From the NCBI RefSeq assembly GCF_000219625.1, contig NC_018207.1:1364001-1428000 (forward strand): DNA of 64,000 bases, read 5' to 3'. The stretch is from Zymoseptoria tritici IPO323. Lineage: Eukaryota; Ascomycota; Dothideomycetes; Mycosphaerellales; Mycosphaerellaceae. The position numbers were made by a program, and so were the translations under genes. Positions 1 to 64,000 of the stretch are shown one piece after another. The notes under the pieces were generated by a model, which was given only the letters and a program-made list of their open reading frames with translations, had not been told where the DNA came from and searched no databases. Position 1 is the stretch's first letter, and every line of letters begins with the position of its first letter.

Positions 1-428
1 GGAGCGGAGATCGAGGACGGCGGTGATGTCGACGGCGAGGTGGGAGTGGTGGGAGTGGGATGATGGATTGAAGGATGAAGTCGAAGTTGGCAGGAGATGG
101 ACTTCGGGCACGTTGGCACGTAGCATACCTCATACCAGCGGACAGCTAAGAAACCCGGACCCCTGCAAGTTCGCTGTGGCCTGACGTCGCCTGGAAATCG
201 GAATCGGCTTCGTCACCCCCTGCTGTTTGAAGGCCAATTCCAATTCACGAACATCAACCATCAAATTCACGTGAAGACCTCATTTCAGTCTTCTCTTGCA
301 CTTACTCCTTCATCAAACAACCTTCCTCCTTCCTCCTCCATCACATCAACACCGCCATCCGCCACCAGCTGAACTACACCAACACTTCACCACCACCGCC
401 ACAAACACCCCCAAACCCATCACCCAAG
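1..428. promoter_or_regulatory. Upstream region and 5' leader of the UBX gene
   Basis: No complete gene is visible. The last ~180 bases before the ATG at 429 are rich in C/A and CT tracts (cacc, caac, cttcctcc), typical of a fungal 5' leader. The first ~80 bases are GT/GA-rich and could be the edge of a gene leaving the window on the minus strand, but no start or splice site supports that. Confidence 0.4.
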
Positions 429-1364
429 ATGGCGAACGACCTCGACAACCTCGTCGACATGGGCTTCGACCGCGAAAAAGCCTCCCTCGCCCTCAAAAAA
501 TCCGGCAACCTCCCCTCCGCCATCGACTGGCTCGACAAGAACGCCAACAAATCCCTCTCGGAAATGCAAGCCGACGACGCAGGCTACGAAGACGAAGCCG
601 GCGCACCTGCCCTCTCCGCCGGCGAAAAAGCCGCCAGCATGCTGTGCAACGAATGCGGCAAAAAATTCCGCAGCATGGCACAAGCGCAATTCCACGCCGA
701 GAAATCCGGGCACGTCGACTTTGCTGAATCGACTGAGGAGATTGCCCCGTTGACGGAAGAGGAGAAGAAGCAACGCTTGGAGGAGTTGAGGCAGAAGTTG
801 GCGGAGAAGAGAGCGGGGCAGGCGAATGAGGATAAATTGGCGAATAAGCGGAACGAGGAGATTAGGAGGAAACATACGAAGGAACATGATGATGCGAAAG
901 AGCAACTCCAGCGGAAAGAGCAGATTAAAGAAGCGAATGCGAAGAAACAGGAGAAACTCGATGATTTGGCGGCGAAGAAGAGGATCAAGGATAAAATCGA
1001 AGCGGACAAGGCGGCACGGAAAGCGAAGCAGGAGCAGGATAAGGCGATGCGTGAGAATCCAGACGCCTACAACCCTGGCGCTCCACAAGCTCCTCCTGCT
1101 GGGCTTGCTGCACCCGCTGCTGCGAAAAAGGCAGGTCACACGGAGGCGAGACTAAAGTTGATGACGGCGAACGGGCCAGTGACCAAGACATTCGGGGCGG
1201 ACACGACATTGTTTGAGGTGGCGGAGGCGGTGGGCAATGAGACGGGCCAGAAGCCGGTGGGGTTTGAGAGTACTTTCCCGAGGAAGACGTTTGGGTATGA
1301 CGACTTCAATTTGACGGTCAAGGAGGCGGGGTTGGTGCCGAGTGCGGTGTTGAACTGTAAGTGA
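429..1364 (+). CDS. UBA-UBX domain protein, UBXN1/SAKS1-like Cdc48/p97 cofactor
   Basis: Single-exon gene of 311 residues, close to the length of animal UBXN1. Order of domains: a UBA domain at residues 1-40 (starts MANDLDNLVDMGFDREKA, with the MGF loop typical of UBA), a C2H2-like zinc finger at about 72-95 (CNECGKKF...FHAEKSGH), a long charged Lys/Glu coiled coil at about 110-215, and a C-terminal UBX fold at about 232-310 (ARLKLMTANGPVTKTF ... FPRKTF). UBA domains bind ubiquitin and UBX domains bind Cdc48/p97, so a role in ubiquitin-dependent Cdc48 substrate handling is expected from the family. The start ATG at 429 is in a good context (CCAAGATGG). It is convergent with the next gene. Function is inferred from domain order only. 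Confidence 0.93.
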   Translation: MANDLDNLVDMGFDREKASLALKKSGNLPSAIDWLDKNANKSLSEMQADDAGYEDEAGAPALSAGEKAASMLCNECGKKFRSMAQAQFHAEKSGHVDFAESTEEIAPLTEEEKKQRLEELRQKLAEKRAGQANEDKLANKRNEEIRRKHTKEHDDAKEQLQRKEQIKEANAKKQEKLDDLAAKKRIKDKIEADKAARKAKQEQDKAMRENPDAYNPGAPQAPPAGLAAPAAAKKAGHTEARLKLMTANGPVTKTFGADTTLFEVAEAVGNETGQKPVGFESTFPRKTFGYDDFNLTVKEAGLVPSAVLNCK

Positions 1365-1771
1365 GGGAGAGGTGGGATGGGGTGTACAAGACGAGATGCG
1401 TAGACGACAGATGAGAGGTGCCGTGGCGTGGGCGAAGACGATCATCCAGTGATGATGAAAAGCGAGGTTGCGGAGAGGAGTTGTTCTTCTGCATAGCGAA
1501 GGCGAAGGTGCATGAGATATGAGATGAGCAGACGACGAGATGAGGCCGTCAGCATGGTGATAATGGAGTCTGTGTATAGATTCAGACCATACATCACGCA
1601 CGAATGTAAACGAATAGTCGAATGAGCTTGTGAGCAACGTGAAGTCTTCAGTGTGATCTATGTGACTGAACGGTTCTGCAATCTCCAACATGTGCATTCG
1701 CTAGCAGACAGACCGTCGTGAAAACATCCTCAGCATCGACTTCCTCATGCCCGGCCGAACACAATGTACAC

Positions 1772-2917
1772 TCACGCAGCGACCTTCGCCTTCTTCGTCT
1801 TCTTCTTCGGCGCCACCTCAGCACCATCAACAACACTCTTCGCCTTCCGCTTCTCCTTCTTTTCCTCCACTTTCTCCTCAATCTTCTTCTCCTCCACCTC
1901 ATCCACAATCACCTCCTTCGGATCCACAGCTGGCTTTCCCTCGATCGCTCCCTCAACCGCCCCCTCAACCGCCTGCTGCTGCACGGGCACACTCTCCACC
2001 CCCTTCACCTCCGGCATCTCAAACTCATACCCCAACTCCTCCAACTTCTTCCCCTTCCCACTCCGTCTCTTCTCCTCCTTCCCGACCCTCTTCCCCCAAG
2101 TCTCGCGATCCGTACCTCTCTTGAGTATTCCCCCTTCGATCCGATTTCTCGGCCTCACTTTCCCTCCCTTCGCTCCTTGCTTGCTAAATAGTCCTTCCTT
2201 GACTTGATCCAGAGGGATGGTTCTGGCTTGTAGCAGATGTCCGAAGAGCAGATATTTGTCCATCGTCCTCGCCACGATATCCGCTACACTCGCCGACTCG
2301 AATTGGATGAAAGCGAAGTGCTGCGATTTCCCCGTTTTGCGGTTTCGAGCGAGTCGGATGGCGGAGATGGGACCGAATTGGGAAAAGTAGGCGGCCATTT
2401 GGGGTTCGTAGAAACCGTGGGGGATGCGGGAGATGTAGACTACGCCGGGGATGGATTCGGGGTCGGAGGAAGTGGTTGCTCCCGTGAGGGCTTTGGGTTT
2501 GGGGGCTTTTGGTAGCTTTGCGACGTCGATGGCGTCGGTGTCGGCATTGATGTCATCCTCGGCTTCTTCGTCTTCGCTATCGGTGAAGCCGGCGAAGAGG
2601 GCGTCGGTTTGGGCAGTTGTCAGGGCGGTGCCGGCTTCTTCGTCGTCGGAGATGATGTCCTGTGCTGCTGCGGCGGCGGCAGATTTCTTCTCTTTCTTGG
2701 CTTTTGCGGGCTTCGACTCTGCCTTCTTAGTCGTATCCTTCTTCTTCTTCAACGCAGACTTGAGAGGTGCAGGTGCTTCTGCGGCGGGTGGTGGTGCAGG
2801 CGCATCGGCGGAACGAGTCGTGCGGGTGCTGGTTGTCGCGACCTTGACTTTCTTGGTGGGAGGGACGACGTCGTCACCGGACTTGCGCTTCTTGGTGGTT
2901 TTAGTATCAGTCGACAT
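1772..2917 (-). CDS. Nop15/NIFK-like nucleolar RRM protein, ribosome biogenesis
   Basis: Intron-less, 381 residues when started at the ATG at 2917 (MSTDTKTTKKRK). The open frame runs further upstream to 3166, but that part overlaps the neighbouring promoter and looks non-coding. The N-terminal ~150 residues are Lys-rich and then acidic (KKKKDTTKK, SDSEDEEAEDD-type), fitting nucleolar localisation. A single RRM lies at about residues 165-245 (GVVYISRIPHGFYEPQM ... FAFIQFES), and YISRIPHGFYE is the pattern I associate with yeast Nop15 and human NIFK. The C-terminus has another Lys/Glu-rich tail ending KKKTKKAKVAA. The family acts in 60S pre-ribosome (ITS2) processing. It is longer than yeast Nop15 because of the low-complexity tails. 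Confidence 0.88.
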   Translation of the reverse strand: MSTDTKTTKKRKSGDDVVPPTKKVKVATTSTRTTRSADAPAPPPAAEAPAPLKSALKKKKDTTKKAESKPAKAKKEKKSAAAAAAQDIISDDEEAGTALTTAQTDALFAGFTDSEDEEAEDDINADTDAIDVAKLPKAPKPKALTGATTSSDPESIPGVVYISRIPHGFYEPQMAAYFSQFGPISAIRLARNRKTGKSQHFAFIQFESASVADIVARTMDKYLLFGHLLQARTIPLDQVKEGLFSKQGAKGGKVRPRNRIEGGILKRGTDRETWGKRVGKEEKRRSGKGKKLEELGYEFEMPEVKGVESVPVQQQAVEGAVEGAIEGKPAVDPKEVIVDEVEEKKIEEKVEEKKEKRKAKSVVDGAEVAPKKKTKKAKVAA

Positions 2918-3141
2918 GGTTGTGGTGTGTACAATGTGTGGATTGAAAGGTTGGTGCAAAGAATCTCGAGCTTGGGATGCGAGAAGGACTTTCCTCAAAA
3001 AATTAAGGCGGAGGTCAGGGCCGGAGTTTATCCGGCGACTGTGGTGGACTTCACATGCGATTGCTTGCCCATTCTTAGGACTCCGACAACTCAACTTTGT
3101 CGTCTTTCTTCGACTCCTCAGATCGAGTGAGAAAGCATTTG
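2918..3141. promoter_or_regulatory. Bidirectional promoter between Nop15-like and SMN genes
   Basis: Only 224 bp separate the two divergent start codons (2917 minus, 3142 plus), so both genes must use overlapping control sequences. I see no TATA box. The coupling is suggestive because one product serves rRNA maturation and the other snRNP assembly. Confidence 0.6.
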
Positions 3142-3803
3142 ATGGCGGAAAAATCAGAGCCCCCATCCGACTGGGACGACTCCGCCCTCCAAACCTCCTG
3201 GAACGACGCCTACGCCGAGTACCAAGTCCGCTTCGCTACAACCTTTCCAACTCAAAAACATCGCTCTGACAACTGCCACAGAGATACCACTCTCTCGCCG
3301 CTCTCGGCAAGAAGGTGTCCCGTTCCCCATCAGTCTCTCAAGAAGTCAAGGCCACATCCCAAGCAGGTGATCTGCCTTCAAAGAACCAGGCCGAAGATGC
3401 AGCGCATGTCCCGCTCAACTTCGTGAATGCTGAGGGTGTCCATCCATCCACGCCTGCGCCCGCGCGGCCATCGCAACCGGTTGCGGGGAAATTCCCTGCT
3501 ACGCCGATGCCTGGAGGTGGGATGCCTGGAGCGGGATTGAGGATGCCGAAGGAGTTGTTTAGTGCTTGTGGTGCTACTGGCGGTACGATCCTCTACCCTT
3601 CCCTTCTGCTGTCAATTCTTGGGGCGACTTCGTGGATGCTGACCATTGAACTTGCAGGTCAAGAAGTCCATATGAGGAATCTTATGATGTCGTGGTACTA
3701 TGCGGGTTACTACACAGGGCTTCTGGAGGGGCAGCAGAAGGCTTGGGCGGCGATGCAGGAGGTTGGAGGTGAGGCGGAGGATGAGGGGGAGGGGGAGGGT
3801 TGA
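3142..3803 (+). CDS. Survival motor neuron (SMN) homologue, snRNP assembly
   Basis: Three exons, 3142-3225, 3282-3582 and 3658-3803, giving 176 residues. The N-terminus contains WDDSALQTSWNDAYAEYQ followed, after intron 1 (GTCCGC...CACAG), by RYHSLAALGKKVS: this is the Gemin2-binding helix of SMN. The C-terminus carries an unmistakable YG box, LMMSWYYAGYYTGLLEGQQ, the oligomerisation helix of SMN (Y/G spacing). The central part is Pro/Gly-rich, and there is no Tudor domain, as in the short S. pombe Smn1. The family assembles Sm rings on spliceosomal snRNAs. Intron 2 (75 nt) is a multiple of three and free of stops, so retention would insert 25 residues just before the YG box. Donor 1 (GTCCGC) is non-optimal. 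Confidence 0.88.
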
Positions 3804-5379
3804 GCGAAGGCTACGCATCGAGCCCGGAAAGGTCAAGTCACTGCGATACGAAAAGCCGGCGGAATGCGGAGTTCATCAACATGTCATTTCGGCTGGAGTG
3901 GAAACATAAGGACTGTGCGGGATAAAGGGATCCAATTCAGGTCGAGTCGAGGGACAGCAGGCTCACTGCTCCGACTCCCCATGGGTCGGGAGGAGGATAC
4001 GAGAGAGCCATGGTCAGAAAGAGCTCACAGTCATGAGACCATCGGCACATCATTCGCTGGGTACAGGCAATCGTGCAGTAAGTAATACCTCGCACTCCTT
4101 CCAAGCCATTCATTGACCATAAAGCGTGGCATCGTTGATGATAAGACTTCGCTTCCGCGCTGATGAAGCACGACATGCATAGATCGTATTGCATCGCCGC
4201 GAAGCTTCGTACAGTGTAGTTGCTCAGTGTTGGAGGAATGCGAGTAGCTACGAGCGAGCAGATGTTCCAGGTCCGCTACCTAGAGATTTCTCGAGGCCAT
4301 TGCTGAAGTCTCAGGCACTATCGCGCTTGTCTTTGTGCCACCACGGACCTTTGCACAGTCTACTTTGATTCGCTCAACTTGGATCGTTCTTCTGCATTGA
4401 TTGCCGGCGCCTATCAACATCCTTGGAACTTCACCTCTTGTGCTGCTCTTTCATCGCTGAAACGCCAAGACCAGCGGTATCTGAAACACCTCTACGCGCC
4501 GACGTTCCTTCACCACTCATTCACCTACATCAACTTCAATGCTCCGCAAACAATACTGTATCTATCTTTACGCCACTGCAAACGTCTGGAAAGGCGTGCT
4601 CGTCCAGTGATTTCGTGTCCCAGTCGCGCGACTGATGCTGAGAAGCGCTCTGTGTCCAGAAAGGCAATTCTTCTGCTGGCCGTGAAATCGCAATTCATGC
4701 ACGGCAGAGAAGAGCGCATATCGTTTCATTTCACGAACCGCGTCGCGAACAGAATGACTCCCTATGGACGATGTTGTCGGTAACACGATGTGCATGATAT
4801 GGTGGCGTTGAAGTCTTCGCGAGAGTCGACTTCACCTCCATCCGCCGAGCATTCTCATTCTTCCTATTGTCGAGTGTTTCCTTTCCTTCCGCTTCACCCT
4901 CTAGCGACATTTCCCTTTTCTTTCTATTGTTGCTGGCGACTTGCTATTCTTCTTATTGTCACTTTCTGGCAGACAATCGGAAGAGTTCACGGCCTTTGAC
5001 AGGCGTTGGACTTCTTCTTCCTTCTATCTCTCTCTCTTCTGTATCTTCACATCACGCAGCAAAGTCACGAACAAAACACACGACTCCTTTCCAACTCCTC
5101 TCACATCCTTCACTCATTCGAGCCCTCGCTGGTCGACCACCTCTCTACACCAACAACATCTGCTGGACAGCCTTCCTTCGACTAATACCACCAACCTCAC
5201 ATGTTTCTTCGTCTCTATCCAACAGAGAAGTATGGCCTGTCTCCTCTTCAACAGTCCCAACAGCAAAGCTGACTCTCCTCCTTCCCAGACTCCTGTACCT
5301 GCCCTTCGAGCTCACAGCCGTGCGATCCCGCTTCGGCATCTTCAACGAAAAGGACAGCAGCACTCCTCCCAAATCCAAG
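3804..5379. other. 1.6-kb intergenic region with pyrimidine-rich leader
   Basis: No gene is supported between SMN and the next membrane-protein gene. From about 4850 to 5300 the plus strand is strongly pyrimidine-rich (many ctt, ctc, tct runs), typical of a long promoter/5' leader. The open frame that extends upstream of 5380 lacks the composition of the protein and is best read as leader. Confidence 0.5.
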
Positions 5380-6519
5380 ATGACACTCTCACCCAAGTCC
5401 CTCGCTGGTCCCGGCTACATCATTCTCAATGGCATCCGCGTGATGAACATCATCGCCTTCATGGCAGTCATCGCCGCTAGCATCGTCATGCTCGTCAAGA
5501 TCTCAACAGACACAAAGCTGTACTTCTTCGACGCCGTCTCACATGTTGTAACAGCCGGAACAAGCAGTACGTTCATCGAACTCCTCCCATCCCTCTGCTC
5601 CAACTGACCCATCCCAGTCTTCCTCATAACGTCCGAACTCTCCCTCTTCCGGCCCTACTTCGCCCGCAACTGGCCCCTCCTCTCTCCGCGCTCCGGCTTC
5701 GTCTTCCTCGCCTTGACCCAACTCGCCCTCGGCGCCAACATCATGGGCAACCTCAACAAACCCTCAGGCAACCAGGATTCTCTCGGCCTGGCATTCTGGC
5801 GTGTCGTCATCGCCGCGGGAATCGTAGTCTTCATCCTCGGCTGGCTGAACCTCATTGCATCCTACATTTTCCGCGATACGGCGAACAACACCACCGCCCG
5901 ACAAGTCCGCGCCAAGGGAGCCGCTATCAACAAAACTCCCATCGTCGGAGGGTCTTTCCACAGCAGCAGTACGCCATCTCCACCGCAAATGCGCCACGCC
6001 TCACCCTCCTCCTCCGCGAGGAAATCCTTCAACCCATTCTCCTTCTCCTCTTCCACCACCACAACCACCCAACAACCTCATCGAACCTCCTACCTCCCCT
6101 CCTACCACACCGCCTCACAAACGCCAATCACGCCAGTCACGCATCATCATCAGCACCCATCGCGCAGCACCTCCTCCTCATCGTCCTCAACCACCTCCTC
6201 CGCTAGACCCAACAAACCCTACCCCACCCAATCGCATATGCCCGCAAGTCCCACCTCCCGCTACTCCCGCGCCACAGCCTGCACCGCGAAAAAAGTCCGA
6301 GGCATCTTCTCTCCGTGGAGGAATAGTCTTGCGCCTCCTTTGCCGGTGAATCCGCAGCAGGGTGGGAATGGGGAGATGCAGATTTCGGCGCCGATGGGGG
6401 TGAATCCGCAGTTTGCGCATTTGGTACAGGGTGGAGGAGGTGGTTTGAGGAGGCCGGATAGTGCGTTGCATCCAAGTCGGAGTGGTGGGGAGGGGGAGGC
6501 GTGGAGGTGGAGGGTTTGA
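5380..6519 (+). CDS. Fungal four-helix membrane protein (DUF7598-like)
   Basis: Two exons, 5380-5566 and 5618-6519 (intron 51 nt, GTACGT...CCCAG), 362 residues. The start MTLSPKSLAGPGYIILNG is chosen because the conserved-looking part begins there. Four hydrophobic helices are visible: about residues 20-45 (VMNIIAFMAVIAASIVMLV), 52-80, 90-115, and 125-155 (FWRVVIAAGIVVFILGWLNLIASYIF). The C-terminal ~200 residues are a cytosolic-type Ser/Thr/Pro/His-rich tail, ending with a Gly/Arg-rich segment. I recognise the membrane part as resembling fungal proteins grouped as DUF7598, whose function is unknown to me. It converges on the next gene (350-bp gap). Confidence 0.8.
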
Positions 6520-6868
6520 GAGGGTGAATGAGGGAGATGGGGGCGGTTGACCGTGGATTTCGAGGAACGGGAGTGGTTTGGGCAGAGCGAGGTGTTGGAG
6601 GCGGGAGGGAATATGATTTGAGAAGAGAAGAGAAAGGGCCTGCGGCAATCATCGGCGGCTCTGGAGAGGTCTCTTTGGGAAAGGAGGGAGATGCAGTCCG
6701 TCAATTTCGTTTTTTTTCTTTTCTTTTGGCGTTCATAATGAGATCTTCAATAACGAGATACCCTACCCAGCACGGTCGCTAAAAAAACCGCATATCATAT
6801 CCAACAAACTCACAACGTTCTGTTCTGCTTTCTTCGTGCCTGTTACACCCAGCCTCTCCGCTTCCACG

Positions 6869-7933
6869 TCAGTTCTCCTTGCTCACCTTCTTCCCGCCCT
6901 TCGACAAACCCAACCTCTCCTCCACCAGCCCACAAATCTCCCTCCACTCCCTCATCGCTCCACTGCCCACATCTCCACAGGCCAGATTCTTCTCCACCGG
7001 TCGGAGAACTTCCACCCACCCGCCTTCCCTGTCGACATTCCACTCCCCTTCCAATTTCGCCATGTGGGACGAGGTCACCGGGTGGTTCCACATGGCGGTG
7101 TTCATCGCTGGACATAGGATGATTCCCTTTTTCCTCCTCCTCCCTCTATCGTCCTGTCCAGTGGATATAGGGTACGGCCACGGCACGGATGGTCTTTCCT
7201 CGTCGATGGTGCCCGTCCCATCCCACGCCCTCGCGACGCTGAGAATCAAGGAGGAGGAGAAGCCGCCACAAAGCCCCGCCATCGCGTTCGCGGAGAGGGG
7301 AGCGATGACCATCAAATCCGCCCACCGTCTCAACTCGATATGAAGAATTGGATCACCGCGCACCCAGGGGCGGAGCCATTCATCAGAATCCAGGTAGATT
7401 GCTTCCAGCGTCGGGATCGTGGCGAGGAGAGTCGCGGGAGTGGGTTGCTCGGCGGACTGGCCTGAGAGGAAGGTGAGGGCGGTGGGAGAGAGGATGAGTC
7501 GGATTGAGAGGTTTGGGTGGTGGGTGGAGAGGTAGGAGAGGATGAGGGGGAGTTTTATCGTTGCTACGGAGCCGGTAGCGGAGAGGAGGAGGTGCGGGCG
7601 GTTGTCGTGGTGGTGGTCGGATGCTATGAGGGCGGGGGGTGGGGGAGGGAGGATGTCGGTTGTGGGAGGGGGAGATGAGGGTCTGGAGAGGTTGGCTGGT
7701 TTGGAGGGGTGAGAGGACTTGAAGATGCCGAATGATTCGTAGGCGCTTAGAGGCGACTCATCCGCCGGCGTGTCCTTGCGACTGGCCACCATCCAGAAGG
7801 TGAAGCAGAGAATCGGGTAGACGAGGACGATGAGGATGGTGAGGAGGAAGGCAATGTTCATGGATAGTTCGAAGAGGGCGGAGAAGAAGATTGGTCGGCA
7901 GGTGGTGGAGGTTGATGTTGAAAGGAGGAGCAT
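6869..7933 (-). CDS. Phosphopantothenoylcysteine decarboxylase (coenzyme A synthesis), HFCD flavoprotein
   Basis: Open frame of 354 residues without introns. HFCD-family signatures are clear: LLSATGSVATIKLP near residue 115 (FMN-binding start), the catalytic-histidine segment ILHIELRRWADLMVIAPLSANAMAG, the PAMNTAMW substrate-binding motif, and the LACGDVG motif near the end, which holds the proton-donating Cys. The family decarboxylates 4'-phosphopantothenoylcysteine to 4'-phosphopantetheine; in yeasts relatives also act as Hal3/Cab3 regulators. Unusually, the frame begins with a hydrophobic helix at about residues 26-48 (MNIAFLLTILIVLVYPILCF). Alternative starts at 7861 or 7792 exist; a start at 7792 (MVASRKDT) would drop the helix. 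The 7933 ATG has the best -3 base. It is divergent from Grx5, 225 bp apart. Confidence 0.87.
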   Translation of the reverse strand: MLLLSTSTSTTCRPIFFSALFELSMNIAFLLTILIVLVYPILCFTFWMVASRKDTPADESPLSAYESFGIFKSSHPSKPANLSRPSSPPPTTDILPPPPPALIASDHHHDNRPHLLLSATGSVATIKLPLILSYLSTHHPNLSIRLILSPTALTFLSGQSAEQPTPATLLATIPTLEAIYLDSDEWLRPWVRGDPILHIELRRWADLMVIAPLSANAMAGLCGGFSSSLILSVARAWDGTGTIDEERPSVPWPYPISTGQDDRGRRRKKGIILCPAMNTAMWNHPVTSSHMAKLEGEWNVDREGGWVEVLRPVEKNLACGDVGSGAMREWREICGLVEERLGLSKGGKKVSKEN

Positions 7934-8158
7934 GTCAGGAAGAGGGAGAGGTTTTGAAGAAGGATTTTCGCTTCATGTCCATTCAGCTCGGATCCGGTCT
8001 GGTTGATACGGTGGTACGGTCATGTTGTGTCCATGGATGGGGAATTCTTGGAATTCATTATCCATGGATGAGTCGGAGATATATCCGCTTACTCAGCGAC
8101 ATTCGTCGAGCTTCAAGAACATCACTCTCCTACACCACCACCCACACCACCACCCAAC
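7934..8158. promoter_or_regulatory. Bidirectional promoter between PPC decarboxylase and Grx5 genes
   Basis: The divergent ATGs are 225 bp apart. A short imperfect repeat of tccatggatg is seen at about 8030-8070. No TATA box was found. Confidence 0.5.
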
Positions 8159-8757
8159 ATGTATTCCCGCCCAGCATTATCAGCGGTACATCTCATCTCC
8201 TTGACCTCCTCCCATCAATGACTCCTCCCCACTAACCATCCCATCCCAGCTCTCCGCCCTCCGACCGCGCCTCAACCCACTCCTCTCCCCCCGCTTCGCC
8301 TCCCTTCAAAAATCCTTCCTCTCCACCGAAACCCGACAAGCAATCGACAAAGCCGTCGCTTCCGCGCCCGTCGTCCTCTTCATGAAAGGAACCCCCGAGA
8401 CACCTCAGTGTGGGTTCAGTCGCGCGAGTATTCAGTTGCTGGGACTGCAGGGCGTGGATCCGGCGAAGTTTACGGCGTTTAATGTGCTGGAGGATGAGGA
8501 GTTGAGGGCTGGTATGTTGTATTGAGATACTGTGTGGAGATGGATGGATGTGGATTGAGGCTGATTCTTGGTGTGTGATGATAGGAATCAAGGAGTATTC
8601 GGAGTGGCCCACGATTCCGCAGTTGTATGTGGAAAAGGAGTTTGTGGGTGGGACGGATATTATGATGTCGATGCATCAGGATGGATCGTTGGCGTCGTTG
8701 TTGGAGGAGAAGGGGGTTTTGGCGGCGGTGGAAGGGGAGGGAGGCAGCAGTTCTTGA
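8159..8757 (+). CDS. GRX5: Mitochondrial monothiol glutaredoxin, Grx5 type
   Basis: Three exons, 8159-8185, 8250-8511 and 8585-8757, giving 153 residues. Exon 1 encodes only MYSRPALSA; with exon 2 this makes an Arg/Ser-rich, acid-free N-terminus expected of a mitochondrial presequence. The core has [19 protein letters not shown], containing the monothiol CGFS active site, then WPTIPQLYV (the cis-Pro TVP-like segment is TIP here) and [15 protein letters not shown], the glutathione-binding region. Grx5 coordinates a [2Fe-2S] cluster with glutathione and acts in mitochondrial iron-sulfur cluster transfer. Length and motif order match the family. Introns are 64 and 73 nt; intron 1 contains an ACTAAC branch site. 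Confidence 0.93.
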
Positions 8758-9224
8758 GGAGGAGATGCGGAGGGATGTATCAGTACGGGGAATGGAAGAG
8801 CAACGTCGAGATGGAATGGAAGGCGAGGAGCAGGCTTGCACCACGTCTCCTGCTTCGGAGTGATAAGTGGGATCAGTCCGCTGAGAGCGTTTGCTGCAAG
8901 AGGATCTGTTGTGGTATCGCAACTTGTACACGTAAGATACGTGATATGCAGCAAGTGATAACGGTAGTGAGTATGCGCATTCATGGATGGTAAGGATCTT
9001 GTCTGAAGCCGGAGATGGAAATCTCGCTCCTTCCTGTTTGTGAGATTCGACCCGATCTTCGAACTAGTTCGCCGACTTCATTTTATTCTTCTTCTTTTCT
9101 TCCTCCATCCGACATTCATCCTCCTTCGACATCTCGTTTTGCGCTTCCATTTTCTGCTTCAGTGTGTGCTTAGCGGTGTGGTCATCGACCATTCCGCTCA
9201 CGTCAGAACCGCAAGCTCAACAAC

Positions 9225-10230
9225 ATGGCACAAGTCCAGCTCCCGCGTCACCAGCAGCAGCAACAGCGCGTCCGCATCGCAGCCTCTCACTCACCAGGCA
9301 AAGAGAACATCCCACCGACCTGGGCAAATGGAGCACCTCACTCCACCGCGAAGAAGCACCACGACAAGTCTCGCAGCAAGCACCGCAAAGACCGCACCGC
9401 TCGAGAAGTCCTCGCACCACTCCCGGCCGGCGTCCTCAAGTCCACAGTCGCCAAAGATGGCTTCTTCCAACAATTCGGCAAGCACATCCACCGACAGAAT
9501 TCGGAAGATGATCCTCTACGTGTTCGACCCGGCTTCTTCGCAAAGTATCGACAAGATGAAGTGCAGGAGCAGGGACTGGAAATGGGCTTCTCCGGTGAGG
9601 AGTCGTCACAATCCTCCTTCACTTGCGCAGCTCACTCACCTCCCCTCTACAGAAGCGGCACACGAATACTGCGACTCCGCCGCCACGCACCTCGAACTGC
9701 GCCACACCGACCTCACCCAGATCATCACCACGCGCAAGACCGGCTTCGACGCGGATGGTAACCCCGTCCCTCGCTCCGGCGTCCCCACGCAAGCCGACTT
9801 CGACGCCCTTTTCCAAGAAATGAAAGTCCTCGACCGCGACATCGAAGAAGAACAGGTCTCGGTCAAATTCACCCGTCCCGACGGCACCGAAAACACCACA
9901 CTCTTGCACTTCGGCAGAACCCTCGAGCTGCTGTGTAAGCGGAAAGAGGAGAAGCAAGCTCGTATCGCGGAGCTACAAGCCGAGCGGGACGAGGTGAAGG
10001 AGGAGATGGACGGACTGGTGAAGGAGATTGAGGGCGAGAGTGAGGAGGGGAAGAAGGCGGAGGAGGGGTTGGAGAAGGAGATGGAGGGATTCCGGAAGGA
10101 GGAGGAGGAGTGTGAGAAGAAGGCGAAGAGGAAGATGAGGGAGATGAAGAAGGAGGAGGATCAGGTTACGGAGGAGTTTAATCGGAAGGTGGAGGAGTTG
10201 TTTGTGATGGCGAGTGCGCAGAGGGGGTGA
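9225..10230 (+). CDS. Unknown coiled-coil protein with KEN-containing disordered N-terminus
   Basis: Two exons, 9225-9594 and 9653-10230 (intron 58 nt, GTGAGG...CTACAG), 315 residues. Residues 1-120 are Gln/His/Lys/Ser-rich and probably disordered, with HSPGKENIPP, a possible KEN-type degron or simply a basic tract. After the splice, EAAHEYCDSAATHLELRH begins a helical region, and from about residue 215 to the end there is a very long Glu/Lys coiled coil (heptad-like EEKQARIAELQAERDEVKEEM). I do not recognise the family; kinetochore or cytoskeletal coiled-coil proteins are possible but unsupported. The upstream open frame from 9040 is leader. Confidence 0.72.
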
Positions 10231-10554
10231 TTGATCGGTTGAAGGCATCTGCAGGAGAGGATGTGTCGAGGTCACTGTGTGTGAGGGAATGTATGGACTG
10301 ATGGGAACGGCTGGAATGATTAATGTTAATATGTATAGGAACGGGGCGAAGCGTTCGAAGATGAGAATGCAAGAAGACTTTGCAGGAGAATCTCAAGCAA
10401 CACGACCAGGAAGTTTGCATACGACCAACACGATCGGAGCAGTCCTCCTACCATCCAACTTGCCTCCCCTATCGGTTCTCAAGAGTCTCCCTGATCGTGA
10501 CCACGGCAATCCCTTTGGCACTGTCTGAGCGAGCGGGCATCACGGTCGCTAGCC

Positions 10555-11035
10555 AAGTGCCTTTCAGGAAGTCATCGTCACTCGACCGATCTTCGCACTC
10601 TATCATCCTCCCTCCCATCCTCTCTCTCCTGCCATCCTTCAAAATCTCCTGCTCGTAAAGACGGCAATCCGTCCGGCAATGTTGGATCGAGTGAACATCA
10701 TGATCGAACAGCCAAGCCGTAGTACTCTTCGAGAGAGAGAACTCACCACTACTTCCGCTGATCTTCACACTCTGTCATCCTCCACAATCTCCCTCGTCGT
10801 AAAGACGGCAAATCGTGTCGGCCGTAAATTTTCAACTCGTTCCAACATGGCCGAATGGGGCCAAGCCAGTATCTCTCGCAAAGTCATCATCACTTGGCTG
10901 ATCTTCCGCCTGTTGTTAGCCTCTCATGACCGGACTCCCACGACGACGACCGTGCTAAATTCCTTCGCAACCATCACGGTATCTCACCAAGCGTGCGTGA
11001 TGCCTGTCCAAAACTCACCGTGAAGCCGATCTTCA
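10555..11035 (+). repeat. Degenerate tandem repeat, about four diverged copies
   Basis: A phrase resembling ccgatcttcgcactct followed by catcctcc recurs at about 10580, 10757, 10896 (shortened) and 11020. It is accompanied by cgtaaagacggcaat at about 10655 and 10797, and by atcacggt/atctc-like phrases. Spacing is irregular (about 125-180 bp). It looks like an old, diverged tandem duplication outside any gene. Confidence 0.6.
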
Positions 11036-11053
11036 CTCTCTCTCTCTCTCTCT
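11036..11053. repeat. (CT)9 microsatellite
   Basis: Nine CT dinucleotides at the end of the diverged repeat block. Confidence 0.95.
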
Positions 11054-11515
11054 ATTAACCTCAAACCCGTCCTCCTGCCCCCAGCGCTAATTTTCTCGTA
11101 CTCCCCCTTCCTGAAATGGCCTTGGTTAGGCGGAGTGTAAGGTAGTGGAAACCTTCAAATGACTTCCTCTCGTGCGATACACGTGCTCGAACCTGGGCAG
11201 CTAAATCAGCGCTTGAGGTCAGGTCAGGTGGATTTCAAATTTTATATTCAGCTACCTCAAGCTCGGAAGATGCGACTCCATGGCTCACTTAGTCACTGTG
11301 AGGAGCGGACTTGGGGCGGACTACCATGTTCGGAGTTTCGGAGTTTTCGTAGAGTGATTGGGGTTTGAATGATGTCGCCATAGGAGGTAAAGTTGCGGGA
11401 GCGACGAAGGAATGCGGGCAAAGTGCCGGACCTGCTGCCTGTTTGGGTAATCGCTGAACGAAGAGAAATGTGATGTGATATGTTTTCGGGGCCAGGGATT
11501 GCCGGACGATCAGCA

Positions 11516-11543
11516 GGTTTGGTTTGGTTTGGTTTGGTTTGGG
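11516..11543. repeat. (GGTTT)5 pentanucleotide repeat
   Basis: Five perfect GGTTT units followed by GGG. It is G/T-rich on one strand but is not the TTAGGG telomere unit. Confidence 0.95.
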
Positions 11544-12710
11544 TTCTTGAGCGGCCAGAAATACCTCTTATTCCCGGAGATGATGGCGTGGGGGCTGGGC
11601 GGAGGGTGGGCATGATGGCTTATCATTGCTATGCGAGGGGGTTGGGAGAGTGAGATGGTTGTGTATGAGAGAGTCTACCGTACTGTACTACGGCGGAGAA
11701 GAATCCGGAATGAGAGTTCGGAGAGTTCGTGAGCGTGCCATGTCGACTTCTCCAGCACTCCCTCGTCCTACAGTCATGCCATCCGACAGGACTGGGTAGA
11801 GGTAGATGCCCTTGCCCGTGTAGACTCCGGATCATGCGTCATTGATTTCCTCGAACTCTATGAGGTACGTCCTTGCCTGGACTGGAGTCTTCTCCGCGAA
11901 AGACGAGTGGCCCGACTGAACTCAAGGCCACGAGGCACTTTTCTCCATGGATGGACGATGCGAAAATGTCTCGATATCATTGACGAATCCCCGAAGGTCC
12001 GTATGGTAGCTCTTGCCTTTTCGTCACGAGTCTAGGTCTAGACCGACGGCATGGTCTGCTTTCCGACGGCGATTGAGTGTTTTGCTGGAAACTACCTCAG
12101 TCGGCGTCTCTCTGGTGCAAAACTTGACCTTGACTTCCGGAGTTTGATGAGACGGCGATGTTGAAGAACTTCGGGTCAGCGACGAGCGTGGACTCCGTCT
12201 GCCCGGGCACTGACTCGTGCGTTAGTTGTCTCCATGATGCTGTGATGGAAGAGCCAATCTCCGGTAGCATTGGCTAGATTCGGACGACATGAAGTCTATT
12301 GATGAATCATGAAAGCGCTGTTCGGGTGTGGGGTTGCTCGGGTCGGGAGTGTTGTGCTTTTGTAGCGTTTGCGTTTTTTTGCGTGGATTGAGGTATATTG
12401 GATCTTGATGTCGGTGGAAACTCCGCAAGGTGGAAGAGTTGTGGTGGATGATCTATCTCGGCTCGGATGGGGTTGTAGTGGCTGATGTGAAGTATGACTC
12501 TGTCCGTTGATATTAGCTTCTCGTGCACGATACGAAGACATGTGGTTGTTGAGGTTAGTTGCGCTCTCGCCGATGGAATGGGCTTGCTGTGGTAATAAGT
12601 GTGGCGGAGGTCTTCTTCCTGTTCGTTGGCGAGGATATTGTCATTGTCGGCAGACGCAAGACTGAAATGATTGACCTTCACCATTGTTCAAAGAGAGTGG
12701 TTGAACTACA

Positions 12711-12725
12711 AACCCTAACCCTAGC
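12711..12725. repeat. Short telomere-like CCCTAA dimer
   Basis: The sequence AACCCTAACCCTAG contains two adjacent telomere-type units. It is too short to distinguish from chance. Confidence 0.4.
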
Positions 12726-15700
12726 CTGGACGCATCAGCAATATGACGTCCATGTCCTCCAAGATTTCTGCACGAATGAATTATGCTTTGCGTAGATACT
12801 ACACACTGCTGTTCGTCGATGCTGCATTTTGTCAACTGCAACTCTTGAAAGATCCTCGTTGTTGAGCCTCGTATCTCTGCCAACGTCCTCTCCGTCCGAC
12901 CTCATGGGCTGCGTTGCATCGCCGCACTCGGGGACGCCGAAAAAGCGGTTCGCCACAGGAAGTATTTCCCCGAAGTCAGGGTCGGATGTTGTGGCACTGT
13001 ACCACCCTGCTGGTGTCTTTGCGAGGTCTCCGGGTCTGTGTAGATGGTGGACATTATCTTCGTTTCGAGATCTCGCTCCAGCTGCCTTGCATCCGGAGTG
13101 TCGTCGCTGGTAGACAGGCGATGTCTGAGACGTCAGGGATGAAGAGGAGGGTGCATCTGCATAATGCGGCTGCTCGTATCCAGGTTGGCCAATTTCTTGG
13201 CCCCATCATACACCAGCAAGCTGAAGGATTCGTTCGATAGTCAGCCTTCGGCAATCGATCTATCTGACTTCAGACTTCGAGAAAGGAGGGGGCCAAAGTA
13301 GCGAGAATTCTTCGACTCCATACACTTGCTCGATCTAGAGAGACAGGCTCGCTGGACAGGCTAATACCTCCAATGGCGCAAGAGTGTGGAGGAGTTTAGC
13401 GAAACCTTCGCGCGAGGCGAGGGCTAGAAAGCGGAGTCGAGGACCTGTTTCCGGTTAGAGGTGTAGATCAAGGTGGGGTTATGCTTCGTGAATGAGCACA
13501 ACTTGACAAGTGGGTTGTCTCGGCTGAGGGCCCCGCCGCAGACTGTTTGGAATGGCCCGAATGGGGTTGTTCTTGATTGCTGCTTTGACGAGGACAGGTC
13601 TGGCGGTAATTTGGCCGTCAAAGATCAGAGGGAAAGGGACAGCATGAGTGGAATAAGTCTGTTCCCAGTTCTGTCAGGATAGTTGATCTTGTTGAAAGAC
13701 GTTTCAGACTGAGCATCTCAGGCCGATTTGAGACAACCCTGTCGACGATCCAGCCTGCAGGACCTGGATTCGGATCCCAAGCGAATGGTAGAAGTGGTAT
13801 AGGACTGATCACCAAGGGCACAGCAGAGGGCAAAGTGACTTTTCCAAATCTCCACGCAGATATAAGCGATGCAGCCGCAGTTCGTCAGCCTGTCGTGCGA
13901 GGTATAGCAATCCAGAACGTTGGAACGATCACTCAGCTGGTAGTCATCGTGCTCTGATAGATCGTACCGCAAGTTCGCGGGTCGATGGCCGTGATCTGAG
14001 GGAGGGATTAATCTATGTGACGCGAGAGTAGATCCAGGTACGCGGACTCCGGCCCTGCGGTCGTGGCGTTTGTGTATTACGGACGGTGGCGTTACTGGCG
14101 TCTGGCGCTCGTGTGGTTGTTATGTACACCTCGGAGGTACATGCACGAATGCACACCATCGCATGTATTACACGGCATTTGCGACTGCACAATAGGCGAA
14201 TTGTGACGAGTGTGAGGAGGTGAGGTTGTTTGAAGGACGTGTGCAGAACGGGAGAGTGCAGGATCGTGGAGACAGGGGTAGGACGACAGGGGTGCTTCAT
14301 GCGACGTCACCTTCAAACGACGCCTCTCATTTGCGCAGACCCTTATGCGGAACTCCGGTCAAACCATCATTGGTAGCTATGTTCATCAATTGCAGTGCGA
14401 CGATACGCTGATTCTTCGGAAGAGACTCGGCGAGGTCGTTGATCGAACGGATCGACGCGGTATAGCAAGTGAAGGATTTTCCAACCCCGCTCGGCGACGA
14501 TATCTTGCTGTAAGGGAGAGCAATACTTTGGACCACAAAGGATCTGGAGGCTCGAGCAGTCGATCCCAATTACCCGGCGCAATCCTCTCCGCGAACTTTG
14601 GCCGAGAAGCACAGCACTGCAGTAGACAATGTCGCTGCCAAACACGCCCTGCTTGGGTCTTGCATCGACGGGCAATATTGTGCAACATGCTCGCAGTTTA
14701 CCAAGTCCGGGCAGAAAGGCGATATTTACCCAACACACAAGTGCGCGGCTGATCTGCCCTGTTGTGGGAGTACACATGCATCTTTACTCAGCAATACAGC
14801 CGTACATAATGCTGTCTCGACTCTCGAAACGGCAGAAGAGTGGCAGGGATTCTCTCGCAACTGATGATTTGATCTGGTACTCGGGTGGGTACGTAATCGG
14901 CCTTTGCCATCGCCATTGAGTTGTCGATCCAAGTGGTTGTATCTGCAAGCTGCGGCCAATGGGAATTTGCGAATCTCGAGAAAAAGCTCATTTCCGAAAA
15001 GGAAAGGCCAACCCAAGGAAATGGAGAGCCCATGCAAAATGATGTGACTGGGCGTCGCATGCGACACAGCGATCCTGTCGTTCATTTCCTGCGTCCCAGA
15101 CGACGTCTACCATGGGAAGAGGATCCCCGCTGCACTTGTATAGCTGACCCACAGGAACATACTGCATTCTGAGGGAAATGCAGTGCAGCATCGTGTTATG
15201 CGAATGTACCTGAGTAGCTTTTGTGGCATCAAAATGCTGCGAATGGCCAGGTTCGAGACCCATCGAGAGCTTTCGGACCGCCCGATGATCTCTCGCGTCT
15301 AAGGCAAGCCATCTCTGGTTGTTCTGCGAGCTTACGCACAGCTCATGCAGGCGTGGGGTTGTCGGACCGCGAGGCTTGGCTTCTTCACTCCCACAGAGTA
15401 CCTGCAGTTGAGAGCAGAACAAAGGGCTGGGCTGCAGGCCGTGGCGCGGAGGTTCATGCCTGTTACCACATTGTATGCATGTTCTGCAGCTGGCTGTCGC
15501 AGCAGGATGAGCTCCAGCTACATGCGGCATTTCCATTCGGTAAAGAACGGCAGAAGGAAATTCTGTATCTTTGAGAAATTTTGAAGGAACGGAGACTTTG
15601 AGACAAGCCCGCTTGGAGGAAGTGATTGATAATGTGGTTGGCGTCAGTAGCGATGCCCGTCACTGGACCCACCAGGCAGGATGAACTCTTCTCCACGATA

Positions 15701-16203
15701 CTCGGGAGACGAGAGTCGTCCCCAAGATGCACGCCAGAACTTGGTAATTTCGAGCCGGAGGAAGGGAGAAGTCGGATCATGCATCGACGAAGAGTTCTAG
15801 AGCGAACGACTGCTATGGCTGCTGTCAGTCTTTTGCCAGTCTGGTATCTTTCCGCAGCGCAAACTAGAAGCGAGGTTTGCGGAGGATCCTGCAAAGAGCT
15901 CAGACTGGCAATGATAAGCATGAGGAGATGGCCGAAGAAGCAGCGAAAGAGGCTGAGGACAGAGGGAACAAGTAAGGCGCAGCTGCAGCTCCATTCGCCT
16001 GTACTTCCCCACTGAAGACTGTGAAGAGAAAAAACCTCTGGCCCGGCAAGAGGCTGGTGCTGGCGGAAATTACAAGGTTTCGGAAAAGACGGGAATACAG
16101 CTGATCCTCCCCGGGTTGGCGCATCACGCTACTGCACGTCAACGCCGTGGGTGAAGAGTTCCTCTTGGCTCGAAGAGGAAAGTCCATTTGTGGAGAACAG
16201 AGC

Positions 16204-16244
16204 GAGAGAGAGAGGGAGAGAGGGAGAGAGAGAGAGAGAGAGAG
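16204..16244. repeat. Imperfect (GA)n microsatellite
   Basis: About 40 bases of GA repeats with two GGGA interruptions. Confidence 0.95.
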
Positions 16245-16530
16245 GCGCGGACAGCAAGCCACCGAAGACCTCCGACGCTATGGACCCGCTCGACTTTGCC
16301 CTGTTTGACACCCTGACCGATGGCGGACTACTGAGGCAACAACCAACCTGAAGACCTGGGCGGCGACGGCGATATCCATTTCGCCCGCATACCGGTGTCA
16401 TCCACGATCCGGGACTCTGGGCCATCGGCTCGATCACCAATATACAGTATATGCATCTCCCCTGCACAGCATCTCGCCTGTTTGCATTGATTGCCATCCA
16501 GGATCAATGCCGATCTGCTGGTATCCGACG

Positions 16531-17444
16531 TCAGCTACTGAGGAGACCATCGTAGTGCATTTCAGTAGTCTGTGGAGAGGTCTCGGTCTTGGAGGTCTGC
16601 ATCCTGCTGGTGAGCCCCACCAAGACCACACATGGCAGATACCACGCAGCGAGAACTGAGTGGTATTCTCCGAGTCCACCAAGCCACGCCGTGCCTTCGT
16701 ATACTGCTGCCAGTACACCGGATACACACTCGTATCCCGGCCCCAGAGCAGATCTCAACCACGCTAACAACGACTCTTTCGCATCCGGACCCTTCCATGC
16801 TGTCTGCCACTCATACCGGCTCGACAGTTGCGTTCCAGCGACCTAGACGACGCGGTCGACGCGACGCAGGTACGGATGCAGTCGTAGGGATCCTCCGCGG
16901 TATTGCAACGACAATGCCCGGTCAGAATATGCAGGAGCGATTGGAGCTCCTCGGTGATGGAGATTGTGCTCGCCATCATTGTCCTTGATCAGATTGCTGT
17001 GACAGCCACGTAGAGGCTCACGGACAGCCACCCGACAAGAGATGACTTGCCCTAGGCCAATGCACAGCCGTTGAAGATGACAGTCGACCAGTCCACCTTG
17101 GGAAGGCGCTGTACGAGAGACTGCAATGTCTCTGCCGAGCTCAATCTATTCATCTCAAATGTCCTTTGTAAGGCGAGCAACAACGCATCATCAATCAAAG
17201 TGATCAGCGCCCCGGAAAAGACCCTGATCAGAGACGCAGTGCTCGTTCGCCTATCCGAAGTCGTTTGCAGGACTTGCCTGGCGTGTCTGCCGACCAGATT
17301 TTCGGGCCATTCTTTGGTGGTGCCCGTGGCGTACCTGGAAAACCTGCACCTTATTTCTCTCCGCGCTAAGCTTTCCGCGTGCATTGGGGCCGCGCTCGTC
17401 ACCTCTGGACCCATTGGAACGCTCGGCCACACCTGGCAGGACAC
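16531..17444 (-). pseudogene. Possible decayed gene for a membrane protein, minus strand
   Basis: Reading leftwards from 17444, one frame gives protein-like text (SGALITLIDDALLLALQ ... LPKVDWSTVIFNG), then a TAG at about 17052, a hydrophobic stretch (SLVGWLSVSLYVAVTAI), then a TGA at about 16987, and more open frame to 16764. A second frame continues at 16770-16531 with GTAWLGGLGEYHSVLAAWY. Two in-frame stops plus a frame change, without matching splice sites, suggest an old gene broken by mutation. I do not recognise the family. Chance open frames remain possible. Confidence 0.3.
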
Positions 17445-17719
17445 CTACCTCGCACATGGCGGATGTCAACCACCGCCTGGTACTCCAACTGGCGGATCAC
17501 TCGGTGACTGCTTCCCTATAGATATCCTCTGTGTTCCCACCGTTTGGATTCAATTCCACCACTGAGACCATCATTTCCAGATCATCTTCCACTGCAACAG
17601 CCTCAAGTTCGACGTTGACCACTCAATCTCTCCATCTACATCCTTTTCATCCGATCATTAGTCGTTACCACTTCGACCCTTCGGAACTCCAACGCATACC
17701 AACATCGCATCTCACCGCC

Positions 17720-18670
17720 ATGTCTCTCCACACCCCAGCACCAAAGAGCCTCAAGCGCAACTTTCAGCGTATGATGATGGACCACCACTCTCACGGCATG
17801 ATCCCGATGGAACAACCTCACTACAACGAGTTCCCACCTGGCGTGTTCTACACTCCTCCGCCACCACCGCCTCAACACGTCCTCTTCAGCAACCCATTCC
17901 CAGTATCGCCATATGAATACTCCCCAGATGACTACTTCCCATCGGAGTCGACTAGCTACTACAACGCCGACCGCTCTTGCTCAGATCCTTTCATTCAAGA
18001 GGTCGATTCGTCCTTCAGCGGCATGGAGAGTGGCAGCTCTTCCTGCAATGTGTCCGTGGGACCAGCAACTCCTCCATCAGCAACATCTCCGCTACACCAC
18101 CACTACACAGAAGGTCGGCCAACAAAGTTCCCTGCTGTTCCAATCACGCCTAGCCCATCAACTCCTCGTCAAAAAGCCAAGCGCACCGCAACGGTCAGTC
18201 ATCCTCAGTCAATCACATACTATACAACCCCACTCCTTCAAACTCTTATCCTTCTTCACGGATAGAAAGTGTATTGCCATGTCTCACATCACCCAACGTC
18301 GAACCATATCTCAACCCATACTGACGTTTCCATCTCAGGCTTGTGAAGAGTGCCGCAAGAGGAAGCAAAAGTGTGATGGCGAGCACGTATGCCAATCATG
18401 CAAGGAGCAAAAGTTGGAGTGCAAATACCGTGAGGTCGTCCCCACAAAGTACGTTTCACCAATTATCACCGACTCCATCGATCAACCTTTACTGACTTCT
18501 TCCTCAGAAAGGACAACTCATTGGAGAAGCTGATGAGCCTCATCGACAGCTTCGGCAAGTCAATGGAGGCTCTCAACCAACGCCTCGATACCATGAGCGC
18601 GAGCGTTGTCTCCATCCAGTCTCGGCTCGACTCACAATGTGCATCGACGAATACTGAGGTCCATGCTTGA
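17720..18670 (+). CDS. Small Zn(II)2Cys6 DNA-binding protein with C-terminal coiled coil
   Basis: Three exons, 17720-18193, 18339-18448 and 18508-18670 (introns 145 and 59 nt), 248 residues. The binuclear zinc cluster is at about residues 159-187: ACEECRKRKQKCDGEHVC and the following Cys residues give the spacing C-x2-C-x6-C-x5-C-x2-C-x6-C, typical of fungal Gal4-like factors. Intron 1 falls exactly before the first cluster residue, as is common in such genes. The N-terminal 158 residues are Pro/Ser/His-rich (PPPPPP, repeated SS) and may be an activation region. The last ~50 residues form a short coiled coil (LEKLMSLIDSFGKSMEALNQ). There is no fungal-specific middle domain, so it is short for the family. 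The target is unknown. Confidence 0.85.
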
Positions 18671-21600
18671 GCGGTGCTCATACCTTCCGCCCTCTTGATA
18701 TCGGCACGGCTCTTTTAACGACTTTATTTGATGGATGCATGCATTGCACAGGCTTGTGCATACGGAAAAGCAAGCCTTCAACAAAACGTAACGACGTGTG
18801 GCATCGGACTGGATGATGTGGATCATGATACCCCAATACGGCAGGCGGCTTGCTTGGGAAGCATACGAATTATTGGAATGGCGTTTGGGTCATTATTATT
18901 ATGCATGGCGTTGGGATGGTCTTTGCACAGTACGCTGGCATCGACTTGTACTATTAGCGAATGAGCACGACTGCGAGCATCCTCGAGTCACCTGAATGAA
19001 TCAAAAGCACGATCTTCAATAACAAATCACACCTGTTCACTCTCCGCACATCAAATCCACCTTGAATTGCGACGTCGACGGGCACGACCGAGAACCCTTG
19101 CTCCATCAGCTGAACGGGTTGCTGGACTCAAGCAACCTCTGTGAGATTGACTCCCGCCGGTCTCGCACATACTGAGATCCAGCTCCATTGATCGGAAAAC
19201 GACCGCTCAGATCCTGAGTTCACTTCGACCGCGACAACGCACAATGTGTTGACAGAAACTCCACGCCGTGTCTCCTCGCCAGGAACAGTCGACATGCTTC
19301 CTGGCTTCCTCATCGACCTGCTACTAGAGAGCCGAGCCTAGCCTTCAAGCCGTCTGCACGGAAGGAAATATCCACGCTTTTCGCCGACCTCGTGGAAGCC
19401 GACAAACTCCGCAACAACCGTGAGCGAAGGCGTCCACCTGCCCAAGTCGGTCCCGGTCCACTCCACCCCACAGACAATAAATCGCCAAATAGCTCTTGGC
19501 GAGATGGGTCCATTGCGTAGAAGACATTCGCTCCACCACCACCGGACGAACCGATTAGTTTCCGTGCTGCCACACCTTGTGAAAACCTCACTGCGCAGAT
19601 CTTGCATCGAAAGATGGCAGATACAACGAAAGCCCTGGCAGCTGCATCTAGAGTTCTAGACCAGAGTCAAGGTCTTTGAAGCATTAAACATTTATGCCTT
19701 GAACCCTTGTACCACGTATGAAGCACACAAGACCCTGTATAGATGGATGACAACGTGGTACTATTCTCAATGCAGACCTTACATAATTGCAAGCTCGGTA
19801 CTCTGCGTGCGCCCCTCCCGGGTGCTATTCGTCGGCTTCGTAAGGCGCATCCGGGTCCAGATGCGAGGATGATGGATTGAGTGTGGCTGTGGCTGGCAAT
19901 TGAGGATTATTCTGCCGAGCTGCTGGCTGCGAGTGTGAAGATGTCCGCGGAGAATTGGAGTCGGAGATTTTACAGGCGAGATGTGTGGAGATGCAGGACT
20001 GCAGGCGTGACAGAGCAGCTACGAGGAGGCAGCAGAGGTGGCGGAGAGGAGGCAAGTGGAAGGCAAGAATGCAATGAGAGTGCCTTTTCCCGACTGCTCA
20101 GTCCTACTCCCGAGATCCATCTCTGTCCATCTCAATCAGCCGAACTCCCGAGAATACACGATTTGCTGACTGGCACGATAGTGTCTAAAGCCACCTTCTC
20201 ATTTTGGCTGGCCTTCCGCGCTCTCTCCAGGAACTGCCATACCAGCATCCGGAGACTAGTCCGCCACGGAACTCCTCGTACTTCCTTCGTTCCTCGGACT
20301 CCTCCAAGGACGCTTCGTGCGTGCTCCTGGCTCCCCTCCAAACCCTGCCTATTGTTTGTCTTCTTCGGACAGACGCCCTAGTCTCAGCCTCCAACCTGGT
20401 ATCTGCCGTGAGCTTGCGGACTTGCGTGCTTTGGACCCTCACCCATATGCAGCCAAGAGACGACTTTCCGCTGGTTGTTCTGCTAGGCTTCGCTGCAGCT
20501 AGTCGTTACGGTGCCCTTGTTTTGAGGACGGCTTCTGGGGCCGTCTCGCAGTACCTCGATGGGGTGGGATTCTTCCGTGGCCGCTGGAGGTGCAGAGGTG
20601 CAGACCGAGGGATTGTTTGTACCTGGCTAGGCGGCAGGGCGTATGAGATAGCGAGGCGAGCTTCCATGGTCCGCTGTTCCTCCTCCTCCAGGCTCATCTC
20701 GCGGACTCGGATTCTACCATGGCCAGTCGATTGTACCTGCATGGATTGAGGGTTGTTCTGGTCTTGACCCCTTGTTCCTGGCTGGTATGGATAGTCGCAG
20801 GGTCGGGGTCTTGTGCATCTCACAAATGCACACAATCGGACATGGGTCTTTACTGCCGACAGTGTTGGGAATCCTCGCAAGACGTCTTGAGCTGCGAATC
20901 GCCTCCGCTCTCGCTATCGGTGCTGCCTCGGTTGCTGTAGATCTTGCCATGGAGACTTCGAGGTAGCATCAGTCCGGAGCGCTCTGAGAATCTTGACACC
21001 ATAATGCGCAGCCCTTTCCTGCATCATTCGTCGGCCACGTCACCTCGGACATCTCCTGAGCGGCTTGACAGAGCTTGCTCTCACCTCTATAGAGGTGAGC
21101 AACGTCAGACTCAACGATCAGAGCGCCTTTCCCCCGTATCTTCACCTCCATCGATCTACTGACGTATCAAAAATCTACTTCCAGACCTAGGAAATGTCAA
21201 CCTCGCCGAGCAGGCAGGGTTTCGGGCCGGTGAAAGTTGTGGGTGCTTGTCGTTTCAAGACGTGCCTTTGGTACGACCAGAAGAGAGCTACCGCGGCTTT
21301 CTCATTCATTGTTTGTTTGGAAGTGGCCGAGCTTACAAGCGAAGTGATTCGTGTTGTATGCAGGTACGGTGATCTATCTGCTCGGCGCTGTGCTGTCGGA
21401 AGAGTTGAGATCCGTGGTCGTTGGAAGACTTTGCCACGCTCGGAGGGCTAATCTTCTCTCCTCCTATATTTCTTGTTCAGTGTTGCCAGCAGATGGATGA
21501 TCCGTCGACAATTCCCTCCCGTGCTGCTGGAGTCGCAAGACCGAAGGCCACAACTCGTACTGCGGCCAGCCTTGTTGGTGTTGTCAATCCATGCGCCGAG

Positions 21601-22194
21601 GCTTTGCACAAAGGTACGATATAACGATATCACACAACATCGGCCAACGCTCTGTGACAACCAGATCGATGTGCCGAACGACTTCGCCTCAACGCGGCCG
21701 CTTGTGTGCCACGCACAACAGGGTATTTTTCGTCATCACTGGTTCTTGGCTCATGCTTCGATGGCGAATGGTCGTGCTGTACATGAACGAGGTTCTCGAT
21801 ATCACTACCGTTGGATTCTGCGACAGCCGTTGAAGATGTATGACGTTGAACACCCAGACAACGCGGGCACCGAGCACAGAGGGCTGAGTCGATGTTGAAG
21901 CGTCTTCAAACGTCGATGCGCCAGACGGCGAGCGTCGTCATTGCAGTTGTGTGCTCGTGAGTCGTCGGTCAACGGTGAACGACTGCTGAGGGCCAGAGCC
22001 AAGAAGGACTGGAGTATCTTTCTCCTTTGTGTCGCTGATGCGGCATGGAGATCTCTGTCATTCAGCCCTTCGAAGCGCTGCTTGAATCTCGTAACCCCTT
22101 TGACGTTACAGTCATGCCTTTGTACCGCTGATCCTAGGAGGTCCGAGAAATGTGCTGCGTACTGTCGATATATCTGCTATGCAAGTCTTGGATC
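18671..22194. other. 3.5-kb region without a supportable gene
   Basis: Open frames are short and overlapping, with no domains I can name. Between about 21.2 and 21.9 kb the plus strand has scattered hydrophobic, protein-like pieces in different frames (for example around 21360-21440 and 21720-21830) that might be exons of a diverged or broken gene, but I could not assemble a consistent model. Confidence 0.35.
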
Positions 22195-23069
22195 TTACGC
22201 CGCCTGAGGCTCAACATCCGTACACTTGTTGCTGACGGCAAATGGATCCGCGGTGCTGTCGTAGACCCGATTCCACTCCATGCCTTCCTTGAGTACATCC
22301 CCGAATAGAACACCCTGAGCATTCTTGCCCCAAGTGTAGTCGACGAGAGCCAACATGGCGTCTGTCCCTGAAGACACACCTGAGCTTGTCCACAGTTTGC
22401 CATTGTCGGCAACGACCCATCTGGATGCTGTCAGCGGATGTTATGTGCTAGAAGGGAGACGTATGATCGTACCTGGCATTCGCGACCCAGTGTGTCTTGG
22501 GACCTGTAGTAGTAATCACCTGCCACAGCTGTTTGTTCGTGGTCGCCTTGTGCCCATCAAGAATGCCTGCTCGAGCCGCCAGACCGGCACCATTGCAGAC
22601 GGCTATGCAAGTAATCAGCAGAGCACATACACATCCATGAGCCATCGAAGGTATACTGACTCAAAAGATGCTTCAGACCCGGGTACTGATCCCTCAAAAA
22701 CTGCACGACTCTCTCCACACCCGCTGGCTCCCATCCTCCACCCCAGAGAGCTTTCGGTCCCGCTCCAAATCCTCCAGGTACGATCAAGACGTCGATGTCT
22801 TTTGGCGGGTTGTCGAACGTGTGCGTGGGCACGATAGATTGGGCAACTCGCGACTTGTGTGGAGATGGATCGCCTTCTGCGGGACCCGAGGAGACGGGCT
22901 CGAGTGATGGTCCGATGATGCTGAGGTGGACTTTGGCGCTGTCGGGGTTTACCATCGGGTGGCCGAGTCCGTGGAGGATCTCGGTTGGGCCGAAGGCGTC
23001 GAGGGGCTCGTATTGAGGGAAGACTACGAGGGCGAAATGGCCGGGACGTTGTGGGGTGTGGTCGGTCAT
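22195..23069 (-). CDS. DJ-1/PfpI superfamily protein
   Basis: Three exons read leftwards: 23069-22661, 22602-22473 and 22420-22195, giving 254 residues. The start MTDHTPQRPGHFALVVFPQYEPLDAFGP has the usual beta-strand and the loop with the conserved acidic residue (GPTEILHG). IDVLIVPGGFGAG is the oxyanion-side motif. The nucleophile elbow LLTVCNGAGLAARAG is formed across intron 1 (donor GTCAGT), placing the catalytic Cys in exon 2. The family includes isonitrile hydratase-like, glyoxalase-III-like and ThiJ proteins; the reaction here cannot be read from sequence. No signal peptide is seen, so it is probably cytosolic. Introns are 58 and 52 nt. It lies tail-side of the acyl-CoA ligase, on the same strand. 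Confidence 0.88.
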
Positions 23070-23525
23070 GTTGAGAAAAAAGCGGCTGTGTGAATGATGG
23101 TGTTGATGTTGATGTGGCCGAGTGAGCTTCGTGTATGGAGATGAGCATGCTTATGTAGAGTCGTCGTCGCCTGGTTCTCCACTTGCCAAGCAGTTCAATT
23201 TGAGCATGTTTGAGCACGTCTCGACGATCTACTGTTGCTTAGAGCAAGCCACGACAATGGTCCGGCGTGAGTCACTGTGACTCTCGCAGAAGGAAATTGC
23301 ATGCTCTCCCGGAGTGGAAGCATCTTCTGTCGATTGTGATTTTGACTGTCGTTGAATCTCTACCATCGCTGAAAGGTTTCTGTTGGATCGATCGCTGGAC
23401 GATATATCTTCTCCCCCGAACAACACGAGAACCTGTGATCGGCCCATGTCCTTTGCCTCGCGATGATATCATACAAAGGACACTGCAAACACAGACTGGA
23501 CATGTCGTCGTTCCGTCCTGCACGC

Positions 23526-25581
23526 TTAAAGCTTCGACTTGCCAGCATTCGACTCCTCCGCCTTGACTCTCTCCTTGAGCACCCTCCTCAAAATCTTCCC
23601 ACTGGCACTCTTCGGAATCTCGTCAACGAATCTGATACCTCCTCGTAGACGTTTGTGATTGGCCACCTTGGCCGACGTCCAGGCAATGATGTCCTGATAT
23701 CAAGTCAGCAAGAGTCTCGTCGATCGCCGGCACAACGCATCACTCACATCCGCATCCTTCTCGCTGTCCTTCGTTGGCTTTCCCGTCTCCTTCTCGCCAG
23801 CCTCTGCTCCCTTCTTCGCGTGCACGATGTACGCTCTCGGTACCTCCGTATGCTGCTGTCTGTCCTCGACTCCGATGACAGCAACGTCGTTGACCAGTGG
23901 ATGGTCCATCAGCTTTCCCTCCAGCTCTGCGGGGGCTACTTGGAAGCCTTTGTACTTGATGAGCTCTAGAAGCAAAAGCGGAAGAGTTAGCCGTTGTACA
24001 GAATAGCGAATCCTGCTTGCGCGACCCATCGCACAGTCTGAGGCCAAGCTGCAAGCCTTCTGCTCTCCACTGCTTACCTTTCACTCTATCGGTAATGTAA
24101 AAATTATGTTTCTCATCCTGGAAGCCAACATCGCCAGTCTTGAACCACTTCATGCCGTGCTCCTCAGTGAGCGAGTCCGCGGTAGCCGCCTCATTCTTCC
24201 AGTATCCTTGGAAGACGTTTGGTCCTGCTAGCCAGAGCTCACCCGTCTGGCCGGGTCCGAGTTCTTTGCCTTCGGCGGACATGTACTTTGCGAGCATGTT
24301 GGGGAACATCTTACCTACACTGCCGACGGAGCTGTACCATTCCTCCCAAGGTTGGGTATGCGTCATTGGAGAGGTTTCCGAGAGCCCTGTGCATGTGTCA
24401 GATGAGCGTGGGAGGTCGGTGTTGCCGCCAAGCGTACCGTAAGCCTGGTTGATCTTTAACTTCAGCCGTTTATCAATCGCATCAACGAGCTCCTTCGTTA
24501 ATGGAGCAGCTCCGGAAGTGATCATCTTCACGCTAGACAGGTCATAGTCCTTGACCATCTCGTCTCTCGCAAGGCGCACAATGACAGGCGGGGCCACGTA
24601 TATGAAAGTGATTTTGTGCGTCTGAACCGCTTCGAGGAATTGCTTGAGATCGAATGCTGGCATGACAACGAGCTCGATGCCACGATGTAGGGGTTGCTGC
24701 ACCAGACCTGTGAGGCCGTAGATGTGGAAGAAGGGAAGGACGCCGAGGATCTTGTCTTTGCCGCTGTTGTAATACTTGCCCATGGCGCCGTTGACTTGAC
24801 ATAGATCAGAAACGATGTTGGAGTGGGTGAGCATGACTCCTGAGGGGTTGAGGTCAGTATGCGAAGCGGTGTCTGTTGGAGTTGCTGACGAACCTTTGGG
24901 TAGACCTGTGGTTCCCGAGGAATACACCAGGAAAGCCAGATCGGTATGAGCCGCTTTTCGTCGATTGCCATTGCCGCTTCCACTTCCAAGACGAGTCCAA
25001 TGCTTGAACTTGTTTGACTCGTCGTGTTCCGCACCTATGAGAACGATTCTGCTCTCGGGAATGTTGGCCTTCTTCGCAGCTTCCAGCGCAGCAGGGAGAA
25101 ATGCCTTTGTTGTGGCTATCGCTTTGCTACCAGAGTTGTTGAGCTGAAAGGCGAGCTCATCAGGAGAGTAGCCAGGGTTGGCTGGTGAGACGATCCCGCC
25201 TGCGAAGAACGTTCCGTAGATAACAGGCCCAACGTCGATGTCGTTTGGGACGTAGATGTTCAATGCATCGCCTTAGGTAGATCAGTACCCGGCATGGAAT
25301 TAGACCGAGACGAGCTCCTCACCTTTCTGCCAGTTCCATGCCTCCTGAAGGGCTTTCCCGAACGTGGCGGCGGCTTCCCGGACCTGAGCAAAAGTGTAGC
25401 TTCTGTTGGAGTTGCTGGCTCGATAGATAACTGCAACCAAGACTCAGTAATCCGATCTCCTGTCGTATGTCGAATTCAACTCACCCTGATCATCAGAGAA
25501 CTTCTTATCTTTCTCGAACATGAACCCCCAAAGATCAACCTCGGGAATGTCAACGTCCGGATACGATGATTTGGTCGGCAT
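23526..25581 (-). CDS. Peroxisomal 4-coumarate-CoA ligase-like acyl-CoA synthetase (ANL superfamily)
   Basis: Seven exons read leftwards: 25581-25485, 25430-25323, 25271-24894, 24839-24438, 24386-24078, 23965-23748 and 23693-23526, giving 559 residues. The AMP-binding P-loop [12 protein letters not shown] is split by intron 3. Other ANL motifs are YGLSETSP (split by intron 4), [22 protein letters not shown] and the C-terminal SGKILRR, whose Lys is the adenylation lysine. The protein ends SKL, a type-1 peroxisomal targeting signal. The family activates carboxylic acids (fatty, phenylpropanoid or polyketide) to CoA thioesters via acyl-AMP; the substrate is unknown. All exon phases close exactly. 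Five introns are 51-54 nt and one (intron 5) is 112 nt. It is divergent from the cupin-like gene. Confidence 0.92.
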
Positions 25582-26534
25582 TGTGATGCGGGCTGGCGAG
25601 AATCGCAGCTCCTTGCAACAACGGTCACAATGGTAGTCCGGCCACGATCGCTCCTTCCTGATGCGGGAATCTTTGAGGGCAAATCACGTCAACAATATGC
25701 TTGTCCAAGGAATGGTGGCATGCTGCACCGATGACATGGCTGTCCGGCTAATGACCGGGCCAGCGGCTATACATGCTCCGACTTTTGGCACTCGACATTG
25801 ACTCCGCAATGTCGTGGGCTGAGTCTCGCTGAGGATTCGCTCCTCCTTGTCGACCGTCCAACCTCTTTCTCATCTCGGCCAACTCTTCTCTCTGCGACGT
25901 GAATCCGGGTCACTCAATTCGTGTTGTCTCATGCTGCTCGAAGCTAGGCTCGGGACAGCTTCAGGGCCCAGCGGTTGTCAGCTTCTCGCTCGATCTTCCG
26001 AAGACATCGCATGTAAGATCCTTCCGGAGTCCAGGTTTTGTACAGCGAGACCGAAGGTGATGCGGACCGTCAATTCAAAGCGGACCGAAACCGACTTTCG
26101 ATGCCACACCAGGCGCCAACCTGCTGGTTTTCATGTCCCCTGCAGTCATGCGTCAGGGTTAGGGTTGAGCAGATGTCTTTGGACACTGCCGTTCGAGTAG
26201 TTCTATGCAATGTCATCTTGGAATGCCTGATCAGAGTCTGGGAGAATTGATCGCAGGCTGCTTTCAGCCAAACTCCAGCTTCTGACACCTCTCCCCGCTG
26301 TATGTGTTGGCGACAGCTTACCAAGCCGTCGCGAGCTGCAACAATAAAGATGCGGGCGTTCCTTCGCGCGGATCCTTGCCGCCGCAGAGTGGCATACCGT
26401 ACACGCACGTCAGATCTCAGCCGCGACTATCATACATAGTCGTTGGCATCGCCATCTGATCTGATGAAAGTGACACTTGCCAGCTGCTCGCCTTTGACTG
26501 ACCTGATACCGGCATTTGACATTTGGCTTGGATC
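25582..26534. promoter_or_regulatory. Shared 953-bp divergent promoter region
   Basis: It separates the acyl-CoA ligase (minus) from the cupin-like gene (plus). It holds a short telomere-like AGGGTTAGGGTTG at 26155-26167. No gene is seen. Confidence 0.45.
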
Positions 26535-27335
26535 ATGGCAACCTCCCGCACGATGGATGAGTTGGATTACACGAAAGAGCGGAGAGTCATTTGGGTAAGC
26601 AGACTACTACTGGCGCGATGCTCAATGCTGACTTCTCAATTTTCCCTCAAAGGGACCGCACAAGTTTTTTGATGGATCCATCATCGTCGAAATTCTTGAC
26701 CATGAGGATCTAGACGTCGGGTGAGCGCGCATCGATGATCTCGAAGGTATTCCAAGCCATGAGCACTGATGTTTCCAAGCCTACTGATGCGTGCGCGCTT
26801 TCCCGCCGGCCATCCTCTCCTCGAAATGGGAAAAGACTACCCTCAAGCGCCTCCTCTGCACCTCCATTTCGACCAGACCGAGAGCTTCAAGGTCCTCCAA
26901 GGAGCATACGGCTTCACCACCGGCTATGACTTGAAAGACCACGTCATCACTGCCGACAGTCCTCCCATCCACGTCAGGCCAATGATGCCGCACCGTCCTT
27001 GCCCTGTGGCTGGACAAACGGGACGTGGAGAAGACACCGTCGTGTTACTCTGGGTCCATCCAACGTCCACGGATCAGCCGCTCGGAAGCACTTTCTTCAC
27101 GGAACTGTTCCAGGTCACGAGCGATGCGTACGAGCAGAATAAGATGCCGCCGATCATGCTGCTTTTGCATGCACAGCATCGGACTGCTTCTGCTAATGTC
27201 ATATTCCCTTCTCTGACGTTCCTGGGTCCGCTGAGGTGGTGGATTCCATGGAAATTGCAGGCGGGTGTGGCTGCGATCGTGGATTTGCTGGGTTATAAGC
27301 CGCTGGGAGCTGCCGAGGCGAAGAAGGAGTTGTGA
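26535..27335 (+). CDS. Cupin-like fungal protein of unknown function
   Basis: Three exons, 26535-26594, 26653-26720 and 26780-27335, giving 227 residues. The start is MATSRTMDELDYTKERRVIW; a second ATG six codons downstream is also possible. A cupin-type beta-barrel motif is visible: PLHLHFDQTESFKVLQGAYG, resembling the H-x-H-x(n)-E-x(6)-G first cupin motif, although the match is imperfect. The C-terminal third is hydrophobic and aromatic (FLGPLRWWIPWKLQAG), which may contact a membrane or form a helical cap. I know similar proteins in fungal genomes only as uncharacterised RmlC-like cupins. Introns are 58 and 59 nt. Its divergent partner is an acyl-CoA ligase, so a shared metabolic role is possible but inferred. 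Confidence 0.78.
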
Positions 27336-27844
27336 GATGGAGATTCCACTATTGGACGGAAATGGCACGCCGTCGACTTCCTTGTATTCGTTTCATGCAG
27401 TGGAGTATCGCTGTCAAAGATTGCTCGGCACCTCGAACTCATGGTCCGCACAAGGGCTTTCTCACGTCGTGCTGCCTTGTCTCAGTAGTGTGCCCATGGA
27501 CTACGATGATGGTCCAGATTCATATCTTGGAGGTTCAGCATAAACACCATTCCGCCGTCGAAGGTGGCCAGCGGAGGGAGTTCGACGTGGTCTGCTTGCT
27601 GTTTTATGTGCGTCCGAGCGAGACAGTACTCGTCAAGCAGTTGGTCCAGACGACTGTCTTCCATTGTTCTCAGCGCCACCAAATCCTCTCGATGTCCAAT
27701 ATAGCATCACCAAGAGCATGCCCAACCCTAAGCGCCCACCGCACTTCAAACCGCTTACATAAGATCCTCACTTCAACTTCGCCAAATCTCCACGACGTTC
27801 CAACAACCTCGCAGCATCTAATGAGCGGCATGGAGAATATCAAA

Positions 27845-28996
27845 ATGGCATCACCAGGGTACGAGCATGAGGATGCTTACGACAGCGGCATGCTGCCCGT
27901 GGGCTCGCTTCACCAAATCTACTTCGAGCAATATGGCAAGAAAGACGGGAAACCAGGTCAGCAATCTTCGTGCGAATCGGTCATTGCTACTTGGCTGACT
28001 TCAAACCAGTGATCTTCCTCCACGGAGGTCCAGGTGGCTCCACATCCATGGAAAACACCGCATTCTTCGACCCAGCCGTCTATCGCGTCGTGCTCATGGA
28101 TCAAAGAGGTGCCGGCAAATCAAAACCACATGCAGAAGTGAAGGAAAACACTTCTCAGCATCTGGTCTCTGACATTGAAGCCTTACGATCACACCTTGAC
28201 ATCTCGAAGTGGCACATGGTCTTTGGAGGGTCCTGGGGTTCGACACTCGCACTACTCTACGCTCAAACGCATCCGGAGGCTGTGGGATCGCTTGTACTGA
28301 GAGGCATCTTCCTCGGCAGGAAGATCGAATTCGACTGGTCTTTTGGTCGATCTGGTGTGGCAATGCTGTATCCTGACGCCCACGAGAAACTGATCAGTCA
28401 TATTCCGGAAGAGGAACGTAGGGGAAAGTTGGCGGAAGATCTGCCTCGAGCATACTTCAGTCGCTTTACGTCGAGTGAAGTCAGTGTGAGAAGGGCGGCG
28501 GGTAAGGTCTGGAATGCGTATGAACTTCGGTTGAGCAAAGTCGATGTGCCTGCGAGTGACTTGGAGAAGGTGGAGGATGATGACTGGAGTTTGTCGCACG
28601 GGATCATGGAGAGTCATTACTTTATGAACGGCCTTTTCGTGAGGGATGGACAGCTATTGGAGAAGGAGAATGTAGATAGGATGAGGGAGATTCCCGGTAC
28701 GCAGTTCTCAGCTGTGACCGAATGCTTGTGGGAAGATACTGACATGGACCAGGCACGATTGTCCAAGGACGACTGGACTTGGTATGCCCTCCGCGATCAG
28801 CATGGGATTTGCACAGAGCGTGGCCGGAGGCGGCGATGCATATGATCCCAGCCGCTGGACACAGTGTCAAGGTGAGGAGTCCCGCGGTCATGTGGTCAGG
28901 AACGTAAGGGGAGGACTGACATGCCCCCAGGAACCGGGCATCTTCAAGAAGCTCGTGGAGATCTGCGATGAATATGGCAAGCATGATTTCTCTTGA
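27845..28996 (+). CDS. Proline iminopeptidase, alpha/beta hydrolase (peptidase S33)
   Basis: Four exons, 27845-27956, 28010-28696, 28753-28871 and 28931-28996, giving 327 residues. Family signatures are complete: HGGPGG (oxyanion region), DQRGAGKS, the nucleophile elbow GGSWGS, the acid in GRLDLVCP and the histidine in AGHS. The last two motifs become readable only when introns 2 (56 nt) and 3 (59 nt) are removed; read without splicing the frame would appear truncated. The enzyme releases N-terminal proline from peptides. I chose ATG 27845 (AAAATGG context, MASPGYEHEDAYDSG, as in relatives). ATGs at 27821 and 27692 are in frame; the latter would add a basic, presequence-like N-terminus of about 50 residues. 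Confidence 0.92.
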
Positions 28997-29142
28997 ACGA
29001 ATTGCCAGAGCCAGGTTGAGGATGGCTCGCACAGGTTGTTATACCTTCCAAGCACCGTCTCGCTCCTGGAATAGGTTGCTCACGGAAGTACCATGTACTT
29101 GGCAGTGTTCACAGCGCTGTCATATCTTCCCAGAGATGTTCT

Positions 29143-29245
29143 TTTCGTATAGTAGCGAGGGGCGGTACTCGTGTTTTCCCTTACTCTAGTATTACTCGAC
29201 ACTGTACTAGTTTCCACATCGCCGCCTTCGCCTTGCCCGTTGCTC
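29143..29245. repeat. Segmental repeat 1, copy a (3' flank of peptide gene A)
   Basis: It begins TTTCGTATAGTAGCGAGG and continues with matching patches to 30764-30892, which lies 3' of the broken gene B. The order relative to each peptide gene is the same, so the duplication unit included 3' flanking DNA. Confidence 0.7.
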
Positions 29246-29269
29246 CGCCCACGAACGTCGTATCGAGAC

Positions 29270-29506
29270 TTAGTTCTCCTTCGGACAATCGGGCCAGCAG
29301 CCGCAAGGTTGTCCGTTCGGGTCATCTAAGTTTACGACGTTAGCAAGTTTATCTCAGCTTCGAAGCCCTGTATTCTTACATGAGTGGCACGGGGTGCCAG
29401 GATCGCCATGAGCGCCAGGAGCGCCAGGAGCCGGAACTGCCAGACCGGTTGTTTGAATGGAGAAGAAAGCGGTCGCGAGGCAGAAGACTTGGACGAACAG
29501 CTTCAT
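29270..29506 (-). CDS. Small secreted cysteine-rich peptide A (60 residues)
   Basis: Two exons read leftwards, 29506-29380 and 29325-29270, with a 54-nt intron (GTAAGA ... GCTAAC ... CTTAG). The product is MKLFVQVFCLATAFFSIQTT... with a clear signal peptide (hydrophobic residues 3-22). A short Pro/Gly/Ala segment follows, then a Cys-rich end: PGTPCHSYDPNGQPCGCWPD and Cys56. The phase-1 intron interrupts the Tyr codon three residues after Cys40, inside a C-x9-C module. The same intron position and phase recur in peptide C and in each repeat of the 41.6-kb gene. I do not recognise the family; apoplastic effector, antimicrobial peptide or peptide-signal precursor are all possible. The open frame upstream of 29506 is leader. 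Confidence 0.65.
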
Positions 29507-29703
29507 GTTGATGCGTTTGGTCGGACAACGGGTCGTAGTGGAGTAGTGGAGTTGATAGCGTCGAGTTTGAACGGACTGTGTTTCGACCGTGTCCGGCTGC
29601 GAGGGTGTCGACGTCGTCGATGGTGCGGTGATGCGGGTGTTCGGATTGAAGGTCCAGTTGCTTGAGTGCGTGCTGAAAGGATGAGAGACGGTCGGGCGCC
29701 GGT

Positions 29704-29716
29704 CGAGCTCTTTATG
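29704..29716 (-). promoter_or_regulatory. TATA-like element shared by the peptide family (gene A copy)
   Basis: The minus strand reads CATAAAGAGCTCG, about 200 bp upstream of the peptide A ATG. It matches GAGACATAAGAGCTTG upstream of peptide C and TATAAGAGCTTG upstream of the 41.6-kb gene. Confidence 0.5.
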
Positions 29717-30468
29717 TCTCGCACACATGTTCATTCGGACCCTCGTCACTTCCCCGAGCACCCTCTCCCTCACCGAGCCCAAGCAGAAGCCGACGCTAAA
29801 CCAGAAACGAGGATTACTACTCCGCATTAGAGCCTGCGGCGCTAGACACAATTATGCTAACCTTTGAAACGAGCCTATGCGTTACGCGCTCGGGTATCGT
29901 ACGTCCGTCGCTGTCCTCGCAAGCTCGGGCTCCGTAGTACTCACTTCCCTCGTTGTTCGCGTTGCTCGTCACCTCGCGAAGACTCACAACTTCGGCTCGC
30001 TTGTCTGTAGACAATTTGAGTTGCCGAAGTTTGGCTGAGTAACCGGCGTTTTAGTGGGCTCGGTCAGAGAGGGTGGGCTCGGGGAAGTGATAAGGGGCCT
30101 TGTCTGACAGTTGGATCAGTAACCGTCAAATGGCGGCCGATCTGCCGTGATCTGATTCCACGTGCCAAGGCTGTTCAAGACCATTGGACAGATCAAGTGC
30201 CTGTCGACAAGGAGATCAAAAGACCTATAGGTACCCCTGCCTTTAAAAGCGAACGACATTCAGATGCGTGTAGTTCCGAGCGATACATGCCAGACAAGGC
30301 AAGTAGCATTAACGTTGTCGCATCTCTCGTATTCCTGACCTTCTTCAATGCCGGCTGCCCCTCGTGTCACATGTGCCTTCGCGAGATACTGACAGTCGGC
30401 ATCTGACCCCCTGCCTCAACGAACGGTGGTGTGATGAACTGCATGTCGCAGTGCTGCGAGTGACAAGG

Positions 30469-30555
30469 CGGGGATGTTGCTGGCACCGATTGTTGCAGGG
30501 CATGCACAGGTTGCAAACTTTGTAACCGAGCGGGGCTTGCCATCATGGTGCGGAG
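30469..30555. repeat. Segmental repeat 2, copy a
   Basis: Patches GGGATGTTGC, AAACTTTGTAACCGAGCG and TCATGGTGCGG occur here in the same order as at 32301-32395. This marks a second duplicated non-coding block in the array. Confidence 0.65.
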
Positions 30556-30763
30556 GTGGGTTGAGGGTTCTGATAGCAATCGAGCTTCAGACGGCGGATC
30601 TGGTGCCAAAGCCGAGGGGTTTCTCGAAGAATCTGTTGAGATGAACATAATGACGAAGTGACAGACAGCCCAAGAGACAAAGGACGACGGACCGAGTAAT
30701 AAGCGAAGTAACGTACGGCAACAGTGATTGAGGATGGTTCGAGGACATGATTAATACCTTGTA

Positions 30764-30892
30764 TTTCGTATAGTAGCGAGGGGTAGTGCTTGCCACTTCC
30801 CTTGCTTTCATTCGTCGAGCTGGTGAGGATCGCATTGCTCGACGATGTACTGTCTTCTGCCTCGCCGCCCTCGTCTTCGCCGTTGATTGCCC
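30764..30892. repeat. Segmental repeat 1, copy b
   Basis: This is the partner of 29143-29245 (TTTCGTATAGTAGCGAGGGG then diverged matches through a cgccg/cttcgcc-type segment). A 155-residue minus-strand frame (31010-30543) covers it, but the homologous block at 29.2 kb is read in other frames, so I treat it as non-coding. Confidence 0.65.
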
Positions 30893-31077
30893 GGTTCATC
30901 GATGGCGCAGTGAGCACCTTCGACCAATGCTCTTTCGGACAAGTGTTCTCGACAAGATGGCTCCCCGTAACAATGCACACTCTGCTACGTGCCATCAGGG
31001 CACAGCGCACCGAGCAGCTGGTTGTCGCGACGTCAGCAAGGTACCTCAGGCTGCGTACGGTCGCCTACTGTGAGGCA

Positions 31078-31176
31078 TCAGGGACCAGGACCTTGAGGAC
31101 CCGGGAGCTGTGCTCTGAAGGCTTGACCAGAGAAATCAGCGGCCACGAGGCAGAAGGCTTGGATGAAAAGCTTCAT
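31078..31176 (-). pseudogene. Broken copy B of the small secreted peptide gene
   Basis: Its signal peptide MKLFIQAFCLVAADFSGQAF is nearly that of copies A and C, followed by a Pro/Gly tract. An in-frame TGA then falls immediately before the codon that would encode the first module Cys (TGC CTC ACA). Below it an intron-like GTAGGC ... GCTGAC ... CCAG remains recognisable. The module is therefore lost: either a pseudogene, or a 32-residue leftover peptide. Confidence 0.6.
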
Positions 31177-31330
31177 GTTGATTCGTTTTCATAAGTGTCG
31201 GGATTGCAATTGAGGTTGATAATGTCGAGTGATTGACGAGGAGTGCCGGAGTGCAGCGGTCTCGACGATGTGGCTGTCAATAGAACTATTGAAAAGTGGA
31301 TGCTCGAGTACGAACCAGGCGGATACTCTG

Positions 31331-31435
31331 GCCCTTTATGCCGCGACTCTGTTGCCGCCATGTCAATTCAAACATGCGAGGCCCGACGATTCGCCGTCGA
31401 CAAGGAACTGCTAGAGCAAATGGCGCAATGGACTC
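31331..31435. repeat. Duplicated upstream block of peptide genes, copy b
   Basis: This block, from the TATA-like CTTTATG (31334) through CATGTCAATTC and CCCGACGATTC to GAGCAAATGGCGC, matches 32000-32095 upstream of peptide C. It shows that promoter and upstream DNA were duplicated with the gene. Confidence 0.75.
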
Positions 31436-31565
31436 CACGCTGCTTGAGGGCGCAACGCGAACCTGCACGTACAACGGCACTTCTAGACTATAGCACTAGT
31501 ACTACCCCCTCCTCCCGCCTTCGCCCGCTCATCGGCCGGCCGTACTCGTAGAGACGTATCGAAGA

Positions 31566-31755
31566 TTAGCACCCATGGATGGTTGGGTTCCCTTAGCGAT
31601 GCGACGTTAGCAAGACATTATTGGCTTGTGAATCTCAGCGTCTTACATGTAGAGCATGAGCGTCCTTCACCTTGAGCAGCCGCAACCGGAAGGCCGGAAG
31701 TCTGCCCAGCGAGAAGAGCAGCGACGAGGCAGCAGACTTGAATGAAGATCTTCAT
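31566..31755 (-). CDS. Small secreted peptide C (44 residues)
   Basis: Two exons read leftwards, 31755-31647 and 31591-31566, with a 55-nt intron (GTAAGA ... GCTAAC ... GCTAAG). The product begins MKIFIQVCCLVAALLAGQTS, a strong signal peptide, and ends GRSCSTWNPTIHGC, so the last residue is the second Cys of a C-x9-C module. The phase-1 intron splits the Trp codon three residues after the first Cys, the equivalent position to peptide A. The intron resembles that of A (both contain TTGCTAACGTCG), which supports the splice model. After signal cleavage only about 22-25 residues remain. The function is unknown; it is related to the 41.6-kb repeat protein by signal peptide, leader and module. Confidence 0.62.
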
Positions 31756-31852
31756 GCTGATGCTTTTGGACGAGCGTCGGACCGTGATAGACTTGGAGTG
31801 CGGACTTTTGCGTAGATGACGTGAGTTTGGATAGGTGTCAGATCGCAACGAG

Positions 31853-31970
31853 GTCGATGATGTGGCTGTTCGTAGAGGAGAGGTGGATGCTCGACCGCGT
31901 TTCGATGAGACCAGGTCGATAGTGTGGCCGCTTGTAATGAAGATGCAGATGCTCGAGTGCGTGTTGCGGA
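31853..31970. repeat. Two tandem ~65-bp units in the peptide C leader
   Basis: A phrase like GTCGATGATGTGGCTG ... GGATGCTCGA at about 31853-31893 recurs as GTCGATAGTGTGGCCG ... AGATGCTCGA at about 31915-31955. A related single unit occurs at 31244-31303 upstream of copy B. Confidence 0.6.
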
Positions 31971-31995
31971 GAAGGAACAAACAGCGGCGGATGCG

Positions 31996-32006
31996 CAAGC
32001 TCTTAT
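31996..32006 (-). promoter_or_regulatory. TATA-like element of peptide C, identical 11-mer to 41.5-kb gene
   Basis: The minus strand reads ATAAGAGCTTG, 240 bp upstream of the peptide C ATG. It is identical to 41497-41507, and the following bases (CATCCGCCG..CTGTT) are also conserved. Confidence 0.6.
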
Positions 32007-32095
32007 GTCTCGACTTCGGTGCGTACATGTCAATTCCATCATGCGTGACCCGACGATTCACCGTCGATGAGGAGTCGCCGGAGCAAATGGCGCCA
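31996..32095. repeat. Duplicated upstream block of peptide genes, copy c
   Basis: Partner of 31331-31435, as described there. Confidence 0.75.
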
Positions 32096-32300
32096 TGCAA
32101 TCCCTGATGCGCGAGCGCGAGCCGTACTGCAACACGAATACACGCCAGAGCCGTCGGATCGACGAGTGGCAGTGAGATCCGCCGATGGGCTGCAGTTGTC
32201 TCAGCTGAGGAGGAGGAAGAGCAGAGCCGTGAGACGGCGGCAATGCATCAAGATGCATAAATCACAGTCCTGCAGGTGATCGGGCGGGGAAGATGGAAAG

Positions 32301-32395
32301 CTGAGGATGTTGCCTGACATTTAGTGCAGGAAACCGCACAGGGCGAAAACTTTGTAGCCGAGCGATTCTCGTGGCATCGTGGTCATGGTGCGGGC
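32301..32395. repeat. Segmental repeat 2, copy b
   Basis: Partner of 30469-30555 (GAGGATGTTGC ... AAACTTTGTAGCCGAGCG ... TCATGGTGCGG). Confidence 0.65.
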
Positions 32396-32814
32396 ATCGT
32401 GTGATGTGAAAATAGAAACGCTCGCGTAATGGCACTCAATGGTGGGCAGAGTACCGGATACAGGCCGTGTCTGGCACAAGGTCTTCACTGCTACCTCGAC
32501 AGCGAGTGCAAAGACAAGGCGTTGCTGAGGGTGGGCTCCTCATCTTGCCGATGACGGTGCGCATAATCCATCTGTCAATCAGCAATGCGGTCGTGCCCAA
32601 GGCATTGGAGCATAGCAAGCACGCATTTGCGCTTTGCTTGCCGCCAGACTTGACTTCGGCTCATAGCAGCAGACATGAAACGTACAGACAAGATCCATTC
32701 ATAAGCTACCTTCAAGAAGCTGAGGCGTATCATTGTTTCCGATCCTTTGCATACCAGCTCCGTCCATCCAAACTGCAGGTTTGGTCGAAGATCATGCGTA
32801 TCAGCCGGTCATCA

Positions 32815-35038
32815 TCATGCGTGTTTAAGTGTGTCGACTGAACTGTTGGCACCCGAGTCCTCGCACTTGCCATCAAGACTTCCCTTGACTTCGGTCGTCG
32901 TGACACCACCATGCCGATATGCATCGCCTTCGGCTTGCCTTGACAGAGCCTGCTCTTGTTCCAAGGTCACATACGGCTGCCACGGGAGTTTGCCGTACTC
33001 GGAGAACGAGCTTCCCGGGTCGGTCGTGGGAATCTGATGCCATGCACCTCGCCATCGACCGCGGCCCAGCAATTGATGCAGACATCGATGAAGTTGCACG
33101 GCTCCCATAAGCTGCCACATCTTGTAGCCGCGATCGGAAGTGGGCGAATCGTCTGGCTTTCTCAGTCGCAGCCACGGCCATAAGAATTGCATCAGGAGGC
33201 CTGCAAAGATGACCGCCCCTTGGATGGCAATAACAAGCGCCAGCGCTGCTACGCTGAAGGACTGATGCCGATGGCTCCGGACCTTGATGCGGGAGTGCAT
33301 ATATTCGCGCATTGGGTCCGCACTCCAGGGATCGATCATGCCCCATCGAACCGCTGTCGGAGCTGGCTTCTGATACATGGCAAGGCTGTCGCCCTGGGCC
33401 CTGCTCAAGGCCAAATTCATGAAGTTTTGAACTTCTCGTTGCCAGTGGTTGTTTGGTATATCGATGTCATTGAGGTTACCATCACCCATCATGCGTGAAA
33501 GCAGGAGTTCATCAGTGCCAAGCGAGTTCTGGTTCGACTCGCCGAACGTGACGGCCCTGTGGATGTATTCCATACTTTTGGCAAGCAGTCGCTGTTCCGC
33601 ATTGAGGCCGAGCTTATCCCACAACGCATCATTACTGCGGCCGGAGAACCATTCGGGAACGACGATGTTTTGGTCTATGCATTGGTTGGTGTTGGGATTG
33701 CAGAAGGCGTGCGTCTGGGCGCAGCCAAGTGGCGAGACGGGTCTGTACGCGCCATAATAATTATTGCCATCGGAGCCTGGGACGACTCGCGTGTTGTTGA
33801 GCCAGGGATCGCTCACTGGGGCATTCAGGTCCAGTCGATTGGTGAGGAAAAAGAGCGTTACCGGAGCATCCGATGTTCGCAAGGCCGAGGACATGTTGAA
33901 GATTGGTGGATGAGGGAAGCGACCCTGGAGTACGTCTTCTGATGCAGTGAACAATAGGATCGGTCGCTCCTTGCCAATGTCTTGTGCTTTGGTATAGTAA
34001 TAGGTGATGTTAGAACCAAAATCGCGGCTGTAGTCGTAAACCTCCTCAATCGAGCCCGAGCCTGCGGGATACGCGTACCAATTGTCGCCATAATAGAACA
34101 GCAAAGTGTCGTTGACGCCGTTGTGATTGACGTAGTCGGAAGTCATGTAGCCATCCGTCTGTAGCGGTGAGCATGTGACCGAGGTCTGGATTTCCAAACG
34201 AGCATGCGGCGCTGAGTTGATGCCCAGGTGGTCGTGCGAATTGATCCTGCCAGAATCGATCCGGATAACCTGGTCCAATGGGACTGCACACAAGTCCTGA
34301 GCAAATGGGCAGCTTCCAGGAAACGAAACAGTCGTGTTGATGTACCGCCGAACGTAGAGACCGCACATGCCCGAGCCGAAACTGTGAGAAATGTCGTCGT
34401 GGTTTGGATCTGGGTAACAGCTGGCCGCATAAGATGAAAATGCTCGCCATTCGGCCTGCTGGGCCGAAAGTTCCTCGCGTGCGATTTTTTTCCAGACGGT
34501 CTCTCTAGTCTCATCGTCGGGGAAATGTCCAAGACTCTGGTTGACAGAGTTCGGTCGCGTCTTGAGCAGTACTTGTCCTTCGCTTGAGAGCACAGGAAGC
34601 CAAAAGCTGCTGGCGTTGTTGAATATGAGCATAAGGAGCCCAAAGCTCGTCCATCGCCAGGCACGCCATCGAAAGGCGCCGCGCCTTTTGCCCCAGGCCA
34701 TACCTAATCGGAACATGTTCCACGAGAACTCGCCAGGGCTGTCATCATTCCGCAACGACAGCTGTGTTTGGTGAAATAGTCCGTCTCTTGGCTCGTACGT
34801 CGCACGTCGCTGTGGTTGAGGTCAGTACAGCATCAAGAGCGCGGTACTTCGCTGTCCGCACCAGGAATAGCAGCTGGCATAGAATCTGCCACAGATACTC
34901 TCCAGTCAAGGCCGTCAAGACTGCAAGAGCGATAAGAAGAAGATTGGTCTCATTCGTTGTAAGCGTCAACCGAGCACGGAGGAACGGCGACTGGCCATAG
35001 TCTGTCCAGTAGCCCCTCACAATATCCCGAGACGACAT
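32815..35038 (-). CDS. Large fungal membrane protein of unknown function
   Basis: Two exons read leftwards, 35038-34829 and 34761-32815 (67-nt intron), giving 718 residues. Helices are visible near residues 30-60 (LLLIALAVLTALTGEYLWQILCQLLF), about 100-120 (SFGLLMLIFNNASSFWLPVL) and about 575-600 (VAALALVIAIQGAVIFAGLL). A large Cys-containing, N-glycosylation-motif-rich central loop (several NxT/S such as NTT, NDT, NIT, NNT) suggests an extracellular or lumenal domain. Motifs SRDIVRGYWTDYG at the start, LRNDDSP after the splice, and GKLPWQPYV near the C-terminus resemble a widespread uncharacterised family of fungal membrane proteins. The C-terminal tail is polar and cytosol-like. I cannot assign a function. 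Confidence 0.82.
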
Positions 35039-37371
35039 GTCGTCGGTTGGCGTCCAGGACTTTCGCCTCGTGGGTTAAAGAGAACTGAGCCCAGTGCGTG
35101 GTTGCTGGACGACGGAGGCGTGGAAAAAGATGAATTGTTGAAGATCCGTCCGTGTCCGGATTGGAAGGCGAGATCAGCGTCCTACTGAAGTAGACTTTTG
35201 TGTGAGACAAGGTGTAGCTGCAGCACCCCCGAGGCCGTGGGGGGAGTATCACGCCATGTCCTGTACAACGCCGACGCGGTAGAGCTTGCTTCACATCATC
35301 GGAAGACCCGGATAGGCCTGGCAGTGGCCAGCTTGACAAAGTCGATGTTGCATTTGCAGCCCACGAGAATGTTCGATAAGAACGATGCAGTCTGCGCTGT
35401 CGACTATGTTCTCCGCACCCGACTACTTGGTACGCTCTGCTGAAGGATGACCCTTGCAGACAGAAATGGCGCCAGGACTTTTGTACGTCAGTGCATACGC
35501 CAGTGCTGAACTTTGTGTAGAAATTCACCTGTCGCGCAGGGAATGCATCCCACGGCTGTTAACTTGCCATTGAAGTCCTCGCTCCCATTGGTGTCCGCTT
35601 TTCTGGGTGCCTGGGCTGTGAAATTGACCGACGACGTTCTCCCGGGGATCTTGGGGATCGGCGTGGTTTCACGTTCTTGCTGTCTGGCATCTTCCAGCGC
35701 ACGGCAGCATCGTTTCCTTCGGCGAGCGTGTATCCGCTGTCTACGTTGCTGCTGTAGAACTACAAGCCGACGTCAAGGCTATCGCGTTGGGCGTACCGAT
35801 AGTGCGCAAGACAGTCATCCAAGTCTTCCGTGCGGACTGTAATACAACGGCACCGTGCACACTGTGAACAATCCGGCCATCACTCCCCCTCTGTCTCTCA
35901 CCGCACGTTCGCATCGTTCTCCTTGGCGAGTGTTCGTCGGCCTTCGAATGCGACACCGTCATTTGCCGATCGATTGTCAGTCTGAGACTCGGACATGGGT
36001 ACCTAGTCGCGTGAGTTGTTGACCGACAGGCCTTTTAGGTCGCTGAGATCGAGCTGCGGATCGGCGAGGATCGTATGTTACACCTTCCAGGTCTGAGACT
36101 ATATCATCAGCGTGGAGCTTGAATGAAGACTCGTACTTGTACAGTGGTCCTTGCTATTTTTGGCTGGCAAAACGGACAGCAGAGGTCCGCGGAGTACGAG
36201 GTAAAGGCGATATAAGATCGACCAGGGTCTTGCGAATGAGCACTGGTATTATTATGTGTCGTTCAATGGTGTATTTGATGCAGCGTGACGGTGTAACTGT
36301 GACTGCATTGGAAGTCGTGGGCAGAAGGCAGGCATTTGCATTTGCACGACTTGGCAGCCTCTACGTCTCCGAGCAGTTCCGACCAAGAGGCACAACGTAT
36401 CGTCTGCGGACTGCATACGAGAAGCAGAGCTTGAGCCGACAATTGAATCGAAGCCCTCGAGCGACGTCTTCTCCCGGCAGGAATCAAGGCATCCTCGCAT
36501 CTAAATTGGTGTGGAGCGGTCGCTCTTGTCTCCAGGCAGTGAGCACTACTTCTTGCTTTTGGTCCAGAGGCTGTAAATGTGTCTTTGTCCAATGATCAAC
36601 ACTCGGAGCTCGGTGAACCTCTGTCAACAGGCAGGTCGCAGCGACCGGGCGTGCTCGGCGCCCTGCAACACGAGCGGGATGAACATCTCCCGCCTAACTG
36701 CGCTGCCGACGCCTCCGGTACCAGGTCTATCGCTTGGCATCTTGTGGGCGCGGCGCGGTTTTCGATGCGACTGGTCGAATTCTGATGACGGCGTAGGTGA
36801 AATTGATGGTGTTGGCCTCGATGAAGCTGTGTACAAATCCGAGTGCCTCGGAGTTGGTGGAGCAGGAGGATCAAGCTTTGTGACCAAGCCTCACACCTCG
36901 TCCGGCGAAGCTTTTGAACGACTTCGACCTTGTGCTTGACTTTGTAACAACGCGTGTGCTCTCGACACATTGGATTGTTCGAACGACATCTCCTCCTGCG
37001 ACTCGACCTCGTAATTGTGGACTCCCGAACGGCCGAATACGGGAACTTGGTCAGAAAACGGCAGTGCTCCGAGCGATGTAAGCTCATTCAGCCGGATGTG
37101 GTTTGGCTGCGCTCGAAAATGCCTCATACATTGTGCCAACAATCTCACGCACATGTCGAACATGCGGCTGCCACGCGAGCCTCGTAGGTCGCCTGCATGA
37201 AGGCGATTCTGCTTTCTCTCTGGATTGGTGGGTCGTCAGCGAGTATATTGCAATGACACTGCATTCCTCACCTTATCGCGTCTGCTGCAGCCGGACTACA
37301 AGTCAAGGCCCTTCCCTGTCGTAACGCGCCCTTGGACTTGTTCTGCATTCTCTCGCGACCGGCAGCCCAAG
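35039..37371. other. 2.3-kb intergenic region
   Basis: No supportable gene. The divergent promoter zones of the membrane protein (left) and the HAK transporter (right) must lie here. The longest open frame (36119-36595 plus) has no recognisable domain and is overlapped by others. Confidence 0.4.
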
Positions 37372-39824
37372 ATGGAGAACGACCGATCAATACGCTTCGA
37401 TCCGGACGCCATACTGCCTGCTCAGGCTGTCTCAAGCGGCGTCGACATCGATGGCGGAATCGTGAGCTGCCATGGACGAGGCCTGTCATTGACGTTGCTC
37501 TAACCCAGGAGCAGGTCTTCTCCAGAACCGTGTCGGCGTCTGCGCGACCTCAACGCACACACACGTCCAGAACGCTGGACGCTGACGATCCGGCCGAATC
37601 TGGACTCCGCCGACCATCCGATGCCAAGCGGAAACAGGTCTTCGCTGGCAGCAAGTTGATATTCCTCGCATATCAAAGCATTGGAGTCATCTATGGCGAC
37701 ATTGGAACGTCGCCGCTGTACGTCTTTTCGAGCGTCTTTGGCTCGACTGCGCCGAAAAGAGATGATTTGATCGGGGTGCTGTCGTTGATCATCTGGTCAT
37801 TGATCATGATGGTGACGGTCAAGTATATCTTGATCATCCTACATGCGGACAACGAAGGTGAGGGCGGGACTTTCTCGTGCTACTCTCTGCTGTCGAGATA
37901 TGCCCGGATCGCCAACCGCGATCCTCGCGAGGAGCAATTGGTCAACATCGAGCGACATTTGACCAACGACATGCGACCGGCAAATCTCAAAGTTCGCAAT
38001 ACCGTGGAAAACAGTCGTGCTTTGAAGGTTCTGCTGAAGATTGTTGGAATCCTAGCGGTCTCCATGGTCATTTCCGATGGAGTGCTCACTCCCGCGCAGT
38101 CCGTCCTCGGCGCCATCCAAGGTCTCACCGTTGTGACGCCCAGTATCTCGAATGGCACTGTTGTTGGAACAACATGCGGCATTCTGGTCTTGCTCTTTGC
38201 CATCCAGCCTTTTGGAACCACCAAGATCGGGACTGCCTTTGCTCCGATCATCATCATCTGGCTAGGTCTGCTGGCAAGCTTTGGCATCTACAATCTCGTA
38301 CTCTACGACAGCGGCGTCTTCAAGGCGTTCAATCCTGCCGAGGCCTTCATGTTTCTGATACGCAACAAAGAGAGCGGATGGAGGTCATTGAGCGGCATCC
38401 TTCTCGCATTCACGGGTGTAGAGGCGCTGTTCGCCGACCTGGGCGCATTCTCCATGCGAGCGATTCAGATCAGCTGGCTCGGATGGTGCTTGCCTTGCCT
38501 TCTTCTCGCGTATACTGGTCAGGCCGCTTACATTTCAGTCCATCCGGAAGCCTACAGCAATCCAGTCTTCAACACTGCTCCGCCAGGATGCCTCTATCCG
38601 ATTCTCGTGTTTGCAATCCTCGCCGCGATCGTCGCCTCGCAAGCCATCACAACGGCAACCTTCCAGCTGCTCTCCCAGATCATCAAGCTTTCTTACTTTC
38701 CCCAGATCCAGGTAAAGCATACCTCCAAGGTGTTCCACAACCAACTGTACGTCCCGCTGGTGAATTATCTGCTGGCCATCGGAGCAGTGGTCGTCACCGC
38801 CGTGTATCGAAACACCACCGCTCTTGGCAACGCATACGGAGTGTGCGTCATGTTTGTCACATTCTTCGACACGCTCATGGTCACCTTGGTCTCTCTGATC
38901 GTCTGGCGCTTTCCTCCGTATCTCATCGCACTTCCAGCTCTCGCTATCCTCTGCATGGACGGAGCCTTCCTGTCAGCTGCATTGACCAAGGTACCTCACG
39001 GAGCCTGGCTGACCATTGTCATGAGCACGGTGCTGGCAGCGATCTTCACCCTCTGGCGCTTTGGCAAAGAGTCGCAGTGGGCCGCAGAGAGGGAGGATCG
39101 CCTACCACTATCGCGCTTCGTTGAGCTAGGCGAGCACGGCAGTTTCAAGCTCGCGGCCACAAATGGACGACAAGGTGGTGAAGTATTGTCAGTCTCCCGA
39201 GGCTTCGGCATCTTCTTCGACAAGGGCGGCATCAACACTCCTCTGGTATTCAACCATTTCATCAACAAGCTGGTAGTCACACCCGAGGTCATCGTGTTCT
39301 TCCATCTCCGTCCTCTCGAATATCCGACGGTTCCAGCGGCCGAAAGATTCATCGTCTCGCAAATCAAGTTCTTGCCAAACTGCTTCCGGGTAGTCTGCCG
39401 ACATGGATACATGGACGAAGTTGTAACTTCAGATCTCGCCGCAATCATCTACGGCCATGTTCAAAGCTACGTCCAGGACAAAATCCGGCATGATCAGACC
39501 GCCACGCTCTCTCGGACCAGCACTCTTGATGAGAAGACACATATCGACCACCCGATCGATAAAGATTCGCCCGAATTCGGAGTGGCCGAAATCACCGCTC
39601 CCGATCCTGCGGTGACGATGGAACAGCTGCAACAAGCCTACGATTATCGTGTTCTTTACATCATCGGCAAGGAAGAAATGCATATAAAGCGCAGCAGTCC
39701 CTTTTGGCGCAAAGCCGTGCTTGCAATTTTCCTGTTCTTGCGGGACAACTCACGGAACAAGATCGCAAACTTGAAGGTGCCTACCGATCGACTTGTGGAG
39801 ATTGGCTTCGTGAAGGATGTATAG
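37372..39824 (+). CDS. HAK/KUP-type high-affinity potassium transporter
   Basis: Two exons, 37372-37461 and 37509-39824, giving 801 residues. The 47-nt intron has an ideal donor (GTGAGC), branch (CTCTAAC) and acceptor (CCCAG), so I prefer the start MENDRSIRFDPDA over a longer unspliced frame beginning at 37332. The KUP-family N-terminal signature LAYQSIGVIYGDIGTSPLYV is at about residue 85, followed by about 12 hydrophobic helices up to about residue 540. A cytosolic C-terminal domain follows (VIVFFHLRPLEYPTVPAAER, then CFRVVCRHGYMDEVV). The family mediates K+ uptake across the plasma membrane, usually with H+ co-transport. The length is typical for fungal HAK proteins. Confidence 0.95.
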
Positions 39825-41053
39825 ATGTTGAAGAGGGCAGGAGACATAGCACAAATCACGACCGCCATTTCAAACAAGTCTCGTTCGAAGACGCTTGCAT
39901 CGAGTCCACATTTCCGCATGCTGAATGTCCACCTGCCGTTCCCGGGCAGCTTTGAGCGATCTTTCACCGAAACAAAGCCACCCCGATTTTTAGTTCGTCG
40001 TTCCAGGACAGGAGTCCACAGTATGCTGCAAGCCACGCGAGCGGCGATACATTCCTGGAGATCAAAAAAGCACGATTGAGTTTGAGCAACCTTTTGAGAG
40101 ACCTTGTTCCCCGTCGGCAGCGTGTTGCCACGCCGAAGCGGTCGCCGCTTGCAGGCTCCGAGGATTATTTCCGGGGCCAGATTGATGCACTTACTGGCAA
40201 AGCCATTGAACTCGCGTGACCGCGTCCAAGGTTCGAGCGGCGACCATTCCGATGCCTTCAGATGCTGTAAAGCTCAACGGCCGTTCTGCGGTCGACTCTC
40301 CACGGCCATTTCTCATGACGACTTCTGCCAGATTGCTCGCTCGAGTGCAAAGATTGCCAACTTGTGCATTCCCTTCAACGAAGACCGCCAACGACTCTGC
40401 AAATCTTCACGCCGCCCTCACGATCTCGTCTTCATCCTCAAGAACTCAGCTCTTTGAGAATAGATCTTTGGTTCATGCGAGAGCAGGCATGGCACAGGCA
40501 TCGAACCCTTGTCCGCGGAGAATCATCCGTTGAGGCCCAGCTTCCGCGTGCACTAGCAAGGAAACCGACTGCGCAAAGCTCGGTCAAGTCCGCTTGTGAC
40601 TACCGTATTAGTCTATTAGAAGAATTGGGGGCCTGAAATAGGATTGTGAACCATGCATTGTGCGGCGACTTCACCGATCTTCTCTGGTGCCACCCTGCTC
40701 TGGTAACATCAACACAAAGGCTATCGGCGGGACTTGACAGCAGCTTGACGAGTCGTCAGAATCCATGACTGAGCACCAGTACAACTTGTCGACGCAACGG
40801 CTTTGCGAACCTTGCGTCCTTGGCAATCGATGCGACCCTCTTCACCTTCCCTGACCCTTCAGCATGAACGCCACTCATCCCCGAGAATCGAGACGCACTG
40901 CCACCTCCAGATGGTAAGAATGCAAGTCGAACGTTCAGGAGAACCGCTTCGATCTTTCCTACCCTGTTGACGCCACCTCGACTTGTTCGCTGCGACTGCG
41001 GCTTGCCGATACGAATGAGACGGAGTTGCGGTTCGTGAGTCTGCGATGGCCAC
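39825..41053. other. 1.2-kb non-coding stretch 3' of HAK
   Basis: I see no supportable gene. Frames are short and lack domains; the first part is probably 3' UTR. Confidence 0.4.
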
Positions 41054-41470
41054 CTTCAACACGAATGCTACCATGGCCGAGATGCAGCACCACCTGTCGA
41101 TGCAACAGATCAGGGATATGCGCACCGTGCGTCTCCAATCGCCAGCTTCAACACGAACGTTACCATCGGCGAGATGAATCGCCGCTTGTCGATGTAACGG
41201 ATGTGTGCGCCGTGCGTCTGCGATGACCAGATTCGGTCGGAATAGTCCCCGTCGGCGACATGGACTGCAACGTTTCGGTGCAACGCACATGCGAATCGTG
41301 CGTTCGCGATAGACTTCTTCGACGAGAATGCTGTCCATCGGCGAGGCCGACCGCCACCTGTCGACGGGTCTTCCTTGACAACCTTCAACATGAACGCTCT
41401 GCATCGGCGAGACCGACGGCAACTTGTTGTGCCCATGGTGGAGGTGGCGCCGACAGCATCGCATGCTCGC
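41054..41470. repeat. Degenerate tandem repeat, about five units of 70-92 bp
   Basis: Units start at about 41054, 41146, 41231, 41314 and 41383. Each contains a version of cttcaacacgaatgct followed by accatcggcgagatg, then cacctgtcgatg, and most are followed by a gcg(c)accgtgcg-like phrase. A sixth, weaker unit may precede at about 41005. A 217-residue minus-strand frame runs through it, but the units are not multiples of three and drift in frame, so I call it non-coding. It lies directly upstream of the four-module peptide gene. Confidence 0.75.
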
Positions 41471-41496
41471 AGCAGCGTTCGTGGGAAGGCAGAGGT

Positions 41497-41507
41497 ATAA
41501 GAGCTTG
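41497..41507 (+). promoter_or_regulatory. TATA box of the four-module secreted protein gene
   Basis: TATAAGAGCTTG lies ~120 bp before the ATG at 41626. The 11-mer ATAAGAGCTTG and the following CATCCGCCG.CTGTT are shared with the leader of peptide C on the other strand at 32.0 kb. Confidence 0.65.
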
Positions 41508-41625
41508 AACATCCGCCGGCTGTTCGTCCATCTTCATCTCATTCACAAGCATCCGCATCATTGACTGCATTGCAATCCTGCCGGCATCTCATCACTTCGG
41601 TACCACAATCTTGCCTTGCTTCATC

Positions 41626-42413
41626 ATGCCTTCATCAAAGCACTTCGACACCCAGCTTGCCATCCGCAGCATCTGGATCATGGCCGTACTGTTCGCCGGC
41701 CAGGCGATTGCTGCACCCGTTCCTCTACCGGGCGCGATCGATTCCGTTGATGGTGGACTCCAGCCGATCCTCGAAGGCAGCTCGACTATCATCCCTCGCA
41801 ATGAGCCCGGGCACTCTTGCGTCACGAGTGAGCAGGGTGGACATCCTTTCCGAGAATGTTGTTGACAATTGACAGACAGCCCGAGCGGAGGATGTGAGGA
41901 CGAGGCAGTCGTCGAACGCAGCTCCGAGGAGCCATTCTCCAAAGACAGCCCGGCCCTCATCCCTCGCAATGGGCCTCACCACTCCTGCACCACAAGTGAG
42001 CAGATTGTACATGCTCCCCAAACGTAACTGTGCTAACAATTGACAGACAGCCCGAACGGAGGCTGCAAGGATGAGGCAATCCTCGAACGCAGCTCGTCCA
42101 TCATTCCTCGCAATAAGCCTGGGCACTCTTGCGTCACAAGTGAGCGCAGTAGCTGTCCTTCCCGCTAATGCAGCTTTGCTAACAATTGGCAGACAGCCCG
42201 AACGGAGGCTGCGAGGATGAGGCAGTCCTTGCACGCAGCGTCGACGCAGAGCCACTCGTCGAAGAAAGCGCGGCCATCGTCGCTCGTGCTGCCCCTGGAA
42301 ACTCGTGTCTCTACAGTGAGTAAAGTACATACCCCTTGCAAAGGAGCCTTTGCTGACGATTTCAAGACAACCCGAGCTACGGCTGCGCAGCGGAAGCGGA
42401 AGCGGGTTCTTGA
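41626..42413 (+). CDS. Secreted four-module repeat protein, one module per intron
   Basis: Five exons, 41626-41827, 41876-41995, 42047-42139, 42193-42315 and 42367-42413, giving 194 residues. A signal peptide is present (IWIMAVLFAGQAIAAPVP). The mature part has four C-x8-C modules: PGHSCVTNSPSGGC (Cys65-74), HHSCTTNSPNGGC (105-114), PGHSCVTNSPNGGC (136-145) and PGNSCLYNNPSYGC (177-186). Acidic spacers such as EDEAVLARS and a basic turn IPRN lie between them; the end is AAEAEAGS. Every module is cut by a phase-1 intron (48-53 nt) at its Asn codon. The internal exons of 120, 93 and 123 nt are therefore symmetric repeat cassettes, and the introns themselves are alike (TGCTAACAATTGRCAG ends). It is related to peptides A and C. 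Function unknown; secreted effector or processed peptide precursor are options. Confidence 0.72.
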
Positions 42414-42960
42414 AGTTCTTCCTCGTTCGATGCACGTAATGAGATAATTTTGCTGCTGAGTGGAGGGAAGGTGTGCTCAGGTGCACGTCATTGTTGATTG
42501 CGGGCGGTATTTCCTTGTGTCGGGATTTTCGGGTGTCGGGGTATACAGGCGGGTTCGCACAACTGTTGCCGACCAGCATTAGGTCGCGCATGATACAACT
42601 GTCTCTCCAAATTTTATGTTCTCTCCATGTCGTTACCATGTCGGCTGCCTCGTCCAGGGTATCCATCCATTGAGACGCCGTCGGTCGTTGCGCGCGAGAA
42701 CAGCCCTTGAAATTGACAAAGGCCGACTTTTCTTTGTTGAACATGCAGACCAGATCCGACTTCACCGATCCGGCTTTCGGCTTTCGTCCAAAAGCGGTAG
42801 AGTCAGAACAAAGGCATCACAAAAGGTCCAGTCCATGGCATTGTCGCCTTACAAGAAGCATGGCGAGGCCATGTTTCCGGCGTCCTCGCTCTTCCAACTT
42901 TTCGACCACGACGCACTGCCACACACTGCCACACACTGCCGCGCAGAACTCCTCCCAAAA

Positions 42961-44583
42961 ATGTCTCGACGCACGACCCACCATGCACCAATCAGAGCCA
43001 CAATCAGAGCTCATACACCTGCCTACGGCCCTCCCCCACCAGAACCCCTAAACGACCAAGGCGAGCGCGCCTTCTTCTCCCCAGAACATAACGCCTGGCT
43101 CGACAACCTCTACGGCTGGCCCGCCGGTTCCGCCTTGGGGATCTATCAAGCCAACGCCGCCTTACGCGAAGATGCACGCCGTCTCATCGATGCAGCGAAT
43201 ATGCGCAGTCCGCCGCAATACGACGCAGTCGTAACTCCAACCCATGCCGGTGATGGCAGTTCTGAGCTGGATGGCAACGATCCAAGTCCACCGCCAAACT
43301 ATACCCGGTTTGAAGTCGCTGAGAGGAGAGTCAACTCCGCTCCACGTAATCGCGAGAATTTGCCGTTCTATCGCCCCGACGCACCGCGCGGGACGAGGAT
43401 GTATCATCCTATGTGTGAAGGCGCGGTCGTGAGCAATGGACCGGGAGTAGCGCCGAGGTGTCAACCACTGCGCGAACTTCCTGGGGAGATACGGTATCGT
43501 CGAAACGCCCGGTCGAATGGAACGCAGATTCCAGATGATGTGCCCACGGGTTGGAGACTTCCAACTGGTTGGAGAGCGCACGCTGCGGCGGTGAATCTCG
43601 AGATTGAACGCGAGAGAGAGCGTCGTTCCGGCGTTGGAGTGAATTGGCTGGAGCAGCTGGGCAATCCAGTATACAACCCGGGCAATCCAGTGTACAACCC
43701 GGATCAGCTGGGCAATCCAGTATACAATCCTGAAGATCAAGCATTTCTCAGAGAAGAGCAGACTCGCTGGGAAGCCCGCCAGGCACGCCGTCAGGAAATT
43801 GTTGCGCAGGAAATGGCGAGACATGGCATAGCAGAGCTGCCGCAGGAGGACGGTGCGGAACCAACGTCCGGAACGCCTATTACCGCCTCCATGGCAGACG
43901 TCTTGCGCCGCCAAGCAAGGCATCTGGAATATTATGACCCCGTCACCCACCTCCCCCGTGTGTCGGAGTATGAACGCTTGACTGGCATCGCTCCGTTCGG
44001 GCGTGGGAATGTTCAACCGTCCCAGAATAATATCTTCGGCAACCCTCCGCCAGCAACGCCGCAAAGTGCCTTCGCGGGAGCTTCAAACCAAGGAACTCCT
44101 CGAGGGGGATTGTTCGGTCGATCGCCGAGCGTTGGTCAAAGCGGACGTCGAGTCACGTTCGCTGAGAACATTGCGGAGGAGCCGCAAACTATTGGTACCG
44201 CCAGGAGGCCTTCGGGGATCAATACTCCGCTGCATAGTCTTTTCGATCCTCAGCGCAATCCTCCTGCGACGGCGACGGCGACTTCGAATCACTTTGTTTC
44301 GGTGAGCCCACCGTCTTCCAGCGAAGGGGATGAGGAGATGGAGAATGGGGACGTGGCCGCTCGGACGGTGGTGCAAGCTGCGAGGGATGAAGTCGCCGGA
44401 GAGACGAGCCAGGAGGATTCGGACGATGAAGACCAGGAGCAAAGCCCGAGAAGCGGGACTATGGCGAGGACGGGGCTTAGCGATGCTCCTGTTGGTAACG
44501 TCAGGATCACGAGGAGGTCCCTTCGTCTTCGAGGAAGGGGAGGTTCTCGTGGTCGGGCGAGTGGTCGGGGTCGTGGGCGCTGA
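42961..44583 (+). CDS. Low-complexity protein with acidic and RG-rich C-terminus
   Basis: Single-exon reading of 540 residues from ATG 42961 (MSRRTTHHAPIRATIRAHTP). The frame is open further upstream to 42616, with an alternative in-frame ATG near 42834, but the protein-like composition starts at about 42960. Visible features: a tandem LGNPVYNP motif in three near-copies at about residues 235-258, a Glu/Arg-rich helix after it, scattered FG dipeptides (NNIFGNPPP, GGLFGRSP), an acidic tract (SSEGDEEMENG ... DSDDEDQEQ), and a C-terminal arginine-glycine tail (LRGRGGSRGRASGRGRGR). RG tails bind RNA or are methylated in many nuclear proteins. I do not recognise the family. Confidence 0.68.
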   Translation: MSRRTTHHAPIRATIRAHTPAYGPPPPEPLNDQGERAFFSPEHNAWLDNLYGWPAGSALGIYQANAALREDARRLIDAANMRSPPQYDAVVTPTHAGDGSSELDGNDPSPPPNYTRFEVAERRVNSAPRNRENLPFYRPDAPRGTRMYHPMCEGAVVSNGPGVAPRCQPLRELPGEIRYRRNARSNGTQIPDDVPTGWRLPTGWRAHAAAVNLEIERERERRSGVGVNWLEQLGNPVYNPGNPVYNPDQLGNPVYNPEDQAFLREEQTRWEARQARRQEIVAQEMARHGIAELPQEDGAEPTSGTPITASMADVLRRQARHLEYYDPVTHLPRVSEYERLTGIAPFGRGNVQPSQNNIFGNPPPATPQSAFAGASNQGTPRGGLFGRSPSVGQSGRRVTFAENIAEEPQTIGTARRPSGINTPLHSLFDPQRNPPATATATSNHFVSVSPPSSSEGDEEMENGDVAARTVVQAARDEVAGETSQEDSDDEDQEQSPRSGTMARTGLSDAPVGNVRITRRSLRLRGRGGSRGRASGRGRGR

Positions 44584-45063
44584 GGTCGTGAGGATCGGCT
44601 AGATCGTGAGGTTCGGCTGCCTCAGTTAAAGTCCTTGCTATAGTCATCACTCATGTAATTCGCAAAATTCGAAGCGTACCAACCTCTTTCAATGCAGAGC
44701 ATCTCGTTCGGAAGGTAAGCCCAGCCGGACTAGGCATGCAATGAGGAGGGAATTGGCCGGATAACATTCGCTGTATTTCTGCATTTGCTGCTTGTGCGCC
44801 GCTCTGTCCGAGATTCATACTCTTTCTACGCTCGTCTCGCTCGTAGATCCTCGAATGGCTCTTTCGACGCCATGCAACGGCCTGCTGGAAGCCGTGCTCG
44901 ATACAGGCGCTCTTGAGATGTCCGATGTCCGGATCCGGTTTGACACTTCCGCTTCGAGGGACTTGGTATTGCCCAGTCATGGGGCCATGCGCGCATCGGT
45001 TGAAGAGAATTCCTTCCGGCCCAGCGACTTTTGGTCAGATATCCTTCAGTTCGTCCTCTTCCC

Positions 45064-46114
45064 TCATGTCCCACTAGCCTCCCGATAGAACGCCAACGTC
45101 TTGCCCGCACCCGCCGTGACAAACACCTCATTGCGCGCCGTCGGAGAATGCCAAAGCCACTTGACGCTCCACAAGCACTTCTCGCTCTCCGTCTGTGTAG
45201 CCACGCACTCGCGTCTCTCCACACTCCAGATCTTTGCCTTTCCATCGTATCCTCCGCTTAGCAAATACTCCCCACTCCAATTCCAATCCAAGCTCATGAT
45301 CCACGAACTGTGACCGGTGAAGTTGGCGACCTGCTCACCACTCTTTGTATCGTAAAGCGCAATGATGCGGGCGTCTCCTGCGGCGGCGAGGTAGCGATTC
45401 GCTGGGCTGAATTTCACCGCGCGGACGGGCTTGATCAGACCAGAGAGAGAGTGTGCGAGGCGGCGGGTGGCGTTGTTGAAGATGTAGATGCTGCCGTTTT
45501 GGTGGCCAGATGCGGTCATCTCACCGTTGGGAGAGATGTCGACGCTCATGCCAAAGGAACCTTTCGTTTCGTATTCGGTGAGCTTCTCTGGCGGCGTGTC
45601 GTTGGAGGTGATCGTGGCGGTGGTGTAGACATTGATGCGACCGTCGGAAGTTGTGCATGCGAGGTATTGTCCGTCCGCACTGAGTGCTGGTGCCCAATGC
45701 TCGCCTGCTTGTTTGACGTCCACCTTCATGCTGCCTTTCTCTATCCACTCGCCCTCTTCACTGCACTGCCAGAGCTTGACATCGCCGCCGGAGAAGCCTA
45801 CGCTGGCAGCTACGGTCCCATCGAGAGAGGTGCAGATGTGATGGCAACCCAAGTCGTGGGCTTTGTCGAGGGTTTGGACGAGAGGGTATGGGGTTTCGTC
45901 TTCGGTGCTGTCGGCGTGGATGGTCTGGCCACGGGTGCTGAAGATCTTGATGCTGGAAGAGCCAGAGGCGGTGAGGAGGTGTGAGGGTGTCACGGCGAGC
46001 GAGAAGATGTCTGTGGGATGCGCATTGGGCAGCGTGATGGTCTGGAGATATTGTTTCGACTGGGAGGAAGTCAGTCGCAGAGTTCAATGCAGCAGAAGTG
46101 CTCGAACATACCAT
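45064..46114 (-). CDS. SKI8: WD40 protein, Ski8/Rec14-like subunit of the Ski complex
   Basis: Two exons read leftwards, 46114-46112 and 46059-45064, giving 332 residues. Exon 1 is only the ATG codon: ATG|GTATGT ... CCCAG|TCG AAA CAA, so the protein begins MSKQYLQTITLPNAH, which matches the usual Ski8 start. Seven WD-type blades are visible, for example LLTASGSSSIKIFST, CHHICTSLDG ... VKLWQ, YLACTTSDGRINVY, SVDISPNGEMTASGHQNGSI, VKFSPANRYLAAAGDAR, LDWNWSGEYLLSGGYDGKAKIWSV and EVFVTAGAGKTLAFY. Ski8 supports the Ski2-Ski3 helicase feeding mRNA to the cytoplasmic exosome and, in some fungi, meiotic recombination. The length fits the family. The assignment rests on overall pattern and the N-terminus. 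Confidence 0.85.
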
Positions 46115-46719
46115 CTTCGGGAATTGCTCACTGTTGAAGTGTTGCGCCGAGCGAAATGAACTCACGGAATGCTCGGGAGTGAGGATGTGCGAGGATGAAG
46201 CTGAAGCAGATGGAAAGTTGAAGATGAGGTCACGATTTGGGTGGGGCCGATTTTGCTAAGGTACACGTCTTGTACGCGCGAACACATGATGAATTATCGC
46301 AAAGAGGACTCTGTATCGATCGCTGAACCAAAATGTGAATGTTCTCTCATTCGAAGCCGCCTCCGTCCTCACAGCCGAAGCCTTGCTGGCTGGATACGGA
46401 GGCGAGACCCAGACATAGGCAATGTCCTGGGATTCTAAAGTGCTTCGACGGTCTCCCCATCCGTCGCAGTCTCGACCTGAATGTCCGTGGTTTGGAGCCG
46501 CCAATGCTGAACCACTCCATCTGACCGTCCCGCACGCGCTGAGGGCGAATAAGGCGATGAGGCGCTGAATCCAGACTCGCAGCTCATAGTCGTGATTCTC
46601 TCGTCTCCGTGCACTGTGTCTGCGAGCGTCAACGGGCCAGATTGCATGCCTCCAAGCGCTTTCCACTTCATCACTGTATTCCGCCAGTGTTCTGCATGCT
46701 GCTGCTACTATGGCCCCCC

Positions 46720-47316
46720 TCATGGCTTGGTCTGAGGTTTGCCGTCCTCATCAGGTCTCGGCTCATTGTAGTAGTCCTCCCAAAGCAGCGGCTTCTCGCC
46801 CCAAAGTTTCCTCGTCTCATTTCGCTCCTCGAATTCCATTTCTCGTTCCTCCGCAAGCTGCTTCTTACTCTTGAATCCGTTGCTGAACCATTGGCGGATG
46901 CCTGAGACAATCAGGTCAGATATGCTACCAAGTTATCAATCTATCATTTCAAGGCACTCACTTTGCACGCAGTATGGACACAGAATATGCGCTCTTTTCA
47001 GTCTCCCACATGCGCTACATTTGTTCAACGCCGTCACGTCTTTCAAGGCCTTGCCGGCCATTTGCCGGTGTCGCTTCTTCATGTGACTCGTCTTCTTCTT
47101 TGGCACAGCTTTGAGCAGTCCATCCCAGATGTCTCCCAGTAGTGCAGGTATCGGTATGAGGGCGGCGGGTAATAGACTGGCATTGAGGCGGAACTCTTGG
47201 ACTTGTCGAAGCAGTGGGATGCGGTGGTTGGCGGATTCTTGTGGTAAGAGGCGTGAGCGGACAACGGGTAGGAAGGCCGAGAGGAAAGAGTTCGAGGGCG
47301 CGCGAAGTGAGGCCAT
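46720..47316 (-). CDS. MRPL32: Mitochondrial large-subunit ribosomal protein bL32m
   Basis: Two exons read leftwards, 47316-46962 and 46901-46720 (60-nt intron), giving 178 residues. The N-terminus MASLRAPSNSFLSAFLPVVRS is basic and acid-free, as for a matrix presequence. The bL32 core begins VPKKKTSHMKKRHRQMAGKA and contains a zinc ribbon, CSACGRLKRAHILCPYC, with four Cys. The intron lies just after the zinc ribbon. The C-terminal extension is fungal-type (EEREMEFEERNETRKLWGEK). In yeast the precursor is matured by the m-AAA protease; this is family knowledge. It is divergent from the septin gene, 408 bp apart. Confidence 0.92.
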
Positions 47317-47724
47317 GGCCAGGATGCGACGATGATTACGGTGTCGTCGATAATCGCTCGGAATGGGCAATGATCAATTGTCTTGCGGTCTTCAAGTCTT
47401 CAAGTCTTCAAGTCTTCCTCGCTTTCGTGCCAAGGCCGGAATCACTCCCGCCATTGGCTCGCGCTTCCCCTTTCGGTCCCTGATTGAAGCTTTGGGCAAT
47501 TGGCCGCACTTTCCAACACCCCCAAAGTCTCCCTCTCCACCGCGAGACCATCCACCGCGACTTCTCCCTGCTCGACATCGACATCGACATCGACTCGACC
47601 ACCTCCACCAACATCATCGCCGCCGACTTCCGCTCCAACACTACCACCACACCCATTGACGGGCATCCACCGCCGCGACCGTGACACGAGCACCACAACC
47701 TTCACTCCCTCCTCACTTCACACC

Positions 47725-48890
47725 ATGGCCTCCGCTATGCACGCGCAACCGCCCCAGAGCGTGTTCCCCAAGAGCCACGTCGGTTTCGACAGCATCACGA
47801 CACAGATCGAGAAGAAGCTGCTCAAGCGCGGCTTTCAGTTCAATGTCATCTGCGTGGGTATGTGCAGACATTCCATCCACAATCCAATAGCCATTGGAAA
47901 TTCTTCCTCAGCATGCTAACACGAATGCGCCTCTTCCAGGACAGACCGGCCTCGGAAAGTCGACTCTCATCAACACCATCTTCGCCTCGCACCTTGTCGA
48001 CAGCAAGGGTCGCCTCGCTCCCACCGAGCCTGGTCGCCAGACCACCGAAATCCACCCCGTCACCCACATCATCGAGGAGAACGGCGTGCGCCTCCGCCTA
48101 AACATCGTCGATACTCCTGGATACGGCGATCTCGTCAACAACGACCGCTGCTGGGACCCAATCGTCAAGTACATCAAGGACCAGCACAGCGCCTACCTCC
48201 GAAAGGAGCTCACCGCACAGCGCGAGCGCTACATCCAGGACACCCGCATCCACTGCTGCCTGTACTTCATCTCGCCTACCGGTCACGCTCTCAAGCCAAT
48301 CGATATCGTCGTGCTCAAGAAGCTGAGCGAGACAGTCAACGTGGTTCCTGTCATCGCCAAGGCCGATAGTCTGACCTTGGAGGAGAGGCAGATCTTCAAG
48401 GACCGAATCAAGGAAGAGTTTGCATTCCACAACATTCGCATGTACCCATACGACAACGAGGAGTATGATTCGGAAGAGGTGGCCATGAACTCTCAGATCA
48501 AGGTACGTGCACCACTCCTGGCCAAAAGACATTGAAACTGACACTCCCGGCCAGTCCATCATTCCCTTCGCCGTCGTCGGCAGTGAGCGCAACATCAACG
48601 TCAACGGCAAGACTGTGCGTGGCCGCCAGAACCGCTGGGGAACAATCAACGTCGAAGACGAGAAGCACTGCGAATTCGTCTACCTCCGCGACTTCCTCAC
48701 CCGTACCCATCTCCAGGACTTGATCGACACGACCTCGCAAATCCACTACGAGTCCTTCCGCGCCAAGCAGCTCCTTGCCCTCAAGGAGAGCTCCGCCCAA
48801 GTTCACCAGGGTGGCAGCCGACCAATTTCTCCAGCAGCGGATCGCGAGCTCAGCAGGCAGAGCCAGCGCATGACCATGAACGGGTACTAG
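47725..48890 (+). CDS. CDC10: Septin, Cdc10 group
   Basis: Three exons, 47725-47857, 47940-48502 and 48555-48890, giving 343 residues. GTPase motifs: P-loop GQTGLGKS at about residue 45 (formed across intron 1, split Gly codon), switch II DTPGYGD, and G4 AKAD. The septin unique element follows (RNINVNGKTVRGRQNRWGTI). A short basic patch before the P-loop (KKLLKRGF) corresponds to the lipid-binding polybasic region. No C-terminal coiled coil is present: the protein stops soon after the fold, which is typical of the Cdc10 subgroup (AspD in Aspergillus). Septins form heteropolymeric filaments at septa and hyphal tips. Introns are 82 and 52 nt. Confidence 0.95.
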
Positions 48891-50370
48891 ATGAGATTGG
48901 ATCCCTGCTCCTCCTCCTTCTTTGCCCTTCACGTTCAACCTCACCTTGCTACCGATCCGCTGATACCCACCTACCTACACACCCGCAACTTGTTAATGTC
49001 AAATCTTGGAGCATATCTTAATCTCTTCCCACTCTGTCCCGTTCCTGTGTCCCTTTCTCCACTGCATCATGCCCCATCAATCGCATTCGCCTTGCTAATT
49101 TGATCCTTCGCTTTGCGTTTCAGACCAGCCTCTGCCGGTCCAAAGCCACCGATGTCTGCCCCGGGCACGCACACTCGCGGATTCGCCAGCCAAGGGTAAC
49201 TTGAATCACTTTCCCATGCTCTTACCAGTCCGCACATTGTGTCACTTGCTGGACTGTTGGCTGAGTATGTTGCGAGCAGATCACAGCATCACTTGAGTGG
49301 ACCTCCGGGCATGAGTGGTATGCATCCACATCGACGCAGTGGAAGCGATGGCGTTGGAGCGCTGGTCAAAGGCTTCATGCCGCAGATCAAGTGATGGCAA
49401 GTGACGGGTGCGAGACAAAGGGCGGTCAGGTGCAACGATGAAGCATGTTTTCAGACGAGTGGATTTGGATTTTCTTTGGTATCTCTGCGCAGCGAAAGCG
49501 TCTTTCGAGAGTCCGGGATTGGGTTCGATGATGATTGCAGTGGAGTGCGGATAATCCAGGAATGAATTTCAATGCTGACAACGTTACTCCTTTCACATCC
49601 CTGGAATCATTCCGACATGTTCTTCGATCTACAGCCTCATCTCACGCGATTCTCCCAATGCTGCACAACCATGAGCACTGCCGTTCACTCGCGTTACTCG
49701 ATTGAGGCATCTCGCCGCGCCTGAATAATAACAAAGTCCGCATGCTGTCCCTCTTTGACTTTCACACAAGCACTGGCCGTCTTACCGCCTCACCTGCCAC
49801 GTAATCTATGCCACTCGCTCCTCCGGCGATCATCGAATGTGGTCAGCCTCCGGAGGGAAAACTGCAAGTCTGAAATCCTCCGATCGGCAGAACCTGGAGC
49901 CGTGATCACTAGCGGGAACGTTCCTGCAGTTTTGACTCGGTCACACTCGGAGAGACATTGGATTTCTGGAATCCTTGCCTCGATCGGACCGGAATGCTGG
50001 GATCTTGCTCGATGTGGGCGAACGGAATCGAAGGCGAAATGGATCGAAGTTTTTCTAGCATTGTCCTCAATCGTTCGAGTCCATGCTGCGAAGTCCATCA
50101 TGTCATCGATAGCTGAGCGGTGCTGTGACTGAGGTCGCTCGCAAGGCCATCCCTCTCCGGACGGACGAACATCCGGGGGCACGGCAGCAGCCGCCCTGGC
50201 TTGATCGGAACGCCGGCAAGGGTCTGGACTGGGCTCAGCTTTGGCTTTGACCTCTCAAATGAGCCGCTGAGACATGGGGGTGAGGGAGAAAGCCAAATCG
50301 GCGCGAGGAGAAGAGGCGGAGACGATGTGATGGGACACGGGGCTTGAGTCGGTCGGGGACGCGTGGAGGG
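48891..50370. other. 1.5-kb intergenic region before the cupredoxin gene
   Basis: The first part is septin 3' UTR (TC-rich). Beyond about 49100 I see no supportable gene on either strand. Confidence 0.4.
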
Positions 50371-50376
50371 TATAAG
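50371..50376 (+). promoter_or_regulatory. TATA box of the cupredoxin gene
   Basis: TATAAG lies ~150 bp upstream of the ATG at 50525. A TTGCTCAAA shortly after (50397) partly resembles the yeast copper-regulatory core TTTGCTC, but this is weak. Confidence 0.5.
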
Positions 50377-50524
50377 TATCCTCGATTACTTGCTCAAACT
50401 TGCGCTCGTTTGATCCTCGCTCACCTTATCTGGAAAATCCACGCCATTCGACATTTCGACCAATCCGAGACCGGTAATTCTGTATATTCACTCATTCGAA
50501 CGCGTCGCTTGCACCATCGCTACC

Positions 50525-51466
50525 ATGCACTCCACACTCTCCATCGCTTCGGTCCTGGCCGTCCTCGCGGGCCAGACTCTTGCTGTCACGCACATGGTCA
50601 TGACTGATGGCATTGCGTTCTCGCCAAGCGTATGTCCATACCTTCGATGCACAAGTATCGAGTGATCTCGTGCTAACGATGCATCTCGAATGAACAGTCT
50701 GTCTCCAACGTCGCCTCAGGCGACGAAATCAGCGTCACCTTCAGCACCCAGATCCCACACAACATCATCTCGAGCACGTTCGATGCACCATGCACGTACA
50801 ATGAAGCCGGCGGCGTCGCATCCTTGACATACAAGAAGGGTGAGGTGTTCGTGTTCAAGGTCAACTCGACGGATCCGCAATGGTTCTACTGCTCTGTTGG
50901 GTAAGTTCATCTTCCGAACTCATGGCGTCCGACTCTGAACCACATTCTGATTGATGCTTCTCAGTGACCACTGCAACGAGGGCATGATCTTCGCCATCAA
51001 CCCTTCCAGCACCGAGACCGTCGAGGAGGCCCAAAACAAAGCCGCCAACGCCGACATCACGCTAGCGAACAACGAGGTTGCGATCGGTGGAGCCGTGGGT
51101 GGTTCCGGATCCAGCTCTGGTGACATGTCAGGCATGTCAGGCATGTCCATGTCATCCGGCTCCATGTCCTCCGGCTCCATGACGATGGACATGTCCTCCG
51201 GCTCCATGACCATGGATATGTCCTCCGGCTCCATGACCATGGACATGTCCTCCATGCCCTCAATGGCCAGCACCATGACTATGGCGAGCGGCGGCATGAG
51301 CATGAGCAGTGGCAGGGCTTCTGGTAGTGGTGCGATGGCGACGGGTGGAAGCATGACCTCGAGCGCTGCTCCGGCCTCGCAGACTGGTGGTGCTGCAACG
51401 GTGGCGGGTGGATCTGTTGCTTTGGCTGGTGCGCTTTTGGCTGGTGCGGCTGCTTTTGCGTTGTAG
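50525..51466 (+). CDS. GPI-type secreted cupredoxin with Met-rich linker
   Basis: Three exons, 50525-50629, 50698-50900 and 50965-51466, giving 269 residues. The signal peptide is MHSTLSIASVLAVLAGQTLA. A cupredoxin fold covers about residues 20-125 with a full set of plausible type-1 copper ligands: His in TQIPHNIIS, then Cys, His and Met in FYCSVGDHCNEGM, split by intron 2. A Ser/Met/Asp-rich linker of about 60 residues follows, built from repeats of SSGSMTMDM, and then a Ser/Thr/Ala/Gly tail with a C-terminal hydrophobic helix (ALAGALLAGAAAFAL) expected of a GPI-anchor signal. The product should sit on the plasma membrane or wall. Copper binding or surface redox roles are inferred; many fungal relatives are called extracellular serine-rich proteins. 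Confidence 0.88.
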
Positions 51467-51677
51467 ATCTTTGGGGTTGGGAAGGGTAAAAGATGGGATG
51501 TGATGATGGATAATGGAGTGGTGTATGATATCGAGCATGAATTTCACGCCGTGTTCGGAACTCAGTGACCTTGGCTGCTGTCCGCGTGGTGATTGTCAAC
51601 GTGTATAATGATCGTGGGTCAAGACGAAGAGTGTCAATCTCGCTAACATCCACATCAGCATCCCACCAAAACCCACC

Positions 51678-54242
51678 TCACAACCCCTTCCAAAACACCG
51701 TCTCCTCGATCTCCAACACCGCACTCCTCGGCGTATTCTTACTACTCGTTCCCACCAAAACCGTATACCCTCCCTTCTCCGAGACCCAGCCATCCCTCCC
51801 TTCATGATAAAAGCTAGTAGCATACTTCTTCGACAGCTTCACCTCCGCCTTCGCAGTCTCTCCCGCTTCCAGAAAGACCTTGACAAAACCCTTCAACTCC
51901 TTGACCGGTCTCACGATGCTGGGACTCTTTGGCGCGACGTAGACTTGCACGACTTCTGCGCCCGCGAGGTTGCCTGTGTTGGAGACGTCGATGGAGACAA
52001 GGACCTCGTCGAAATCTGGTAATGACGAGATTTGAGGTGCGCCGAGAGAAAAGGTGGTGTAACTCAACCCATGGCCGAAGGGGAAGAGAACCTCCTTCTT
52101 CGTCTTTTCGAAGAAGCGATAGCCGATGTAGACGTCTTCGCCGTACAGCACACGGTTGTCGTCGCTGGTGAAATTGAGGAAAGCCGGGTTATCTTCGTTG
52201 CGTTTCGGGAAGCTCAGACTCAATTTGCCAGATGGATTCGTGTTCCCGTAGATAACATCCGCGATCGCGTTGCCGGTCTCGTTGCCGCCGTACCACGCCT
52301 GGACGATGACGGCCGCTTTGTCGGCCCACGGCATTGTGACGGGAGTTCCAGATTGCATGACCACAGCGGTATTCGGGTTCGCGGCGAGTACGGCGTTGAT
52401 CAGATCGTCTGAGCCTGGCGGGAGGTCCATGTGTGGACGGTCGTAGCCTTCGGATTCCCAGTCGCTGTTCAGACCAGCTACCAAGACGACTTGCTCGACT
52501 TGTTTCGCGAGGGCGACTGCTCGGGCGATTTCGTCGGTGATGTTGACTTTGCGGTAACAGCCGAGTCTCAAAGCACCGGCACCGAAAGCCGTGACGCCTT
52601 CTTTCTTGTAGGTGATGGTCGGCAAGGTACCGAATTCGACGTGAACGTCGTACGTCCTCCCGGCTTCGAGATGGATGGATCCGATTTCCTCGCGCGTGCC
52701 GATGCCGAAGAAAGCTTCGCCGGGAACTTGCTTGGTCATGTTGTCGACGACGAGGTTGCCGTCAACGAAGACTTTCGCGGTGCCGGCGACGGAGCAGCTG
52801 AAATCGTACTCGTGAGTTTCCTCGGGAGTGATTTGGCAGTCCACATCGCCGTAGAAGAGGAAGGTGTCTAGTTTTGGGTTCTTGTAGTCGAAGAGTGAGA
52901 TCATGGTACTGTCGATGATGACTTCGTCCAGCAGCTTTCGGTGAGGATCTGAGTGTGGCTCGAGGAAGAGTTTCATGGTCAGGCCGCGCTCGCCGGTTTT
53001 TGTCTTGGCGATGTTGGAGAGCAGTGGTAGAGACTTCCAGCCTGGTGCGCCGAGCTCGTATTGTGCATCTTTGCACTTGGCTCGGATTCCTTCTAGGGGA
53101 GTTACCGCGTAGTAGGGCGCGAGAGAAGCAGAACCGCCGCCGCAGTATGCTGCAAAGGCGGCGTTGGGTCCGATCACGGCTACGGACTTTTCTTTTTTGA
53201 AGGGTAGAATCGACCTCTCGTTCTTCATCAATACAATGCTACTGCTGGCGATGGATCTCAGCAGGGCAGAGGTCTCGGGAGTGTTGATGGTGGTCTCTAC
53301 TGCGTTCTCCTCGATCTGTAGTGGGATCAGTTTCTTGATGAGCTTCAAGACTTCGCGGACTCGGGCGTCGAGATGATGCTTAAGGACCTTGCCGCATCCC
53401 ATTGCACGGGTAACTTGGTCTCCTCGGAGTCCAGAAGGTCCGGGCATTTCCAAGTCCAGGCCCGCTTTGATGGCCTCGGTGGTCGAATAGATGCCGAACC
53501 AGTCTGACATCACGAGTCCATCAAAACCCCATTCTTTGCGGAGAATGTCCTGGAGTAATTTGGGGTTCTCGGAGGCGTGTAAACCATTGACCAGATTGTA
53601 CGCGGTCATGTACGCCATCGGCTTCGCATCTCGCTGCGCGATCTGGAATGGCAAGAGGTAGACTTCCCGCAGGGCTCGCTCGGTCAGGATACTGTTGCTG
53701 GACATTCGCTTGTCCTCTTGATCATTGCATACAAAGTGCTTGAGTGTGGCAGCAACTCCAGTCGATTGGATGCCGTTGATGGAAGCGGCAGCCATATTGC
53801 CAGCAAGCACCGGATCCTCGGAGAATGATTCGAAGCCTCGGCCACCGAGTGGTCCTCGTTGCATGTTGACCGTGGGACCGAGCAGGATAGATGCACCTTT
53901 CGCGATGGATTCTCTTCCCATGAGCTCGCCTCCCTTCTTGATCAGGTCGACGTCCCATGTCGCTCCCAGAGCAGTGCCTACAAGATGTCAGATGATACTG
54001 TCCATCGGCTCCACTGATCTGATCCACATACCGCAAGGAAGACATGCTGCGGGAACACCTTGGAAGAATCGTGTGCCTCTTATACCGTTCGGGCCATCAG
54101 AGGTTCGGAGTGCAGGTATACCAAGGCGTGGTACGCCAGCCAGGTGCCAGAAGTCCGTTCCTGAAATCAAGGATATCTTCTCTGAGGTCGTGAGCTGAGC
54201 GAGGACATCTTCCACGTCGAAGTCTTGATGATTGGCAACCAT
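51678..54242 (-). CDS. GH3 beta-glucosidase with PA14 domain, probably intracellular
   Basis: Two exons read leftwards, 54242-54032 and 53977-51678 (54-nt intron), giving 836 residues. The start [19 protein letters not shown] is chosen because the GH3 fold begins there; in-frame sequence upstream would add a hydrophobic stretch but is probably leader. GH3 N-terminal domain with [18 protein letters not shown] and the nucleophile in LVMSDWFG (Asp at about 229). The GH3 C-terminal domain is split by a PA14 insertion at about 400-550 ([19 protein letters not shown] ... VFVDG). A fibronectin-III-like domain ends the protein ([11 protein letters not shown]). No signal peptide is seen, as in other PA14-bearing fungal enzymes. 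It hydrolyses beta-glucosides such as cello-oligosaccharides. Confidence 0.94.
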
Positions 54243-54680
54243 GGCGGAAATCTCCAAGGCGTGGAGGGCTTCTGGCAGATGTATGAAGAGGCACGTACAG
54301 AGGGAGGGCTGGAGCAGTGCGCAAGAGAAGGGAGTGCTTGAAAGATCAGAAGCTATGGAATATGAGCTAATAAAGAAATGGAACACTTATCTGGTGAGGA
54401 TCATGGCGGCTAAATGAAGCAAAAGACTGGGTTGCGTCGCCGGAGCGAGAAGCTCGTATAGACCGATCCACGTCTGGCTGCATCGACATGACCGACATGT
54501 CGGCGGCAGTCGACGAGATGCACCTTCCTCGATGGAATCATCCTGGATTTTGCATGCGAAAGCATCAGGATGTATGCGAGGCGGTCACTCGGCGGGGTAA
54601 GATGTCGGGTAGGAGGGCCGCGAGTCCGACGGATGCTGGCGGGGCACGAGTCTTGGCATTGCGAGACGGGAGCGATAGAA
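54243..54680. other. Transition between gene space and repeat block
   Basis: Ordinary composition with normal CA and TG content, up to about 54675. No gene is seen beyond the promoter of the beta-glucosidase. Confidence 0.4.
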
Positions 54681-55949
54681 GCCTAGATATTATTTAGAGC
54701 TTAAGATTTTCTTATTTAGAGCTTATAACGTTAGGATTTTAGCTTAATCCTTACTTTCCCCTCGATAGCGATAATACTATAACTACCTTAGTAAGTATAA
54801 TAAAATATTATAGATATTATATAGGAATATTATATAAGTAAGCTTATTGATTAATATATATAGTATAGTTCGTAGTATAGCGTAGTTTTAGGTCTTAGCG
54901 ATATATAGTAGTTAGATTCTTTCTTTTTTTAAGGATCTAATAATAATATTACTAGTTATTAGTAGTACTTAATATACTTTATAGCTACTACTTATTTCTT
55001 AGTATAATTATACGCTCGATATTATACCCTTAAGGTATAGTATATACTTACTACTTAGTACCTTAGGTTAGTAGTAGTCGATTCTACCTACTATATTTTC
55101 TAGTAGATAATATAAGACTCTTTACGGCTTCTTTATATAAAGGAAAGAGTATACTTAGTAAGTATATAAGTTATCTATATTATATATAATATAAGGACCC
55201 TCTTACGTAAGTATAGTCTAGTCTTATCTCCTCTAAGCTAGGCTATCCTAGCTTTAAAGAGTATAATAGTATATAGATTAAGATAGTTAGATCTAGCTTA
55301 CCTCTTAATATCTAATACTAAGAACCGATAAGCTATAAAGAGATATAAGATCCTATATATAATAAGAGAGGTAAAGAATAGAGGAATAGAACCTAGTAGT
55401 AGCTATATATATAGTAAAGGAGGCTCTTCTCCTCTATTCCCTTCTTTAATAAATCGAGTTATTATCTTCTAAAACCTATTATTTAATACCTTCCTACTTT
55501 AGTCTCTCCCTATTTTATTAAGAGGTAATCCTAATATATAATTTATTTAAACTTACGTACTATAGTATTAAACCCTAATCTATATAGTATTTAAGGCTAT
55601 TTATAGATATAAGGAATCTCCTTCTAATATCTTTACTTACTAATAGGGTACTACTCTAACTATAGAATCTAACGCGGAGGCTACTACCTACTAGCTAAGC
55701 GCTATCTCTATTATAGAGACTATAGATAATACTAGAACAATCTAGTAGAGTACTAACTCGTCTACTCTAGCCGACCTAGAATAAGAGGATATACTAAGCT
55801 ATAAGAAACGGAACTAGGGAACCTAGATAGAATATAAGTTCCTTAAACTCTATAATAAGATTAGGGAACTCTAGAATAAACTAGTTCTATATAGCCTAAT
55901 TATCCTAAGAAGAGAGAAGCTTACGAAACCCTTTATAGGAATAAACTAT

Positions 55950-56360
55950 TTTAATAAAGGTAAGAATAGCCTTCCTAAGTCTAAAGAACTATCTATATTT
56001 AAAGGAAAGACCTATACTAATTATAAGGACTAGCTCTATATAGTAGAGCGTAACTTTTATAGATACTAGGGCTTTATTAACTAAAAGAATTATAAGGTCG
56101 ATTATACTACTAATTATATAGAAAAGCTCTAGTAAGACTACTAAAACCGCTACGTAGACTAACTTAATAACTAGACTATACTAACCTAGACTATAATAAA
56201 GGAAGTTATACTTAACTCTATAGGAATAAAGGCGGAATACTATAAGTAGGCTTATAAATAATTTAGAAAGGCTTTATAAGGGTAGTATAACTAGGTAGTA
56301 ACTAATATATATAAGTAGTCTATATATAAATATCTATATTATCTACTAAGTATAACGAAG
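55950..56360 (+). mobile_element. LTR retrotransposon gag relic, RIP-inactivated
   Basis: One plus-strand frame reads KSKELSIFKGKTYTNYKD, then WLYIVERNF-like text with stops at Trp/Gln positions, and FRKAL..., matching the general pattern of fungal LTR-retrotransposon Gag. Stops are almost all TAG or TAA, at positions where TGG, CAG or CAA is expected. Confidence 0.6.
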
Positions 56361-57402
56361 GAAGGTAAAAAGGAATAAAAGGGAATATATATACTAAGCC
56401 TTACTTAGGGTAGCCTTAGGTCTATATTAGATCTATATTGCGCCTAGAATAGGCCCGATTCCGGCCTAGGGTAGTAATACCCTAGTCGTTCCCTAATAGT
56501 ATCCTCCCCTTCCCTAGCGACCTATTCTTAGGTCGTAAAAGAAAAATAATAAAAAGAAACTTACTAATATCTCGAAACCGACTAATAAAGAAGGAATCGA
56601 ACTATAGTATTTTATGTCCGGTCTCTAGTAAGTTAGTCTATTAAAAACTACTCTAGCTAACTAGGTATAATAAAGTTAGTTTACGCGTAAAAGCGTATAA
56701 TTAGATAGAGTAAGTAACTACGCGTTAGTATATAAATATAGTATATAGCGCCTTCCTAAAGCGGAAATTAGTATAAAAGGAGAAGCTATAAGTTAGTTAA
56801 AGATATACTACTAATAGGAGACTCGAACTAATAGCGCTATAAGAGGAAACCGATAAAAGGAGAAACTATTAGATCGACGCGACGACTACTAGGCTATTTA
56901 AATAGAGGTCGTAGTAATCTAGTCGTATATATAGATATATAGGGCGGGGGGATAGAGGTTTAGTTCCGTTATTATTATCGTCTTTAGTCCTTTTAAGGGA
57001 ATAGAGAGGCGTTTAATAGCTATCCGTAGCCTATATCCGGTACGGTCTAGGCCTACTAGCTATTATAACTAAGACTCGGACTAAGGAGTCTAATATTAGG
57101 TCCTTATTTCCTATATACGCTATAGTATCTCTTCTTAACTACTATTATATAGCGTAAATAGGCCTAATTCTAGTCTCGTAGCTACCTATCTAATATCTAA
57201 GGAGTCTTTAGTAATAGCTTCTTTCTATTACCGACTATTACGGCTTAATAAAAGAGAGGCGTAATTCTAATAACTTAGTAAATAGATAAGTTTATATATA
57301 ATGCTATAGAGAGAGTCTAAGAAGGACTTAAAGATATATAGAAATAGTTACGGCCTTAGGTATCTACCTTAGAGGTAGGTACGGAGACCGGCCGTAATAC
57401 TA

Positions 57403-57416
57403 CCCCCCCCCCCCCC
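57403..57416. repeat. Homopolymer of 14 C
   Basis: Fourteen consecutive C bases at the boundary between the AT-richest segment and a CG-containing segment. The length may be affected by sequencing slippage. Confidence 0.9.
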
Positions 57417-58199
57417 TTTAAGGGCGAGAGGCTCGCGAGTATAGTAAAGGTACGCTAAGCGCGACCCTTAGTATATATACGATATTACGTATCTAGCGGC
57501 GACGACGGTAAGGTATCGTAATAGTAGCGCGCGGCGCTAGTAGTAAGGTAGTACGGCGGTTAGCCGGCGGCGCTAACCGGTTTAATAGCGTAGTAGTAAC
57601 GCTCGCGGTAGTTCGGTAAGTTAGTAGGGCGACGTCTATATTACGACGGTAGACGGAAGGCTCTAGTATAGCGGCGTAGATATAGGACTTACGGAAACGA
57701 CTCGTACGGGAGCTAGAAACGCTAAATCCGATAAGAAACGTTCGGCTAATAAGAGGCTAGAGAACTCCTTTAGTTTTCTTCGGTAGGCTAGTATCGTTTA
57801 GTCGGTTTCTAGTCGTCCGGTCGGTTTCTAGTCGTTCGGTCGTCTATTACTATTATTAGTCCGACGGCTTAGCCGTATCCGTTATTAAGTATACTATAGG
57901 CTAACCTCTATCTATAGTAACTACCTAAGAAGTAGGCTCGCGTTGCTCTAATAGTTAACTAGCGTAGGTTTAGCGATGTCTATATACGGCCGAAGCTAAC
58001 TATAAGAGTAAGGTAAATAAGCGTATACTATAGACCTCCGATATAATAAAGTACCGGCGCTTTAGGTTATAGGTTAGTAGCCGATAAGACCTATCCTAAG
58101 TAACGAGTCTTATCCGGTTTCTAACCTTATAGTAGTCTAAAGGCGACTTAAATAGATAACCTAGGGTAGTTATAATAGAAGTTAGCTACTATAGCGGTA

Positions 58200-59660
58200 G
58201 TATACTTAACGACACTCTTAGCCGGCTCCTATATAGCCTCTAATCTCGGATATCCTTTCTAGTATACGAGGTATTAAGTACGTAGTAGTAAGCTCTTACT
58301 CTTACGTCCTAGTACTTTTCGCGTACGTACGTCTAGGACCTCTTCGACTTCGTATTCCTTATACTCTCTATCGCTAGCCGCGACCGCTTCTACCGGTAGC
58401 GGTAGCGCCGGTAATTAACTAGGGAGGGGATCGTCGGCGGCTAGTCGAAGGAGAGCGTTATTAAAGATGTCGTCGATCTTAAGGTTAGGCGGTAACTAGA
58501 GGCGGCATACGCTAGGTATAACTTTAATTACCTTATAAGGGCCTAGTAGCTTATAGTCGAGAGCTATTAAAGGACGTTTAGTTTTAATATTCTTCTAATT
58601 TAAGCGTACTATATCGCCGACTTTATAGACTAGACCGGTATCGCGGTAGAGGTTAGCGGTATCTAATTGTCGAGACTATACGAGGTATAGCTCCTATTAG
58701 AGCTACCCGTAGAGGGTTTTTATAGTCCGGGCGAAGTCGTACGCGGCTTTAGCGCTTAGGCGCTATCGGTATAGAAGTAAGGGCATATCGAGCTCTATAT
58801 CGATATCGGTAAATCGTAGGTTACGACCGGTATTAGCGAAGAATAGTAAGACTCCGGTAGATTTAGATACGTAGTTGTTTATAGCGAACTCTACGATTAG
58901 TAGCTAATTAACCTAGTCGTTCTAGCGGTAAGAGACAAAGGAGCGGAGGTAGGTTTCTATTATCTTATTCGTGTTTTCTAACTAACTATTAGTCTCTAGA
59001 TAGTATAATAAGGATAGCTTACGCGAGACTCCGAGTATCTTATAGAGTCTCGTCTAGAAAGCTAATACGAATTAAGGGCTACGGTCGGAAATTAAGCTAA
59101 TAGGGAATCTATAGCGTAACTATACGTAGCGGAGAAATATACGCGCGTAATAGTCGGCTTCTATCGATAAGATAGGGATTAGATAGCGTTCCTTAGTTAT
59201 TCGGTCCGTAATAGTTATAATGTTACGGTAGGTCGCTAAATCCGCGTAGCTCTTACTCGAAGGGAGGTTAACTACGAAGTCTACGGTAATATCGGTCTAT
59301 AGTTTAGCTAGTGCCTCTAAGGAGCGTAGGAGGGATTAGTAAGCGAGATTACTCGGCTTATTATTACGGTAGCTATAATTACGTAGATACCGACTAATTA
59401 ACCTAGCTATACGAGGCTAGAAGAAATAGCGGTTAATTAGCTTAAACGTCTTTATTTACCCTAGGTAGCTAGCGGCTAGTATATCGTAGTATAAGCGTAG
59501 TATCGATAAACGAAGGCTAGACTTATTATTGTTACTATCGCCGGGCACGTATAGACTCTAGGATCTATAGTAGTTACGAACGTATAATATACCGTTCTTA
59601 GCGCGTATATCTTCCGCGTAGTATTTAATCTTAGCTAATAAGGGGATGTCGGTAGATCCT
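58200..59660 (-). mobile_element. Ty3/gypsy chromovirus-type pol relic (integrase plus chromodomain)
   Basis: Read leftwards from about 59660: an RNase H-integrase connection and HHCC-like zinc region at about 59.4-59.6 kb, then the integrase core with TDITVDFVV at about 59.25 kb and LISDRSP at about 59.08 kb. A capsid-distal domain follows, and finally a chromodomain at about 58.2-58.33 kb. In the chromodomain both signature tryptophans (of the WKGY and WEP motifs) are TAG. Many other codons are stops at former Trp/Gln sites. The chromodomain places it among chromoviruses. It is dead in every frame. Confidence 0.8.
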
Positions 59661-60413
59661 TACGCGAGTTAAGAAATAGCGGCGCGCGCTTCTACGCTAG
59701 CTTAACTCCGGTAAGTAGCTTAAATAGCTTAAACTAAAGCTAGTAAGGACTCTAGTACGTAGACGAGGAGGCTAGAGGTATTTAGCTAGCGTCCTACGAG
59801 GTACTTTAGTTAAAGGATTATTTAATACTAATGCCGTAATCGAGGATCGTATTAGAAGTACCTTAAGAGGGAATATAGGCTTATACCGAAAACAAATAGT
59901 TATAGAATATAACGAGTCGATTTAATAAGGAAGGGAATAGACGAGGGCGTCCCCCGAGGCTATATACCTACCCTTCGTATTACTAAATGCGTCCCTCCGC
60001 CTAGACTAGGCACCGGTCGTAGTCTAACGTCCGCTCGGGGGCCGTCGTACGCCCGTAAGGTTCGTCCCTCTATAGGATGTCCTAGTCTAGGCTAGATAAG
60101 ATAGTACCGGTAATCTATAGTACTAGGATAGTCTAGGTTAGGATAGGTAGGAGGCGTTATCGTAAGGGTGTCCTTATATTACCCCCCTCCCCTCTCTATA
60201 ACTAACCTTAGTTACGGTAGAAAATTTATAAGCTATTAGCTACTAGATGTCCTAATCTAGAAGGATTTACGGGTCTATAACGTCGCTATATTAATTTAAT
60301 TCTTCTTCTAAACTTTCTCTTTTCTTTACTAACTACTAAAAGTAAGTAATCTAGGGTAGTACTAGTATAGTCTAGTTTAGGTCTAGTAAGGCTAATATTA
60401 GCGTAGACATACT

Positions 60414-61315
60414 ATGTCTTCCGCCGCCGCGGCCCTTATACGTAACGATTACGCTAGAAAGGTCCGTAACGGGACTTTTAACTATAATCCGTACTTTAAT
60501 TATATTAAAGACGTTAAGTAGAATAAAGACTTAACTAAACTATACTAGTTAGCGTTAGAGAAGCCTATTAAGGGCATTACTACTAAATGCGCCGGCTATC
60601 TAGACGATAGAAACGCCGATTACTTCTAGGTAGGATATTTCTAGACTGTTCTAGAGTCTTTTAGATCTAGGCTAACCCTAAATAGCTCCCTCCGGCCCGT
60701 AAGGACGAGTAGGACACTATTAATACCTAGATTTAAGTAGAGTACGCTAATCCGGTAGCGAACGCGGATAATAAGAAGAAGTTAAGGAGTAAGGTGCTCC
60801 TATTTACTAGTTCGATTAAGTTATATATACCGTTCTAGCTTATTTTAGACTAGTATACTAATAGTTAGCGCCTTAGGGAGCTTAGAAATAGCGTTCGCGG
60901 CCCGGAGGGTCTTACTTTATACTAGGGTACCCGCGAGTAGGATACGACGGGTTAAAAGGTTAAGAAGCGGGATAGGTCGGCCGCTACTTTTATAGAGAAG
61001 GCCGTAAGTATACCGTTCTAGCGCATTTTAGACTATACTAACGCTAGGATGTAGGAGTAGGCTACTACCGGGACCCCGAGGTCTAAGAGAAGCCGCCTAA
61101 TTAATCTAAAGGGCGCTATTACGGTCTAGTCGTTAATAGACAAGCTTAATAAGTATAAGACTACCTTATATCGTAATAGTAAGGCCCTAGAGAGGTTTAA
61201 TACGTACGCTAGGGGTACGGGAAAGACTAATAGGGAGGCGTTAAAGGCTTTAGTACGTACTACAGCCGCTTAGGAGCGTAGAGAGGACGCTTCGGACGAG
61301 GATAGCGATAATTAA
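60414..61315 (+). pseudogene. RIP-degraded plus-strand gene relic of unknown kind
   Basis: It starts with an ATG and a clean stretch (MSSAAAALIRNDYARKV), then continues with TAG codons at likely Gln/Trp sites. A different frame ends in an acidic tail, REDASDEDSDN, before TAA at 61313. It could be a transposon accessory ORF or a captured gene. The frame changes between start and end, so an intron or indel must be present. I do not recognise it. Confidence 0.4.
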
Positions 61316-61999
61316 GCCGGTTTAGTCTAGTTAGCTCTAGTAGTATATAGGGTATAATAGATAACGCTATTACGTAGAGTAATAGGGCCCTTTTAAGTTA
61401 TAATAGCGTAGAATAGCTTAACGTAGGCTAGAATAGTCTAGAATAGAAAACCTTAACGCCTAAATAAAATCCCTAGAATTATTAAAAATGTTAAAGTCTA
61501 ATATTATAAAGGAAAAAAAAAAGGATTAAAAATTAACTAAGGGGGTTAGCGTTTTTTCTAGAATTTACCGCGCGTAGTTAGTCCTTTCTAGCCTATTCTA
61601 CGCCGGTAGGCCCGCATTACTACCGGGCTAATATTAACTACTACTTCCTAGGAGTTCTCGGACTAGTCGTAATCTTTCTACTTAATAAGGTACTCCCGAT
61701 TATTTAGTTCGTCTATACGTTCGGCTAGAATAGCCTCGACTTCGTATTCGTTGTCCTCTCCTACGTCGTATCGTATTATCCTATCCTATTTACGACTAAA
61801 CTAGTCCGGGATAGATAGTTCTAGTAGAGAAATATAGAAGGTTAGGTAGATCTTTAGTAAGTCTAGTAGATCGAGCGTATATACGACGCGGTTAATAATC
61901 GCTTTTACCTTATAAGGTCTAATATATTTATAATCGAGCTTCGCCGAAGGTCTTAATAACCTAATGTTACGTATATTAAGGTAGACTTCGTCTCCGACC

Positions 62000-62024
62000 T
62001 TGTTTGTTTGTTTGTTTGTTTGTT
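62000..62024. repeat. (TTTG)n microsatellite
   Basis: About six TTTG units. It lies exactly at the left edge of the non-RIPped block, where the pol relic is interrupted. Confidence 0.9.
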
Positions 62025-62029
62025 CCATT

Positions 62030-62835
62030 TACGTCCTTTCGGAGTCCAAGACTATGTAGGACGGCCTTGCGCGTAAGGCAGTAGATCTATTTACAATCAA
62101 ATTCTTTCGGTATTCTTTAACCTTAGGGGAAAACCCCGTGCCTAAGGTAGAATCTGCAAAGCAGAATCTACCGAAGGACTTTAAAAGCAGCGCAAAACAA
62201 AGGAAATCCAACGAGTGTCGTACAGCCGGGGCTGCAGAATTTTCGTACCAAGCTTTTTGCAGAATTTTCAGCGGATCCTTCCGCTTCGTACGCACGCTGC
62301 GAATTCGAAAGAGAGAGGAAATGCATTGCAGTGCAGAAAGCAGTGCAGGAGCGACGCAGATGCGGATGCGCAAGCAGCTATCTAACTCGCTGTCTTCTCT
62401 TGTCCTTAATATGCCTTTGTGGTATCGTAGTAGTAGTTCTATCTACGACAACGTAGGTTAATCGCAGAGTTGTGGATTCCACCGAGTTCCAGCTCTTTAA
62501 AGTGCATGTATGCTTCCTTTCGAGGGCGACGACGTCTCTAGGGACATGCGATTTCGGTTCGGATTTCGAGGAGATGCGCGTATAGAATAGAGTGGACTGC
62601 CTCTTCTTCTTCTTCTTCTTCTCGTTCGTAGCGTAGAGAGCTGTTCGTTCGAATCGTACTGTCGTTCTATAGCTTGTATCTTCGAGGGGAGGCGTGCCTC
62701 TAGGTCGGTTATTGTTGTAAGGGAAGAGGGATCGACGGCCTCTCCAATCCTCCGGAGGAAACTTGGCTCTGCGATAGTATCGCAGGTTCGTAGCCGGCAC
62801 CGCGTACAGGTGTTCCTCGTCGCCGGCCTCTCCGA
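62030..62835. other. Non-RIPped ~0.8-kb block inside the second pol relic
   Basis: CA and TG dinucleotides are common again here (gtgcag, tgcaaagcag, catgta), unlike both flanks. It separates the integrase segment ending ...KDISFKVG from the segment starting ...KVGDEVYL, which would be contiguous in an intact element. A 140-residue minus-strand frame (62800-62378) runs through it but has no domain I recognise. A near-perfect inverted repeat is at 62146-62172, next to another small hairpin (GGGGAAAACCCC at 62127-62138). Confidence 0.65.
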
Positions 62836-63748
62836 CCTTAAAGGAGATATCCTTCCTATACTCGTTCGCCTACTTAGCTATTTACTTCTTTCTTTTAGCT
62901 AGTCTAACCCGTAGTTTCTTCTAGTTAGAGATAACGCGGTCCGTAAGTTGTACGGCGAATAGGGCTTCTCGTCTATCCTAGCGTAGTCTAGGCTAGTAGT
63001 ACCGCCGAGGGTCCTATATCGTATACGCCTAGAATAGCGTAACCCCTATTACGGAGTATACGCTATTATTATACGAGAATTCCGTAGTAGAAAGTAGGGA
63101 GGCCTAGTTGTCCTATTTATAGTTATAGTATATACGAAGATACTACTCTAGCGTCTAGTTTTAGCGCTCTATTTGCCCGTCTATTTAAGGGTAGAACGCT
63201 ATACTTAGTTTTCGGCGTATACTAAGGTAGAAATAGAACGTACTCTAGAATTTTAAGGTTAGGATAGGCCCTCGATCCGACGTAATCGTAGCTAGTACGC
63301 TATAGAGTCGTACGACTTCCCTTATAAACACCTCTACGAGCTCTACTACAGTAATCGTCTTCTTATATAGCGTATAATAGACTATTTTAGTATATCTGTC
63401 TACGATTACTAGGATTAAGTCGTAAGCCTAGCCTAGAAGTATACTAGGTAGTAGGTCCGTTATAAAGTCTAGCGTTATATCCTCCTATAGTATAAGCGAT
63501 AGTAGCTCTACGTATAGCAATCTATAAGATTTATACCGCCGTAGCTTTAACCTACTATACGCTTAGTACGTTCGTATATAGTCCTTAACGTATTTCCTTA
63601 TTTTAGGCTAGTAGAAACTCCTTTATAGAAGTTCGAGCGTTCGAGAGAAGCCGAAGTACCCTACTATAGGGTCGTCGTAGTATTCCTAAAGTAGTTAGAG
63701 TCTTATACTTCCTTTAGGTACGTAGGCCTTACCGTCTATATACGCGAC

Positions 63749-63779
63749 TAGGGTTAGGGTTTAGGGTTAGGGTTAGGGG
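63749..63779 (+). repeat. Interstitial telomeric repeat, TTAGGG type
   Basis: Five units, including TTAGGG variants TTTAGGG and TTAGGGG. G-strand orientation points to the right, so the sequence to the left corresponds to the chromosome-internal side. It adjoins the truncated pol relic on the left and non-RIPped DNA on the right. Confidence 0.9.
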
Positions 63780-64000
63780 TTCATTGTACTTGTTTATATA
63801 GGCTAGTCTACCTTTGCACCTGATCTGAACTGAAGCCCTATCTAAGCCCTTGCTACTAGCTCTTTTGGCCGTCTTTAGAGGGGAGGAAACAGACCTACGC
63901 TCCTACGTAAAGCGCCTCGCGATGCACGGCACCGCAGCTACTCCTAGCCTAACTACGTTTTACGGTATCCTTTTAACTATCTCCCGAGTTGACCAAACCG
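63780..64000. other. Sequence distal to the telomeric repeat
   Basis: Composition returns toward normal, with CA and TG present (gcacctgatctgaactgaag). It runs off the window; no gene is visible. Confidence 0.4.

What the first reader, a model, noticed from the sequence alone, without database searches (positions are those of the whole stretch)
29270..42413. A previously unrecognised family of tiny secreted peptides sharing a split C-x8/9-C module
Peptide A (29.3 kb), peptide C (31.6 kb), broken copy B (31.1 kb) and the four-module protein (41.6 kb) all have a signal peptide. The intact members share a module of the form S/P-C-x-x-[N/W/Y]-x-P-x-x-G-C or close to it, and a phase-1 intron at the same codon, three residues after the first Cys. 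Seen directly: HSCVTNSPNGGC, NSCLYNNPSYGC, SCSTWNPTIHGC, PCHSYDPNGQPC. The genes are far too short for standard gene finders, which would miss the 8- to 19-residue second exons. Candidate roles (inference): effector, antimicrobial or signalling peptide.
Basis: partly seen in the sequence, partly recalled or inferred. Interest (0 to 1): 0.85.

Follow-up and report, generated by a model that had tools for sequence, protein, structure and literature searches.

The report
Stripped-down knottin-like secreted fungal peptides
A wheat-leaf fungus carries tiny secreted peptides with a two-cysteine loop, one gene holding four of them in a row, and their shared intron suggests that they are cut-down relatives of a larger family of six-cysteine, knottin-like peptides in the same genome.

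Summary
All six have Pro at intron codon +2, which was not required. Copy B stops before any mature Cys. The four-module gene D has one protein homologue, in Zymoseptoria brevis, with three modules.

The interpretation changes. Starting from the exon-1 sequence of C, stepwise genome searches reach 10 further loci on five other contigs. All 10 can be read with a phase-1 intron 2-4 codons after the first Cys; the 8 intact ones have six cysteines in knottin-like spacing. Cys2 lies at intron codon +2 in 9 of 10, just where A, C and all four D modules have Pro. So I read the C-x8/9-C module as Cys1...Cys3 of that family after loss of Cys2 and later cysteines, with D made by amplifying the exon-intron cassette.

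Secretion and homology are well supported; release of looped peptides at conserved single arginines, and any role in the leaf, are inference. Expression was not testable here.

The parts
29270..29506 (-). Peptide A gene: 60 aa, signal peptide, four-Cys mature end CHSYDPNGQPCGCWPDCPKEN; intron 29326-29379 (54 nt, phase 1)
   Evidence: no protein homologue found
31078..31176 (-). Copy B: signal-peptide exon like A and C, ends at an in-frame TGA before any mature Cys; relic
   Evidence: 84.7% DNA identity to A over 59 bp and 74.4% to C over 78 bp
31566..31755 (-). Peptide C gene: 44 aa, ends directly after the second Cys (SCSTWNPTIHGC); intron 31592-31646 (55 nt, phase 1)
41626..42413 (+). Gene D: 194 aa, signal peptide and four modules, each split by its own phase-1 intron (41828-41875, 41996-42046, 42140-42192, 42316-42366)
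   Evidence: Z. brevis homologue P0001
41767..42386 (+). Tandem-repeat part of D: repeat unit includes exon end, intron and exon start
   Evidence: self-comparison 71-73% identity over 311-327 bp
31318..31452 (.). Stretch upstream of B that matches the stretch upstream of C (31986-32119), 74% over 135 bp
31986..32119 (.). Stretch upstream of C that matches the one upstream of B

Best explanation
A, B, C and D belong to one Zymoseptoria family of small secreted peptides. The usual member is a signal peptide, a short pro-stretch and a six-Cys knottin-like domain whose coding sequence is split by a phase-1 intron between Cys1 and Cys2. In A, C and D the Cys2 position is Pro; A keeps Cys1, 3, 4 and 5, and C and the D modules keep only Cys1 and Cys3, leaving one possible disulfide loop. 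In D the cassette 'end of one exon, intron, start of the next exon' was duplicated to four modules. How it works (inferred): the precursor enters the ER by its signal peptide, the two Cys close a small loop, D is cut at the single Arg conserved before and after each module, releasing looped peptides of about 24 residues into the leaf apoplast, where they most likely act as small effectors or self-signals rather than as cationic antimicrobials. Shown by calls: open gene structures with splice signals, shared predicted intron phase and place, shared signal peptide, the Pro/Cys2 correspondence, conservation of D and its Arg sites in Z. brevis. Inferred: direction of change (six to two Cys), disulfide loop, cleavage, site of action.
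For: Genome searches: exon 1 of C found L007; exon 1 of L007 and the spliced L012 and L023 then found the rest of the 10; spliced L042 and L021 added none except one chance-like hit, C13:788148, E 0.39, 26% identity, no ATG in the three codons before the match. Mean local scores of the A, C and D signal peptides against the 10 family ones are 40.3, 49.8 and 43.5; none of 2000 composition shuffles or 2000 hydropathy-class shuffles of each reaches them. Intron: phase 1 in 10 of 10 outside loci, 2-4 codons after Cys1, as in A, C and D; for L012 the annotated strain protein P0003 is identical to the spliced reading, and P0002 and P0004 are spliced near-copies of L024 and L025. Cys2 at intron codon +2 in 9 of 10 (L021: +3); Pro there in 6 of 6 modules here, and Pro at the same distance from the first Cys in the 3 modules of Z. 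brevis P0001. Six-Cys loops of the 8 intact members: 3-5, 5-9, 0-1, 4, 4-5 residues. A keeps C-x-C-x3-C. Arg before (R-x-x-P-x-H/N-S-C) in 7 of 7 modules and Arg after in 5 of 5 non-terminal modules of D plus P0001.
Confidence: 0.6

Rival explanations
1. Exon capture: A, C and D took only exon 1 (signal peptide, Cys1, donor site) from the six-Cys family and joined it to unrelated sequence that happens to give one more Cys. The module is then new, not a reduced knottin.
For: Similarity that can be scored lies in exon 1; from acceptor to second Cys there are only 6-7 full codons in C and D; alignment of Cys columns is unstable.
Against: Pro at the same place in A, C and D, whose second exons differ, means that these three share more than exon 1; A keeps a C-x-C...C tail like the family.
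Confidence: 0.2
2. A and C are decaying pseudogenes of six-Cys members and make nothing useful; only D is a working gene.
For: B is stopped; L011 has an in-frame stop and L022 loses its frame, so loss is common; C ends right after Cys3; no homologue of A found.
Against: A and C keep start, signal peptide, donor, branch and acceptor signals and open frames; D, the same module type, is conserved in Z. brevis.
Confidence: 0.17
3. D is a KEX2-processed repeat protein or mating alpha-pheromone precursor.
For: Signal peptide plus repeats of a two-Cys peptide; Dothideomycete alpha-pheromones with two Cys exist (PMC6339444, passages).
Against: No KR, RR, KK or RK in D or in Z. brevis P0001; loop of eight residues without the recalled GQ motif; relatives are six-Cys peptides. 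My pattern search for a recalled W-C-x3-G-Q-x-C pheromone gave 6 hits against 2 for the reversed control, none of which looked like a precursor by eye, so the true pheromone gene was not identified.
Confidence: 0.04
4. D is a ribosomal cyclic-peptide (dikaritin-type) precursor with tailoring enzymes nearby.
For: Repeated short cores in a secreted precursor.
Against: No UstYa-type family among 9 ORFs of the window scanned with Pfam (not every ORF was scanned); cysteines and single Arg rather than dibasic spacing.
Confidence: 0.03

Closest known systems
Six-Cys peptides of the same genome, loci L007, L012, L020, L021, L023, L024, L025, L042 (annotated near-copies P0002-P0004 in other strains; P0002 and P0004 bear the UniRef name 'Invertebrate defensins family')
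   Same: Signal peptide, predicted phase-1 intron shortly after Cys1, residue spacing from intron to Cys2/Pro
   Different: Six Cys in one domain instead of two or four; one domain per gene instead of four in D
Zytrisins and lambda-Zytrisins (Zymoseptoria defensin-like peptides, PMC5234102)
   Same: Same genus, tiny secreted Cys-rich peptides, conserved introns used to argue homology across changed cysteine frameworks, some genes adjacent, some pseudogenes, more than 70% net negative or neutral; two-domain forms in Z. ardabiliae
   Different: [quoted passage not shown] here one phase-1 intron between Cys1 and Cys2, and cysteines are lost
Knottin (inhibitor cystine knot) fungal effectors such as Avr9 and Venturia families (PMC9632046 passages)
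   Same: Six-Cys order and loop lengths of the parent family; secreted by a plant-leaf fungus
   Different: Connectivity unproven here; A, C and D lack the six Cys; sequences not compared
KEPs, KEX2-processed repeat proteins (PMC6339444 passages)
   Same: Signal peptide and three or more near-identical repeats
   Different: No KR, RR or KK between repeats; each repeat interrupted by an intron
MgTRP tandem repeat proteins of Z. tritici (PMC3517617 passages)
   Same: Secreted proteins with internal coding repeats in the same species
   Different: Sequences not compared; whether D is one of the 23 is unknown

Membership tests
Six-Cys phase-1-intron peptide family of this genome | Signal peptide MKxxxQLxxLAAxLFAxQxxAxP type | tested here: met
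   A, C, D scores above all 4000 shuffles each; B by genome search with C
Six-Cys phase-1-intron peptide family of this genome | Phase-1 intron 2-4 codons after the first mature Cys | tested here: met
   A, C and four D modules, third codon; 10 of 10 outside loci by prediction
Six-Cys phase-1-intron peptide family of this genome | Six cysteines in exon 1 end plus exon 2 | tested here: not met
   A has four, C two, D two per module
Knottin (inhibitor cystine knot) | Six Cys with Cys3 and Cys4 close, in knottin-like loop lengths (definition recalled) | tested here: met
   For 8 of 8 intact outside members only; not for A, C, D
Knottin (inhibitor cystine knot) | Knotted disulfides Cys1-4, 2-5, 3-6 and its fold | tested here: inconclusive
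   AF2 pTM 0.32; Foldseek matches are a cyclotide and a spider venom peptide but E 6.6 and 7.5; VIA none
Zytrisin / CS-alpha-beta defensin-like | Phase-0 intron at end of signal peptide and phase-2 intron in Cys4 codon | tested here: not met
   Single predicted phase-1 intron after Cys1 in all against PMC5234102 text
Zytrisin / CS-alpha-beta defensin-like | Cys2-x3-Cys3 and Cys5-x1-Cys6 | tested here: not met
   Loop lengths of 8 members: 5-9 between Cys2 and Cys3, 4-5 between Cys5 and Cys6
KEX2-processed repeat protein (KEP) | KR, RR or KK between repeats | tested here: not met
   None in D or P0001
KEX2-processed repeat protein (KEP) | Signal peptide and at least three repeats | tested here: met
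   D four modules, P0001 three; signal peptide by similarity and hydrophobic core, no predictor run
Ascomycete alpha-pheromone | Two-Cys peptide with GQ before second Cys (recalled) and Kex2 sites | tested here: not met
   D modules lack GQ and dibasic sites; A has GQPC but a single copy and no dibasic site in its 60 residues (sequence)
Dikaritin RiPP | UstYa-type genes beside the precursor | tested here: inconclusive
   None in 9 ORFs scanned; rest of window not scanned
MgTRP | Identity with one of 23 published proteins | not tested
   Sequences not in the passages seen

The most novel reading that the evidence does not exclude
A six-cysteine knotted peptide family has been reduced, within one fungal genus, to a single-loop mini-peptide, and that mini-peptide was then multiplied as exon-intron cassettes into a multi-peptide precursor cut at single arginines. 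The intron is the fossil that ties the two folds together. This would be a second, independent case of fold change in Zymoseptoria secreted peptides, by losing cysteines rather than shifting them.
Probability: 0.45. Interest if true: 0.6.

Novelty: new variant of a known kind. Interest (0 to 1): 0.48.

Why it matters
Small secreted peptides of plant-leaf fungi change so fast that homology is usually lost; here the intron place keeps the link between a three-disulfide and a one-disulfide form, so the question how such folds are taken apart becomes testable. D is also an unusual precursor, in which each presumed unit is coded across an exon junction. The six-Cys relatives and D are candidates for Septoria leaf blotch work; no annotated Z. 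tritici protein matched D or A in the database searched.

Tried and rejected
Pfam: nothing for A, C, P0001-P0005; D gave only RcsF at E 0.044, below its cut-off. PDB profile search: only Ssp1a toxin at E 7.1 and factor VIIa at E 9.8. Zytrisin membership: rejected by gene structure and Cys spacing. Alpha-pheromone pattern: no precursor found. Foldseek and VIA second look: no support beyond weak hits to cystine-knot-like peptides. C13:788148 was dropped as chance. L011 and L022 are counted among the 10 loci for intron place and signal peptide but not among the 8 for Cys loops. Codon differences between D modules (2-9 synonymous, 4-17 non-synonymous of 27 codons per pair) show no clear purifying signal, least with module 4.
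Full report
What and where. The window is contig C12, bases 1364001-1428000, of a genome of 39,686,251 bases in 21 contigs. That size and number are, from recall, those of Zymoseptoria tritici IPO323, and the homologues carry Z. brevis and Z. tritici names.

Check of the observation. A scan that asks only for Cys, a phase-1 GTRAG donor 2-4 codons later, an intron of 45-65 nt with branch-like motif and acceptor, and an open frame to another Cys finds 6 sites on both strands of 64 kb, and they are the six modules. 200 shuffles average 0.415, maximum 3. The settings were chosen with the introns in view; a stricter first version found 3 of the 6 (mean 0.23, maximum 2, in 60 shuffles). Proline at intron codon +2 was not asked for and is present in 6 of 6. 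Within D the introns are copies made with the repeats (71-73% identity); A, C and D are the independent lines. B stops at 31080-31078 before any mature Cys.

Relatives of D. One protein among 5.8 billion matches at E up to 10: Z. brevis TI39_contig896g00001, 160 aa, 55% identity, three modules. Its modules have the same C-x8-C, the same Pro, and the same Arg before and after. I saw its protein, not its DNA, so its introns are inferred. A had no candidate. C was searched only as a row of profile A1.

The larger family. Exon 1 of C as query found A, B and C1:276761. Exon 1 of that locus, and then the spliced proteins of L012 and L023, found the others: in all 10 loci outside C12, at C1:276761, C1:5792050, C1:5793808, C1:5795403, C2:1086941, C2:2990090, C3:2415367, C4:1635586, C7:1081065 and C7:1725635. 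Two more queries added only a chance-like match on C13. Single links to the window are weak (C to L007 E 0.12; L007 to C E 0.11); A as query found only A, B and C, and D's N-terminus only D. The link therefore rests on the score test (A, C and D signal peptides above all of 2000 composition and 2000 class-preserving shuffles) together with the intron. All 10 can be read with a phase-1 intron 2-4 codons after the first mature Cys; the next Cys is at intron codon +2 in 9 and +3 in 1. These introns are predictions: one search lists other possible introns for some loci, L020's was set by eye, and in 6 of 10 the intron is also open in frame. Annotated strain proteins support the spliced reading for L012 (identical, P0003) and for near-copies of L024 and L025 (P0002, P0004), while P0005 is an unspliced reading of L024. 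Eight loci are intact and have six Cys with loops 3-5, 5-9, 0-1, 4, 4-5. L011 has an in-frame stop and L022 loses its frame. P0002 and P0004 bear the UniRef label 'Invertebrate defensins family', though Cys order and intron do not fit defensin-like peptides.

Why the module is read as Cys1...Cys3. In the six-Cys genes the intron lies between Cys1 and Cys2, two codons before Cys2 in 9 of 10. In A, C and D it lies after the first Cys, two codons before a Pro. So the first Cys is Cys1, the Pro stands where Cys2 was, and the second Cys is Cys3; A still has C-x-C-x3-C. Sequence alignment alone is ambiguous: one alignment puts the first Cys of A and C on Cys1, the other on Cys2.

How it may work. 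D has no dibasic site. A single Arg stands seven residues before the first Cys, in the motif R-x-x-P-x-H/N-S-C, in 7 of 7 modules of D and P0001, and another eight residues after the second Cys in 5 of 5 non-terminal modules. Cutting there would give peptides of about 24 residues with K/R minus D/E of -4 to -1 in D. I take these as looped, anionic to neutral peptides acting outside the cell; effector or self-signal is inference, and an antimicrobial role by charge is unlikely. Two of the 8 six-Cys members are +2.

Known families. Zytrisins (PMC5234102; parts 1-3 of 4 read) are the closest precedent in spirit, with a different gene structure. KEPs (PMC6339444, passages) are defined by KEX2 sites between repeats. 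Venturia knottin families and Avr9 (PMC9632046, passages) show that knottin effectors are known. MgTRPs (PMC3517617, passages) were not compared. My searches for a published account of this family or these genes (open-licence PMC papers only, no supplements, mostly listings) found none; that does not show that none exists.

Verdict. Well-formed genes, correct anatomy; the 'new family' is best seen as a reduced offshoot of a knottin-like family in the same genome, with D as a tandem amplification conserved in a sister species. Expression, disulfides, cleavage and function remain untested.

Noticed in passing
window 54001-64000: GC content falls from about 0.55 to 0.37-0.45, an AT-rich tract unlike the rest of the window.
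   Followed up: no
window 63749-63778: Short run of TAGGGT telomere-like repeats about 35 kb inside the contig end (contig length).
   Followed up: no
window 41034-41310: Imperfect duplicated stretch (69% over about 190 bp) upstream of gene D.
   Followed up: no
window 29737-29781 and 30055-30099: Inverted repeat of 45 bp, 82% identity, upstream of peptide A.
   Followed up: no
G000 C1:5792050-5795672 (L011, L025, L012): Three six-Cys-type genes side by side, the first with an in-frame stop.
   Followed up: partly
L022 (C3:2415367): Six-Cys-type gene whose predicted splice leads into a shifted frame; probably a relic in this strain.
   Followed up: partly
window 37332-39824: Single-ORF HAK-type potassium transporter between C and D (K_trans, E 2.8e-157).
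   Followed up: no
window 32815-34755, minus strand: 646-aa ORF with no Pfam family at E 0.001 between C and the transporter.
   Followed up: no
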